Shown in pieces: positions 1-64,000 of a DNA stretch of 64,000 nt. Every line of letters begins with the position of its first letter. Position 1 is the first letter of the stretch. The translations under genes were made by a program, and so were the position numbers. The notes under the pieces were generated by a model. That model made no database searches. It saw nothing but the letters and a program-made list of their open reading frames with translations, and was not told the origin of the DNA. Source of the stretch: Scylla paramamosain (lineage: Eukaryota; Arthropoda; Malacostraca; Decapoda; Portunidae); contig NC_087197.1 in assembly GCF_035594125.1 (NCBI RefSeq), forward strand, positions 7,672,110 through 7,736,109. Reading direction: 5' to 3'.

Positions 1-3000
1 TTTTTGAGCTTGTTACCTACAAAAAACGCGAAAATTGATGCAAAGCACTCTATATTAGAAAACAAAAGGACTTTGCAAGAAAAGTGTATAATGAGTTTTT
101 TTATAGTTCAAAAGAACCAAAAGGCAAAAAACACAAAAACTCGTGTATATGGAGAAGCTTCCTAGATACCAAAATGCTGAAACTTTTTTAATTGAGAAAC
201 AGAACAACCTTACTAAATGCGTGTATTTTGAGTGCTTTTCACATTCTTAGTTACCAAAACCCCACATTGCATGCGAAATAACCTTTATGTGAGAAAAAAA
301 TGACATTACCAGAAAAGTGTCTTTTAAGTGTTTTTGAGCGTGATAGGCAATAAAGCACTAAAAAGCAGGGTAATCATATTACATTGGAATAACACCAATT
401 TATACCAAAAACTTGCCTTTAAGTGTTTTTGAGCTCCTTATATACCAAACCGCTAAAACGCTTGCAAAACAAACTTTATGGAGAAACAGAATAACATTAC
501 GAAAAATATGAATTTTGAGTGTTTTTGAACATGTTATCTATAAAAACGCTTAAATACATGCAAAAAACCTTATGTTTGGGAAACGAAAGGACATTACGAG
601 AAATATGTATTATGAGTATTTTTTAGTTCCTTAAGTACCGAAAAGCTAAAACCCACAAATAACACTCTTTATTTACAAAAAATAAATCAATAAAAAATAA
701 AAAAATAGGATTTTTTTTTTTTTTTTTTGTTATTCATCTTCATAGGTACCGAGATGCCAAAATTCTGGGAAAATTCCGGGCTATTATATGATAAAAGAAA
801 ATTATAAAAAAAGTTTTTTTTTTGCTTTTTTTTCGGACTGTTATATACCAAACCCTAAAGTGCATGCAAAGCCTCTTATATGAGGAAATTAAACGACCTT
901 ACCAGAAATCTGTCTTTTGAGTGTTTTTCAGCATGTTAGGCACCAAAATGATAAATAATAAGGAACTCACTTTATATGAGAATCCAAAACAAAATTACTG
1001 AAAACGTGTCTTCCCAGTGTTTTACGTAGAAAAACGTTAAAATGGATGCAAACCAACCAATATCAAGAAATAGAAAAAACAACTAAAAAGGTATATTTTG
1101 AGTATTTTTGAGCTTGCTACCTACAAAAAAAACGCTAAAATTGATAAAAAGGACTCTATTTTGGGAAACAAAGGGACATTGCGAGAAAAGTGTATAATGA
1201 GTGTATTATAGTTCAAAAGAACAACAAGGCAAAAAACGAAAAAAATCGTGTATATGGAGAAGTTTCCTAGATACCAAAATGCTGAAACTCATGTATAACA
1301 CTCTTAATTGAGAAACAGAACAACTTTACTAAATGCGTGTATTTTGAGTGCTTTTCACATTCTTAGTTACCAAAATCCCAAATTGCATGCGAAACCAGCT
1401 TTATGAGGGAAAAAAAAATGACATTACCAGAAAAGTGTCTTTTGAGTGTTTTTGAGCGTGATAGGCAATAAAGCACTAAAAAGCATGGGAATCACTTTAC
1501 ATGGCTAGAATCATTTTTTACCAAGAACTTGCCTTTAAGTGTTTTGAGCTCCTTATATACCAAAACACTAAAACGCATGCAAAACACACTTTATGGACAA
1601 AGAGAATAGCATTACCAAAAACATATATTTTGAGTGTTTTTGATCATGTTACCAATAAAAACGCTTAAATACATGCAATGAACGCCATTTTTGGGAAACG
1701 AAAGGACATTACGAGAAACGTGTATTATGAGTGTTTTTAAGATCACTATTTACCAAAAAGCTAAAAGCCACAAATAACACTCTTTATTCAGAAAAAAATA
1801 AAAATAAATAAATACGATATTTTTTCCTTTCTTTTTTCATCTTCACAGGTACTTAGATGCCAAAATTTGGGCAAAATTCAGGAAATTATGAGTCAATTAT
1901 CAAAAAAGTTAATTTAGGCTTTTTTTTCGTACTGTTATGTACCAAACCCTAAAGTGCATGCAAAGCCACTTATATGGGGAAATCAAACGTTTTTGCCAGA
2001 AAACTGTCTTATGAGTGTTTTTCAGCTTGTTTGGCACCATAATGGTAAATAATATGCAAGTCACTCTATATGGGAAGGTAAAACAAAATTACTGAAAACG
2101 TGTCATTTCGGTGTTTTACGCAGAAAAACGCTAAAACGGATGCAAACCAGCCAATAAGAAGAAATAAAATAACATTACCAAAAAGGTACATTTTGAGTGT
2201 TTTTGAGCTTGTTACCTACAAAAAACGCGAAAATGGATGCAAAGCACTCCCTGTTGGGAAACAAAAGGATATTACAAGAAACGTGTGTAATGAGTGTCTT
2301 ATTATTTTTGAGCAAAAGAACTTGTGGTTCACAAGAACCAAAACGCAAAAAACGCAAAAACTCGTGTATATAAAGAAGTTTCTTAGATACCAAAATGCTG
2401 AAACTCATGAATAACAATATTAATTGAGAAACAGAACAACCTTACCATATGCGTGTATTTTGAGTGTTTTTCAGATTCTTAGTTAGCAAAACTCGAAATA
2501 GCACGCGAAACTATGTTGGAAAAAAAATGACATTACCAGAAGAGTCTTTTGAGTGTTTTTGAGCGTGTTAGGCAATAAATCACAAAAAAAAAAAAAAAAA
2601 AAACAGGGCAATTACATTACATGGGAATAAAACCAACTTTTACCAAGAACTTGCCTTGAAGTGTTTTTAACCTCCTTAGAATCCAAAACACTAAAACGCA
2701 TGCAAAAAACTCCTTTATGGAGAAGCAGAATAACATTACTAAAAACATGTGTTTTAAGTGTTTTGATCATGTTACCTATAAAAACGCTTAAATACATGCA
2801 AATAACCCTATGTTTGGGAACGAAAGGACATTACGAGAAACGTGTATTAGGACCGTTTTTAAGTTCCTTAAGTGCTAAAACGTTAAAACCCACAAATAAC
2901 ACTCTTTATAGAGAAAAATAAATAAATTAATTAATTAAAAAATAGCTTTTTTTATATTGATTTTCATAGGTATCAAGATGCCAAAATTCTGCCAAAATTC

Positions 3001-6000
3001 AGGGAATTTATATGAAAAAAAGAACATTATCAAAAAAGTTAATTATTGCTCTTTTTCGGATTTTTATGTATCAAACTCTAAAGTGCATGACACCTATATA
3101 AGGAAGTTAAACCAGAAACCTGTATTTTCAGTGTTTTTCAGCATGTTAGGCACTAAAACGATAAATAATATGGAAGTCAGTCAATATGTGAATCCAAAAC
3201 AAAATTACTGAAAATATGTCTTTTCAGTGTTTTACGTAGAAAAAACGCTAAAACGGATGCAAACCAACAAATATGAAGAAATAGAATAACATTACCAAAA
3301 AGTGTTTTTGAGCTTTTTACCTACAAAAAACGCGCAAATGGATAGTAAGCACTCTATATAGGGAAGCAAAAGACGTTACGAGAAACGTGTATAATGAGTG
3401 TTTTATAGTTTCACAAGAACCACAAGGCAAAAAACGCAAAAAATTCGTGTATATAAAGAAGTTTCTTACATACCAAAACGCTAAAACTCAAGAATAACAC
3501 TTTTAATTGAAAAACAGAACTACCTTACCAAATGTGTGTATTTTGAGTGTTTTTCACATTCTTAGTTATGAAAATCCCAAATTACATGCGAAACTAGCTT
3601 TATGTGGGAAAAAAATGACATTACCAGAAACGTGTCTTTTGAGTATTTTTGAGCGTTATATGCAACAAAACACTAAAAAGCAGAACAATCACATTACATT
3701 GGAATAAAACCAAATTTTACGAAGAACTTGCCTTTAAGTGTTTTTTAACTCCTTACATACCAAACCGCTAAACACATGCAAAACAACCTTTATGGAGAAA
3801 CAGAATAACATTATCAAAAACATGTATTTTGAGTGTTTTTGATCATGTTACCTATAAAATCGCTTAAATACATGCAAAGAACGCTATATTTGTGAAACGA
3901 AAGGACATTACGAAAAACGTGTATTATGAGTATGTTTAAGTTCCTTAAGTACCAAAAATCTAAAACCCACAAATAACACTCTTTATAGAGAAAAAAAATA
4001 ATTTAAAAAAATAAATTTTTTTTTTTTGTTATTCATCTTCATAGGTACCGAGATGCCAAAATTCTGAGAAAATTCAGGGAAATTATGTGAAAAAACACGA
4101 AAACGAAACACGGAAGTGCATGCAAAGCAACCTATATGGGGAAATTACACGACTTTACAAGAAACGTGTCTTTGTTTTCAGCAATTTCAACAATATTACT
4201 GAAAACGTGTCTTTTCAGTTTTAGCGTAGAACCCTAAAACGGATGCAAACCAACCAATATGAAGAAATAGAATAACATTACAAAAAAGTTGAGTGTTTTT
4301 AAGCTTATATACGAGTTTTTGAGTTTTTTGCCTTATGGTTCTTGAAAAGTATTAAAACATTCATTATACAATTTTCTTGTAATATCCTTTTTTTTTTCCA
4401 AATACAGACTGCTTTGCATTCATTTTCACGTTTTTTTGTAGTTAACAAGCTTAAAAACACTCAACTTTTTTGTATATTCTTAGATACCAAAATCCTGAAA
4501 CTCATGAATAATACTCTTAATTGAGAAACAGAACAATCTTAGGAAATGAGTGTATTTTGAGTGTTTTTTTTTTCACATTCTTAGTGGTCCAACCCCAAAT
4601 TACATGCGGAACTGTCGAAAAAAAAATACTAGAAAAGTGTCTTTTTAGTGATTTTCAGCGTGTTAGGTAATAAAGCACTAAAAAGCAGGGCAAGCACATT
4701 ACATGGGAATATAACCAACTTTTACCAAGAACTTGCCTTTAAGTTTTTTTGAGCTCCTTACATACCAAAACGCTAAAACCCATGCAAAACACCCTTTATG
4801 GAAAAACAGAATAACATTATCAAAAACATGTATTTTGAGTGTTTTTGGGCTTGTTACCAATAAAAACGCCTAAATACATGGAAAGAACCCTATGTTTGGG
4901 AATGAAAGGACATTGCGAGGAATGTGTATTATGAGTGTTTAGAAGTTCCTTAAGTACCAAAAAGCTAAAACCCACAAATAACACTCTTTATAGAGAAAAA
5001 AAATAAAAAAGAATAAAAAAAATAGCATTTTTTTTATTGATCTTCATAGGTACCAAGATGCCAAAATTCTGGCAAAATTCAGGAAAATTACGTGAAAAAA
5101 GAATATTATGTAAAAGGTTAATTTTAGCTTTTTTTCGGACTGTTATGTACCAAACCCTAAAGTGTATGCAAAGCTACCTATATGGGGAAATTAAACGACT
5201 TTACAAGAAACATGTCTTTTGAGTGTTTTTTTCAGCATGTTAGGCACCAAAACGATAAATAACATGGAAGTCACTCTATATGGGAATCCAAAACAAAATT
5301 ACTGAAAACGTGTCTTTTCTGTGTTTTACGTAGAAAAACGCTAAAACGGATGGAAACCAACCAATATGAAGAAAAAGGTATATTTTGAGTGTTTTTGATC
5401 ATGTTACCTATAAAAACGCTTAAATACATGCAAAGAACCTTATCTTTAGGAAACAAAAGGACATTACGAGAAACGAGTATTATGAGTGTTTATACGTTCC
5501 TTAAGTACCAAAAATATATAAATAAATGAAAAAATAGCATTTTTTTTTTTGTTATTAATCTTCATAGGTACCGAGATGCCAAAATTCTGGCAAAATTCAG
5601 GGAACTTATGTGAAAAAAAATAAAAAAAGTTAATTTTAGCTTTCTTTTCAGACTGTTATGTACCAAACCCTAAACTGCATGTAGAGCCACCTATATGGGG
5701 AAATTAAACGACTTTACATGAAACCTGTCTTTTGCCTGTTTTTCAGTATGTTAGGCACCAAAACAATAAATAATATGGAAGTCACTCTGTATGGAAATCC
5801 AAAGCAAAATTACTGAAAACGTGTCTTTTCAGTGTTTTACGTAGAAAAACGCTAAAACGAATGCAAATCAACCAATATCATGAAATAGATTAATATTACC
5901 AAAAAAAGGTATTATTTTTTGTTTTTGAGCGAAAATGGATGCAAATCTCTCTATATTGGGAAACAAATGGACATTACGAGAAACGTTTATAATGTTTTAT

Positions 6001-7366
6001 AGTTTCACAAGAACCACAAGGAAAAAACAAGCAAAAACTCGTGTATATGGAGATGTTTCTTAGATAACAAAACGCTGAAATTCATGAATAACACTCTTAA
6101 TTGAGAAACAGAACAACCTTACCAAATGCGTGTATTTTGAGTTTTTTTCATATTTTCTTAGTTACCAAAACCCGTTATTACATGCGAAACTAGCTTTATG
6201 TGGGAAATAAATGACATTACCAGAAAAAAAAAAGTGTTTTTTGACTGTTTTTGAGCGTGTTAGGCAATAAAGCAAAAAAAAGCAGGGCAATGACATTACA
6301 TGGGAATAAAACCAACATTTACCAAGAACTTGTCTTTAAGTGTTTTTCAGCTCCTTACATACCAAAACACTAAAATGCATGCAAAACACCCTTTATGGAG
6401 AAACAAAATAACATTACGAAAAACATTAATTTTCAGTGTTTTTGATCTGTTACGTATAAAAACGCTTAAATACATGCAAAAAAATCTATGTTTGGGAAAC
6501 GAAAGGACATTACGAGAAAAGTGTATTATGAGTGTTTTTAAGTTCCATAAGTACGAAAAGAGTTAAAACCCACAAATAATACTCTTCATATAGAAAATAA
6601 ATAAATAAATAAAAACTAGTATATTTGTTTTTGTTATTTATTTTCATAGGTACCGAGATGCCAAAATTCTGGCAAAATTCAGGGAAATTATTTGAAAAAA
6701 ATAATATTATGAAAAAAGTTAATTTTAGCTTCTTTTTTTTTTCGGACTGTTATGTACCAAACTCTAAAGTGTATGCAAAGCCACCTATATGAGGAAATTA
6801 AACGACTTTACCAGATACCTGTCTTTTCAGTGTTTTTCAGCAAGTTAGGCACCAAAACGATAAATAATATGGAAGTCACTCTATATGGGAATCCAAAACA
6901 AAATTACTGAAAACGTGTCTTTTTAGTGTTTTACTTAGAAAAACATTAAAACGGATGCAAACCAACCAATATGAAGAAATAGAATAATATTACTAAAAAG
7001 TTATATTTTGAGTGTTTTTGAGCTTGTTACCTACAGAAAACGCGAAAATAGTTGCAAAGCACTCTATATTGGGGAAAGAAAAGGACATTACGAGAAACGT
7101 GTAAAATGAGTGTTTTATAGTTTCACAAGAACCACAAGGCAAAACACGCAAAAACTCGTGTATATGGAGATGTTTCTTTTATGCCAAAATGCTGAAATTC
7201 ATGAATAACACTCAATTGAGAAACAGAACAACTTTACCAAATGGATGTATTTTGAATCTTTCTAACATTCTTACTTACCAAAACACCAAATTGCATGCGA
7301 AACTAGCTTTATGTGTGAAAAAAAAATATTACCAGAAAAGTGGTTCTCAGGTACCAAAACGCAAAA
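1..7366 (+). repeat. HOR satellite block 1
   Basis: Tandem satellite organised in units of about 1.1 kb. The unit landmark (GGTACC-GAGATGCC-like, just after a T-rich tract) is seen at 745, 1848, 2969, 4044, 5049, 5567 and 6649. The 5049-5567 unit is only 518 bp long: its D monomer runs directly into the I monomer near 5375-5400, so most of D plus E to H are missing. A short inverted segment lies at 4307-4446. An A-run of about 20 bp occurs at 2584-2603. All short open frames here are translations of satellite in arbitrary frames: they start and stop at random, recur with the repeat and show no protein family features. Confidence 0.93.
4279..4474. repeat. Snap-back inversion with 28-bp perfect arms
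   Basis: The arms at 4279-4306 and 4447-4474 are perfect reverse complements of 28 bp. They surround 140 bp of satellite (D/E monomers) in the opposite orientation to the rest of the block. The left arm is the start of a D monomer in direct orientation and the right arm is the same D start inverted. This is what a fold-back strand switch during replication would leave. Normal E-monomer sequence resumes after 4474. Confidence 0.85.
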
Positions 7367-8820
7367 ATGGAGAAAGAAAAAAAAACATTACCAAAATCGT
7401 GTAATTTGAATGTTTTTCACATTGTCAGGTAGCAAAACACCATAATGCTTAATCGCTATACGAGAAAATTAAACAACAATGTAAGAAATGTGTTTTTATG
7501 TGTTTTTCCGCGTGTTAGGCACGAAAACGCTAAATAGCATGGAAAGCACCTTATATAGAAATGCAAAATAATAAGCATGTCTTTTAAGTGTTTTAAACTT
7601 TTTACGTTCCAAAACGCTAAAACGCGTGCAACAAACACGAATAATCTTACCAAAGAAAAAAACCTTACCAAAAACGTGTATTTTGAGTCTTTTTGAGTCT
7701 GTTACGTACATCATCTTAAAAATGCATTTAAAGCACCCTGTATGAAGAAACGATAGGACATTACGAGAAACGTGTATTATCAGAGTTTTGAGTCTCTTAG
7801 GTACCAAACACTAAACCGCCTGAATGAAAATTAAATATATTATATATCTCTTAATAGAGAAACAGAACATCACCAAAAACGTGTTTTTGTGTTTTTTTTT
7901 TTCCTTTTTATGTATCAAAACGTCAAAATACATACAAAGCAATCTTTATGGGGAAATGGAAAGACGTTTGGAGAAACAAGTTTTATTTGTGTTTCTGAGC
8001 TTCCTAAGTAAGCTTCCTAAGTACCAAAACGCTAAAAAGGATGAATAGCACCCTATATAGAGAAAAAGAACAACATTACCTAAAATCTTTATTTTGAGCG
8101 TTTTTCACATTATGTAGCAAAACATCATAATGCATGCAGATCCCTATATGAAGAAGCAAAACTATATTACAGGAAACGTGTCTTTTGAGTGTTTACTTGA
8201 GTGTTAGGAATCAAAATGCTAAAAAGCATTGAAAGCACCCTATTTGGCAATATAAAATAACATTACCAAGAAAGTATCTTTAGAGTGTTTTTCACCTTCT
8301 TACATCCGAAATCGCAGAAAAGCATGCAAAATAACCTTTACGGAGAAACAAATTAGCATTATCAAAAACTTGTATTTTGATTGTTTTTGTGCTTGTTAAG
8401 TATAAAAGTGCCAAATTACACGCAAAGCATCCTTCATGGAGAAAAGAAAGGACATTACGAGAAAAGTGTATTATGAGAGATTTTGAGCTTTTTAGGTACC
8501 CAGACTCAAAAACACATGATTAGAACTTTATATGGAAAAATAACTCAACCGAAAACTTTTACTTAAACTTTTTTTTTCATATTGTTAAGTACCAAAAGAC
8601 AAAAAGCATTGGAAGCCCCCTTTATCGGGAAACGAAACGACATTTTCATCAACGTGTCTTTTGAGTGTTTTTCAACGTGTTAGACACCAAAACGCTGAAA
8701 AGCATGGAAAGCGCTCCATAAAGGAATACAAAATAACATTACTAAAAACGTGTTTTAAAGGTTCTTATGTACAGAAACGCTAAAACTCAAGCAAAACACC
8801 CTTTATAGAGAAGCGAAATA
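7367..8820 (+). repeat. Divergent satellite island, copy A
   Basis: Here the monomers still show the family signature (TGAGTGTTTTT-like first half, ACCAAAACGCTAAAA-like second half, spacing near 95 bp), but they do not follow the order of the HOR unit and lack the GGTACCGAGATG landmark. The stretch matches 49141-50550 almost base for base, with scattered substitutions and small indels, so it is one arm of a segmental duplication about 41.8 kb apart. It abuts HOR satellite at about 7366 and a LINE fragment at 8821. No gene is seen in it. Confidence 0.85.
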
Positions 8821-9587
8821 AATATTTCGTTGATAAATTACATTCAGGACAGTTAGGGAATATCCCTTACACAAGAATAAGATCGCAGAAAAATGATCAT
8901 AAATGGATGACAGAGGTTAAAACATTACATAGGGCGAAAGAGAAGTATATATGAGATTAAAGACAGGGGAAGTGGTTTTAAGGAATTTGAAATGAATTAA
9001 TGAATTAGAAAAGTCAGGAGTTTAACAAGGAAAGCTTAAAATAGTTATGAATTAAAGGTAGCCAGCCAAGCGAAGATGGACCCCAAGGGATTTTATCAGG
9101 CATATAAGACGAAGAATAGAGAAACAATAGTTCCTTAAAGACAGCAGAATGGGACCTGCTTAGTTGTTGGGAGGAGATTAGTAAAATTGTGAACGAGTAT
9201 TTTTTAACTGTCTTTGCCCAGGAAAACATGCAGGATTTGCCGAATAGTGACAAGATATTCAGAGTAGAAGAAAATGAGAAGCTGACAGATATTACCATAA
9301 CTAAAGAGATAGTGGAACAGGAGATAGATAAGCTGAAAAGTTCAAGTCACCAGGACCAGATGAAATATATTCCACAGTATTTAAGAATTGGAAAAAGGTT
9401 ATAAGTAATCTGGATAACGTCATGGCCAAGCGGCAGGCGACAGAGTGTTGTAATAAACGGCTCTAAATCCGAGTGGGGTCAAGTAATTAGTGGGGTGACA
9501 AAGGGATTATTAGTATTAGGGCCGATGTTGTTTGTAATATATGTCAATGACTTGGATAGTGGAATTAGTAGTGTTGTTAGTAAATTT
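8821..9587 (+). mobile_element. Decayed LINE fragment A
   Basis: Non-satellite sequence that translates piecewise, with frame changes and stops, into a LINE reverse transcriptase. Recognisable pieces are a DPKGFYQAYKTKNRETI-like linker, a NEYFLTVF segment near 9190, a SPGPDEI motif at 9347-9367, and then a VINGSKSEWGQVISGV...GPMLFVIYVNDLD stretch at about 9450-9560. In this family type the last piece is the region around the conserved '[19 protein letters not shown]' motif. Roughly two hundred residues of finger/palm sequence between SPGPDEI and VINGS are absent, as is the catalytic YADD. The fragment looks CR1/Jockey-like, but the clade is not certain. It cannot be active. Confidence 0.82.
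9183..9587 (+). pseudogene. LINE reverse transcriptase remnant
   Basis: Longest readable part of fragment A. One frame covers the segment from NEYFLTVF to about 9346 (KLKSS). The SPGPDEI motif follows in a shifted frame, so a small indel lies near 9345. After about 9405 the text jumps, through a large internal deletion, to the strand carrying IYVNDLD at about 9534-9557. The conserved aspartates of the RT active site are not present. The fragment then ends abruptly in satellite at 9588. Confidence 0.75.
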
Positions 9588-9629
9588 AGGGTGCATGCAA
9601 AGCACCCTAAATGAGGAAAAAAAGGGACA

Positions 9630-9725
9630 TTACGAGAAACGTGCATTATAAGTGTATTTGAGATTCTTAGATACCAAAACCCTGAAACTCATGAATAACA
9701 CTCTTAATTGAGAAACAGAACAACC
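9630..9725 (+). repeat. Simple 96-bp E monomer (lacks the extra half)
   Basis: In almost all HOR units the E monomer is about 149 bp because some 50 bp (from TAGTTTCACAAGAACC to TGTATATGGAGAA) is inserted between its halves. Here the first half runs directly into TTCTTAGATACC, giving a normal 96-bp monomer. The same state is seen only at 51277-51368, which also directly follows a LINE remnant. Confidence 0.75.
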
Positions 9726-11130
9726 TTACCAAATGCGTGTATTTTGAGTGTTTTCACATTCTTGGTTACAAAAACCCCAAATTGCATACGAAACTAGCTT
9801 TATGTGGAAAGAAAAAAAAAGACATTTCCAGAAAAATGTCTTTTGAGTGTTTTTGAGCGTGTTAGGCAATAAAGCACTAAAAAGCAAGGCAATCACATTA
9901 CATGGGAAGAAAACCAACTTTTACCAAGAACTTGCCTTTAAGTGTTTTTGAGCTCCTAACATACCAACACACTAAAACGCATGCAAAACACCCTTTATGA
10001 AGAAACGGAATAACATTACCAAAAACATGTATTTTGAGTGTTTTTGATTAAGTTACCTATAAAAACGCTTAAATACATGGAAAGAACCCTATGTTTGGGA
10101 AACGAAAGGACATTACGTGAAACGTGTATTATGAATATTATTAAATTCCTTAAGCACCAAAAAGCTAAAATCCACAAATAACACTCTTTATAGAGAAAAA
10201 AAAAAGAATTTTCCTTTTTTTTTGTTATTCTTCTTCATATGTACCGAGATGCCAAAATTCTGGTAAAATTCAGGGAAATTATATGGAAAAAAGAACATTA
10301 TCAAAAAAAGTTCATTTTAGCTTTTTTTTCGGACAGTTATGTACCAAAACCTAAATTGCATGCAAAGCCACCTCTATAGGAAATTAAACGACTTTACCAG
10401 AAACCTGTCTTTTGAGTGTTTTTCAGCATGTTAGGCACCAAAACAATAAATAATATGGAAGTCACTCTATATGGGAATCCAAAACAAAATCACTTAACAC
10501 TTGTCTTTTCAGTGTTTTACGTAGAAACACGCTAAAACGGATGCAAACAAACCAATATGAAGAAATAGAATAACATTGCCAAAAAGGTATATTTTGAGTG
10601 TTTTTGAGCCTGTTACCTACAAAAAACGCGAAAATGGATGCAAAGCACTCTATATTGGGAAACAAAAGGACATTACAAGAAACCTGTATAATGAGTGTTT
10701 TATAGTTTCACAACAACCACAAGGCAAAAGTTTCTTAGATACCAAAATGCTGAAACTCAAGAATAACACTCTTGATTGAGATACAGAACAATCTTACCAA
10801 ATGCGTGTATTTTGTGTGTTTTTCACATTCTTTGTCACCAAAACACGAAATTGCATGCGAAACTAGGTTTATGTGGGGAAAAAATTATATTGCCAGAAAA
10901 TTTTTTTTTCAGTGTTTATGAGCGTGTTAGGCAATAAAGTACTTAAAAGAAGGGCAATCACATTACATGTGAATAAAAAAACTTTTACCAAGAACTTGCC
11001 GTTAAATGTTTTTGAGCTCATTACATACCAAAACGCTAAAACGAATGCAAAAAATCCTTTATGGAGAAAAACAAAAACATTACAAAAAACATGTATCTTG
11101 AGTGTTTTTGATCATGTTACCTATAAAAAC

Positions 11131-11470
11131 GCTTAAATACAGGCAAAGAATCCTATGTTTGGGAAACGAAAGGACATTACGAGAAACATGTATTATAAGT
11201 GTTTTTAAGTTACTTAAATACCAAAAAGCTAAAGCCCACAAATAACACTCTTTATGAAGAAACAAACAAACAAAAAAAAAAACAATAAATAAAAATAAAC
11301 GCTTAAATACAGGCAAAGAATCCTATGTTTGGGAAACGAAAGGACATTACGAGAAACATGTATTATAAGTGTTTTTAAGTTACTTAAATACCAAAAAGCT
11401 AAAGCCCACAAATAACACTCTTTATGAAGAAATAAACAAAAAAAAAAAAAACAATAAATAAAAATAAATA
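11131..11470 (+). repeat. Recent 170-bp tandem duplication
   Basis: The I/J monomer segment beginning GCTTAAATACAGGC at 11131 is repeated at 11301. The two copies match apart from length and sequence differences in the A-rich tail. The duplication begins and ends in A-rich tracts (AATAAAAATAAAC preceding the second copy), suggesting slippage or unequal exchange at the A-tract. It accounts for the 1277-bp spacing of this HOR unit. Confidence 0.88.
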
Positions 11471-13435
11471 AATAAAATAAAAGAAAATAATTTTTTTTTT
11501 GTTATTTATCTTCAGAGGTACCAAGATGCCAAAATTCTGTTAAAATTCAGGGAAATTATGTGGATAAAAGAACATTATCGAAAAAGTTAATTTTAGCTTT
11601 TTTTTTCGGACTGTTATGTACCAAACCCTAAAGTGCATGCAAAGCCATCTATATGGGGAAATTAAACGACTTTACAAACTGTCTTTTGAGTGTTTTTCAG
11701 CATATTAGGCACCAAAACGATAAATAATATGGCAGTCACTCTATATGGGAATCCAAAACAAAATTACTGAAAACGTGTCTTTTCAGTGTTTTACGTAAAA
11801 AAAACGCTAAAACGGATGCAAACAGACCAATATGAAGAAATAGAATAACATTACCAAAAAGGTATATTTTAAGTATTTTTGAGCTTGTGACCCAAAAAAA
11901 AAAAAAACGTGAAAATGGATGCAAAGCACTCTATATTGGGAAATAAAAAGACATTACGAGAAACGTGTATAATGAGTATTTTATAGTTTCACAAGAACCA
12001 CGAAGCAAAAAACGCAAAAACTAGTGTATATGGAGAAGTTTCTTAGATACCAAAATGCTGAAACTCCTGAATAACACTTCATTAAGAAACAGAATAACAT
12101 TACTAAATGCGTGTATTTTGAGTGTTTTTCACATTCTTAGTTATTAGAACCCCAAATTGCATGCGAAACTAGCTTTATGTGGGAAAAAAAATGACATTAC
12201 CAGAAAAGTATCTTTTGAGGGTTTTTGAGAGAGTTAGGCAATAAAGCACTAAAAAGGAGGGTAATCACATTACATGGGAATAAAACCAACTTTTAAGTGT
12301 TTTTTAACTCCTTATATACCAAAACGCTAAAACACATGCAAAACACCCTTTACGGAGAAACAGATTAACATTACCAAAAACATTTATTTTGAGTGTTTTT
12401 GATCATGTTATTTCTAAAAACGCTTAAATACATGCAAAGAACCCTATGTCTGGGAAACGAAAGGACATTATGAGAAACGTGTATTATGTGTTTTTAAGTT
12501 CCATAAGTACCAAAAAGCTAAAACCTCTTTATAGAGAAAAAATAAAGAAATAATTAAAAAATAGGATTCTTTTTTTTTTTTGTTCTTCCTCTTCATAGGT
12601 ACTGAGATGCCAAAATTCTGGCAAAATTCAGGGAAATTATGTGCAAAAAGAACATTATCGAAAAAGTTAATTTTAGCTTTTTTTTCGGACTGTTATGTAC
12701 CAAACCATGAAGTACATGCAAAGCCAACTATATGGGGAAATTAAACGACTTTACGAGAAACCTGTCTTTTGTGGTTTTTTCTCTTTCTCTATTGGTTAAC
12801 AAAAGGACATTACGAGAAACGTGTATAATGAGTGTTTTATAGATTCTCAAGAATCACAAGGCAAAAAACGCAAAAACTCATATATATGGAGAAGTTTCTT
12901 AGATACCAAAATGCTGAAACTCCTGAATAACACTCTAAATTGAGAAACAGAACAACCTTACTAAATGCGTGTATTTTGAGTGTTTTTCACATTCTTAGTT
13001 ACCAAAACCCCAAATTTTATGTGAAAGTAGCTATATATGGGAAAAAAAATGACTACCAGAAAAGTGTCTTTTAAATTTTTTTTTTTTTTTAGCATGATAG
13101 GCAATAAAGCACTAAAAAGCAGGGCAATCACATTACATGGGAATAAAGCTAACTTTTACTAACAACTTGCTTTTAAGTGTTTTTGAGCTCCCTATATTCC
13201 AAAACGCTAAAACGAATGCAAAACACCCTTTATGGAGAAAGAGAATAACATTACCAAAAACACGTATTTTGATTGTTTTTGATCATGTTACCTGTAAAAA
13301 CTCTTAAATACATGCAAAGAACCTTATGTTTGGGAAATTAAAGGGCATTTCGAGAAACATGTATTACCAGTATTTTTAAGTTCTTTAAGTACCATTTAGC
13401 TATAACCCATAAATAACACTGTTTATAGAAAAAAA

Positions 13436-13557
13436 AATAAATAAATGAATAAAAAGATAGGAATTTATTATTATTTTTTTTTTTGTTATTCATCTTCATA
13501 GGTACCAAGATGCAAAAATTCTGGCAAAATTCAGGAAAATTATGTAAAAAAAGAACA
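13436..13557 (+). repeat. HOR monomer K (A-tract/T-tract hinge)
   Basis: The most degenerate monomer. Its first half has become a T-tract followed by TTATTCATCTTCATAG, and its second half is GGTACCGAGATGCCAAAATTCTGG-like. Together with the A-rich end of J it makes an abrupt A-then-T transition in every unit. The (AT)n tract at 38833 lies exactly at this point in its unit. Confidence 0.75.
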
Positions 13558-13654
13558 TTATGAAAAATAGTTAATTTCAGCTTTTTTTTCGGACTGTTAT
13601 GTACCAAACCCTAAAGTGCATGCAAAGCCACCTATATGAGGAAATTAAACGACT
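13558..13654 (+). repeat. HOR monomer L (97 bp)
   Basis: Starts TTATGAAAAATAG in this copy (TTATCAAAAAAG in most). It carries the diagnostic TTTTTTCGGACTGTTATG in place of the usual TGAGTGTTTTTGAGC, then CAAACCCTAAAGTGCATGC. It ends in GAAATTAAACGAC. Confidence 0.8.
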
Positions 13655-13750
13655 TTACGAGAAACCTGTCTTTTGAGTGTTTTTCAGCATGTTAGGCACC
13701 AAAACGATATATAATATGGAAGTCACTCAATATGGGAATCCATCACAAAA
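13655..13750 (+). repeat. HOR monomer B (96 bp)
   Basis: Starts TTACGAGAAACCTGTC (TTACCAGAAACC elsewhere). It is diagnosed by CAGCATGTTAGGCACC and ACGATAAATAATATGGAAG, and ends in GGGAATCCAAAACAAAA-like sequence. Confidence 0.8.
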
Positions 13751-13836
13751 TTACTGAAAAAGTGTCTTTTCAGTGTTTTACGTAGAAAAACGCTAAAACG
13801 GATGCAAACCAACGAATATGAAGAAACAGAATAACA
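13751..13836 (+). repeat. HOR monomer C (86 bp)
   Basis: The shortest full monomer. It starts TTACTGAAAA and is diagnosed by TCAGTGTTTTACGTAG, AAACGGATGCAAACC and ATGAAGAAATAGAATAACA-like sequence. Confidence 0.8.
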
Positions 13837-13935
13837 TTACCAAAAAAAGGTATATTTTCAGTGTTTTTGAGTTTCTTATCTACAAAAAACGCGAAAATGG
13901 ATAGAAAGCACTCTATATTGAGATACAAAAGGACA
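13837..13935 (+). repeat. HOR monomer D (99 bp)
   Basis: Starts TTACCAAAAA, with GTATATTTTGAGTG, then CTACAAAAAACGCGAAAATGG and CTCTATATTGGGA-like sequence, ending in AAAAGGACA. The CG-containing AACGCG is typical of D. Confidence 0.8.
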
Positions 13936-14019
13936 TTCCGAGAAACTTGCATTATGAGTGTTTTATAGTTTCACAAGAACCACAAGGCAAAAAACGAAAA
14001 AACTCGTGTATATGGATAA
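13936..14019 (+). repeat. HOR monomer E, first part
   Basis: Starts TTCCGAGAAAC here (TTACGAGAAACG in most units), with TATAATGAGTGTTTTATAG, then CACAAGAACCACAAGGC and ACTCGTGTATATGGA. The CACAAGG segment and what follows appear to be an extra half-monomer inserted into an originally 96-bp monomer (compare 9630-9725). Confidence 0.75.
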
Positions 14020-14084
14020 GTTTCTTAGATACCAAAATGCTGAAACTGAGGAATAACACTCTTAATTGAGAATACAGAACAACC
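14020..14084 (+). repeat. HOR half-monomer after E (65 bp)
   Basis: Starts GTTTCTTAGATACC and includes ATGCTGAAACTCATGAATAA-like and ACTCTTAATTGAG sequence. It lacks the T-rich first half of a monomer. It is present in the canonical HOR units, so the whole 11.5-mer, not the single monomer, is the unit being homogenised. Confidence 0.8.
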
Positions 14085-14182
14085 TTACGATATGCGTGTA
14101 TTTTGACTGTTTTTCACATTCTTAGTTACCAAAACCTCAAATTGCATGCAAAACTAGCTTTATGTGGTAAAAAAAAATGACA
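14085..14182 (+). repeat. HOR monomer F (98 bp)
   Basis: Starts TTACGATATGCGTG here (TTACCAAATGCGTG or TTACTAAATGCG elsewhere). It is diagnosed by TTCACATTCTTAGTTACC, ACCCCAAATTGCATGCGAAA and CTAGCTTTATGTGG-like sequence. The inverted segments of the window break inside the start of this monomer. Confidence 0.8.
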
Positions 14183-14278
14183 TTACCAGAAAAGTGTCTT
14201 TTGAGTGTTTTTGAGCGTGTTAGGCAATAAAGCACTAAAAAGGAGGGCAATCACATTACATGGGAATAAAACCATCTT
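14183..14278 (+). repeat. HOR monomer G (96 bp)
   Basis: Starts TTACCAGAAAAGTGTC, with GAGCGTGTTAGGCAATAAAG, CACTAAAAAGCAGGGCAATC-like sequence, and ACATTACATGGGAATAAAAC at its end. Confidence 0.8.
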
Positions 14279-14373
14279 TTACCAAGAACTTGAATTTAAG
14301 TGTTTTTGAGCTCCTTATATACCAAAACGCTAAAACGCATGCAAAACACCCTTTATGGAGAAACAGATTAACA
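14279..14373 (+). repeat. HOR monomer H (95 bp)
   Basis: Starts TTACCAAGAACTTG, with GAGCTCCTTATATACC, then the best-preserved second half of the family (AAAACGCTAAAACGCATGC, CACCCTTTATGGAGAAACAG). Confidence 0.8.
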
Positions 14374-14470
14374 TTACCAAAAACATGTATTTTGAGAGTT
14401 TTTGATCATGTTACATCTAATAACGCTTTAGTAAATGCAAAAAACCCTATGTCTGGGAAACGAAAGGACA
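14374..14470 (+). repeat. HOR monomer I (97 bp)
   Basis: Starts TTACCAAAAACATG, with TTTTGATCATGTTACC, AAACGCTTAAATACATGC-like sequence, CCCTATGT(T/C)TGGGAAACG and AAAGGACA. Confidence 0.8.
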
Positions 14471-14560
14471 TTAGGAGAAACGTGTATTATGAGTCTTTTT
14501 AAGTTCCATAAGTACCAAAAAGCTAAAACCTATTTATAGAGAAGAAAAAAGTAAATAAAT
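14471..14560 (+). repeat. HOR monomer J (A-rich end)
   Basis: Starts TTAGGAGAAACGTG (usually TTACGAGAAACG), with TTAAGTTCC(A/T)TAAGTACC, AAAAAGCTAAAACC and, in most copies, CACAAATAACACTC. It ends in a variable A-rich run (GAGAAAAAAATAAATAAATA-like) that changes length between copies and leads into the T-tract of K. Confidence 0.8.
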
Positions 14561-17230
14561 AAATAGGATTTTTTTTTTGTTATTCTTCTTCATAGGTACC
14601 GAGATCACAAAATTCTGGCAAAATTCAGGGAAATTATATGAAAAAAGAACATTATCAAAAAAGTTCATTTTAGCTTTTTTTCGGACTGTTATGCACAAAA
14701 CCCTAAATTGCATGCAAAGCCAACTATATGGGGAAATTAAACGACTTTACGAGAAACCTGTGTTTCTAGTGTTTTTCAGCTTGTTAGTCACCAAAACAAT
14801 TAACAATATGGAATTCATTCTATTTGGGAATCCAAAACAAATTACTGAAAACGTGTCTTTTCCGTGTTTTAAGTAGAAAAATGCTAAAACGGATGCAAAC
14901 CAGCCAACATGAAAAAATAGAATAAGTTTGCCAAAAAGGTATATTTTGAGTATTTTTGAGCTTTTTACAAAAAAAAAAAAAAAAAAAAAACGCGAAAATG
15001 GATGGAAAGCTCTCTATATTGGTTAACAAAAGGACATTACGAGAAACGTGTATAATGAATGTTTTATAGATTTTCAAGAAGCACAAGGCAAAAAACGCAA
15101 AAACTCGTATATATGGAGAAGTTTCTTAGATACCAAAATGGTGAAACTCCTGAATAACACTATTAATTGAGAAACAGAACAACCTTACCAAATGCGTGTA
15201 TTTTGAGTGTTTTTTACATTCTTAGTTACCAAAACCCCAAATTTTATGTGAAAGTAGCTTTATGTGGGAAAAAAAAATGACATTACCAGAAAAGTGTCTT
15301 TTAAGTGTGATTGCATGATAGGCGATAAAGCACTAAAAATCAGGGCAATCACATTACATGGGAATAAAATCAACTTTTACCAAGTGTTTTTTCTAAGTGT
15401 TTTTGAGCTCCTTATATACCAAAACGCTAAAACGCATGCAAAACACCCTTTATTTAGAAACAGAATAACATTACCAAAAACATGTATTTTGAGTGTTTTT
15501 GATCATGTTACCTATAAAAACGCTTAAATACATGCAAAGAATCTTATGTTTGGGAAACGAAAGGACATTTCGAGAAACGTGTATTATGAGTGTTTTTAAG
15601 TTCTTTAAGTACCAAAAAGCTAAAACCCACAAATAACACTATTTATAGAGAAAAAAATAAAAAAATAAAAAAATAAAAAAATAGGATTTTTTTTTATTCA
15701 TCTTCATAGGTACCGAGATGCTAAAATTCTGCCAAAATTCAGGGAAATTATGTGAAAAAAGAACATTATGAAAAAGAGTTAATTTTAGCTTTTTTTTTTC
15801 GGACTGTTATTTACCAAACCCTAAAGTGCATGCAAAGCCACCTATATGGGGAAATTAAACGACCTTACCAGAAACCTGTCTTTTGTGTTTTTTTTTTTTT
15901 CAGCATGTTAGGCACCAAAACGATAAGTAATATGGAAGTCACTAAATGTGGGAATCCATCACAAAATTACTGAAAAGTGTCATTTCAGTGTTTTACGTAG
16001 AAAAACGCTAAATCGGATGCAAACCAACGAATATGGAGAATAACATTACCAAAAAGGTATATTTTGAGTGTTTTTGAGCTTCTTACCTTCAAAAAACGCG
16101 AAAATGGATGGAAAGCCCTCTATATTGGGATACAAAAGGACATTACGAGAAACGTGTATAATGAGTGTTTTATAGTTTCACAACAGCCACAAGGCAAAAA
16201 TCGCAAAACTCGGTGTATATGGAGAAGTTTCTTATATACCAAAATGGTGAAACTCAGAAATAACACTCTTAATTAAGAATACAGAAAAACCTTACGAAAT
16301 GCATGTATTTTGAGTCTTAGTTACCAAAACCAAAAATTCCATGCGAAACTAGCTTTATGTGGGAAAAAAATGACATTACCTAAAAAAGTGTCTTTTGAGT
16401 GTTTTTGAGCGTGATAGGCACTAAAGCACTAAAAAGGAGGGCAATCACATTATATGGGAATAAAACCAACTTTTACCAAGAACCTGCCTTTACGTATTTT
16501 TGAGCTTCTTACATACCAAAACGCTAAAACGCTTGCAAAACACCCATTATGGAGAAACATAATAACATTACCAGAAACATGTATTTTGAGTGTTTTTGAT
16601 CATGTTACCTATAAAAATGCCTAAATACATGCAAAGAACCCTATGTTTGGAAAATGAAAGGACATTACGAAAATCGTGTATTATGAGTGTTTTTAAGTTC
16701 CTTAAGTACCAAAAAGCTAAAACCTACAAATAACTTTATAGAGAGAAAAAAAATTTGTTATTCATCTTCATAGGTACCGAGATGCCAAAATTCTGGCAAA
16801 ATTCATGGAAATTTTGTAAAAAATAATCATTATAAAAAAAATAATTTTAGCTTTTTTGCCGAGTTATGTACAAACTCTGAAGTGCATGCAAATCCACCTA
16901 TATGGGGAAATTTCACGACTTTACCAGAAACCTGTCTTTTGAGTGTTTTTCAGCAATCTGAACAATATTACTTAAAACGTGTCTTTTCAGTGATTTACGT
17001 AAAAAAACGCTAAAACGGATGCAAACCAACCAATATGAAGAAATAGAATAACATTACAAAAAAGATATATTTTGATGTGTTTTTGAGCTTGTTACCTACA
17101 AAAAATGCAAAAATGGATGGAAAGCACTCTATATTGGCAAAGAAGAGGACATTACGAGAAACGTGTATGAGTGTTTTATAGTTTGAGAAGAACCACAAGG
17201 TAAAAAGCTCAAAAACTCGTGTACATAAAG

Positions 17231-17392
17231 AAGTTCTTACATACCAAAAAGCTGAAACTCATCAATAACACTTTTAATTTTCAAACAGAAATACCTTACC
17301 AAATGTGTGTATTAGAAAAGTTTCTTACATACCAAAATGCTGAAACTCATGAATAACACTTTTAATTAAGAAATAGAACAACCTTACTAAAC
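17231..17392 (+). repeat. 88-bp half-E/F-start duplication, copy 1
   Basis: The half-monomer (TTCTTACATACC) plus the first 18 bp of F is repeated after 88 bp (17234 and 17322). The same duplication occurs in three other HOR units (33817, 40531, 58665), always together with a GGATGGAAAGCACT D monomer and CGTGTATGAGTG E start. It marks one HOR lineage. Confidence 0.8.
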
Positions 17393-20300
17393 CCTGTGTT
17401 TTGAGTTTTTTTTTCACATTCTTAGTTAGCAAAACCCCAAATTCCATGCAAAACTATCTTTATGTGGGAATAAAATGATATTACCAGAAAAGTGTCTTTT
17501 GAATGTTTTTGAGCGTGTTAGGCAATAAAGCACTAAAAAGCAAGGGAATCACATGACATGGGAATAATAACAACTTTTACCAAGAACTTGCCTTTAAGTG
17601 TTTTTGAGCTCATTACATACGAAAACGCTAAAACGCATGCAAAACACCTTTTATGGAGAAAGAGAATAAAATTACCAAAAACATATATTTTGAGTGTTTT
17701 TGATCATGTTATCTATAAAAACGCTTAAATACATGCAAAAAACCTTATGTAAACATAAGAAACATAAGAAACGAAAGGCCATTTTGAGAAATGTGTATTA
17801 TAAGTGTCTTTAAGTTCCTTAAGTACAAAAAAGCTAAAACCCACAAATAACTCTCTTTTTTTAGAAAAAAAAGAAAGAAAATAAAAAAATAGGATTTTTT
17901 TTTTTGTTATTCATCTTCATAGGTACCGAGATGCCAAAATTTCTGGGAAAATTCAGGACTATTATATGTAAAAAAAAAAAAATTATCAAAAAAGTAAATT
18001 TTAGCTTTTTTTTCGGACTGTTATGTACCAAACCCTAAAGTGCATCCAAAGACTCCTATATGAGGAAATTAAACGATCTTACCAGAAATCTGTTTTTTGA
18101 GTGTTTTTCAGCATGTTAGGCACTAAAACGATAAATAATAAGGAACTCATTCTATATGAGAATCCAAAACAAAATTACTGAAAACGTGTTTTTTCTTTCT
18201 TTTACGTAGAAAAACGCTAAAACGGATGCAAACCTACCAATATCAAGAAATAGAAAAACATTACCAGAAAGGTATATTTTTTCTGTTTTTGAGCTTGTTA
18301 CCTACAAAAAACGCGAAAATTGATGCAAAGCACTCTATATTAAAAAACAAAAGGACTTTCCAAGAAATGTGTATAATGAGTTTTTATAGTTCAAAAGAAC
18401 CAAAAGGCTAAAAACACAAAAACTCCTGTATATGGAGAAGGTTCCTAGATACCAAAATGCTGAAACTCATGAATAACACTCTTAATTGAGAAACAGAACA
18501 ACCTTACTAAATGCGTGTATTTTGAGTGCTTTTCACATTCTTAGTTACCAAAACCCCAAATTGCATGCAAAACCACCTTTATGTGAGAAAAAAATGACAT
18601 TAACAGAAAAGTGTCTTTTAAGTGTTTTTGAGCATGATAGGCAATAAAGCACTAAAAAGCAGGGCAATCATATTACATTGGAATAACACCAATGCCTTTA
18701 AGTGTTTTTGAGGTCCTTATATACCAAACCGCTAAAACGCATACAAAAACAAACGTTTTGGAGAAACAGAACAACATTACCAAAAACATGTATTTTTAGT
18801 GTTTTTGATATTGTTATCTATAAAAACGCTTAAATACATGCAAAGAACATTATGTTTGGGAAACAAAAGGATATGACAAGAAACGTGTATTATGAGTGTT
18901 TTTTTAAGTTCCTTAAGTACCAAAAAGCTAGAACCCACCAATAACACTCTATATTTAGAAAATAAAGAAAATAAAAATATAAAAAAATAGGATTTTTTTT
19001 TTTTATTCATATTCATAGGTACCGAGATGCCAAAAGTCTGGGAAAATTCAGGGCAATCATAAGATAAAAGAGTATTATCAAAAAAGTTAATTTCCGTTTT
19101 TTTTTTATCGGACTGTTATGTACCAAACCTTAAAGTGCATGCAAAGACTCCTATATGAGGAAATTAAACGACCTTACAAGAAATATGTGTTTTGAGTGTT
19201 TTTTAGCATGTTAGGCACCAAAACCAAAACTCACCCTATATGGGAATTCATAAAAAAAGCTACTGAAAACGTGTCTTCTCAGTGTTTTACGTAGAAAAAC
19301 TCTAAAAGGGATGCAAAGCAACCAATATCAAGAAATAGAAAAACGTTACTAAAAAGGTATATTTTGAGTGTTTTTGAGCATGTTACCTACAAAAAACGCG
19401 AAAATTGATGCAAAGCACTCTATATTGGGAAAGAAAAGGACATTGCAAGAAAAGTGTATAATGACTGTTTTATAGTTCAAAAGAACCGCAAGGCAAAAAA
19501 CGCAAAATCTCGTGTATATGGAGAGGTTTCCTAGATACAAAAATGGTAAAACTCATGAATAACATTCCTAATTGAGAAACAGAACAGCCTTAATAAATGC
19601 ATGTATTTTGATTGCTTTTCACATTCTTATCAAAACCCAAAATTGCATGCGAAAATAGATTTGTGGGAAAAAAAAAACACTTTACCAGAAAAGTGTCTTT
19701 TGAGTGTTTTTGAGCGTGATAGAAAAAAAAAGCACTAAAAAGGAGGGCAATCACATTACATTGGAGGAAAACGAATTTTTACCAAGAACTTGCATTTATG
19801 TGTTTTTGAGCTCCTTATATACCAAAACACTAAAACGCATGCAAAACACTCTTTATGGTGAAACAGAATAACATTACCAAAAACATGTATTTTGAGTGTT
19901 TTTGATCATGTTACCAATAAAAACGCTTAAATAAATGCAAAGAACATTATTTTTGGGAAATGAAAGGAGATTACGAGAAACGAGTATTATAAGTGTTTTT
20001 AAGTTCATTAATTACCAAAAAGCTAAAAGCCACAAATAACACTCTTTATTGAGAAACAATAAATAAATGAAAAAAAAATACAATATTTTTTTCTTATTCA
20101 TCTTCACAGGTACCGAAATGCCAAAATTCGGGCAAATTTCAGAAAATTATGTGAAATAAAAACATTATCAAAAAAGTTAAATTTAGCTTTTTTTTTCGAA
20201 CTGTTATGTACCAAACCCCTAAATTGCATGCAAAGCCACCTATATGGGGAAATTAAACGTGTTTGCCAGAAAACTGTCTTATGAGTGTTTTTCAGCATGT

Positions 20301-20540
20301 TAGGAACCAACATCATAAAACCCAAGGAAGTCAATCTATATGGGAATCCAAAACAAAATTACTGAAAACGTGTCTTTTCGGTGTTTTACGTACAAAACGC
20401 TAAAACGGATGCAAACTAATCAAAATGAAGAAATAGAATAACATTAACAAAAAGGTATATTTTGAGTGTTTTTGAAATTGTTACCCACAAAAAACGCGAA
20501 AATGGATAGAAAGCACTCTATATTGGGAAGCAAAACGCAC

Positions 20541-21166
20541 CAAAAAGCATGTTAGGCACCAAAACGATAAAAAATATGAAACTCACTCTATATGGAAATC
20601 CAAAACAAAATTACTGGAAACGTGTCTTTTAAAAGATTTACGTAGAAAAACGCTAAAACGGAGGCAAACCAACCAATATGAAGGAATAGAATAACATTAC
20701 CAAAAAAGTATATTTTGTGTGTTTTTGAGCTTGTTACATAAAAAGAAACTCGAAAATGGATGCAAAGCACTCTATATAAGGAAAAAAAAAGGACATAATG
20801 AGAAACGTGTATAATGAGTGTTTTATAGTTCACCAGAATCACAAGGCAAAAAATGCAAAAATTCGACTGTATGGAGAAGTTTCTTAGATACCAAAATACT
20901 GAAACTCATGAATAACACTCTTAATCAAGAAACAGAACAACCTTACTAAATGCGTGTATTTTGAGTGCTTTTTTTACATTCTTAGTTACCAAAATCCCAA
21001 ATTCCATGCAAAACTAGCTTTATGTGGGAAAAAAATGACATTACCAGAAAAGTGTCTTTGAGTGTTTTTGAGTGTGTTAGGCAATAAAGCACTAAAAAGC
21101 ACGGCAATCACATTACATGGGAAGAAAAACAACTTTTACGAAGAAAATGCCTTTTAGTGTTTTTGA
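20541..21166 (+). repeat. HOR variant with repeated B-C-D and altered C
   Basis: After a normal B-C-D run, monomer D is cut short and the sequence returns to B (AGCATGTTAGGCACC at about 20545). The second C carries TCTTTTAAAAGATTTACG instead of TCTTTTCAGTGTTTTACG. D, E, F, G and the start of H follow, up to the inversion joint. The same joint and the same C change recur at about 63085-63230, and the C change recurs at about 28240. All three lie just upstream of an inverted segment. Confidence 0.8.
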
Positions 21167-21474
21167 CACGCATTTAGTAAGGTTGCTCTGTTTCTCAATT
21201 AAGAGTGTTATTCATGAGTTTCAGCATTTACAGGAGTTTTTGAGTTTTTTGCCTTGTGGATTTTTTTAATTATAAAACATTCATTTTACATTTTTCCCGC
21301 AATGTTTTCTACGTAAAACACTGAGAAGACACGTTTTCAGTCATTTTCTTTTGGATTCCCACATAGAGTGAGTTCCTTATTATTTATCGTTTTGGTGCCT
21401 AACATGCTGAAAAACACTCAAAAGACAGATTTCTGGTAACGTCTTTAATTTCCTCATATGGGAGGCTTTGCATG
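21167..21474 (-). repeat. Inverted satellite segment 1
   Basis: Satellite in reverse orientation: reverse complements of F start, half-E, E, C, B and L end follow each other, while the flanks run forward (H before, G after). The left joint (TTTTTGACACGCATTTAG) and the right joint (TTTGCATGTCTTTT) match those of segment 2. About 190 bp (most of D with parts of E and C) is missing inside, compared with segment 2. Confidence 0.88.
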
Positions 21475-24400
21475 TCTTTTCAGTGTTTTTGAGCGTGTTA
21501 CGCAATAAAGCACTAAAAGCCAGGGCAATTACATTACATGGGAATAAAACCAAATTTTACCAAGAACTGGCCTTTAAATGTTTTTGAGCTCCTTACATAC
21601 CAAAACGCTAAAACGCATGCAAAATACATTTTATGGAGAAACAGAATAACATTACCAAATACATGTATTTTGAGTGTTTTTGATCATGTTATCTAAAAAC
21701 GCTTAAATATATGCAAAGAACCTTATGTTTGGGAAACGAAAGAACATTACGAGAAACGTGTATTATGAGTGATTTTTAAGTTCCTTCAGTACCAAAAAAG
21801 CTAAAACCCACAAATAACACTCTTTAGAAAAAAATAAATAAATAAATAAAAAAAAAAAAAAAAATGGAAATTTTGTTTTTTGTTTTTCATCTTCATAGGT
21901 ACCGAATTGCCAAAATTCTGCCCAAATTCAGGGAATTTATGTGAAAAAAAGAACATTATCATGAAAGTTAATTATAGCTTTTTTTTTCTGATTGTTATGT
22001 ACCAAAACCTAAAGTGCATGCAAAGCCACCTATATAGGGAAGTTAAACGACTTTACCAGAAACCTGTCTTTTTAATGTTTTTCAGCATGTTAGGCACCAA
22101 TACGATAAATAATATGAAAATCAGTCAATATGTGAATCCAAAACAAAATTACTAAAACGTGTCTTTTCAGTGTTTTACGTAGAAAAGCGCTAAAGCGGAT
22201 ACAAACCATCCTATATGAAGAAATAGAATAACATTACCAAAAAAATATTTTTTGAGTGTTTTTGAACTTGTTACCTACAAAAAATGCAAAAATGGATGGA
22301 AAGCACTCTATATTAGGAAACAAAAGGACATTACGAGAAACGTGTATAATGAGTGTTTTATAGTTTTAAAAGAACCACAAGGCAATAAACGTAAAAACTC
22401 GTGCATATAGAGAAATTTTTACTTACCAAAATGATGAAATGCATGAATAACACTTTTAAACAGAACAGAACTACCTTAGTACCTTAAACAGTACTACCTT
22501 ACCAAATTGTGTATTTTAAGTGTTTTTCACATTCTTAGTTACAAAAATGCCAAATTACATGCGAAACTAGCTTCATTTGGGAAAAAAAATGACATTACAA
22601 GAAAAGTATCTTTTGAGTGTTTTTGAGCGTGATATGCAACAAAGCACTAAAAAGCAGAACGATCACATTACATGAGAATAAAACCAATTTGTACGAAGAA
22701 TTTGCCTTTAAGTGTTTTTTAACCCCTTATATACCAAACCGCTAAAACGCATGAAAAACAAACTTTATGGAGAAACAGAATAACATTACGAAAAACATGT
22801 ATTTTGAGTGTTTTTGATCATGTTATCTATAAAAACGCTTAAGTACATGCAAAGAACATTATGTTTGGGAAACAAAAGGACATTACGAGAAACGTGTATT
22901 ATGAATGTTTTTTATAAGTTCCATAAGTACCAAGAAGCTAAAACTCACAAATAACACTCTTTATTTAGAAAATAAAAAATAAAAAAATAAAATAAATAGG
23001 ATTTTTTTTTTTGTTATTCATCTTCATAGGTACCGAGATGCCAAAATTCTGGAAAAATTCAGGGCAATTATGTGATAAAAGAATATTATCAAAAAAGTTA
23101 ATTTCAGCTTTTTTTTTCGGACTGTTATGTACCAAACCCTAAAGTGCATGTAAAGCCTCCAATATGAGGAAATTAAACGACCTTACCAGAAAGTTACTAA
23201 AAACGTTTCTTCTCAGTGTTTTACGTAGAAAAACGTTAAAACGGATGCAAACTAACCAATATCAAGAAATAGAAAAACGTTACCAAAAATGTATATTTTG
23301 AGTGTTTTTGAGCTTTTTACCTAGAAAAACGCGAAAATTGATGCAAAGTACTCTATATTGGGAAACAAAAGGACATTGCAGGAAAAGTGTATAATGAGAG
23401 TTTTATACTTCAAAAGAACCACAAAGCAAACAACGCAAAAACTCGTGTATATGGAGAGATTTCTTAGATACCAAAATGCTGAAACTCATGAATAACACTC
23501 TTAATTGAGAAACAGAACAACCTTACTAAATGCGTGTATTTTGAGTGCTTTTCACACTCTTAGTTACCAAAAACCCCAAATTACATGCGAAAATAATTTT
23601 GTGGGGAAAAAAATGACTTTACCAGAAAAGTATCTTTTGAATGTTTTTCAACGTGATAGGTAATAAAGTACTCAAAAGCAGGACAATCATATTATATTGG
23701 AATAAAACCATTTTTTACCAAGCACTTGCCTTTAAGTGTTTTTGAGCTCCTTTTATACAAAACTGCAAAACGCTTGCAAAACACACTTTATGGAGAAACA
23801 GAATAACATTACCAAAACCTTGTATTTTGAGTGTTTTTGATCACGTTATCTATAAAAACGCCTAAATACATGCAAAGAACCTTATGTTTGGGAAACGAAA
23901 GAACATTACGAGAAACGTGTATTATGAGTGTTTTTAATAACCTTAAGTACCAAAAGGTAAATCCCACAAATAACACTCTTTATTGAGAAAAAAAATAAAA
24001 TAAATAAATAATAAAAAAAATAGGATTTTTTAAATTTTTTTATTTATCTTCATAGGTTCCAAAATGCCAAAATTCTGGGAAAATTCAGGGCAATTATATG
24101 ATAAAGGAATATTACCAAAAAAGTTAATTTTAGCTTTTTTATATACCAAATCCTAAAGTGCATGGAAAGCCTCCTATATAAGGAAATTAAACCACCTTAT
24201 CAGAAATCTCTCTTTTGAATGTTGTTCAGCATGTTAGGCACCAAAACAATAAATAATAAGGATCTAACTCTATATGGGAATTCAAAACAAAATTACTGGA
24301 AACGTGTCTTCTCAGTGTTTTACGTAGAAAAACGCTAACACGGATGCAAACAAACCAATATAAAGAAATAGAAAAACATTACCAAAAAGGTATATTTTGA

Positions 24401-27400
24401 GTGTTTTTGAGCTTTTTACCTATAAAAAACACGAAAATTGATGCAAAGCACTCTATAATGGGAAAGAAAAGGACATTGCATGAAAAGTGTATCATGAGAG
24501 TTTTATAGTTCAAAAGAACCATAAGGCAAAAAATGCAAAAGCTAGTGTATATGAAGAAGTTTCGTAGATACCAAAATGCTGAAACTCATGAACAACACTC
24601 TTAATTGAGAAGCAAAACAATCTTACTAAATGTGTGTATTTTGAGTGCTTTTTTACATTATTAGTTACCAAAACCCCAAATTACATGCGAAACCAGCTTT
24701 ATGTGGGAAAAAAATGACATTACCAGAAAAATGTCTTTTGAGTGTTTTTGAGTGTGTTAGGCAAAGAAGCACTGAAAAGCAGGGCAATCACATTACATTG
24801 GAATAAAACCAATTTTTAACAAGAACTTGCCTTTAAGTGTATTTGAGCTCCTTATATACCAAAACACTAAAATGCATGCAAAATACACTTTATGGTGAAA
24901 CAATAACATTACCAAAAACATGTATTTTGAGTGTTTTTGATCATGTTACCAATAAAAACGCTTAAATACATGCAAAGAACCCTATTTTTGGGAAATGAAA
25001 GGACATTACGAGAAACGTGTATTATGAGTGCTTTTAAATTCATTAAGTACGAAAAAGCTAATAGCCACAAATTACACTCTTTATTGAGAAAAAATAGATA
25101 AGTAAAAAAAATACGATATTTTTTTTCATTCTTATTCATCTTCACAGGTAACGAGGTGCCAAAACTCGGGCAAAGTTCAGGAAATTATATGTAATAAGAA
25201 CATTATCAAAAAAGTTAAATTTAGCTTTTTTTTCGGACTGTTATGTACCAAACCCCTTAAGTGCATGCAAAGCCACCTATATGGGGAAATTAAACGTGTT
25301 TGCCAGAAAACTGTCTTATGAGTGTTTTTCAGCATGTTAGGAACCAACACGATAAAACCCAAGAAAGTCAATCTATATGGGAATCCAAAACAAAATTACT
25401 GAAAACGTGTCTTTTCGGTGTTTTACGTAGAAAATGCTAAAACGGATGGAAAACAACCAAAATGAAGAAATAGAATAACATTACCAAAAAGGTATATTTT
25501 GAGAGTTTTTTTAATTGTGTATTTTGAGTGTTTTTCACATTCTTAGTTACGAAATTGGCAAATTACATGCGAAACTACCTTTATATGGGAAAAAAAAATG
25601 ACATTACCAGAAAAATGTCTTTTCAGTGTTTTTGAGCGTGATATGCAACAAAGCACTAAAAAGCAGAACAATCACATCACTTGGGAATAAAACCAACTTT
25701 TACGAAGAACATGCCTTTAAGTGTTTTTTAACTCCTTACATACCAAAACGCTAAATTGCATGCAAAACACCCTTTATGGACAAACAGAATAACATTACCA
25801 AAAATATGTATTTTGAGTGTTTTTGATCGTGTTACCTATAAAAACGCTTAAATACATGTAAAGAACCCTATGTTTGTATAAGAAAAGGACATTACGAAAA
25901 TCGTGTATTATGAGTGTTTTTAAGTTCCTTAAGTACCAAAAAGCTAAAACTCACAAATAACACATTATAGAGAGAAAAAAAAATTTGTTATTCATCTTCA
26001 TAGGTACCGAGATACCAAAATTCTGGAAAAATTCAAGGAAATTTTGTAAAAAAGATCATTATAAAAAAATAATTTCAGCATTTTTCCGGAGTTATGTACC
26101 AAACCCTGAAGTGCATGCAAAGCCACCTATATGAAGAATTTACTCAACTTTACCAGAAACCTGTCTTATGAGTGTTTTTTCAGCAATTTCAACAATATTA
26201 CTGAAAACGTGTCTCTTCAGTGATTTACGAAGAAAAACGCTAAAACGGATGCAAACCAAACAATATGAAGAAATAGAATAACATTACCAAAAAGATATAT
26301 TTTGAGTGTTTTTCAGCTTGTTACCTACAAAAAATGCGAAAATGGATGGAAAGCACTCTATATTGGGAAACAAAAGAACATTACGAAAAAAGTGTATAAT
26401 GAGAGTTTTATAGTTTCACACGAACCACAAGGCAAAAAACGCAAAAAACTCGTGTATATAGAGAAGTTTCTTACATACCAAAAGGCTGAAATGCATGAAT
26501 AACACTTTTAATATAGAAACAGAACTACCTTACCAAATCTGTGTTTTTTGAGTGTTTTTCACATTCTTAGTTACGAAAATCCCAAATTACATGCGAAACT
26601 ATCTTTATGTGGGAAAAAAAATTATATTACCAGAAAAGTGTCTTTTGAGTGTTTTTGAGCGTGATATCCAACAAAGCACTAAAAAGCAGAACAATCACAT
26701 TACATGGGAATAAAACCAACTTTTACGAAGAACTTGCCTTTAAGTGTTTTTTTTAACTCCTTACATACCAAAACGCTAAAACGCATGCAAAACACCCTTT
26801 ATGGAGAAACAGAGTAACATTACCAAAAACATGTATTTTGAGTGTTTTTGATCATGTTATTTATAAAAACGCTTAAATACATGCAAAGAACCTTAGGTTT
26901 GGGAAACGAAAGGACATTAAGAGAAACGTGTATTATGAGTGTTTTTATGTTCCTTAAGTACCAAAAAAGCTAAAACCCACAAATAACACTCTTTATAGAG
27001 AAAAAAATAATAATATAAAATAATTTTTTTTTTTTTTTTGTTATTCATCTTCATAGGTACTAAGTTGCCAAAAATCTGGCAATATTCTTTGGGAATCGAA
27101 AACAAAATTACTGAAAACGTGTCTTTTCGGTGTTTTACGTAGAAAAACGCTAAAACGGATGCAAACCAACCAATATGAAGAAATAGAATAACATTATCAA
27201 AAAGGTATATTTTAAGTGTTTTTGAGCTTGTTACCTACAAAAAACGCGAAAATGGATGCAAAGCACTCCTTATTGGGAGAGAAAAGGACATAACGAGAAA
27301 CGAGTATAATGAGTGTCTTATTATTTTTGGGCAAAAGAACTTGTGGTTCACAAGAACCACAACGCAAAAAACGCAAAAATTCGTGTATATAAAGAAGTTT

Positions 27401-28389
27401 CTTAGATACCAAAATGCTGAAACTCATGAATAACAATCTTAATTGGGAAACAGGACAACATTACCAAATGCGTGTATTTTGAGTGTTTTTTCTTAGTTAG
27501 CAAAACCCCAAACAGCATGCAAAAAGTAACTTTATGTGGGAAAAAAATGACATTACCAGAAGTGTCTTTTGAGTGTTTTTTGAGCGTGTTAGGCAATAAA
27601 GCAATAAAAAGCTAGGCAATCATATTACATTGGAATAAAACCAACTTTTACCAAGAACTTGCCTTGAAGTGTTTTTCAGCTCCTTACATACCAAATCGCT
27701 AAAACGCATGCAAAACACTTCTTTATGCAGAAGCAGAATAACATTACCAAAAACAAGTGTTTTTGAGTGTTTTTTATCCTATTACCTATAAAAACGCTTA
27801 AATACATGCAAAGATCCCTATATTTGGGAAAGGAAAGGACATTACGAGAAATGTGTATTATGAATGTTTTGAAGTTCTTTAAGTACCAAAACGTTAAAAC
27901 CTACAAATAACACTCTTTATAGAGAAAAAAAATAAATAAAATAATAGCATTTTTATTTTTTTGTTATTGATGTTCATAGGTACCAAGACGACAAAATTCT
28001 GCCAAAATTCAGGGAAATTATGTGGAAAAATTATGTGGAAAAAGTTACTTTTACCTTTTTTTCGGAGTTATGTACCAAACCATAAAGTGTATCCAAAGTC
28101 ACCTATTTGGGGAAATTTAACGACTTTACAACAAAAGAAACCTATCTTTTTAGAGTGTTTTTTCGCATGTTAGGCACCAAAACGATAGATAATATGAAAG
28201 TCACTCTATATGGAAATCCAAAACAAAATTACTGAAAACGTGTCTTTTAAAAGATTTACGTACAAAAATGCTAAAACGGATGCAAACCAACCAATATGAA
28301 AAAATAGAATAACATTACCAGAAAAGTATATTTTGTGTGTTTTTGAGCTTGTTACATAAAAAAAAGAACTTGCCTTTTAGTGTTTTTGA
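21475..28389 (+). repeat. HOR satellite block 2b
   Basis: Forward HOR units resume with monomer G. Landmarks are at 21898, 23029, 24055, 25147, 26003, 27056 and 27979. Short spacings reflect internal deletions: D joined to F near 25500-25515, and K joined to the end of B near 27075-27090. At about 28355 the altered D is fused directly to H, losing E to G, just before the second inversion joint. No gene is seen. Confidence 0.92.
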
Positions 28390-28629
28390 CACGCATTTAG
28401 TAAGGTTGTTCTGTTTCTCAATTAATAGTGTTATTCATGAGTTTCAGCATTTTGGTATCTACGAAAATTCTCCATATACACGAGTTTTTGCGTTTTTTGC
28501 CTTGTGGTTTTTTTTTTTTTAACTATAAAACATTCATTATACACTTTTCTTGCAATGTCCCTTTGTTTCCCAATAGAGAGTGCTTTGTATCAATTTTTGC
28601 GTTTTTTTGTAGGTAACAAGCTCAAAAAC
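28390..28629 (-). repeat. Inverted satellite segment 2, left part
   Basis: Reverse-oriented F start, half-E, E and most of D, entered through the same TTTTTGACACGCATTTAG joint as at 21167 and 63728. It is cut at about 28629 by the LINE insertion. An ATG-initiated open frame starting at 28504 in this satellite runs by chance into the LINE frame. It should not be taken as the LINE start. Confidence 0.87.
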
Positions 28630-31504
28630 CCTAAGTGTCTTGACACCCCCCTCAACTTTTTCTTCATTAACTTCTGCAACATTCGCGTTCTAAGATCTAA
28701 TTTTCAATCTGTAGAACACCACCTCTCCTCTTCTAAACCTCATCTTCTTTTCCTCACTGAAACTCAGGTGTCTGAGGCAACTGACAGTAGCCCCTTTTCT
28801 GTTCCCTCCTACTTTCTCTATCCTCATTTTCGATCCAAAGCTGGATGCTGCGTTTATGTGCGCAATGACTTAACCTGCTCTCGTGCCCACGCTCTTGAAT
28901 CTTCCGAGTTTTCCACCATCTGGCTACGACTACAGAGTCATTCTCATACTAAATTTATCTGTGCTGTATACCTCTCTCCTAACTCCTCTGACTATAAGAA
29001 ATTCTTTGACTACTTAACTTCCAAAGTGGAGCACATTCTGACCCTCTTCCCTTTTGCAGAGATCTCCATTCTTGGAGACTTCAATGTTCACCACTAGCTT
29101 TGGCTTTCCTCTCCCTTCACTGACCATCCTGGTGAACTAGCCTACAACTTTGCTATCCTCCATGACCTAGAGCAATTGGTGCAACACCCTACTCGTATTC
29201 CTGACCGTCTTGGAGATACGCCCAACATTCTTGACCTTTTCCTGACCTCTAATCCTTCTGCTTATGCTGTCACCCTTTCTTCTCCGTTGGGCTCCTCCGA
29301 TCACAATCTCATATCTTTATCTTGTCCTATCACTCCAATCCCTCCTCAGGATCCCCCTAAGCGAAGGTGCCTCTGGCGTTTTGCCTCTGCTAGTTGGGGG
29401 GACCTGAGGAGGTATTTTGCTGATTTTCCTTGGAATGACTACTGCTTCCGTGTCAGAGACCCGTCTTTGTGTGCTGAGCGCATAACAGAGGTGATAGTGT
29501 CTGGCATGGAGGCGTACATTCCTCACTCTTTTTCTCGTCCTAAACCTTCTAAACCTTGGTTTAACACAGCTTGTTCTCGTGCTATACATGATAGAGAGGT
29601 GGCCCACAAAAGGTACTTAAGCCTTCCATCACCAGAATCTCATGCACTTTATATTTCTGCCCGGAACCATGCCAAGTCTGTTCTCCAACTAGCCAAAAAC
29701 TCCTTCATTAACAGAAAATGTCAAAACCTTTCAAGATCTAACTCCCCTCGTGATTTCTGGCATCTAGCCAAAAATATCTCCAATAACTTTGCTTCTTCTT
29801 CTTTCCCTCCTCTACTTCAACCAGATGGCACCACTGCTATCACGTCTATTTCTAAAGCTGAACTCTTTGCTCAAACCTTTGCTAAAAACTCTACCTTGGA
29901 CGATTCTGGGCTTGTTCCTCCCTCTCCTCCACCCTCTGACTACTTCATGCCACGTATTAAAATTCTTCGTAATGATGTTTTCCATGCCCTCGCTGGTCTA
30001 AACCCTCGGAAGGCTTATGGACCTGATGGGGTCCCTCCTATTGTTCTCCGAAACTGTGCCTCCGTGCCTGCACCTTGCCTAGTCAAACTCTTTCAGCTCT
30101 GTCTGTCAACATCTACCTTTCCTTCTTGCTGGAAGTTTGCCTACATTCAACCTGTTCCTAAAAAGGGTGACCGCTCTAATCCCTCAAACTACCGTCCTAT
30201 TGCTTTAATTTCCTGCTTATCTAAAGTTTTTGAATCTATCCTCAACAGGAAGATTCTTAAACATCTATCACTTCACAACCTTCTATCTGATCGCCAGTAT
30301 GGGTTCCGTCAAGGCCGCTCTACTGGTGATCTTCTGGCTTTCCTTACTGAGTCTTGGTCATCCTCTTTTAGAGACTTTGGTGAAACTTTTGCTGTTGCCT
30401 TGGACATATCAAAAGCCTTTGATAGAGTCTGGCACAAAGCTTTGATTTCCAAACTACCCTCCTACGGTTTCTATCCTTCTCTCTGTAACTTCATCTCAAG
30501 TTTCCTTTCTGACCGTTCTATTGCTGCTGTGGTAGACGGTCACTGTTCTTCTCCTAAATCTATTAACAGTGGTGTTCCTCAGGGTTCTGTCCTGTCACCC
30601 ACTCTCTTCTTATTATTCATTAATGATCTTCTAAACCAAACTTCTTGTCCTATCCACTCCTATGCTGATGATACCACCCTGCACTTTTCCACGTCTTTTC
30701 ATAGACGTCCAACCCTTCAGGAGGTAAACATATCACGCAGGGAAGCCACAGAACGCCTGACTTCTGATCTTTCTAAAATTTCTGATTGGGGCAGAGCAAA
30801 CTTGGTATTGTTCAATGCCTCAAAAACTCAATTCCTCCATCTATCAACTCGACACAATCTTCCAGACAACTATCCCCTCTTCTTCAATGACACTCAACTG
30901 TCCCCCTCTTCTACACTGAACATCCTCGGTCTGTCCTTTACTTATAATCTGAACTGGAAACTTCACATCTCATCTCTAGCTAAAACAGCTTCTATGAAGT
31001 TAGGTGTTCTGAGACGTCTCCGCCAGTTTTTCTCACCCCCCCAGCTGCTAACTCTGTACAAGGGCCTTATCCGTCCATGTATGGAGTATGCTTCACATGT
31101 CTGGGGGGGGTTCCACTCATACTGCTCTTCTAGACAGGGTGGAATCAAAAGCTTTTCGTCTCATCAACTCCTCTCCTCTAACTGACTGTCTTCAGCCCCT
31201 CTCTCACCGCCGCAATGTTGCATATCTAGCTGTCTTCTACCGCTATTTTCATGCCAACTGCTCTTCTGATCTTGCTAACTGCATGCCTCCCCTCCTTCCG
31301 CGGCCTCGCTGCACAAGACTTTCTTCTTTCTCTCACCCCTATTCTGTCCACCTCTCTAACGCAAGAGTTAACCAGTATTCTCAATCATTCATCCCTTTCT
31401 CTGGTAAACTCTGGAACTCCCTGCCTTCTTCTGTATTTCCACCTTCCTATGACTTGAATTCCTTCAAGAGGGAGGTTTCAAGACACTTATCCACCAATTT
31501 TTGA
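28630..31504 (+). pseudogene. LINE endonuclease-reverse transcriptase, inactivated
   Basis: Would nick target DNA and reverse-transcribe the element RNA in place. Counting codons from 28630: the APE-type endonuclease covers about codons 9-232, with CNIR near codon 16, LTET, AVYLSPNS, GDFN near 149 and SDH near 223. The reverse transcriptase follows, with YGPDG near 463, NYRPI near 520, [11 protein letters not shown] near 591, VPQGS near 649 and the catalytic YADD at 30661-30672 (about 678). The C-terminal region has [13 protein letters not shown] and a conserved tail ending at TGA 31502-31504. Two lesions are visible: an in-frame TAG at 29095-29097 just after GDFN, with coding continuing in the same frame, and a +1 shift at a run of eight Gs (31103-31110), after which the C-terminal part reads in the next frame. 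No start codon belonging to the element is seen. The active-site residues of both domains otherwise look intact. Confidence 0.9.
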
Positions 31505-31609
31505 CCACTGCTTTGACCCTTTTATGGGACTGGCATTTCAGTGGGCATTTTTTTTTATTAGATTTTTGTTGCCCTTGGCCAGTATCCTTCCTACATAAAA
31601 AAAAAAAAA
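31505..31609 (+). other. LINE 3' untranslated region and poly-A tail
   Basis: Short stretch after the TGA stop: CCACTGCTTTGACCC-like sequence, a T-run, TTGCCCTTGGCCAGTATCC and then a 13-A tail at 31597-31609. The tail is followed immediately by CACTCAAAATATAC of the inverted satellite. A poly-A end fits target-primed reverse transcription. Confidence 0.75.
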
Positions 31610-31851
31610 CACTCAAAATATACATTTTTGGTAAAGTTTTTCTGCTTCTTGATATTGGTTGGTTTGCATCAGTTTTAGCGTTTTTCTACGTAAAACACTG
31701 AGAAGACACGTTTTCAGTAATTTTCTTTTGGATTCCCACATAGAGTGAGTTCCTTATTATTTATCATTTTGATGCCTAACATGCTGAAAAACACTCAAAA
31801 GACAGATTTCTGGTAAGGTCTTTAATTTCCTCATATGCGAGGCCTTGCATG
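31610..31851 (-). repeat. Inverted satellite segment 2, right part
   Basis: Continues the reverse-oriented satellite after the LINE: start of D, C, B and the end of L inverted, ending at TTGCATG before forward G (GTCTTTTGAGTG). The left and right parts together make about 482 bp, which fits the L-end to F-start span of a normal HOR unit. So the LINE entered without a large deletion. Confidence 0.88.
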
Positions 31852-33810
31852 TCTTTTGAGTGTTTTTGAACGTGTTGCGCAATAAAGCACTAAAAGGAAG
31901 GGCAATCACATTACATGGGAATAAAGCCAAATTTTACCAAGAACTTGCCATTAAGTGTTTTTTGAGCTCCTTACATACCAAAACGCTAAAACGCCTGCAA
32001 AATACATTTGATGGAGAAACAGAATAATATTACCAAATCCATGTATTTTGAGTGTTTTTGATCATGTTATCTATAAAAACACTTAAATACATGCAAAGAA
32101 CCTTATGTTTGGGAAACGAAAGGACATTACGAGAAACGTGTATTATGAGTGTTTTTTAAGTTCCTTCAGTACCTAAAAGCTAAAACCCACAATAACACTC
32201 TTTATTTAGAAAAAAAAAATATTAAACAAAAAATAAAAAAATAGGATTTTTTTTTTTTTTGTTATTTATCTTTATAGGTACCGAGATGCCAAAATTCTGC
32301 CAAAATTCAGGGAATTTATTTGGAAAAAAGAACATTAACAAAAAAGTTAATTATAGCTTTTTTTTCGGATTGTTATGTACCAAACCCTAAAGTGCTTGCA
32401 AAGCCACCTATATAAAGAAGTTAAGCGACTTTACCAGACCCCTGTCTTTTAAGTGTTTTTCAGCATGTTAGGCACCAAAACGATAAATAATATGGAAGTC
32501 AGTCAATATGTGAATCCAAAAGAAAATTACTGAAAACGTGTCTTTTCAGTGTTTTACGTAGAAAAACGTTAAAGCGGATGCAAACTAACCTATATGAAGA
32601 AATAGAATAACATTACCAAAAAGATATATTTGAGTGTTTTTGAGCTTGTTACCTACAAAAAAATGCAAAAATGGATGTAAAGCACTCTATATTAGGAAAC
32701 AAAAGGACATTACGAGAAACGTGTATAATGAGTGTTTTATAGTTTTAAAAGAACCACAAGGCAATAAACGCAAAAACTCGTGTATATAGAGAAATTTCTT
32801 ACATAGAAAAAAAGATGAAATGCATGAATAACACTTTTAATCGATAAACAGAACTACCTTACCAAATTGTGTATTTTGAGTGTTTTTCACATTCGTAGTT
32901 ACGAAAATGCCAAATTACATGCGAAACTACCTTCATATGGGGAAAAAAAAATGACTACCAAAAAAGTGTCTTTTTAGTGTTTTTCAGCGTGATATGCAAC
33001 AAAGCACTAAAAAGCACAACAATCACATTACATGGGAATAAAACCAACTTTTACGAAGAACTTGCCTTTAAGTGTTTTTTAACTCCTTACATACCAAATC
33101 GCTAAAACGCATGCAAAACACCCTTTATGGAGAAAAAGAATAACATTACGAAAAACATGTATTTTGAGTGTTTTTGATCATGTTACCTATAAAAACGCTT
33201 AAATACATGTAAAGAACCCTATGTTTGTATAACAAAAGGACATTACGAAAATCTTGTATTATGAGTGTTTTTAAGTTCCTTAAGTACCAAAAAGCTAAAA
33301 CCCACAAATAACACTCTTTATAGAGAGAATTTTTTTTTTGTTATTTATCTTCATAGGTACCGAGATGCCAAAATTCTGGCAAAATTCATGGAAATTAAAA
33401 AAAAAAAAAAAAAAAAATCATCATAAAAAAATAATATTAGATTTAGTTATGTACAAACCCTGAAGTGCAGGAAAATCTTCCTATATGTGGAAATTACACG
33501 AATTTACCAGAAACCTGTCTTTTGAGTGTTTTTCAGCAATTGCAAAAATATTACTGAAAACGTGTCTTTCAGTGATTTACGAAGAAAAACGCTAAAACGG
33601 ATGTAAACCAACCAATATGGAGAAATAGAATAACATTACCAAAAAGATATATTTTGATGTGTTTTTGAGCTTGTTACCTACAAAAAATGCAAAAATGGAT
33701 GGAAAGCACTTTATATTGGCAAAGAAAAGGACATTACGAGAAACGTGTATGAGTGTTTTATAGTTTGACAAGAACCACAAGGTAAAAAACTCAAAAACTC
33801 GTGTACATAA

Positions 33811-33975
33811 AGAAGTTTCTGACATACCAAAAAGATGAAACTCATGAATAACACTTTTAATTTTGAAACAGAAATACCTTACCAAATGTGTGTATTAGAA
33901 AAGTTTCTTACATACCAAAATGCTGAAAATCATGAATAACACTTTTAATTAAGAAATAGAACAACCTTACCAAAT
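33811..33975 (+). repeat. 88-bp half-E/F-start duplication, copy 2
   Basis: TTCT(G/T)ACATACC occurs at 33817 and again at 33905, the same 88-bp tandem duplication as at 17234/17322. The neighbouring D and E monomers share its diagnostic changes. Confidence 0.8.
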
Positions 33976-36900
33976 GCCTGTGTTTTGTGTTTTTTTTTTC
34001 ACATTCTTAGTTACCAAAACCCCAAATTCCATGCAAAACTAGCTTTATGTGGGAAAACAAATAATATTACCAGAAAAGTGTCATTTGAGTGTTTTTGAGC
34101 GTGTTAGGCAATAATGCACTAAAAAGCAAGGCAATCACATTATATGGGAATAAAAACAACTTTTACCAAAAACTTGCCTTTAAGTGTTTTTGAGCTCATT
34201 ACATACCAAAACGCTAAAATGCATGCAAAACACCTTTTATGGAGAAACAAAATAAGATTACCAAAAACATATATTTTGAGTGTTTTTGATCATGTTATCT
34301 ATAAAAACGCTCAAATACATGCAAAGAACCTTATGTTTGCGAAACGAAAGGACACTACGAGAAATGTGTATTATAGGTGTTTTTAATTTCCTTAAGTACC
34401 AAAAAGCTAAAACCCACAAATAAGACTTTATTTAGAAAAAAAAAGTAAGAAAATGAAAAAATAGGATTTTTTTTTTTTTGTTATTCATCTTCATATGTAC
34501 CAAGATGCCAAAATTCTGGGAAAATTCAGGACTATTATATGATAAAAGAAAATTATCAAAAAAGTTAGTTTTAGCTTTTTTCGGACTGTTATGTACCAAA
34601 CCCTAAAGTGCATCCAAAGACTCCTATATGAGGAAATTAAACGATCTTAACAGAAATCTGTTTTTTGAGTGTTTTTCAGCATGTTAGGCACCAAAACGAT
34701 AAATAATAAGGAACTCACTCTATATGAGAATCCAAAACAAAATTCCTGAAAACATGTTTTTTATGTGTTTTACGTAGAAAAAACGCTAAAACGGATGCAA
34801 ACCAACCAATATCAAGAAATAGAAAAACATTACCAAAAACGTATATTTTGAATGTTTTTCAGCTTGTTACCTACAATAAACGCGAAAATTGATGCAAAGC
34901 ACTCTATATCAGAAAACAAAAGGACTTTGCAAGAAAAGTATATAATAAGTTTTTTTTATAGTTCAAAAGAACCAAAAGGCTGAAAACACAAAAACTCGTG
35001 TATATGGAGAAGGTTCCTAGATACCAAAATGCTGAAACTCATGAATAACCTTCTTAATTGAGAAACAGAACAACCTTAATAAATGTGTGTATCTTGAGTG
35101 CTTTTCACATTCTTAGTTACCAAAACCCCAAATTGCATGCTAAACAACCTTTATGTGAGAAAAAAATGACATTACCAGAAAAGTTTCTGAGCGTGATAGG
35201 CAATAAAGCACTAAAAAGCAGGGCAATCATATTACATTGGAATAACACCAATTTATACCAAAAACTTGCGTTTAAGTGTTTTTGAGCTCCTTATATACCA
35301 AACCGCTAAAACGCATGCAAAACAAACTTTATGGAGAAACAGAACAACATTACCAAAAAATTGTATTTTGAATGTTTTTGATCATGTTATCTATAAAAAC
35401 GCTTAAATAAAGAACATTATGTTTGGGATACAAAAGGACATTACGAGAAACTTGTATTATGTGTTTTTTTTTTTATTTCCTTAAGTACCAAAAAGCTAAA
35501 ACCCACAAATAAAACTCTTTATTTAGAAAATAAAAAATAAAAAAATAAAAAAATAGGAATATTTATTTATTTTTTTTTATTCATATTCATAGGTACCGAG
35601 ATGCCAAAATTCTGGCAATAAAAGAATATTATCAAAAAAGTTAATTTCAGCTTTTTTTTCGGTCTGTTATGTACCAAACCCTAAAGTGCATGCAAAGCCT
35701 CCTATAATAGGAAATTAAACGACCTTACCAGAAATCTGTGTTTTGAGTGTTTTTTTAGCATGTTAGCCAGTAAAACGATAAATAATAAGGAACTCACTCT
35801 ATATGGAAATCCAAAACAAAGTTACTGAAAACGTGTCTTCTCAGTGTTTTACGTAGAAAAACGATAAAACGGATGCAAAGCAACCAATATCAAGAAATTG
35901 AAAAACGTTACTAAAAAGATATATTTTGAGTGTTTTTCAGCTTTTTACCTACAAAATACGCGAAAATTGATGCAAAGCACTCTATATTGGGAAACAATAG
36001 GACATTGCAAGAAAAGTGTATAATGAGTGTTTTATAGTTCAAAAGAACCACAAGGCAAAAAACGCAAAATCTCGTGTATATGGAGAGGTTTCCTAGATAC
36101 AAAAATGCTAAAACTCCTAATTGAGAAACAGAACAACCTTAACAAATGCGTGTATTTTGAGTGCTTTTCATATTCTTAGTTACCAAAATGGAAATTGCAT
36201 GCGAAAATAGATTTGTGGGAAAAAAAAAAGACTTTACCAGAAAAATGTCTTTTGAGTGTTTTTGAGCGTCATAGGCAATAAAGCACTAAAAAGGAGGGCA
36301 ATCACATTACATTGGAGGAAAACGCATTTTTACCAAGAACTTGCCTTTAAGTATTTTTGAGCTCCTTATAAACCAAAACACTAAAACGCATGCAAAACAC
36401 TCTTTATGGTTAAACAGAATAACATTACCAAAAACATGTATTTTGAGTGTTTTTGATCATGTTACCAATAAAAACGCTTAAATACATGCAAAGAACACTA
36501 TTTTTGGGAAATGAAAGGAGATTACGAGAAACGTGTATTATGAGTGTTTTTAAGTTCATTAATTACCAAAAAGGTAAAAGCCCAAAATAACATTTTTTAT
36601 TGAGAAACAATAAATAAAAAAAAATACAATATTTTTTTTTCTTTCGAATTCATATTCACAGGTACCGAAATGCCAAATTTTGGGCAAAATTCAGGAAATT
36701 ATGTGAGATAAGATCATTATCAAAAAAGTTATATTTGTTTTTTTTTTTTTTTTCGGACTGTTATGTACCAAACCCCTAAAGTGCATGCAAAGCCACCTGT
36801 ATGGGGAAATTAAACGTCTTTGCCAGAAAACGGTCTTATGAGTGTTTTTCAGCATGTTAGGAACCAACACGATAAATAACATGAAAGTCAATCTATATGG

Positions 36901-38829
36901 GAATCCAAAACAAAATTACTAAAAACGTGTCTTTTCGGTGTTTTACGTAGAAAAACGCTAAAACGGATGCAAACCAACCAATATGAGGAAATAAAATGAC
37001 ATTATCAAAAAGGTATATTTTGAGTGTTTTTGAAATTGTTACCTAAAAAAACGCGAAAATGGATGTAAAGCACTCTACATTGTGAAGCAAAAGGACATTA
37101 CGAGAAACGTGTATAATGAGTGTTTTATAGTTTCACAAGAACTACAAGGCAAAAAACGCAAAAACTCTTGTATATAGAGAAGTTTCTTACATTCCAAAAT
37201 GCTGAAAATCTGGAACAACACTCTTAATTGAGAAACGGAACAATATTACTAAATGCGTGTATTTTGAGTGCTTTTCACATTCTTAGTTACCAAAACCCCA
37301 AATTGCATGCGAAACCAGCTTTATGTGTGAAAAAAATGACATTACCAGAAAAATGTCTTTTGAGTGTTTTTGAGCGTGTTAGGCAATAAAGCACTAAAAA
37401 GCAGGGCAATCACATTACATTGGAATAAAACCAATTTTTAACAAGAACTTGCCTTTAAGTGTATTTGAGCTCCTTATATACCAAAACACTAAAATGCATG
37501 GAAAATACACTTTATGGTGAAACAGAATAACATTACCAAAAACATGTATTTTGAGTGTTTTTGATCATGTTACCAATAAAAACGCTTAAATACATGCAAA
37601 AAACGCTATTTTTGGGAAATGAAAGGACATTACGAGAAACGTGTATTATGAGTGTTTTTAAGTTCATTAAGTACGAAAAAGGTAATAGCCACAAATTACA
37701 CTCTTTATTGAGAAAAAAATAAATAAATAAAAAAAAATACGATATTTTTTTTTCATTCTTATTCATCTTCACAGGTAACGAGGTGCCAAAATTCGGGCAA
37801 AGTTCAGGAAATTATATGAAATAAGAAACATTATCAAAAAAGTTAAATTTAGGTTTTTTTTCAGACTCTTATGTACCAAAAGTGCATGCAAAGCCACCTA
37901 TATGGGGAAATTAAACGTCTTTGCCAAAAAACTGTCTTATGAGTGTTTTTCAGCATGTTAGGAACCAACACGATAAAACCCAAGAAAGTCAATCTATATG
38001 GGAATCCAAAACAAAATTACTGAAAACGTGTCTTTTCGGTGTTTTACGTAGAAAACGCTAAAACGGATGCAAACCAACCAAAATGAAGAAATAGAATAAC
38101 ATTACCAAAAAGGTATAGTTTGAGTTTTTGAAATTGTTACCTACAAAAAACGCGAAAATGCATGGAAAGCACTCTATATTGGGAAGCAAATGGACATTAC
38201 GAGAAACGAGTATAATGAGTGTTTTATAGTTTCATAAGAACCACAAGGCAAAAACCGCAAAAACTCGTGTATATAAAGAAGTTTCTTACATTCCAAAATG
38301 CTGAAACTCATGAATTAGACTTTTAATTGAGAAACAGAAGTATCTTACCAAATGTGAGTATTTTTAGTGTTTTTCACATTCTTAGTTACGAAAATCCGAA
38401 ATTACAAGCGAAACTAGTTTTATGTGGGAAAAAATGACATTACCAGAAAAGTGTCTTTTGAGTGTTTTAGAGCGTGATATGCAACAAAGCACTAAAAAGC
38501 AGAACAATCACATTACATGGGAATAAAACCAACTTTTACCAAAAACATGCCTTTAAGTGTTTTTAACTCTTTACATAACAAAACGATAAAACGCATGCAA
38601 AACACCCTTTATGGAGAAACAAAATAACATTACTAAAAACATGAATTTAAGTGTTTTTGATGATGTTACCTATAAAAACGCTTAAATACATGTAAAGAAC
38701 CCTATGTTTGTGAAATGAATGGATATTACGAAAATTATGTATTATGAGAGTTTTTAGGTTCCTTAAGTACCAAAAAGCTAATACACTCAAATAACACTCT
38801 TTATAGAGAAAAAAAAAAAAAAAAAATAA

Positions 38830-39017
<188 letters not shown>

Positions 39018-40524
39018 AATTTTTTTTTTTTATTCATCTTCATAGGTACCGAGATGCTAGAATTCTGGCAAAATTCAGGGAAATTTCGTAAAGAAAAAAA
39101 ATTAACAAAAAAATAATAATTTTAGCTTTTTTCCGCAGTTATGTAACAAACCCTGAAGTGCATGCAAAGCCACCTCTATGGGAAAATTACACGACTTTAC
39201 CATAAACCTGTACCAGAAGTATTTTCAACAGGGTTACTGAAAACGAGTCTTTTCCGAGATTTACAAAGAAAAACGCTAAAACGGATGCAAACCAACCAAT
39301 ATGAAGAAGTAGAATAACATTACCAAAAATATATGTTTTGAGTGTTTTTAAGCGTGTTACCTACAAAAAATGCAAAAATGGATGGAAAGCACTCTATATT
39401 AGGAAACAAAAGAACATTACGAGAAATGAGAAAAAATGAGTGTTTAATAATTTCACAAGAACCACAAGGCAATAAACGCAAAAACTCGTGTATATAGAGA
39501 AGTTTCTTACATACCAAAATGATGAAATGCATGAATAACACTTTTAATCGAGAAACAGAACTACCTTACCAAATTGTGTATTTTGAGTATTTTTCACATT
39601 CTTAGTTACGAAATTGCCAAATTACATGCGAAACTACCTTTATGTGGGGAAAAAAAAATGACATTACCAGAAAAATGTCTTTTGAGTGTTTTTGAGCGTG
39701 ATATACAACAAAGCACTAAAAAGCAAAACAATCACATCACTTGAGAATAAAACCAACTTTTACGAAGAACTTGCCTTTAAGTGTTTTTTAACTCCTTACA
39801 TACCAAAACGTTAAAACGCATGTAAAACACCCTTTATGGACAAACAGAATAACATTACCAAAAATATGTATTTTGAGTGTTTTTGATCATGTTACCTATA
39901 AAAACGCTTAAATACATGTAAAGAACCCTATGTTTGTATAAGAAAAGGACATTACGAAAATCGTTTATTATGAATGTTTTTAAGTTCCTTAAGTACCAAA
40001 AAGCTAAAAGTCACAAATAACACTTTATAGAGAGAAAAAAAAAAAAAATTTGTTATTCATCTTCATAGGTACCGAGATACCAAAATTCTGGAAAAATTCA
40101 GGGAAATTTTGTAAAAAAAATCATTATAAAAAAATAATTTTAGCTTTATGCTTTAGCTTTATGTACCAAACCCTGAAGTGCATGCAAAGCCACCTATATG
40201 AAGAAATTACTCGACTTTACCAGAAACCTGTCTTATGAGTGTTTTTTTCAGCAATTTCAACAATATTACTGAAAACGTGTCTTTTCAGTGATTTACGTAG
40301 AAAACGCTAAAACGGATGTAAACCAACCAATATGAAGAAATAGAATAACATTACCAAAAAGATATATTTTGATGTGTTTTTGAGCTTGTTACCTACAAAA
40401 AATGTAAAAATGGATGGAAAGCACTTTATATTGGCAAAGAAAAGGACATTACGAGAAACGTGTATGAGTGTTTTATATTTTGAGAAGAACCACAAGGTAA
40501 AAAACTCAAAACTCGTGTACATAA

Positions 40525-40680
40525 AGAAGTTTCTGACATACCAAAAAGTTGAAACTCATGAATTTAAATTTGAAACAGAAATACTTTAGCAAATGTGTGT
40601 ATTAGGAAAGTTTCTTACATATCAAAATGCTGAAAATCATGAATAACACTTTTAATTAAGAAATAGAAAAACCTTATTAA
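40525..40680 (+). repeat. Half-E/F-start duplication, copy 3
   Basis: TTCT(G/T)ACATA occurs at 40531 and 40612. The spacing is 81 bp rather than 88 because this copy lost several bases after TGAATTTAAATTTG. Otherwise it is the same lineage marker as at 17231 and 33811. Confidence 0.75.
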
Positions 40681-43600
40681 TGCCTGTGTTTTGAGTTTTT
40701 TTTCACATTCTTAGTTACCAAAACCCCAAATTCCATGCAAAACTAGCTTTATGTGGGAAAACAAATGATATTACCAGAAAAGTGTCTTTTGAGTGTTTTT
40801 GAGCGTGTTAGGCAATAAAGCACTAAAAAGCAGGGCAATCACATTACATGGGAATAAAAACAACTTTTACCAAGAACTTGCCTTTAAGTGTTTTTGAGCT
40901 CATTACATACCAATACGCTAAAACTCATGCAAAACACCTTTTATGGAGAAACAAAATAAGATTACCAAAAACATATATTTTGAGTGTTTTTGATCATGTT
41001 ATCTATAAAAACGCTCAAATACATGCAAAGAACCTTATGTTTGCGAAACGAAAGGACACTACGAGAAATGTGTATTATAAGTGTTTTTAAGTTCCTTAAG
41101 TACCAAAAAGCTAAAACCCACAAATAAGACTCTTTATTTAGAAAAAAAAAGTAAGAAAATGAAAAAAATAGGATTTTTTTTTTTTGTTATTCATCTTCAT
41201 ATGTACCGAGATGCCAAAATTCAGGAAAAATTCAGGACTATTATATGATAAAAGAAAATTATCAAAAAAGTTAATTTTAGCTTTTTTTTCGGACTGTTAT
41301 GTACCAAACCCTAAATTGCATGCAAAGCGTCCTATATGAGGAAATTAAACGATCTTAAAAGAAATCTGTGTTTTGAGTGTTTTTTTCAGAATGTTAGGCA
41401 CCAAAACGATAAATAAATAAGGAACTCACTCTATATAGGAATTCAAAACAAAATTACTGAAAACGTGTCTTCTCAGTGTTTTACGTAGAAAAACGGTAAA
41501 ACGGATGCAAACCAACCAATAAAAAAAAAATAGAAAAACATTACCAAAAAGGCATATTTTGAGTTTTTCTGAGCTTGTTACCTACAAATAACATGAAAAT
41601 TGATGCAAAGCACTCTATATTAGGAAATAAAAGGACATTGCAAGAAAAGTGTATAATGAGTGTTTTATAGTTCAAAAGAACCAAAAGGCAAAAAACGCAA
41701 AAACATGTGGATATGGAGAAGTTTCCTAGATACCAAAATGCTGAAACTCATGAATAACATTCCTAATTGAGAAACAGAACAACCTTACTAAATGCGTGTC
41801 TTTTGAGAGCTTTTCACATTCTTAGTTACCAAAACCCCAAATTGCATGCGAAACCAGCTTTATGTGAGAAAAAAATGACATTATAAGAATAATGTCTTTT
41901 GAGTGTTTTTGAGCCTGATAGGCAATAAAGCACTAAAAAGCAGGGCAATCACATTACCTTTGAATAAAACCAATTTTTATCAAGATCATGCCTTTAAGTG
42001 TTTTTGAGCTCCTTATATACTAAACCGCTAAAACGCATGTAAAACAAACTTTATGGAGAAACAGAATAAAATTACCAAAAACATGTATTATGAGTGTTTT
42101 TGATCGTGTTATCTATAAAAACGCTTAAATACATGCAAAGAACCTTATGTTTGGGAAAGAAAAGGACATTACGAGAAACGTATATTATGAGTGTTTTTAA
42201 GTTTGTTAAGTACCAAAAACCTAAAATCCACTCTTTATTTAGAAAAATAAATAAATAAAAAAATTTAAAAATAGGAATTTTTTTTTTTATTCATCTTCAT
42301 AGGTACCGAAATGCCAAAATTCTGGGAAAATTCAAGGCAATTATATAAGAGAATATTATCAAAAAAGTTGATTTTAGCTTTTTTTTTGGACTGTTATGTA
42401 CCAAACCCTAAACTGCCTCTTATATAAGGAAATTAAACGACCTTACCAGAAATCTGTCTTTTGAGTGTTTTTCAGCATGTTAGGCACCAAAATGATAAAT
42501 AATAAGGAACTCACTTTATATGGGAATGCAAAACGAAATTACTGAAAACGTGTCTTCCCAGTGTTTTTCGTAGAAAAACGCTAAAATAAATGCAAACCAA
42601 CCAATATCAAGAAATAGAAAAAAACATTACCAAAAAGGTATATTTTGATTGTTTTTGAGCTTGTTACCTACAAAAAAAAAACGCTAAAATTGATACAATG
42701 CACTCTATATTGGTAAACAAATGGACATTGCAAGAAAAGTGTACAATGAGTGTATTATAGTTCAAAAGAACAACAAGGCAAAAAACGCAAAAACTCGTGT
42801 ATATGGAGAAGTTTCTTAGATACCAAAATGCTGAAACTCATGAATAACACATGAGAAACAGAACAACCTTACCAAATTCGTGTATTTTGAGTGTTTTTTC
42901 ATATTCTTAGTTACCAAAAACGCAAATTTTATTTCGAAACCAGATTTATGTGTCAAAACATGACATTTCCAGAAAAATGTCTTTTGAGTGTTTTTGAGCG
43001 TGATAGGCAATAAAGCACTAAAAAGTAGGGCAATCACTTTTCATTGGAATAAAACCAATTTTTTACCAAGAACTTGCCTTTAAATGTTTTTGAGCTCCTT
43101 ATATACCAAACCGCTAAAATGTATGCAAAACAAACTTTATGGAGAAACAGAATAACATTACCAAAAACATGTAATTTGGGTGTTTTTTATCATGTTATCT
43201 ATAAAAACGCTTAAATACATGCAAAGAACATTACGTTTTTGAAACAAAAGGACATTACGAGAAACGTGTATTATGAGTGTTTTTTTTAAGTTCCTTAATT
43301 ACCAAAAAGCTAAAACCCACAAATAACACTCTTTATTTAGAAAAAAAAATAGGATTTTTTTTTCATCTTCATAGGTACCGAGATGCCAAAATTCTGGGAA
43401 AATTCAGGAAAGTTATATGAACAAAAGAATATTATCAAAAAAGTTAATTTTAGCTTTTTTTTCGGACTGTTATGTACCAAACCCTAAAGTGCATGCAAAG
43501 TCTCCTATATGAGGAAATTGAACGACCTTACCAGAAATCTGTCTTTTGAGTGTTTTTCAGCATGTTAGGCACTAAAACGATAAATAATAAGGAACTCACT

Positions 43601-44205
43601 CTATATGGGAATCCAAAACAAAATTACTGAAAATGTATCTTCTCAGTGTTTTACATAGAAAAACGCAAAAACTCGTGTATATAAAGAAGTTTCTTAGATA
43701 CCAAAATGCTAAAACTCATGAATAACAATCTTAATTGAGAAACAGAACAACCTTAGTAAATGCGTGTAGTTTGAGTGTTTTTCATATTCCTAGTTAGCAA
43801 TACCCAAAATAGCATGCAAAATTAGCTTTATGAGGGAAAAAATGAAATGACCAGAAGTGTCTTTCAATTGTTTTTGAGCGTGTTAGGCAATGAAGTACTA
43901 AAAAGCAGGGCAATCACATTACATGGGAATAAAACCAACTCTTACCAAGAACTTGCCAATATGTGTTTTTGAGCTCCTTACATACCAAACCGCTAAAACG
44001 CATGGAAAACAAACTTTATGGAGAAATAAAATAACATTACCAAAAACATGTATTTTGAGTGTTTTTGATAATGTTATCTATAAAAACGCTTAAATACATG
44101 CAAAGAAACTTATGTTTGGGAAACGTAAGGATATTACGAGAAACGTGTATTATGAGTGTTTTTAAGTTCCTTAACTACCAAAAAGCTAAAATCCACAAAT
44201 AACAT

Positions 44206-44665
<460 letters not shown>

Positions 44666-47184
44666 AAAATGTGTTGAGTGTTTTTCAGCTTACGTACTAA
44701 AACGGTAAAACGCATGGAAAACACTGTTTGTGGAGAAAAAAAATACCAACAATGTGTATTTTGAGTTATCAGCGTAATAAGTAGTAAAACGCCAAAATGC
44801 ATGCAGAGCGCCTATATGAAGTAACGAAACGACATTTCCAAAAACTTGTCATTTAGGTGTTTTTTTTTTTTTTAGGGTATTAGGCACCAAAACGTTAAAA
44901 AAAAAAACATGGAAAATACCCTATATAGGAAAATGAAACAACTTCAACAAAATCGTGTACTTTGTGTGCTTTTGAGCTTCTTACGTAACAAAACGATAAC
45001 TAAACTAAACAAAAACTTGTGTTTGAGTGTTTTTGAGTTTGTTAGATAAGTAATCGCCAAAATGCATGCAAAGTTTCATATATGGAGAAAAGAAAAGATA
45101 TTAACGCTATTTTTCAGCTTTTTCTGTAACGAAACGCTAAAACACGTAAATACAATTCTATATGAAGAAACAGAACATCATTACGAAAAACGTGTATTAT
45201 GGGTGCTTTTCCCCATGTTAGGGACCAAAACGCCAAAATACATATAAAGCATCCTTTATGAAGAAACAGAACGACATGATCACAAACATGTATCATGAAT
45301 ATTTTTGAGTTTGTGAGTTATCAAAACGCCAAAGTACATGCAAAGCACCCTACAGAAGAAGAAAAAAAAAAATTACCAAAAACATATCTTTTGAGTGTTT
45401 TTCAGCTTCGTACGTACCGAAACTCTAAAAGGGATTGAAAACGCACTTTACTGAGAAATAGAACATTAAAAAAAAACGTGTGTTTTAAGTGTTTTTAAGT
45501 TAGGTACGAAAACGACAGAATGCATGTAGAATACCTTGTCTGGAGTAACTAAAAGATAGTACCTGCAACGTGCCATTTGGAAATTTTCCAGCAAATTAGG
45601 CAACAAAAAGCTAAAAAGCATGGAAATAGCTCTATATGAGAAAAAAACAACAACATTGTCAAAAACCTTTCTTTTTAGTGTTTTTGAGAGTACAAAACAC
45701 TAAAATGTGAGCAAAGAAACATTTATGGGAAATTTTAGCAAAAAAGTTCTTATCTCAGTCTTTTAACTTGTTAGGTACCCATATTGCCCCATAAACCCCA
45801 TATTGCATGCAAAGGACCCTATTTGAGGAAACGAAACGATATTAACAGAAACGTGTATTATGAGTGTTTTTATTTATTTATTTTTTTTTATGTACCAAAA
45901 AACTTTAACAAAAACTTTAACAAAACCATTAGCAAAACATCACCAGAAACTTGTCATTTAGGTGTTTTGAGCATATTAGGCAGCAAAACGCTTAAAAAGC
46001 AAGGAAAACACCCTATATGGGAAAACGAGATAACCTTAACAAAATCGAGTGTTTTTGAGCTTCTTACGTAACAAAACGATAAAAGATGTCCGAAACAATA
46101 TTAGCAAAAACGTATGTTCTGAAATTTTTTTAGCTTGTTAGGTAACAAAACGCCAAAATGTATGCAAATTACCCTATATAGGTAAGTGAAACGATATTAA
46201 CATAAAGGTGTATTATGTCTTTTTCAGCTTCATAGATACCAAAGTCTAAAACACGTAAATAATACTATATTTGCAGAAACAAAACAACATTACCAAAAGC
46301 GTACTTTATGAGTTTTTTCTCCATGATAGATACCAAAACGCCTAAAAGCATAGTGAACACCATACATAAAGAAACAGACCAACATTACGAAAAACTTGTA
46401 TGCTGAGTGTTTTTGAGCTTGTTAGATACAAAAACACCAAAGTGAATGCAAGACAACCTGTATAGGAAAAGCAATCAATATTAACAAAAACTTGTCTTTT
46501 GAGTGTTTTTCAGTTTCTTACGTACTAAAACTCTAAAACGCATGAAAAACACCCTTTATGGAGAAAGAGGACATTACTATAAACGTGTTTTTTGAGAGTT
46601 TTCCCGATCATTAGCTACCAAAACGCCAAAATGCAGACAGCACACTATTTGATGTAAAGAAATTATATTACCGGAAACGTGTCATTTGAGTGTTTTGAGC
46701 ATAATAGAAACCAACCCCAACAAAAAAAATATATACATATATAATATCGAAAACGTGTCTTTTGAATGTTTTTGAGTTTCTTACGTACCAAATTTCTAAA
46801 AAGCGTGCAAAACATCCTTTATGGTGAAATAGAACATTACCAAAAATGTGTGTTTTGAGTCTTTTTGAGCTTGTTGGGTACGAAAACGCCAAAATGCACA
46901 CAAATTAACGGACATTGACAAACTAAAAGTTATTAAGAAAAAATATTATTATGAGTGTTTTTTAACTTCTTATGTACGAAAACACTAAAACACGTGAATA
47001 TCACTCTATATGGAGAAAAAAGCATTAACCAAAAAAATGGGTGTTTTCCTCATGTTAGGTACGACAATCTACACAGAATACCATATATGAAAAACAGAAA
47101 AACATTACCAAAAACGTATACTATAAGTGTTTTTGAGCTTCTTAGGTAATAAAATACTGAAACACGTGATTAGTACATATATTA

Positions 47185-47606
47185 AGGCGTTTTGGTTTCT
47201 AAAAAGCTGGAAAACGCTTAAATCATACGTTTTTGGTAATGTCTCCCGATAAAGGCTATTTATCGTTTTAGCATTTTGGAACGTAAGAAGCTCAAAAACA
47301 CTCAAAAGACACCATTTTGATAATGTTGTTTTGATTTCTATATAGAGTGCCTTCCATGCTCTTTAGAGTTTTGGTGCTAACGTTGAAAAGCACCGAAATA
47401 AAATGAAATGGATGAATTTTTGCGTGTTGGTACGTAATAAGCTTAAAAACATTCAAAATACACGTTTTTGGCAATAATATTTTGTTTCTCCATGAAGTTT
47501 CTTTTCCCTGCATTTTAGTGTTTTGGTACGTAAACAGCTGAAAACATTCAAAAGACACGTTTTGTTTCTCCCGTATAGCTTACTTTGCATGCACTTTGGC
47601 GTTTTC
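47185..47606 (-). repeat. Inverted stretch inside divergent island
   Basis: From AAGGCGTTTTGG to CTTTGGCGTTTTC the monomers read in reverse (AAAACGC motifs become GCGTTTT, and GAGTGTTTTT becomes AAAAACACTC). The right joint lies in the 12-bp perfect palindrome GTTTTCGAAAAC (47601-47612), a plausible fold-back point. Confidence 0.8.
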
Positions 47607-49140
47607 GAAAACACTATTAATACATGTTTTTGTACCCTATATGAGGAAAGGAAACGCGATTTCCAGAAAAGTGCCTTTGGAATGTTTATTGGCGTGCTAG
47701 GCACCAAAACGCTAAAAAGCATGGAAAGCACCCTATAAAGGAAAACAAAACAACTTTACCATAAACGTGTGTTTTCATTATTTTTTACTTTCTTACGTAC
47801 CGAAACGCTAAATCGCATGAAAAAGAAAAAAACGGAGAAATAATATCAAAAACAAATATTTCGAGTGTTTCTGAGTTAGTTAAGTAGAAAAACGCCAAAA
47901 TGCATATATAATATCTTAAATGGGAAAATGAAAAGACGTTATTAAAATGTGTACTATTGGTGTTTTTTTTTTTTTTACTTATTAGATACGAAGTCGCTAA
48001 AATGCATGAATAACACTCTATATGAAATAACATTACCAAAAACGTAAATTTTCAGTGTTTTCACATTGTTATGAATCAAAACGCCATAATGCATGTAAAG
48101 CCCCCTATTTGGGGAAAGGAAACGAGATTTCAGAAACGTATCTAAAATGTGTTCTTCAGCGTGTTAGGCACAAAAATGCTAAAAAGCATACAAATCACCT
48201 GATATGGGAATACAAAACAACATTAAGAAAACGTTTCTTTTGAGTGTCCTACGTACCAAAACGATAAAAAAAAAACATAGAAAACATCCTTTATGGAGAA
48301 ACAGAATAACATTACCAAAAACAAGTATTTTGAGTGTTTTGTAAGATTGTTACGTAAAAAACGCCTAAATGAATCGAAAATACCCTATATGGGAAAAATG
48401 AAGTCATTACGAGAAACGTGTATTATGAGTGTTTTTGACCTTCTTAGTATCAAAAGGGTAAAACGCATGAATAACACCCTATATGGAGAAATAGATATAT
48501 GAAATGACATTAAAAACGCATGAAAATACCCTATATAGAGAAACAGAATACATTTACCAAAAACGTGTATTTTGAGTGTCTTTTGAGCGTATTATGTACA
48601 AAATCGCCTATCATCAAACAAAACACCCTGCATATGGAAATGAAAGGACATTACGAGAAACGTTTATGTTATTTTTTTTTATTACTTTCTTAAGTACCAA
48701 ATCAGTAAAAAGCTTCAATAGTGCTCTGAAGAAAAAAAACAACCTTACCAAAAACGTGTATTTTTTTACATTGATAATTACCAAAACGCCAACATGCATG
48801 TAAAGCAACCTATATGAAGAAACGAAACGAAATCACTAGAAACTTGTCTTTTGTTATTTTTTTCTGCGTGTTAGGCACCAAATCAGTAAGAAGCAACGAA
48901 ATCACCCTATAGGAGAATACAAAACAACATTACTAAAACGTGTCTTTGGAGTGTTTTTTTTTAGGTTCTTACGAACTAAAATGTCAAAATGCATGCAAAC
49001 ACCCTGTTAGGTACCAAAGCACCAAAAAGACCCTATATGAGGAAATGAAAGGACATAACAAAAAACGTGTATTATGAATTTTTTTTTTTTTCTAGCTTCT
49101 TAGGTACCAAAACACTAAAATAAATTAGTAGCACACTGTA

Positions 49141-50550
49141 TGGAGAAAGAGAAACAAATTACCAAAATCGTGTAATTTGAATGTTTTTCACATTGTCAGG
49201 TAGCAAAACACCATAATGCTTGCTCGCTATACGAGAAAATTTAACAATAATGTAAGAAATGTGTTTTTATGTGTTTTTCACATAAATGCTATATAGCATA
49301 GAAAGCACCTTATATAGAAATGCAAAATAATAAGCATGTCTTTTAAGTGTTTTAAACTTTTTACGTACCAAAACGCTAAAACACGTGCAACAAACACGAA
49401 TAACCTTACCAAATAGAAAAACCTTATCAAAAACGTGTATTTTGAGTCTTTTTGAGTCTGTTACGTACATCATATTAAAAATGCATGTAAAGCACCCTGT
49501 ATGGGGAAACGATAGAACATTACGAGAAACGTGCATTGTCAGTGTTTTGAGTCTCTTAGGTACCAAACACTAAACCGCTTGAATGAAAATTGAATATATC
49601 CTATATTTCTTAATAGAGAAACAGAACATCACCAAAAACGTGTTTTTATTATTTTTTTTTTTTTTTACCTTGTTATGTACCAAAACGTCAAAATACATAC
49701 GAAGCATCCTATATGGGGAAATAGAAAGACATTAGGAGAAAAAAGTTTTATTAGTGTTTTTGAGCTTCCTAAGTACCAAAACGCTAAAACGCATGAATAG
49801 CACCCTATATAGAGAAAAAGAACAACATTACCTGAAACCTTTATTTTGAGCGTTTCTCATATTATGTAGCAAAACATCATAATGCATGCAGATCTCTATA
49901 TGAAGAAGCAAAACTATATTACAGGAAACTTGAGTGTTAGGAATCAAAATGCTAAAAAGCATTGAAAGCACCCTATTTGGCAATATAAAATAACATTACC
50001 AAGAAAGTATCTTTAGAGTGTTTTTGACCTTCTTACGTGCGAAATCGCTGAAACGCATGCAAAACAACCTTTATGGAGAAACAGAATAACATTACCAAAA
50101 ACTTGTATTTTGATTGTTTTTGTGCTTGTTAAGTACAAAAATGCCAAATTACACGCAAAGCATCCCACATGGAGAAAACAAAGGACATTACGAGAAAAGT
50201 GTATTATGAGAGATTTTGAGCTTTTTAGGTACCAAGACTCAAAAACACATGATTAACACTTTATATGGAAAAACAACTCTACCGAAAACTTTTACTTAAA
50301 CTCTTTTTCATATTGTTAAGTACCAAAAGTCAAAATACATTGGAAGCCCCCTTTATCGGGAAACGAAACGACATTATCATCAACGTGCCTTTTGAGTGTT
50401 TTTCAACGTGTTAGACACCAGAACGCTAAAAAACATGGAAAGCACTCTATAAAGGAATACAAAACAACATTACTAAAAACGTGTTTTATAGGTTCTTATG
50501 TACAGAAACGCTAAAACCCATGCAAAACACCCTTTATGGAGAAGCGAAAT
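49141..50550 (+). repeat. Segmental duplicate of island A
   Basis: Matches 7367-8820 in order and nearly base by base, starting at GGAGAAAGA and ending at GAAGCGAAAT. Differences are scattered substitutions and small indels, for example loss here of a CGCGTGTTAGGCACG segment near 49280. The match continues into the LINE fragment, so satellite and LINE were copied together. Confidence 0.88.
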
Positions 50551-51180
50551 AAATATTTCGTTGATAAATTACATTCAGGAAAGTTAGGGAACATCCCTTA
50601 CAGAAGAAAAAGATCGCAGAAGAATGATCCTAAATGGATGACTGAGGTTAAAACACTACATTGGGCGAAGGAGAAGTATATATGAGATTAAAGACAGGGG
50701 AAGTGGTTTTAAGGCCATAATATAATGAATTAGAGATTAGTAAAATTGTGAGCGAGTATTTTTTAATTGTCTTTTCCCAGGAAAACATGCAGGATTTGCC
50801 GAATAGTGAGAAGATATTTAGAGTAGAAGAGGATGAGAAGCTGACAGATATTACCATAACTAAAAGAGATAGTGGAACAGGAGATAGATAAGTTGAAAAG
50901 TTCAAGTCACCAGGACCAGATGAAATATATTCCACAGTATTTAAGGAAAGGAAAAAGGTTATAAGTAATCTGTTAGTTTCTGTCCTTAGGAAATCACTTT
51001 AGTCATGTGAGGTATCGGTAATTCGGAGGCAGGCGAATATAGTACCTACCTTTAAGAAAGGAGATAAAACTTTAACGTCTAACCTGTCAGCTTAACTTCT
51101 GTTGAATGTAAAATAATGGAGTCAATAATAGCAGATTCTTCTTGCAGATTTACTTATTTCTTATGTTCTTATGTTCTTAT
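50551..51180 (+). mobile_element. Decayed LINE fragment B
   Basis: Sister of fragment A: the same start (AAATATTTCGTTGATAAA), the NEYF-type region and the SPGPDEI motif at 50907-50927. It lacks about 190 bp that A keeps (after GTGGTTTTAAGG) but continues further beyond SPGPDEI, into a region with FKKGDK (51051-51068) and a MESIIAD-like piece, where A has a deletion. It ends with about three copies of TTCTTATG (51157-51180), possibly the element's 3' microsatellite-like end or a secondary expansion. Frames are broken throughout. Confidence 0.8.
50740..51140 (+). pseudogene. LINE reverse transcriptase remnant, sister copy
   Basis: Readable in pieces across at least three frames: EISKIV-EYFL, LPNSEKIFRVEEDEKLTDI, SPGPDEIYSTVFKE, then FKKGDK and a PVSLTSVECKIMESIIAD-type stretch that corresponds to the conserved NYRPVSL..KIME region of LINE reverse transcriptases. 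No YADD active site remains. Confidence 0.75.
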
Positions 51181-51276
51181 TACCAAAAGCGTGTATTTTC
51201 AGTGTTTTTCAGCTATTACGTGAAAAAAAATGCCAAAATGCATGCAAAGCACCCAATATGAAGAAAAAGAGCGACA

Positions 51277-51368
51277 TTACGAGAAACGTGCATTATGAGT
51301 GTTTTTAAGATTCTTAGGTACCAAAACGCTGAAACTCATGAATAACACTCTTAATTGAGATAGAGAGC
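51277..51368 (+). repeat. Simple E monomer, second instance
   Basis: TTACGAGAAACGTGCATTATGAG runs through TTAAGATTCTTAGGTACC to CTGAAACTCATGAATAAC without the roughly 50-bp extra half found in other HOR E monomers. It is the counterpart of 9630-9725 and sits at the same place relative to the LINE fragment. Confidence 0.75.
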
Positions 51369-54300
51369 TTATCAAATGTGTGTATTTTGAGTGTTTTTCA
51401 CATTCTTAGTTACCAAAACCGCAAATTGCATGCGAAAATAGCTTTATGTGGAAAAAAAAATGACATTACCAGAAGAGTGTCTTTTGAGTGTTTTTGAGCG
51501 TGTTAGGCAATAAAGCACTATAAAGCAGGCAATCACATTACATGGAAATAAAACCAAATTTTACCAAGAACTTGCTTTTAAGTGTTTTTAGCTCCTTACA
51601 TATTGAAACGCTAAAACGCATGCAAAACACCCTTTATGGAGAAACAGAAAAACATTACAAAAACCATGTATTTTGAGTGTTTTTGATCAAGTTACCTATA
51701 AAAACGCTTAAATACATGCAAAGAACCCTATATTTCGGAAACGAAAGGACATTATGAGAAACGTGTATTATGACTGTTTTTAAGTTCCTTAAGTACCAAA
51801 AAGCTAAAACCCACAAATAACACTCTTTATAGAGAAAAAAATAAATAAATAAAAAATAGCAATTTTTTTTTTTTTGTTATTCATCTTCATAGGTACCAAG
51901 ATGCCAAAATTCTGGCAAAATTCAGGGAAATTATGTGGAAAAAAGAACATTATAAAAAAAGTTAATTCTAGATTATTTTTCGGACTGTTATGTACCAAAC
52001 CCTAAAGTGCATGGAAAGCCACCTATATATGGAAATTAAACGACTTTACAAGAAACCTGTGTTTTGAGTGTTTTTAGCATGTTAGGCACCAAAACGATAA
52101 ATACCATTGAAGTAACTCAATATGGGAATCCAAAACAAAATTACTGAAAACATGCCTTCTCAGTGTTTTACGTAGAAAAACGCTAAAACGGATGCAAACC
52201 AACCAATACGAAGAAATAGAAAAAACATCCCCAAAAACGTATATTTTGAGTGTTTTTGAACTTGTTACCTACAAAAAAACGCGAAAATGCATGCAAAGCA
52301 CTCTATATTTGGAAACAAAAGGACATTACGAGAAATGTGTATAATGAGTGTTTTATACTTTCACAAGATCCACAAGGCAAAAAACACAAAAACTCGTATA
52401 CATGTAGAAGTTTCTTAGATACCTAAATGCTGAAACTCATGAATAAAACTCTTAATAGAAAAACAGAACAAGCTTACTAAATGCGTGTATTTTGAGTGTT
52501 ATTTCACATTCTTAGTTAAAAAAAAAACGAAATTCCATGCGAATAAAGCTTTATGTGGGAAAAAAATGACATTACCAGAAAAGTGTCTTTTGAGTGTTTT
52601 TGAGTGTTAGGCAATAAAGCACTAAAAAGTAGGGCAATCACATCACATGGAATAAAACCAACGTTTACGAAGAACTTGGCTTTAAGTGTTTTTCAGCTCC
52701 TTATATGCGCTAAAACGAATGCAAAACACACTTTATATAGAAAGAAAATAACATAACCAACAACAGGTATTTTAAGTGTTTTTTAATCATGTTATCTATA
52801 AAAAACGCTTAAATACATGCAAAGAACCTTATGTTTGGGAAAGGAAAGGATATTAGAGAAACGTGTATTATGAGTGTTTTCCAGTTCCTTAAGAACCAAA
52901 AAGCTAAAACCCACAAGTAACACTCTTTATTCAGAAAAAATAAATAAATAAATAGAAAAACAGGAATTTTTTTATTTTTTTTATTCATCTTCATAGGTAC
53001 CGAGATGCCAAAATTCTGGCAAAATTCAGGGCAATTATGTGATAAAAGATCATTATCAAAATAGTTAATTTTATCTTTTTTACGGACTGTTATTTACCAA
53101 ACCCTAAAGTGCATGCAAAGCCACCTATATGAGGAAATTAAACGACTTTACCAGAAACCTATCTTTTGAGTGATTTTCAGCTTGTTAGGCATCAAAACGA
53201 TAAATAATTTGGAAGTCACTCTATATGAGAATCCAAAACAAAATACTGAAAACGTGTCTTTTCTGTGTTTTAGGTAGAAAAACGCTAAAACGGATGCAAA
53301 CCAACAAATATGAAGAAATAGAATATTACCAAAATGGTATATTTTGAGTGTTTTTAATCTTGTTACCTACAAAAAACGCGAAAAAGGATGCAAAGCACTC
53401 TATATTGGGAAACAAAAGGACATTACGAGAAACGTGAATAATGAGAGTTTTATAGTTTCACAAGAACCACAAGGCAAAAAACGCAGAAACTCGTGTATAT
53501 GGAGAAGTTTCTTAGTTACCAAAATGCTGAAACTCATGAATAACACTCTTAAATGAGAAACATAACAACCTTACGAAATGCGTGTATTTTGAGTGTTTTT
53601 CACATTCTTATTTACCAAAACCCCAAATTGCATGTAAAACTAGCTTTATGTTGGTAAGAAATGACATTACCAGAAAAGTGACTTTGAATGTTTTTGAGCG
53701 TGTTAGGCAATAAAGCACTAAAAAGCAGGGCAATAACATTACATGGGAATGAAACCAACTTTTACCAAGAACATGCCTTTAAGTTTTTTTTAGCTCCTTA
53801 CATACCAAAACGCTAACACGAATGCAAAACACCCTTTATGGAGAATTAGAATAACATTACAAAAAACATGTATTTTGAGTGTTTTTGATCATGCTACCTA
53901 TAAAAACGCGAAAATACATGCAAAGAACCCTATGTTTCGGAAACGAATGGACATTACGAGAAACGTTCATTACGAGAAACGTGTTTTTAAGTTCCTTAAG
54001 AACCAAAAAACTAAAACCTACAAATAACACTCTTTATAAAGAAAAAATAAATAAATATATAAAAAAACGGCAATTTTTATTTTTTTTTATTATTCATCTT
54101 CATAGATACCGAGATGCCAAAATTCTGGGAAAATTCTGGGCAATTATGTGATAAAAAATATTATCAAGAAAGTTAATTTTAGCTTTTTTTTCGGAATGTT
54201 ATGTACCAAACTCTTAAGTGAATGTAAAGCCATCTACATAAGGAAATTAAACGACTTTACGAGAAACCTTACTTTTGAGTGTTTTTCAGTATGTTAGGCA

Positions 54301-57300
54301 CCAAAACGATAATAACATGGAAGTCAATCAATATGGGAATCCAAAACAATATTACTGAAAACGTGCCTTTTCAGTGTTTTACGTAGAAAAACGCTAAAAA
54401 GGATGCAAACCAACCAATATGAAGAGATAGAATAACATTACCAAAAATTTATATTTTGAATGTTTTTGAGCTTGTTACCTAAAAAAATGCAAAAATGGAT
54501 GCAAAGTATTGCAAAACAAAAGGACATTCTGAGAAACGTGTATAATGAGTGTTTTATAGTTCCACAAGAACCAAAAGGCAAAAAACGCAAAAATTTCTGT
54601 ACCTAGAGAAGTTTCTTAGATACAAAAATGATGAAACTCATGAATAACACTTTTAATTGAGAAACAGAATTACCTTACAAAATGTGTGTATTTTGAGTGT
54701 TTTTCACATTCTTATTTACGAAAATCACAAATTACATGCGAAACTAGCTAGTTTCCTAGATACCAAAATGCCGAAACTCATGAATAACACTCTTAATTGA
54801 GAAACAGAAAAACCTTACTAAATGCGTGTATTTTGAGTGCTTTTCAGATTCTTGCGAAACCAGCTTTATGTGGTAAAAAAAAAAAAAACATTTTCAGAAA
54901 AGTGTCTATTGAGTGTTTTTGAGCGTGATAGGCAGTAAAGCACTAAAAAGAAGGGCAATCACATTACATGGGAATAAAACCAATGTTTACCAAGAACTTG
55001 CCTTTAAGTGTTTTTGAGCTCCTTATATACCAAAACGCTAAAACACATGCAAAACACACTTTATGGAGAAACAGAATAACATTACCAAAAACATGTATTT
55101 TGAGTGTTTTTGATCATGTTACCAATAAAAACGCTTAAATACATGCTAAGAACCCTATTTGTGGGAAACGAAAGGACATTACGAGAAACGTGTATTATGA
55201 GTATTTTTAAATTCATTAAGTACCAAAAAGCTAAAAGCCACAAATAACTCTCTATTGAGAAAAAATAAATAAATAAATAAAAAAATACGATATTTTTTTT
55301 CTTTCTTATTCATCTTCACAGGTACCGAGGTGCCAAAATTCAAGCAAAATTCATGAAATTTTCTGAAATAAGAACATTATCAAAAAAGTTAATTTTAGCT
55401 TTTTTTCTCTCGACTGTTATGTAGCAAACCATAAAGTGCATGCAAAGCCACCTATATGGGGAAATCAAACGTCTTTGCCAGAAAACTGTCTTATGAGTGT
55501 TTTTCAGCTTGTTAGGCACCAAAACGATAAATAACATGGAAGTCACTCTATATGGGAATCCAAAACAAAATTACTGAAAACGTGTCTTTTCGGTGTTTTA
55601 CGTAGAAAAACGCTAAAACGGATGCAAACCAACCAATATGAAAAAAAAATAGAATAACGTTACAAAAAAAACTATATTTTCAGTATTTTTGAGCTGGTTA
55701 CCTACAAAAAAGGTGAAAATGGATGCAAAGCACTCCCTATTGGGAAAGAAAAGGACATTACGAGAAACGTGTATAATGAGTGTCTTATTATTTTCGAGCA
55801 AAAAAACTTGTGGTTCACAAGAACCACAAGGCAAAAAGCGCTGAAACTTGTGTATATAAAGAAGTTTCTTAGATACCAAATGCTGAAACTCATGAATAAC
55901 AATCTTAATTGAGAAACAGAACAATCTTACCAAAAGCGTGTATTTTCATTGTTTTTCACATTGTTAGTTAGCAAAATCCCAAAAAGCATGCGAAACTAGC
56001 TTTATGTGAGAAAAAAATGACATTACCAGAAGTGTCTTTTGAGTGTTTTTAAGCGTGTTTGGCAATAAAGCACTAGAAAGCAGGGCAATCACATTACATG
56101 GGTATAAAACCAACTTTGACCAAGAACTTGCCATTATGTGTTTTTGAGCTCCTTACATACCAAAACGCTAAAACGCATGCAAAACACTCCTTTATGGAGA
56201 AGCAGAAAAAACATTACAAAAAACATGTGTTTTAAGTGTTTTTGATCATGTTACTTATAAAAACGCTTAAATACATGCAAAGAACCCTATCTTTGGGAAA
56301 CGAAAGGACATTACGAAAAACGTGTATTTTGACTGTTTTGAAGTTCCTTAAGTACCAAAACGTTAAAACCCACAAATAACACTCTTTAAAGAGAAAAAAA
56401 AATAGAAAAAATAAAAAATTCTGCCAAATTTCAGGGAATTTATGTGGAAAAAAGAACATTATCAAAAAAGTTAATTATAGCTTTTTTTTCGGATTGTTTC
56501 AGTGTTTTTCAATATGTTAGGCACTAAACCGATAAATAATATGGAAGTCAGTCAATATGTGAATCCAAAACAAAATTACTGAAAACGTGTCTTTTCAGCG
56601 TTTTACGTAGAAAAAACGCTAAAACGGATGCAAAGCAACGAATATGAAGAAATAGAATAACATTACCAAAACGTGTTTTGGGGCTTTTTACTTACAAAAA
56701 AGCGCGAAAATGGATGTAAAAGCACTCTATATTGGGAAGAAAAAAGGATATTTAGAGAAACGTGTATAATGATTGTTTTATAGTTTCACAAGAACCACAA
56801 GACAAAAAACGCAAAAACTCGTGTATATAGAGAAGTTTCTTACATACCAAAATGCTAAAACTCATGAATAACACTTTTAATTGAGAAACAGAACTACCTT
56901 ACCAAATGTGTGTATTTTGAGTGTTTTTCACATTCTTAGTTACGAAAATCCCAAATTACATTTATACATTATTTTGTTACATTATTTTGAGTGTTTTTGA
57001 TCATGTTACCTATAAAAACGCTTAAATACATGCAAAGAACGCTATGTCTGTGAAACGAAAGGACATTACGAAAATCGTGTATTATGATTGTTTTTAAGTT
57101 ACTTAAGTACCAAAAAACAAAAACCCACAAATAGAGAAAAAATAAATAACTAAAAAAATATATATTTTTTTTGTTATTCATCTAAATAGGTATGAAGATG
57201 CCAAAATTCAGGCAAAATTCAGGGAAATTATGTAAAAAACACATTATAAAAAAAAAATTTTAGCTTTTTCCGGAATTACGTACCAAACCCAGAAGTGCAT

Positions 57301-58657
57301 GCAAAGCCAACTATATGGGGAAATTACACGACTTTACCAGAAATCTGTCTTTTGAGTGTTTTTTCCAGCAATTTCAACAATACTACTGAAAACGTGTCTT
57401 TTCAGTGATTTACGAAGAAAAACGCTAAAACGGATGCAAGCCAACCAATATGAAGAAATACAATAACATTACCAAAAAGATATATTTTGAGTGTTTTTCA
57501 GCTTGTTACCTACAAAAAATGCGAAAATGGATGGAAAGCACTCTATATTGGGAAATAAAAGAACATTACGAAAAACGTGTATAATGAGTGTTTTATAGTT
57601 TCACACGAACCACAAGGCAAAAAACGAAAAAATTAGTGTATATAGAGAAGTTTCTTACATACCAAAATGCTGAAATGCATGAATAACACTTTCAATTGAG
57701 AAACAGAACTACCTTACCAAATGGGTGTATTTTGAGTGTTTTTCACATTCTTAGTTACGAAAATCCCAAATTACATGCGAAACTACCTTTATGTGGAAAA
57801 AAAATGACATTACCAAAAAAGTGTCTTTTTAGTGTTTTTGAGCGTGATATGCAACAAAGCACTAAAAAGCAGAACAATCACATTACATGGGAATAAAACC
57901 AACTTTTACGAAGAACTTGCCTTTAAGTGTTTTTTCACTCCTTACATACCAAATCGCTAAAAAGCATGCAAAACACCCTTTATGGAGAAACAGAATAACA
58001 TTACAAAAAACATGTATTTTGAGTTTTTGTTTTATGTAACCTATAAAAACGCTTAAATACATGTAAAGGACCCTATGTTTGTATAACAAAAGGACATTAC
58101 GAAAATCGTGTATTATGAGTGTTTTTAAGTTCCTTAAGAACCAAAAAGCTAAAACCCACAAATAACACTCTTTATAGAGAGAAAAAAAAACTTTTTTTTT
58201 TTGTTATTCATCTTCATAGGTACCGAGATGCCAAAATTCTGGCAAAATTCATGGAAATTTTGTAAAAAAAATCTTTATAAAAAAAATAATTTTAGCCTTT
58301 TTCCGGAGTTATGTACAAACCCTGAAGTGCATGCAAATCCATCTATATGGGGAAATTACACGACTTTACCAGAAACCTGTCTTTTGAGTGTTTTTCAGCA
58401 ATTTCAACAATATTACTGAAAACGTGTCTTTTCAGTGATTTACTTAAAAAAACGCTAAAACGGATGTAAACCAACCAATAAGAAGAAATACAATAACATT
58501 ACCAAAAAGATATATTTTGATGTGTTTTTGAGCTTGTTACCTACAAAAAAAGCAAAAAATGGATGGAAAGCACTTTATATTGGCAAAGAAAAGGACATTA
58601 CGAGAAACGTGTATGAGTGTTTTATAGTTTGACAAGAACCACAAGGTAAAAAACTAA

Positions 58658-58820
58658 AAAAAGTTTCTTACATACCAAAAAGATGAAACTCATGAATAAC
58701 ACTTTTAATTTTGAAACAGAAATACCTTACCAAATGTGTGTATTAGAAAAGATTCTTACCTACGAAAATGCTGAAACTCATCAATAACACTTTTAATTAA
58801 GAAATAGAAAAATCTTATTA
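58658..58820 (+). repeat. 88-bp half-E/F-start duplication, copy 4
   Basis: TTCTTAC occurs at 58665 and 58753 with the same intervening F start (ACCAAATGTGTGTATTAG) as the copies at 17231 and 33811. This unit also lacks the usual ACTCGTGTAC segment just before it. Confidence 0.8.
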
Positions 58821-61800
58821 ATGCCTGTGTTTTGAGTTTTTTTTTCACATTCTTAGTTACGAAATTCCCAAATTCCATGCAAAACTAGCTTTATGTGGGA
58901 TATAAATGATATTACCAGAAAAGTGTCTTTTGAGTGTTTTTGAGCGTGTTAGGCAATAAAGCACTAAAAAGCAGGGTAATAACATTACATAGGAATAAAA
59001 ACAACTTTTACCAAGAACTTGCCTTTAAGTGTTTTTGAGCTCATTACATACCAATACGCTAAAACGCATGCAAAACACCTTCTATGGAGAAACAATAAAA
59101 TTACCAAAAACATATATTTTTTGGGTTTTGATCATGTTATCTATAAAAAGGCTTAAATACATATAAAGAACCTTATGTTTGCGAAACGAAAGGACATTAC
59201 GAGAAATGTGTATTATAAGTGTTTTTAAGTTCCTTAAGTACCAAAAAGATAAAACCCACAAATAACACTCTTTATTTAGAAAAAAAAAGTAAGAAAATAA
59301 AAAAATAGGATTTTTTTTTTTTGTTATTCATCTTCATAGGTACCGAGATTCCAAAATTCTGGGAAAATTCAGGGCTATTATATGATCAAAGAAAATTATC
59401 AAAAAAGTTAATTTTAGCTTTTTTTCGGATTGTTATATACCAAACCCTAAAGTGCATCGAAAGACTCCTATATGAGGAAATTAAACGACCTTACCAGAAA
59501 TCTGTTTTTTGAGTGTTTTTTCAGCATGTTAGGCACCAAAACGATAAATAATAAGGAACTCACCCTATATGAGAATCCAAAACAAAATTGCTGAAAACGT
59601 GTCTTTTCAGTGTTTTACGTAGAAAAACGCTGAAACGGATGCAAACCAACCAATATCAACAAATAGAAAAACATTACCAAAAAGGTATATTTTGAGTGTT
59701 TTTGTGCTTGTTACCTACAAAAAAACGGGAAAATTGATGCAAAGCACTCTACATAAGAAAACAAAAGGACTTTGCAAGAAAAGTGTATAATGAGTTTTTG
59801 TAGTTCAAAAGAACCAAAAGGCAAAAAACACAAAAACTCGTGTATATGGAGAATGTTCCTAGATACCAAAAAGCTGAAACTCATGAATAACACTCTTAAC
59901 TGAGAAACAGAACAACCTTACTAAATGCTTGTATTTTGCGTGCTTTTCACATTCTTAGTTATCAAAACCCCAAATTACATGCGAAACCACCTTCATGTAA
60001 GAAAAAAATGACATTACCAGAAAAGTGTCTTTTAAGTGTTTTTGAGCGTGATAGGCAATAAAGCACTAAAAAGCACGGCAATGAAATTACATTACAATAA
60101 CACCAATTTACACCAAAAACTTGCCTTTAAGTGTTTTTGAGCTCCTTATATAACAAACCGCTAAAACGCATGCAAAACAAATTTTATGGAGAAACAAAAT
60201 AATATTACCAAAAACATATATTTTGAGCGTTTTTTGATCATGTTATCTATAAAAACGCTTAAATACATGCAAAGAACATTATGTTTGGGAAACAAAAGGA
60301 CATCACGAAACGTGTATTATGAGTGTTTTTTTAAGTTCTTTAAGTACCAAAAAGCTAAAACCCACAAATAACACTATTCAGAAAATAAAAAAAAAAATAA
60401 AAAAAATATATAAAAAAATGGATTTTTTTTTTTTTTGTTATTCATCTTCATAGTACCGAGATGCCAAAATTCTGGGAAAATTCAGGGCAATCGTATGATA
60501 AAAGAATATTATAAAAAAAGTTAATTTCAGCTTTTTTTTTCGAATTGTTATGTACCAAACCCTAAAGTGCATGCAAAGCCTCCTATATGAAAAAAAAATT
60601 AACGACTTTATCAGAAATCTGTGATTTGAGTGTTTTTTAGCATGTTAAGCACCAAAACGATAAATAATAAGGAACTCACCTCTATATGGGGATCCAAAAC
60701 AAAGTTACTGAAAACGTGTCTTCTCAGTGTTTTACGTAGAAAAACGCTAAAACGGATGCAAAGCAACCAATATAAAGAAATAGAAAAACGTTACTAAAAA
60801 GGTATATTTTGAGTGTTTTTGAGCTTATTACCTACGAAAAACGCAAAAATTGATGCAAAGCACACTATATTGAAAAACAAAAGGACATTGCAAGAAAAGT
60901 GTATAATGAGTGTTTTATAGTTCAAAAGAACCACAAGGCAAAAAACGCAAAATCTCGTGTATATGGAGAGGTTTCCTAGATACAAAAATGCTGAAACTTA
61001 TGTATAACATTCCTAATTTAGAAACAGAACAACCTTAATAAATGCGTGTATTTTCAGTGCTTTTCACATTCTTAGTTACCAAAACCCCAAATTGCATGCG
61101 AAAATAGATTTGTGGGAAAAAAAAAGACTTTACCAGAAAAGTGTCTTATGAGTCTTTTTTAGCGTGATAGGCAATAAAGCACTAAAAAGGAAGGCAATCA
61201 CATTACATTGGAGGAAAACGAATTTTTACCAAGAACTTGCCTTTACGTGTTTTTTGAGCTCCTTATATACCAAAACACTAAAATGCATGCAAAACACTCT
61301 TTATGGTGAAACAGAATAATATTACCAAAAACATATATTTTGAGTGTTTTTGATCATGTTACCAATGAAAACGCTAAAATACATGCAAAGAACTCTATTT
61401 TTAGGAAAGGAAAGGAGATTACGAGAAACGTGTATTATGAGTGTTTTTAAGTTCATTAATTACCAAAAAGCTAAAAGCCACAAATAACACTCTTTATTGA
61501 GAAACAATAAATAAATAAAAAAAAATACGATATTTTTTTTCTTTCTTATTCATCTTCACAGGTACCGAGATGCCAAAACTCGGGCAAAATTCATGAAATT
61601 ATGTGAAATAAGAACATTATCAAAAAAGTTGTTTAGTTTTTTTTTCGGACTATTATGTACCAAACCCCTAAAGTGCATGCAAAGCCACCTATATGGGGAA
61701 ATGAAACGTCTTTGCCAGAAAACGGTCTTATGAGAGTTTTTCAGCATCTTAGGAACCAACACGATAAATAACATGGAAGTCAATCTATATGGGAATCCAA

Positions 61801-62639
61801 AACAATATTACTAAAACCGTGTTTTTTCGGTGTTTTACGTAGAAAAATTTTAAAACGGATGCAAACCAACCAATATAAAGAAATAGAAAAACGTTACTAA
61901 AAAGGTATATTTTGAGTGTTTTTGAAATTGTTACCTACAAAAAAAGCGAAAATAGATGGAAAGCTCTCTATATTGGGAAGCAAAAGGACATTACGAGAAA
62001 CGTGTATAATGAGTGTTTTATAGTTTCACAAGAACTACAAGGCAAAAAACGCAAAATCTCGTGTATATAGAGAAGTTTCTTACATTCCAAAATGCTGAAA
62101 CTCTGGAACAACACTTTTAATTGAGAAACAGAACAATCTTACTAATTGCGTGTATTTTGAGTGCTTTTCACATCCTTAGTTACCAAAACCCCAAATTGCA
62201 TGCGAAACCAGCTTTATGTGGGAAAAAAATGACATTACCAGAAAAATGTCTTTTGAGTGTTTTTGAGCGTGTTAGGCAATAAAGCACTAAAAAGCAGGGC
62301 AATGACATTACATTGAAATAAAACCAATTTTTAACAAGAACTTGCCTTCAAGTGTATTTGAGCTCCTTACATACCAAAACTCTAAAATGCATGCAAAATA
62401 CACTTTAGGGTGACACAGAATAACATTACCAAAAACATGTATTTTGAGTGTTTTTGATCATGTTACCAATAAAAACGCTTAAATGCATGCAAAGAACCCT
62501 ATTTTTGGGAAACGAAAGGACATTACGAGAAACGTGTATTGTGAGTGTTTTTAAGTTCATTAAGTACGAAAAAGCTAAAAGCCACAAATTACACTCTTTA
62601 TTGAGAAAAAATAAATAAATAAATAAAAAAATACGATAT

Positions 62640-62680
62640 TTTTTTTTCATTTTTATTTATCTTCACAGGTAAGGAGGTGC
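62640..62680 (+). other. Splice-ratchet-like motif at HOR boundary
   Basis: A T-rich tract, then TTATTTATCTTCACAG directly followed by GTAAGG, i.e. an acceptor-like sequence abutting a donor-like sequence. The same position in other units reads TTCATAG|GTACCG or TTCACAG|GTAACG (25147, 37774). Resemblance only: no exon or transcript is evident. Confidence 0.3.
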
Positions 62681-63727
62681 CATAATTCGGGCAAAGTTCA
62701 GGAAATTATATAAAATAAGAACATTATCAAAAAATTTACATTTAGCTTTTTTTTCGGACTGTTATGTACCAAACCCCTAAAATGCATGCAAAGCCACCTA
62801 TATGGGAAAATTGAACGTCTTTGCCAGAAAACTGACTTATGAGGGTTTTTCAGCATGTTAGGAAACAACACGATAAAACACAAGGAAGTCAATCTATATG
62901 GGAATCCAAAAATAAATTACTGAAAACACGTCTTTTCGGTGTTTTCCGTAGAAAACGCTAAAACGGATGCAAACCAACCAAAATGAAGAAATAGAATAAC
63001 ATTACCAAAAAGGTATATTTTGAGTGTTTTTGATATTGTTACCTACAAAAAACGCGAAAATGGATGGAAAGAACTCTATATTGTGAGGCAAAAGGCACCA
63101 AAAAACATTTTAGGCACCAAAACGATAAATAATATGAAAGTCCCTCTATATGGAAATCCAAAGCAATATTATTGGAAACGTGTCTTTTAAAAGATTTACG
63201 TAGAAAAACGCTAAAACAGATGCAAACCAACCAATATGAAGAAATAGAATAACATTACCAAAACATACATTTTGTGTGTTCTTGAGCTTGTTACATAAAA
63301 AAAATGCGAAAATATATGCAAAGCACTCTATATAAGTAAAAAGAAAAAAAAGGACATAACGAGAAACGTGTATAATGAGTGTTTTATAGTTTCACCAGAA
63401 TCACAAGGCAAAAAACGCAAAAACTCGACTGTATGGAGAAGTTTCTAAGATACCAAAATACTGAAACTCATGAATAACACTCTTAATCAAGAAACAGAAC
63501 AACCTTACTAAATGCGTGTATTTTGAGTGTTATTTTACATTCTTAGTTACCAAAACCCCAAATTCCATGAGAAACTAGCTTTATGTGGGAAAAAAATGAC
63601 ATTACCAGAAAAGTGTCTTTGAGTGTTTTTGAGCGTGTTAGGCAATAAAGCACTAAAAAGCAGGGCAATCACATTACATGGGAATACAACCAACTTTTAC
63701 GAAGAACTTGCCTTTTAGTGTTTTTGA

Positions 63728-64000
63728 CACGCATTTAGTAAGGTTGCTCTGTTTCTCAATTAAGAGTGTTATTCAAGAGTTTCAGCATATACACGAGTTT
63801 TTTGCGTTTTTTGCCTTGTGGCTTTTTTGAACTATAAAACATTCATTATACACTTTTCTTGCAATATCCCTTTGTTTCCCAATATAGAATGCTTTGTATC
63901 AATTTTCGCGATTTTTTTGTAGGAAACAAGCACAAAAACACTCAAAATATACATTTTTTGTAATGTTATTCTGCTTCTTGATATTGGTTGGTTTGTATCA
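63728..64000 (-). repeat. Inverted satellite segment 3 (runs off window)
   Basis: Entered through the same TTTTTGACACGCATTTAG joint as segments 1 and 2, then reverse-oriented F start, half-E, E, D and the start of C. It is uninterrupted at the site (about 63935-63950) where segment 2 holds the LINE, and so gives the empty target site. Confidence 0.88.

Follow-up and report, generated by a model that had tools for sequence, protein, structure and literature searches.

A higher-order repeat of a probable centromere-region satellite in a crustacean, apparently renewed as long blocks

A stretch of 64,000 nucleotides (the window), in which an earlier note had described a higher-order repeat (HOR) of 11.5 monomers, raises two questions: whether this satellite belongs to a centromere region, and by what process its copies are renewed. 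The reading favored here, at roughly three chances in four, is a centromere-region satellite that grew in nested rounds and is now renewed by long tracts.

The HOR unit itself is much as described. Its consensus is 1,101 bp long and contains 11 monomers (∼96 bp, one of 86 bp) and a 52-bp half monomer; the stretch 13436–14594, where it had been noticed, spans one unit, placed at 13501–14591 in the new register. In unit order, the slots M1–M5, the half monomer H, and M6–M11 (M11 counted across the chosen unit start) measure 96, 96, 86, 97, 96, 52, 96, 96, 95, 96, 96, and 99 bp, in agreement with the monomers of 95–99 bp and one of 86 bp reported before. As also claimed, the slots recur in fixed order together with the half monomer, which was aligned in 43 rows. 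H is a monomer without its central part and, in the representative unit, lies in the gap between the monomer matches 13887–13972 and 14035–14124.

13501–14591, + strand: representative HOR unit, 0.945 identity to the 1,101-bp consensus
13980–14034, + strand: half monomer, slot H (52 bp), approximate position in the representative unit (slot alignment)
16773–17918, + strand: 12.5-mer HOR variant with an extra M6 (HOR positions 1–598, then 512–1101)

The 12.5-mer variant is also found at 33356, 40068, and 58219, with a similar variant at 54107, and the first parts of the four 12.5-mer variants form one clade in a tree (support 100/99). Self-alignment of the consensus was best at a lag of 523 (70.4% over 1,630 columns, 726 bits; runner-up 216 bits), which indicates that the HOR arose by duplication of a half unit. 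Related monomer types are repeated inside one unit (M4/M9, M5/M10, and M2/M7).

Slot membership was tested by a clustering blind to the HOR, on 467 monomers cut by a monomer-only HMM. Outside two diverged blocks lay 407 of these, and 405 of the 407 could be assigned to a slot. In all 405 the nearest relative came from the same slot (expected by chance, 0.112 or ∼11%), a result that covers 9 of the 12 slots because the divergent M1, M11, and H were absent among the tested monomers; the nearest relative lay within 600 bp in only two. Grouping by neighborhood, named beforehand as the outcome that would speak against the HOR, was thus not seen. As in other HOR satellites, de novo monomer clusters corresponded to slots that recur in fixed order, and same-slot monomers of different units (identity 0.83–0.88) were far closer than monomers within one unit (mean 0.683 between slot consensuses, range 0.568–0.865, nine regular monomers).

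Satellite makes up 58,589 of the 64,000 bases of the window (91.5%; >90% had been estimated), and the 51,050 HOR columns amount to 46.4 unit equivalents, near the ∼45 units reported before, with 29 rows filling at least 90% of columns. The description of the HOR as clean did not hold: mean unit-unit identity is 0.861 (54 rows), and the window contains inversions, indels, LINE sequence, 12.5-mers, and ∼7.4 kb of diverged satellite that lacks the HOR period. Its features are as follows.

1–7344, + strand: HOR array segment; short inverted piece, 4306–4468 (profile matches, 0.84–0.95 to consensus)
7342–8821, + strand: diverged satellite block, no HOR period (0.736–0.738 to HOR consensus)
8822–9591, + strand: decayed CR1-like LINE remnant, uncovered by satellite
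9592–28365, + strand: HOR array segment; short inverted pieces, 21166–21508 (HOR profile matches)
28389–28634, − strand: inverted satellite piece, left of the LINE that splits it (HOR profile matches)
28635–31590, + strand: LINE insertion with endonuclease and reverse transcriptase frames (PF00078 RVT_1, 4.2e-35)
31591–31873, − strand: inverted satellite piece, right part (HOR profile matches)
31850–44204, + strand: HOR array segment (self-BLAST, unit tree)
44210–44661, + strand: perfect (AT)226 between HOR and diverged block (TRF, sequence)
44662–50552, + strand: second block of diverged satellite, lacking a HOR period, inverted at ∼47174–47731 (monomer clustering)
51179–63727, + strand: HOR array segment (HOR profile matches)
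63727–63999, − strand: inverted piece, left breakpoint shared with 21166 (alignment across junction)

In the two diverged blocks together, 53 of 60 monomers belong to no HOR class. A five-monomer ancestral HOR kept in these blocks was not upheld: no lag is prominent in the block of 49 monomers, and the top value in the block of 11, 0.406 at lag 6, comes from a handful of pairs. A second LINE remnant copy (50554–51178) aligns with the first in two pieces, 89.4 and 95.0% identical, and together with the end of the second diverged block it copies 7367–9012 (90.1% over 1,656 columns); the label CR1-like is a by-eye reading of the sequence letters, with no family search behind it. The statement that the window has no genes stands insofar as the LINE reverse transcriptase frame (29176–31185) is not a host gene, but the frame had been overlooked. 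The endonuclease domain of this LINE (PF03372, 1.1e-4) falls under its curated cut-off, its relatives are crustacean, and it points to a malacostracan. Rfam and tRNA scans of the window gave no match, nor did the monomer 25-mer in viral contigs.

Near-identical neighboring units, the mark of a homogeneous (active-type) HOR array, were not found, adjacent units being 0.869 identical within the window (45 pairs) and 0.861 over 84 pairs from 14 loci. Longer pieces of the window also resemble one another. The units from 39045, 57189, and 15709 are similar to a block of six units that begins at 32277 (unit tree, self-BLAST); self-BLAST aligned 32044–38193 with 56983–63095 at 89.2% and 15295–20535 with 31850–37092 at 88.0%. 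Across inversion junctions, 20100–21303 matches 62659–63865 at 92.2% and 31682–32279 matches 21305–21900 at 91.9%. Units with a similarity of at least 0.91 were placed collinearly in 12 of 31 pairs, which none of 5,000 shuffles reached (null mean 0.81, maximum 5).

Much closer copies lie elsewhere in the genome. Among 40 candidates scored, the representative unit had near-full-length matches (94%–100%) at 39 other places. On C47, the contig of the window, one unit recurs in full length six more times, in both orientations, and the first five copies on the + strand are spaced irregularly, by 83.9, 91.8, 222, and 19.6 kb. Fully collinear 10-kb stretches at 98.2%–98.8% were observed at three places on C47 and also on C132, and pieces of 7.4–8.0 kb at 98.3%–98.4% on C52 and C18. 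At points sampled at intervals, copy A (C47, ∼23 kb) matches the window from 1999 to 25488 and copy B (∼38 kb) from 10195 to 48254, with 98.5%–99.9% identity, the diverged block included. Blocks around one unit are 97%–99% alike at distances of ∼92 kb to 1.2 Mb on C47 and also between contigs. The irregular spacing on C47 rules out a fixed giant repeat period and, since copies A, B, and D also differ in collinear extent, indicates a mosaic with no tandem super-HOR.

As neighbors differ by ∼14% while ∼23- and ∼38-kb blocks recur at 98.5%–99.9%, the HOR is an old layer; it seems that recent renewal copies long blocks and that the 1.1-kb HOR is not the unit now homogenized. Ordinary homogenization as in alpha satellite, by local unequal crossover between adjacent 1.1-kb units, would suit the regularity of the HOR, a 170-bp segment recently duplicated in place at 11127–11468 (98%, TRF), and the slight excess of adjacent-unit identity in the window over the overall mean (0.869 versus 0.861). 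Its prediction, however, is the reverse of the observation, with neighbors younger than distant copies, whereas neighbors are 86%–87% alike and blocks tens of kilobases and more apart 97%–99.9%; such crossover is therefore disfavored and quite unlikely to be the explanation. Neighbors older than distant copies separate two models of satellite renewal that are seldom easily distinguished. The near-identical blocks might also be assembly artifacts or uncollapsed haplotypes, as satellite is hard to assemble and, at 0.42 Mb, the small C132 may be a haplotig. Two haplotypes cannot account for seven copies, which weakens the haplotype reading, and the copies on C47, in both orientations, irregularly spaced, and of unequal collinear extent, make an artifact very unlikely.

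The distribution of the HOR was followed in the window's own assembly (1.21 Gb), from the 40 scored candidates and from the k-mer matches listed (the first 100 of 1,511 and the first 100 of 219); contigs beyond C30 are consequently represented by the scored candidates alone. Of the 30 contigs with two or more listed places, several of which have just two, 28 show a single HOR cluster; a reversed-pattern control search gave no match. On the three largest contigs checked, the clusters lie near mid-contig: C1, 18.2–20.9 of 42.2 Mb; C2, 22.3–23.2 of 41.7 Mb; and C3, 19.3–21.8 of 41.1 Mb. The earlier expectation of no dispersed arm sites is borne out by the 28 contigs but not by C20 and C22, each with a second site >5 Mb off among the listed places. 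As C9 and C23 have no place among the listed matches (64-mer list, in contig order to C30) or the scored candidates, occurrence on every chromosome stays unsupported. These four contigs would suit a noncentromeric heterochromatic satellite that by chance forms one interstitial band on most chromosomes; set against the single clusters and their mid-contig position on C1, C2, and C3, that reading is unlikely.

Layering was assessed on C2 with 20 sparse probes, 19 of them readable. HOR-grade sequence (0.901–0.934) was present in four, all at 22.35–23.10 Mb, and diverged satellite (0.668–0.755) in another four, none inside that interval; 11 were satellite free. On C3, diverged satellite flanks the cluster on its right side, and three readable probes to the left of the cluster contained no satellite. 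Layering is imperfect, as the C1 cluster contains one diverged probe and the window itself contains diverged blocks. The C2 pattern and the single-cluster distribution appear to match what would be expected of a centromere region. The window thus probably lies within a centromeric or pericentromeric satellite domain, in the genome of a malacostracan crustacean that is likely a decapod; the role proposed earlier is still read from sequence, more firmly now in view of the slot clustering and the single-cluster pattern.

The hallmarks of alpha satellite are a 171-bp monomer and the CENP-B box core TTCGNNNNANNCGGG, although the box is absent from many centromeres. Here the monomer is 96 bp (slots of 86–99 bp plus the 52-bp half), and the core had no match at 0 or 1 mismatch on either strand of the 64-kb window; at 2 mismatches there were 7 and 25 matches in the window and none, at up to 2, in the consensus.

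The chief alternative to a functional core, itself within the wide explanation favored here, is that the window belongs to a pericentromeric relic layer with interchromosomal segmental duplications, the active core being another, more homogeneous array or sequence nearby. In human centromeres, according to PMC9549924, divergence within an array is taken to reflect age, and diverged HOR or monomeric arrays are regarded as relic layers; the 14% difference between neighbors fits that reading. In addition, only 1 of 93 intervals between M9 32-mers on C1–C3 is shorter than 1.3 kb, so that no homogeneous 1.1-kb core with this 32-mer is assembled there. In contrast, distant blocks on C47 and between contigs are 97%–99% alike, and hence the sequence is not simply dead. 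A relic layer is accordingly given a chance approaching even, and CENP-A nucleosomes on the window stretch itself are somewhat doubtful.

In the proposed nested growth of a centromere-region satellite, a 96-bp monomer would have given rise to a half unit of five to six monomers (∼523 or 578 bp), whose duplication yielded the 1,101-bp 11.5-mer; blocks of about six HOR units would have followed, and the latest round would be the copying of blocks some tens of kilobases long within and between chromosomes. We infer the order of these rounds from identity levels; the sequence relations themselves are observed. Renewal may proceed by long-tract recombination, for example break-induced replication or an exchange of long blocks out of register, in place of unequal crossover one unit at a time. 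The domain would act as constitutive heterochromatin in and around the centromere; HORs would occupy its middle and older monomeric satellite its outer parts, a layout seen with the sparse probes on C2 and on one side of C3. More tentatively, the HOR may be a fossil tier and the tens-of-kilobase block the living unit of turnover, carrying HORs along with LINEs and dead monomeric satellite as it spreads within and between chromosomes; the renewal step would be ∼20 to 35 times the HOR length, and a primate-like layered, expanding centromere region would have evolved independently.

Crustacean centromeres are scarcely known at the sequence level in the literature searched. If correct, a satellite that occupies a single site on most contigs of chromosome size, with an 11.5-mer HOR and monomeric flanks, would allow the primate model to be tested independently, and the HOR supplies ready targets for FISH and CUT&RUN. 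Human alpha satellite, with its layered expanding centromere (PMC9549924), likewise has divergent monomers in fixed order in a kilobase-scale HOR, HOR-grade sequence inside and diverged or monomeric satellite outside, as seen here on C2, and its model includes interchromosomal transfer; here, however, adjacent HOR units are ∼86% alike, and near-identity appears only at the level of long blocks. Cascading alpha-satellite HORs with tertiary repeats (PMC11157248) also have levels above the HOR and monomer types repeated within a unit, but the upper levels here reach tens of kilobases and are the most alike of all. Among arthropods, TmSat1 and TmSat2 of Tribolium madens (PMC13081366) are similar (peri)centromeric satellites, with HOR growth from a ∼110-bp unit and inverted subarrays, whereas the present HOR is an 11.5-mer and switches orientation in places. 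The complex satellite HORs of Meloidogyne chitwoodi and M. fallax (PMC3694981), also invertebrates, are similar in their highly dissimilar monomers (32%–86% alike), HOR units (84%–99%), and long and short variants, but combine several satellite families where a single monomer family is seen here; shuffling between simple and HOR arrays is reported there, whereas the diverged-block monomers here mostly fall outside the HOR classes. Crayfish PlSAT3-411 (PMC7859515; PMC13130569) is likewise an AT-rich decapod satellite, of probable (peri)centromeric heterochromatin on all crayfish chromosomes, and the related PlSAT75-664, a HOR-like composite of longer unit, recalls the HOR described here. Compared by description only, the 411-bp unit contains four ∼70-bp repeats and is not an 11.5-mer.

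AA/TT/TA steps show a 9.5-bp periodicity (about ten per 96-bp monomer); HOR and diverged blocks both show it strongly, the LINE weakly. Across 35 diverged monomers it is retained above a like-base redistribution of substitutions (z 4.8 at 9.5 bp against 0.5 at 11 bp), which at first resembled constraint, and all 3,001 HOR substitutions show an excess (z 6.0 at 9.5 bp, also 3.2–4.0 at 11–11.5 bp); recent private HOR substitutions show no retention (z 0.1; 1,012 substitutions). Selection on the periodicity is not claimed, because shared ancestry and a mistaken ancestor can give such an excess. CpG decay, a possible sign of methylation, is only slightly in excess: C>T 0.088 at CpG versus 0.070, and G>A 0.100 versus 0.075.

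The window is AT-rich (satellite GC ∼0.30). A single-monomer profile gave 568 matches in it and a profile of one 1.1-kb unit gave 94, together covering 58,589 of the 64,000 bases. Five stretches of ≥150 bp were without satellite (a LINE, two old LINE remnants and two AT tracts), and two satellite blocks showed 0.68–0.81 identity, as a range for both, to the higher-order repeat (HOR) consensus.

7342–8821: diverged satellite block
8822–9591: old LINE remnant, CR1-like by eye, without satellite coverage
28635–31590: LINE, endonuclease and reverse transcriptase in separate frames, without satellite coverage
38833–39014: perfect (AT)91 tract
44210–44661: perfect (AT)226 tract, at the border of HOR array and diverged block
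44662–50552: diverged satellite block
50554–51178: old LINE remnant, CR1-like by eye, without satellite coverage

The HOR is nested. Its consensus of 1,101 bp comprises monomers M1–M5, a half monomer H (52 bp) that aligns as a monomer without its central part, and M6–M11. Monomers were cut without knowledge of the HOR and then clustered; seven large clusters were obtained (M4 with M9, M5 with M10, and M2, M3, M6, M7 and M8 singly), with 3 of the 407 HOR-region monomers outside them. The fixed monomer order described in the earlier note was borne out: the nearest relative lay in the same slot for all 405 assignable monomers, and within 600 bp for only two, while M1, M11 and H were assessed from the HOR alignment alone. 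Consensus identity between the nine regular slots averaged 0.683. Because the best match of the HOR consensus to itself is at lag 523 (70.4%, 726 bits versus 216 bits for the next offset), the HOR is a duplicated half unit; the paired slots M2/M7, M4/M9 and M5/M10 share 0.80, 0.86 and 0.84 consensus identity. Among the 60 monomers of the two diverged blocks, 53 belonged to no HOR class and seven to the M4/M9 class, and no clear repeat period stood out; from their sequence, both blocks look like older, non-HOR satellite.

Repetition extends above the unit. Unit-to-unit identity in the window averaged 0.861 (54 rows) and 0.869 for adjacent pairs (n = 45). Blocks of about six units are repeated (56983–63095 versus 32044–38193, 89.2%), and 49140–50744 is a second copy of 7367–9012 (90.1%), including part of an old LINE remnant. 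In the unit tree (50 rows; 15 of 47 inner branches weak), the clades 16773+33356+40068+58219 (100/99) and 36661+61561 (100/100) unite members far apart in the window. Collinearity with another such pair was observed for 12 of 31 pairs at ≥0.91, reached by none of 5,000 shuffles (47 rows, split units counted once), and for 4 of 16 at 0.93, reached by one of 5,000 (47 rows). The loci at 21.2 and 63.7 kb carry a common inversion, with 92.2% identity through its junction; at 31.6 kb, the right part of this inversion recurs (91.9%).

Long recent block copies were found beyond the window. Fourteen ten-kb stretches were compared, two flanking the window and twelve placed on near-identical units elsewhere in the assembly (contigs C1, C2 and so on; the window lies at C47:7672110–7736109). 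The flanks reached at best 89.8%–91.7%, and four of the twelve aligned over their full length.

Matches of ten-kb stretches to the window
C47 7.505 Mb: full length, 98.8%
C47 8.897 Mb: full length, 98.6%
C47 8.257 Mb: full length, opposite strand, 98.3%
C132 83 kb: full length, 98.2%
C47 7.589 Mb: 8.5 kb, 98.8%
C47 7.903 Mb: 7.3 kb, 97.9%
C18: 8.0 kb, 98.4%
C52: 7.5 kb, 98.3%
C132 252 kb: 4.9 kb, 97.1%
C13: 6.0 kb, 96.5%
C19: 3.7 kb, 96.2%
C2: 6.2 kb, 93.3%

Sampled points of two block copies on C47, A and B, match window positions 1999 to 25488 and 10195 to 48254, respectively, at 98.5%–99.9% (∼13 kb sampled for each), and the sampled diverged-block piece is 99.9% identical. Copy B probably carries the LINE too, because offsets are nearly unchanged on either side of it. 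At other sampled points collinearity of A and B is lost, and a further copy, D, is rearranged. Partners of ≥96.5% over ≥85% of length were found for 13 of 17 C47 probes, a rate biased by placement from known copies; best partners of HOR-grade probes on C1–C3 reached 85%–93% against a comparison set mostly from C47. Adjacent units in the 14 stretches average 0.861 (84 pairs) versus up to 99.9% for distant block copies; neighbors are thus the older pairs and distant copies the more recent, at least for C47 and its near relatives.

Across the assembly (1.21 Gb, 234 contigs), the HOR places listed fall mostly at a single site per contig. The unit at 13501–14591 has at least 40 near-full-length places, itself included, at 94%–100% on 21 contigs (40 of 14,188 candidates scored). 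An exact M9 32-mer occurs 1,511 times (802 plus, 709 minus); its reversed-pattern control gave no match genome-wide. Among the first 100 of these matches listed, 28 fall in one interval on C1 (18.19–20.88 Mb), 20 in one on C2 (22.26–23.21 Mb), 48 in one on C3 (19.28–21.82 Mb) and at least four on C4. For an exact 64-mer there were 219 matches, of which the first 100 listed extend to C30. These matches were pooled with 37 of the 40 unit places (three on the 0.42-Mb C132 left out; for C1–C4 only the ends of 32-mer ranges entered), giving places on at least 35 contigs; of the 30 contigs with two or more, 28 had all the places listed in one cluster (largest gap <3 Mb; spans 0.02–2.7 Mb). Two sites each were listed on C20 (0.01–0.58 and 6.2–6.3 Mb) and C22 (11.45 and 22.3–22.7 Mb). 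Their second sites, >5 Mb from the main cluster, are possible fusions, misjoins or relics. On C1–C3, both orientations of the 32-mer are present within the clusters, with frequent changes of strand along each.

The flanks of the clusters are partly layered, as judged from 29 readable probes of 32 (C2 19/20, C3 7/9, C1 3/3). On C2, HOR-grade sequence (0.901–0.934) was found at 22.35, 22.50, 22.65 and 23.10 Mb and diverged satellite (0.668–0.755) at 22.00, 23.28, 23.50 and 24.00 Mb; the other 11 readable probes had no satellite, and one of them, at 22.85 Mb inside the cluster, was LINE. C3 had HOR at 21.90 Mb (0.908), diverged satellite at 22.05 and 22.35 Mb, no satellite at three left-side probes and only 3% satellite at 20.40 Mb inside the cluster. 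C1 had HOR at 18.90 Mb, none of the satellite at 19.80 Mb and diverged satellite at 20.60 Mb. The gradient is therefore seen on both sides on C2, on one side on C3 and with a break on C1, and satellite does not fill the clusters completely.

Judged from sequence, the window probably belongs to a centromere-region satellite domain renewed by long-block copying, with odds of about three in four (0.76 rather than 0.78, because C9 and C23 had no HOR place among the matches listed for C1–C30). Two of the competing explanations, a non-centromeric satellite and an assembly artefact, each gained about one part in a hundred on checking. Under the centromere-region reading, renewal would proceed via long-tract recombination, and we infer the order of events in repeat growth. 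Human centromere work, in the part cited here, takes such divergence between units as age (PMC9549924), so a pericentromeric position is given no lower odds than a functional core. Among the top 10 to 20 titles of each open-literature search, none concerned a comparable decapod HOR. The nearest published counterpart there is the crayfish PlSAT75-664 composite (PMC7859515); the accessible text of a decapod repeat survey (PMC10454600) does not use "higher-order" or "HOR".

The LINE at 28635–31590 interrupted an inverted satellite piece. Named relatives of its reverse transcriptase, among 120 matches listed of 4,307, most without organism name, are from Petrolisthes cinctipes, Armadillidium vulgare, Eriocheir sinensis and Scylla paramamosain, all malacostracan crustaceans. 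Pieces of this LINE, 88%–98% alike, were present in 6 of the 29 readable probes, in or near the C1–C3 clusters; perhaps the element has an insertion preference. Sequence resembling the (AT)226 tract matches probes at 21.50 and 24.00 Mb of C2. In all window satellite, AA/TT/TA steps recur every 9.5 bp, so that a 96-bp monomer holds about ten; the periodicity is strong in both HOR and diverged blocks. Positions 12–19 of the monomer consensus form a perfect palindrome, TGCATGCA, and at 11127–11468 a 170-bp segment has recently been duplicated locally in tandem (98% identity).
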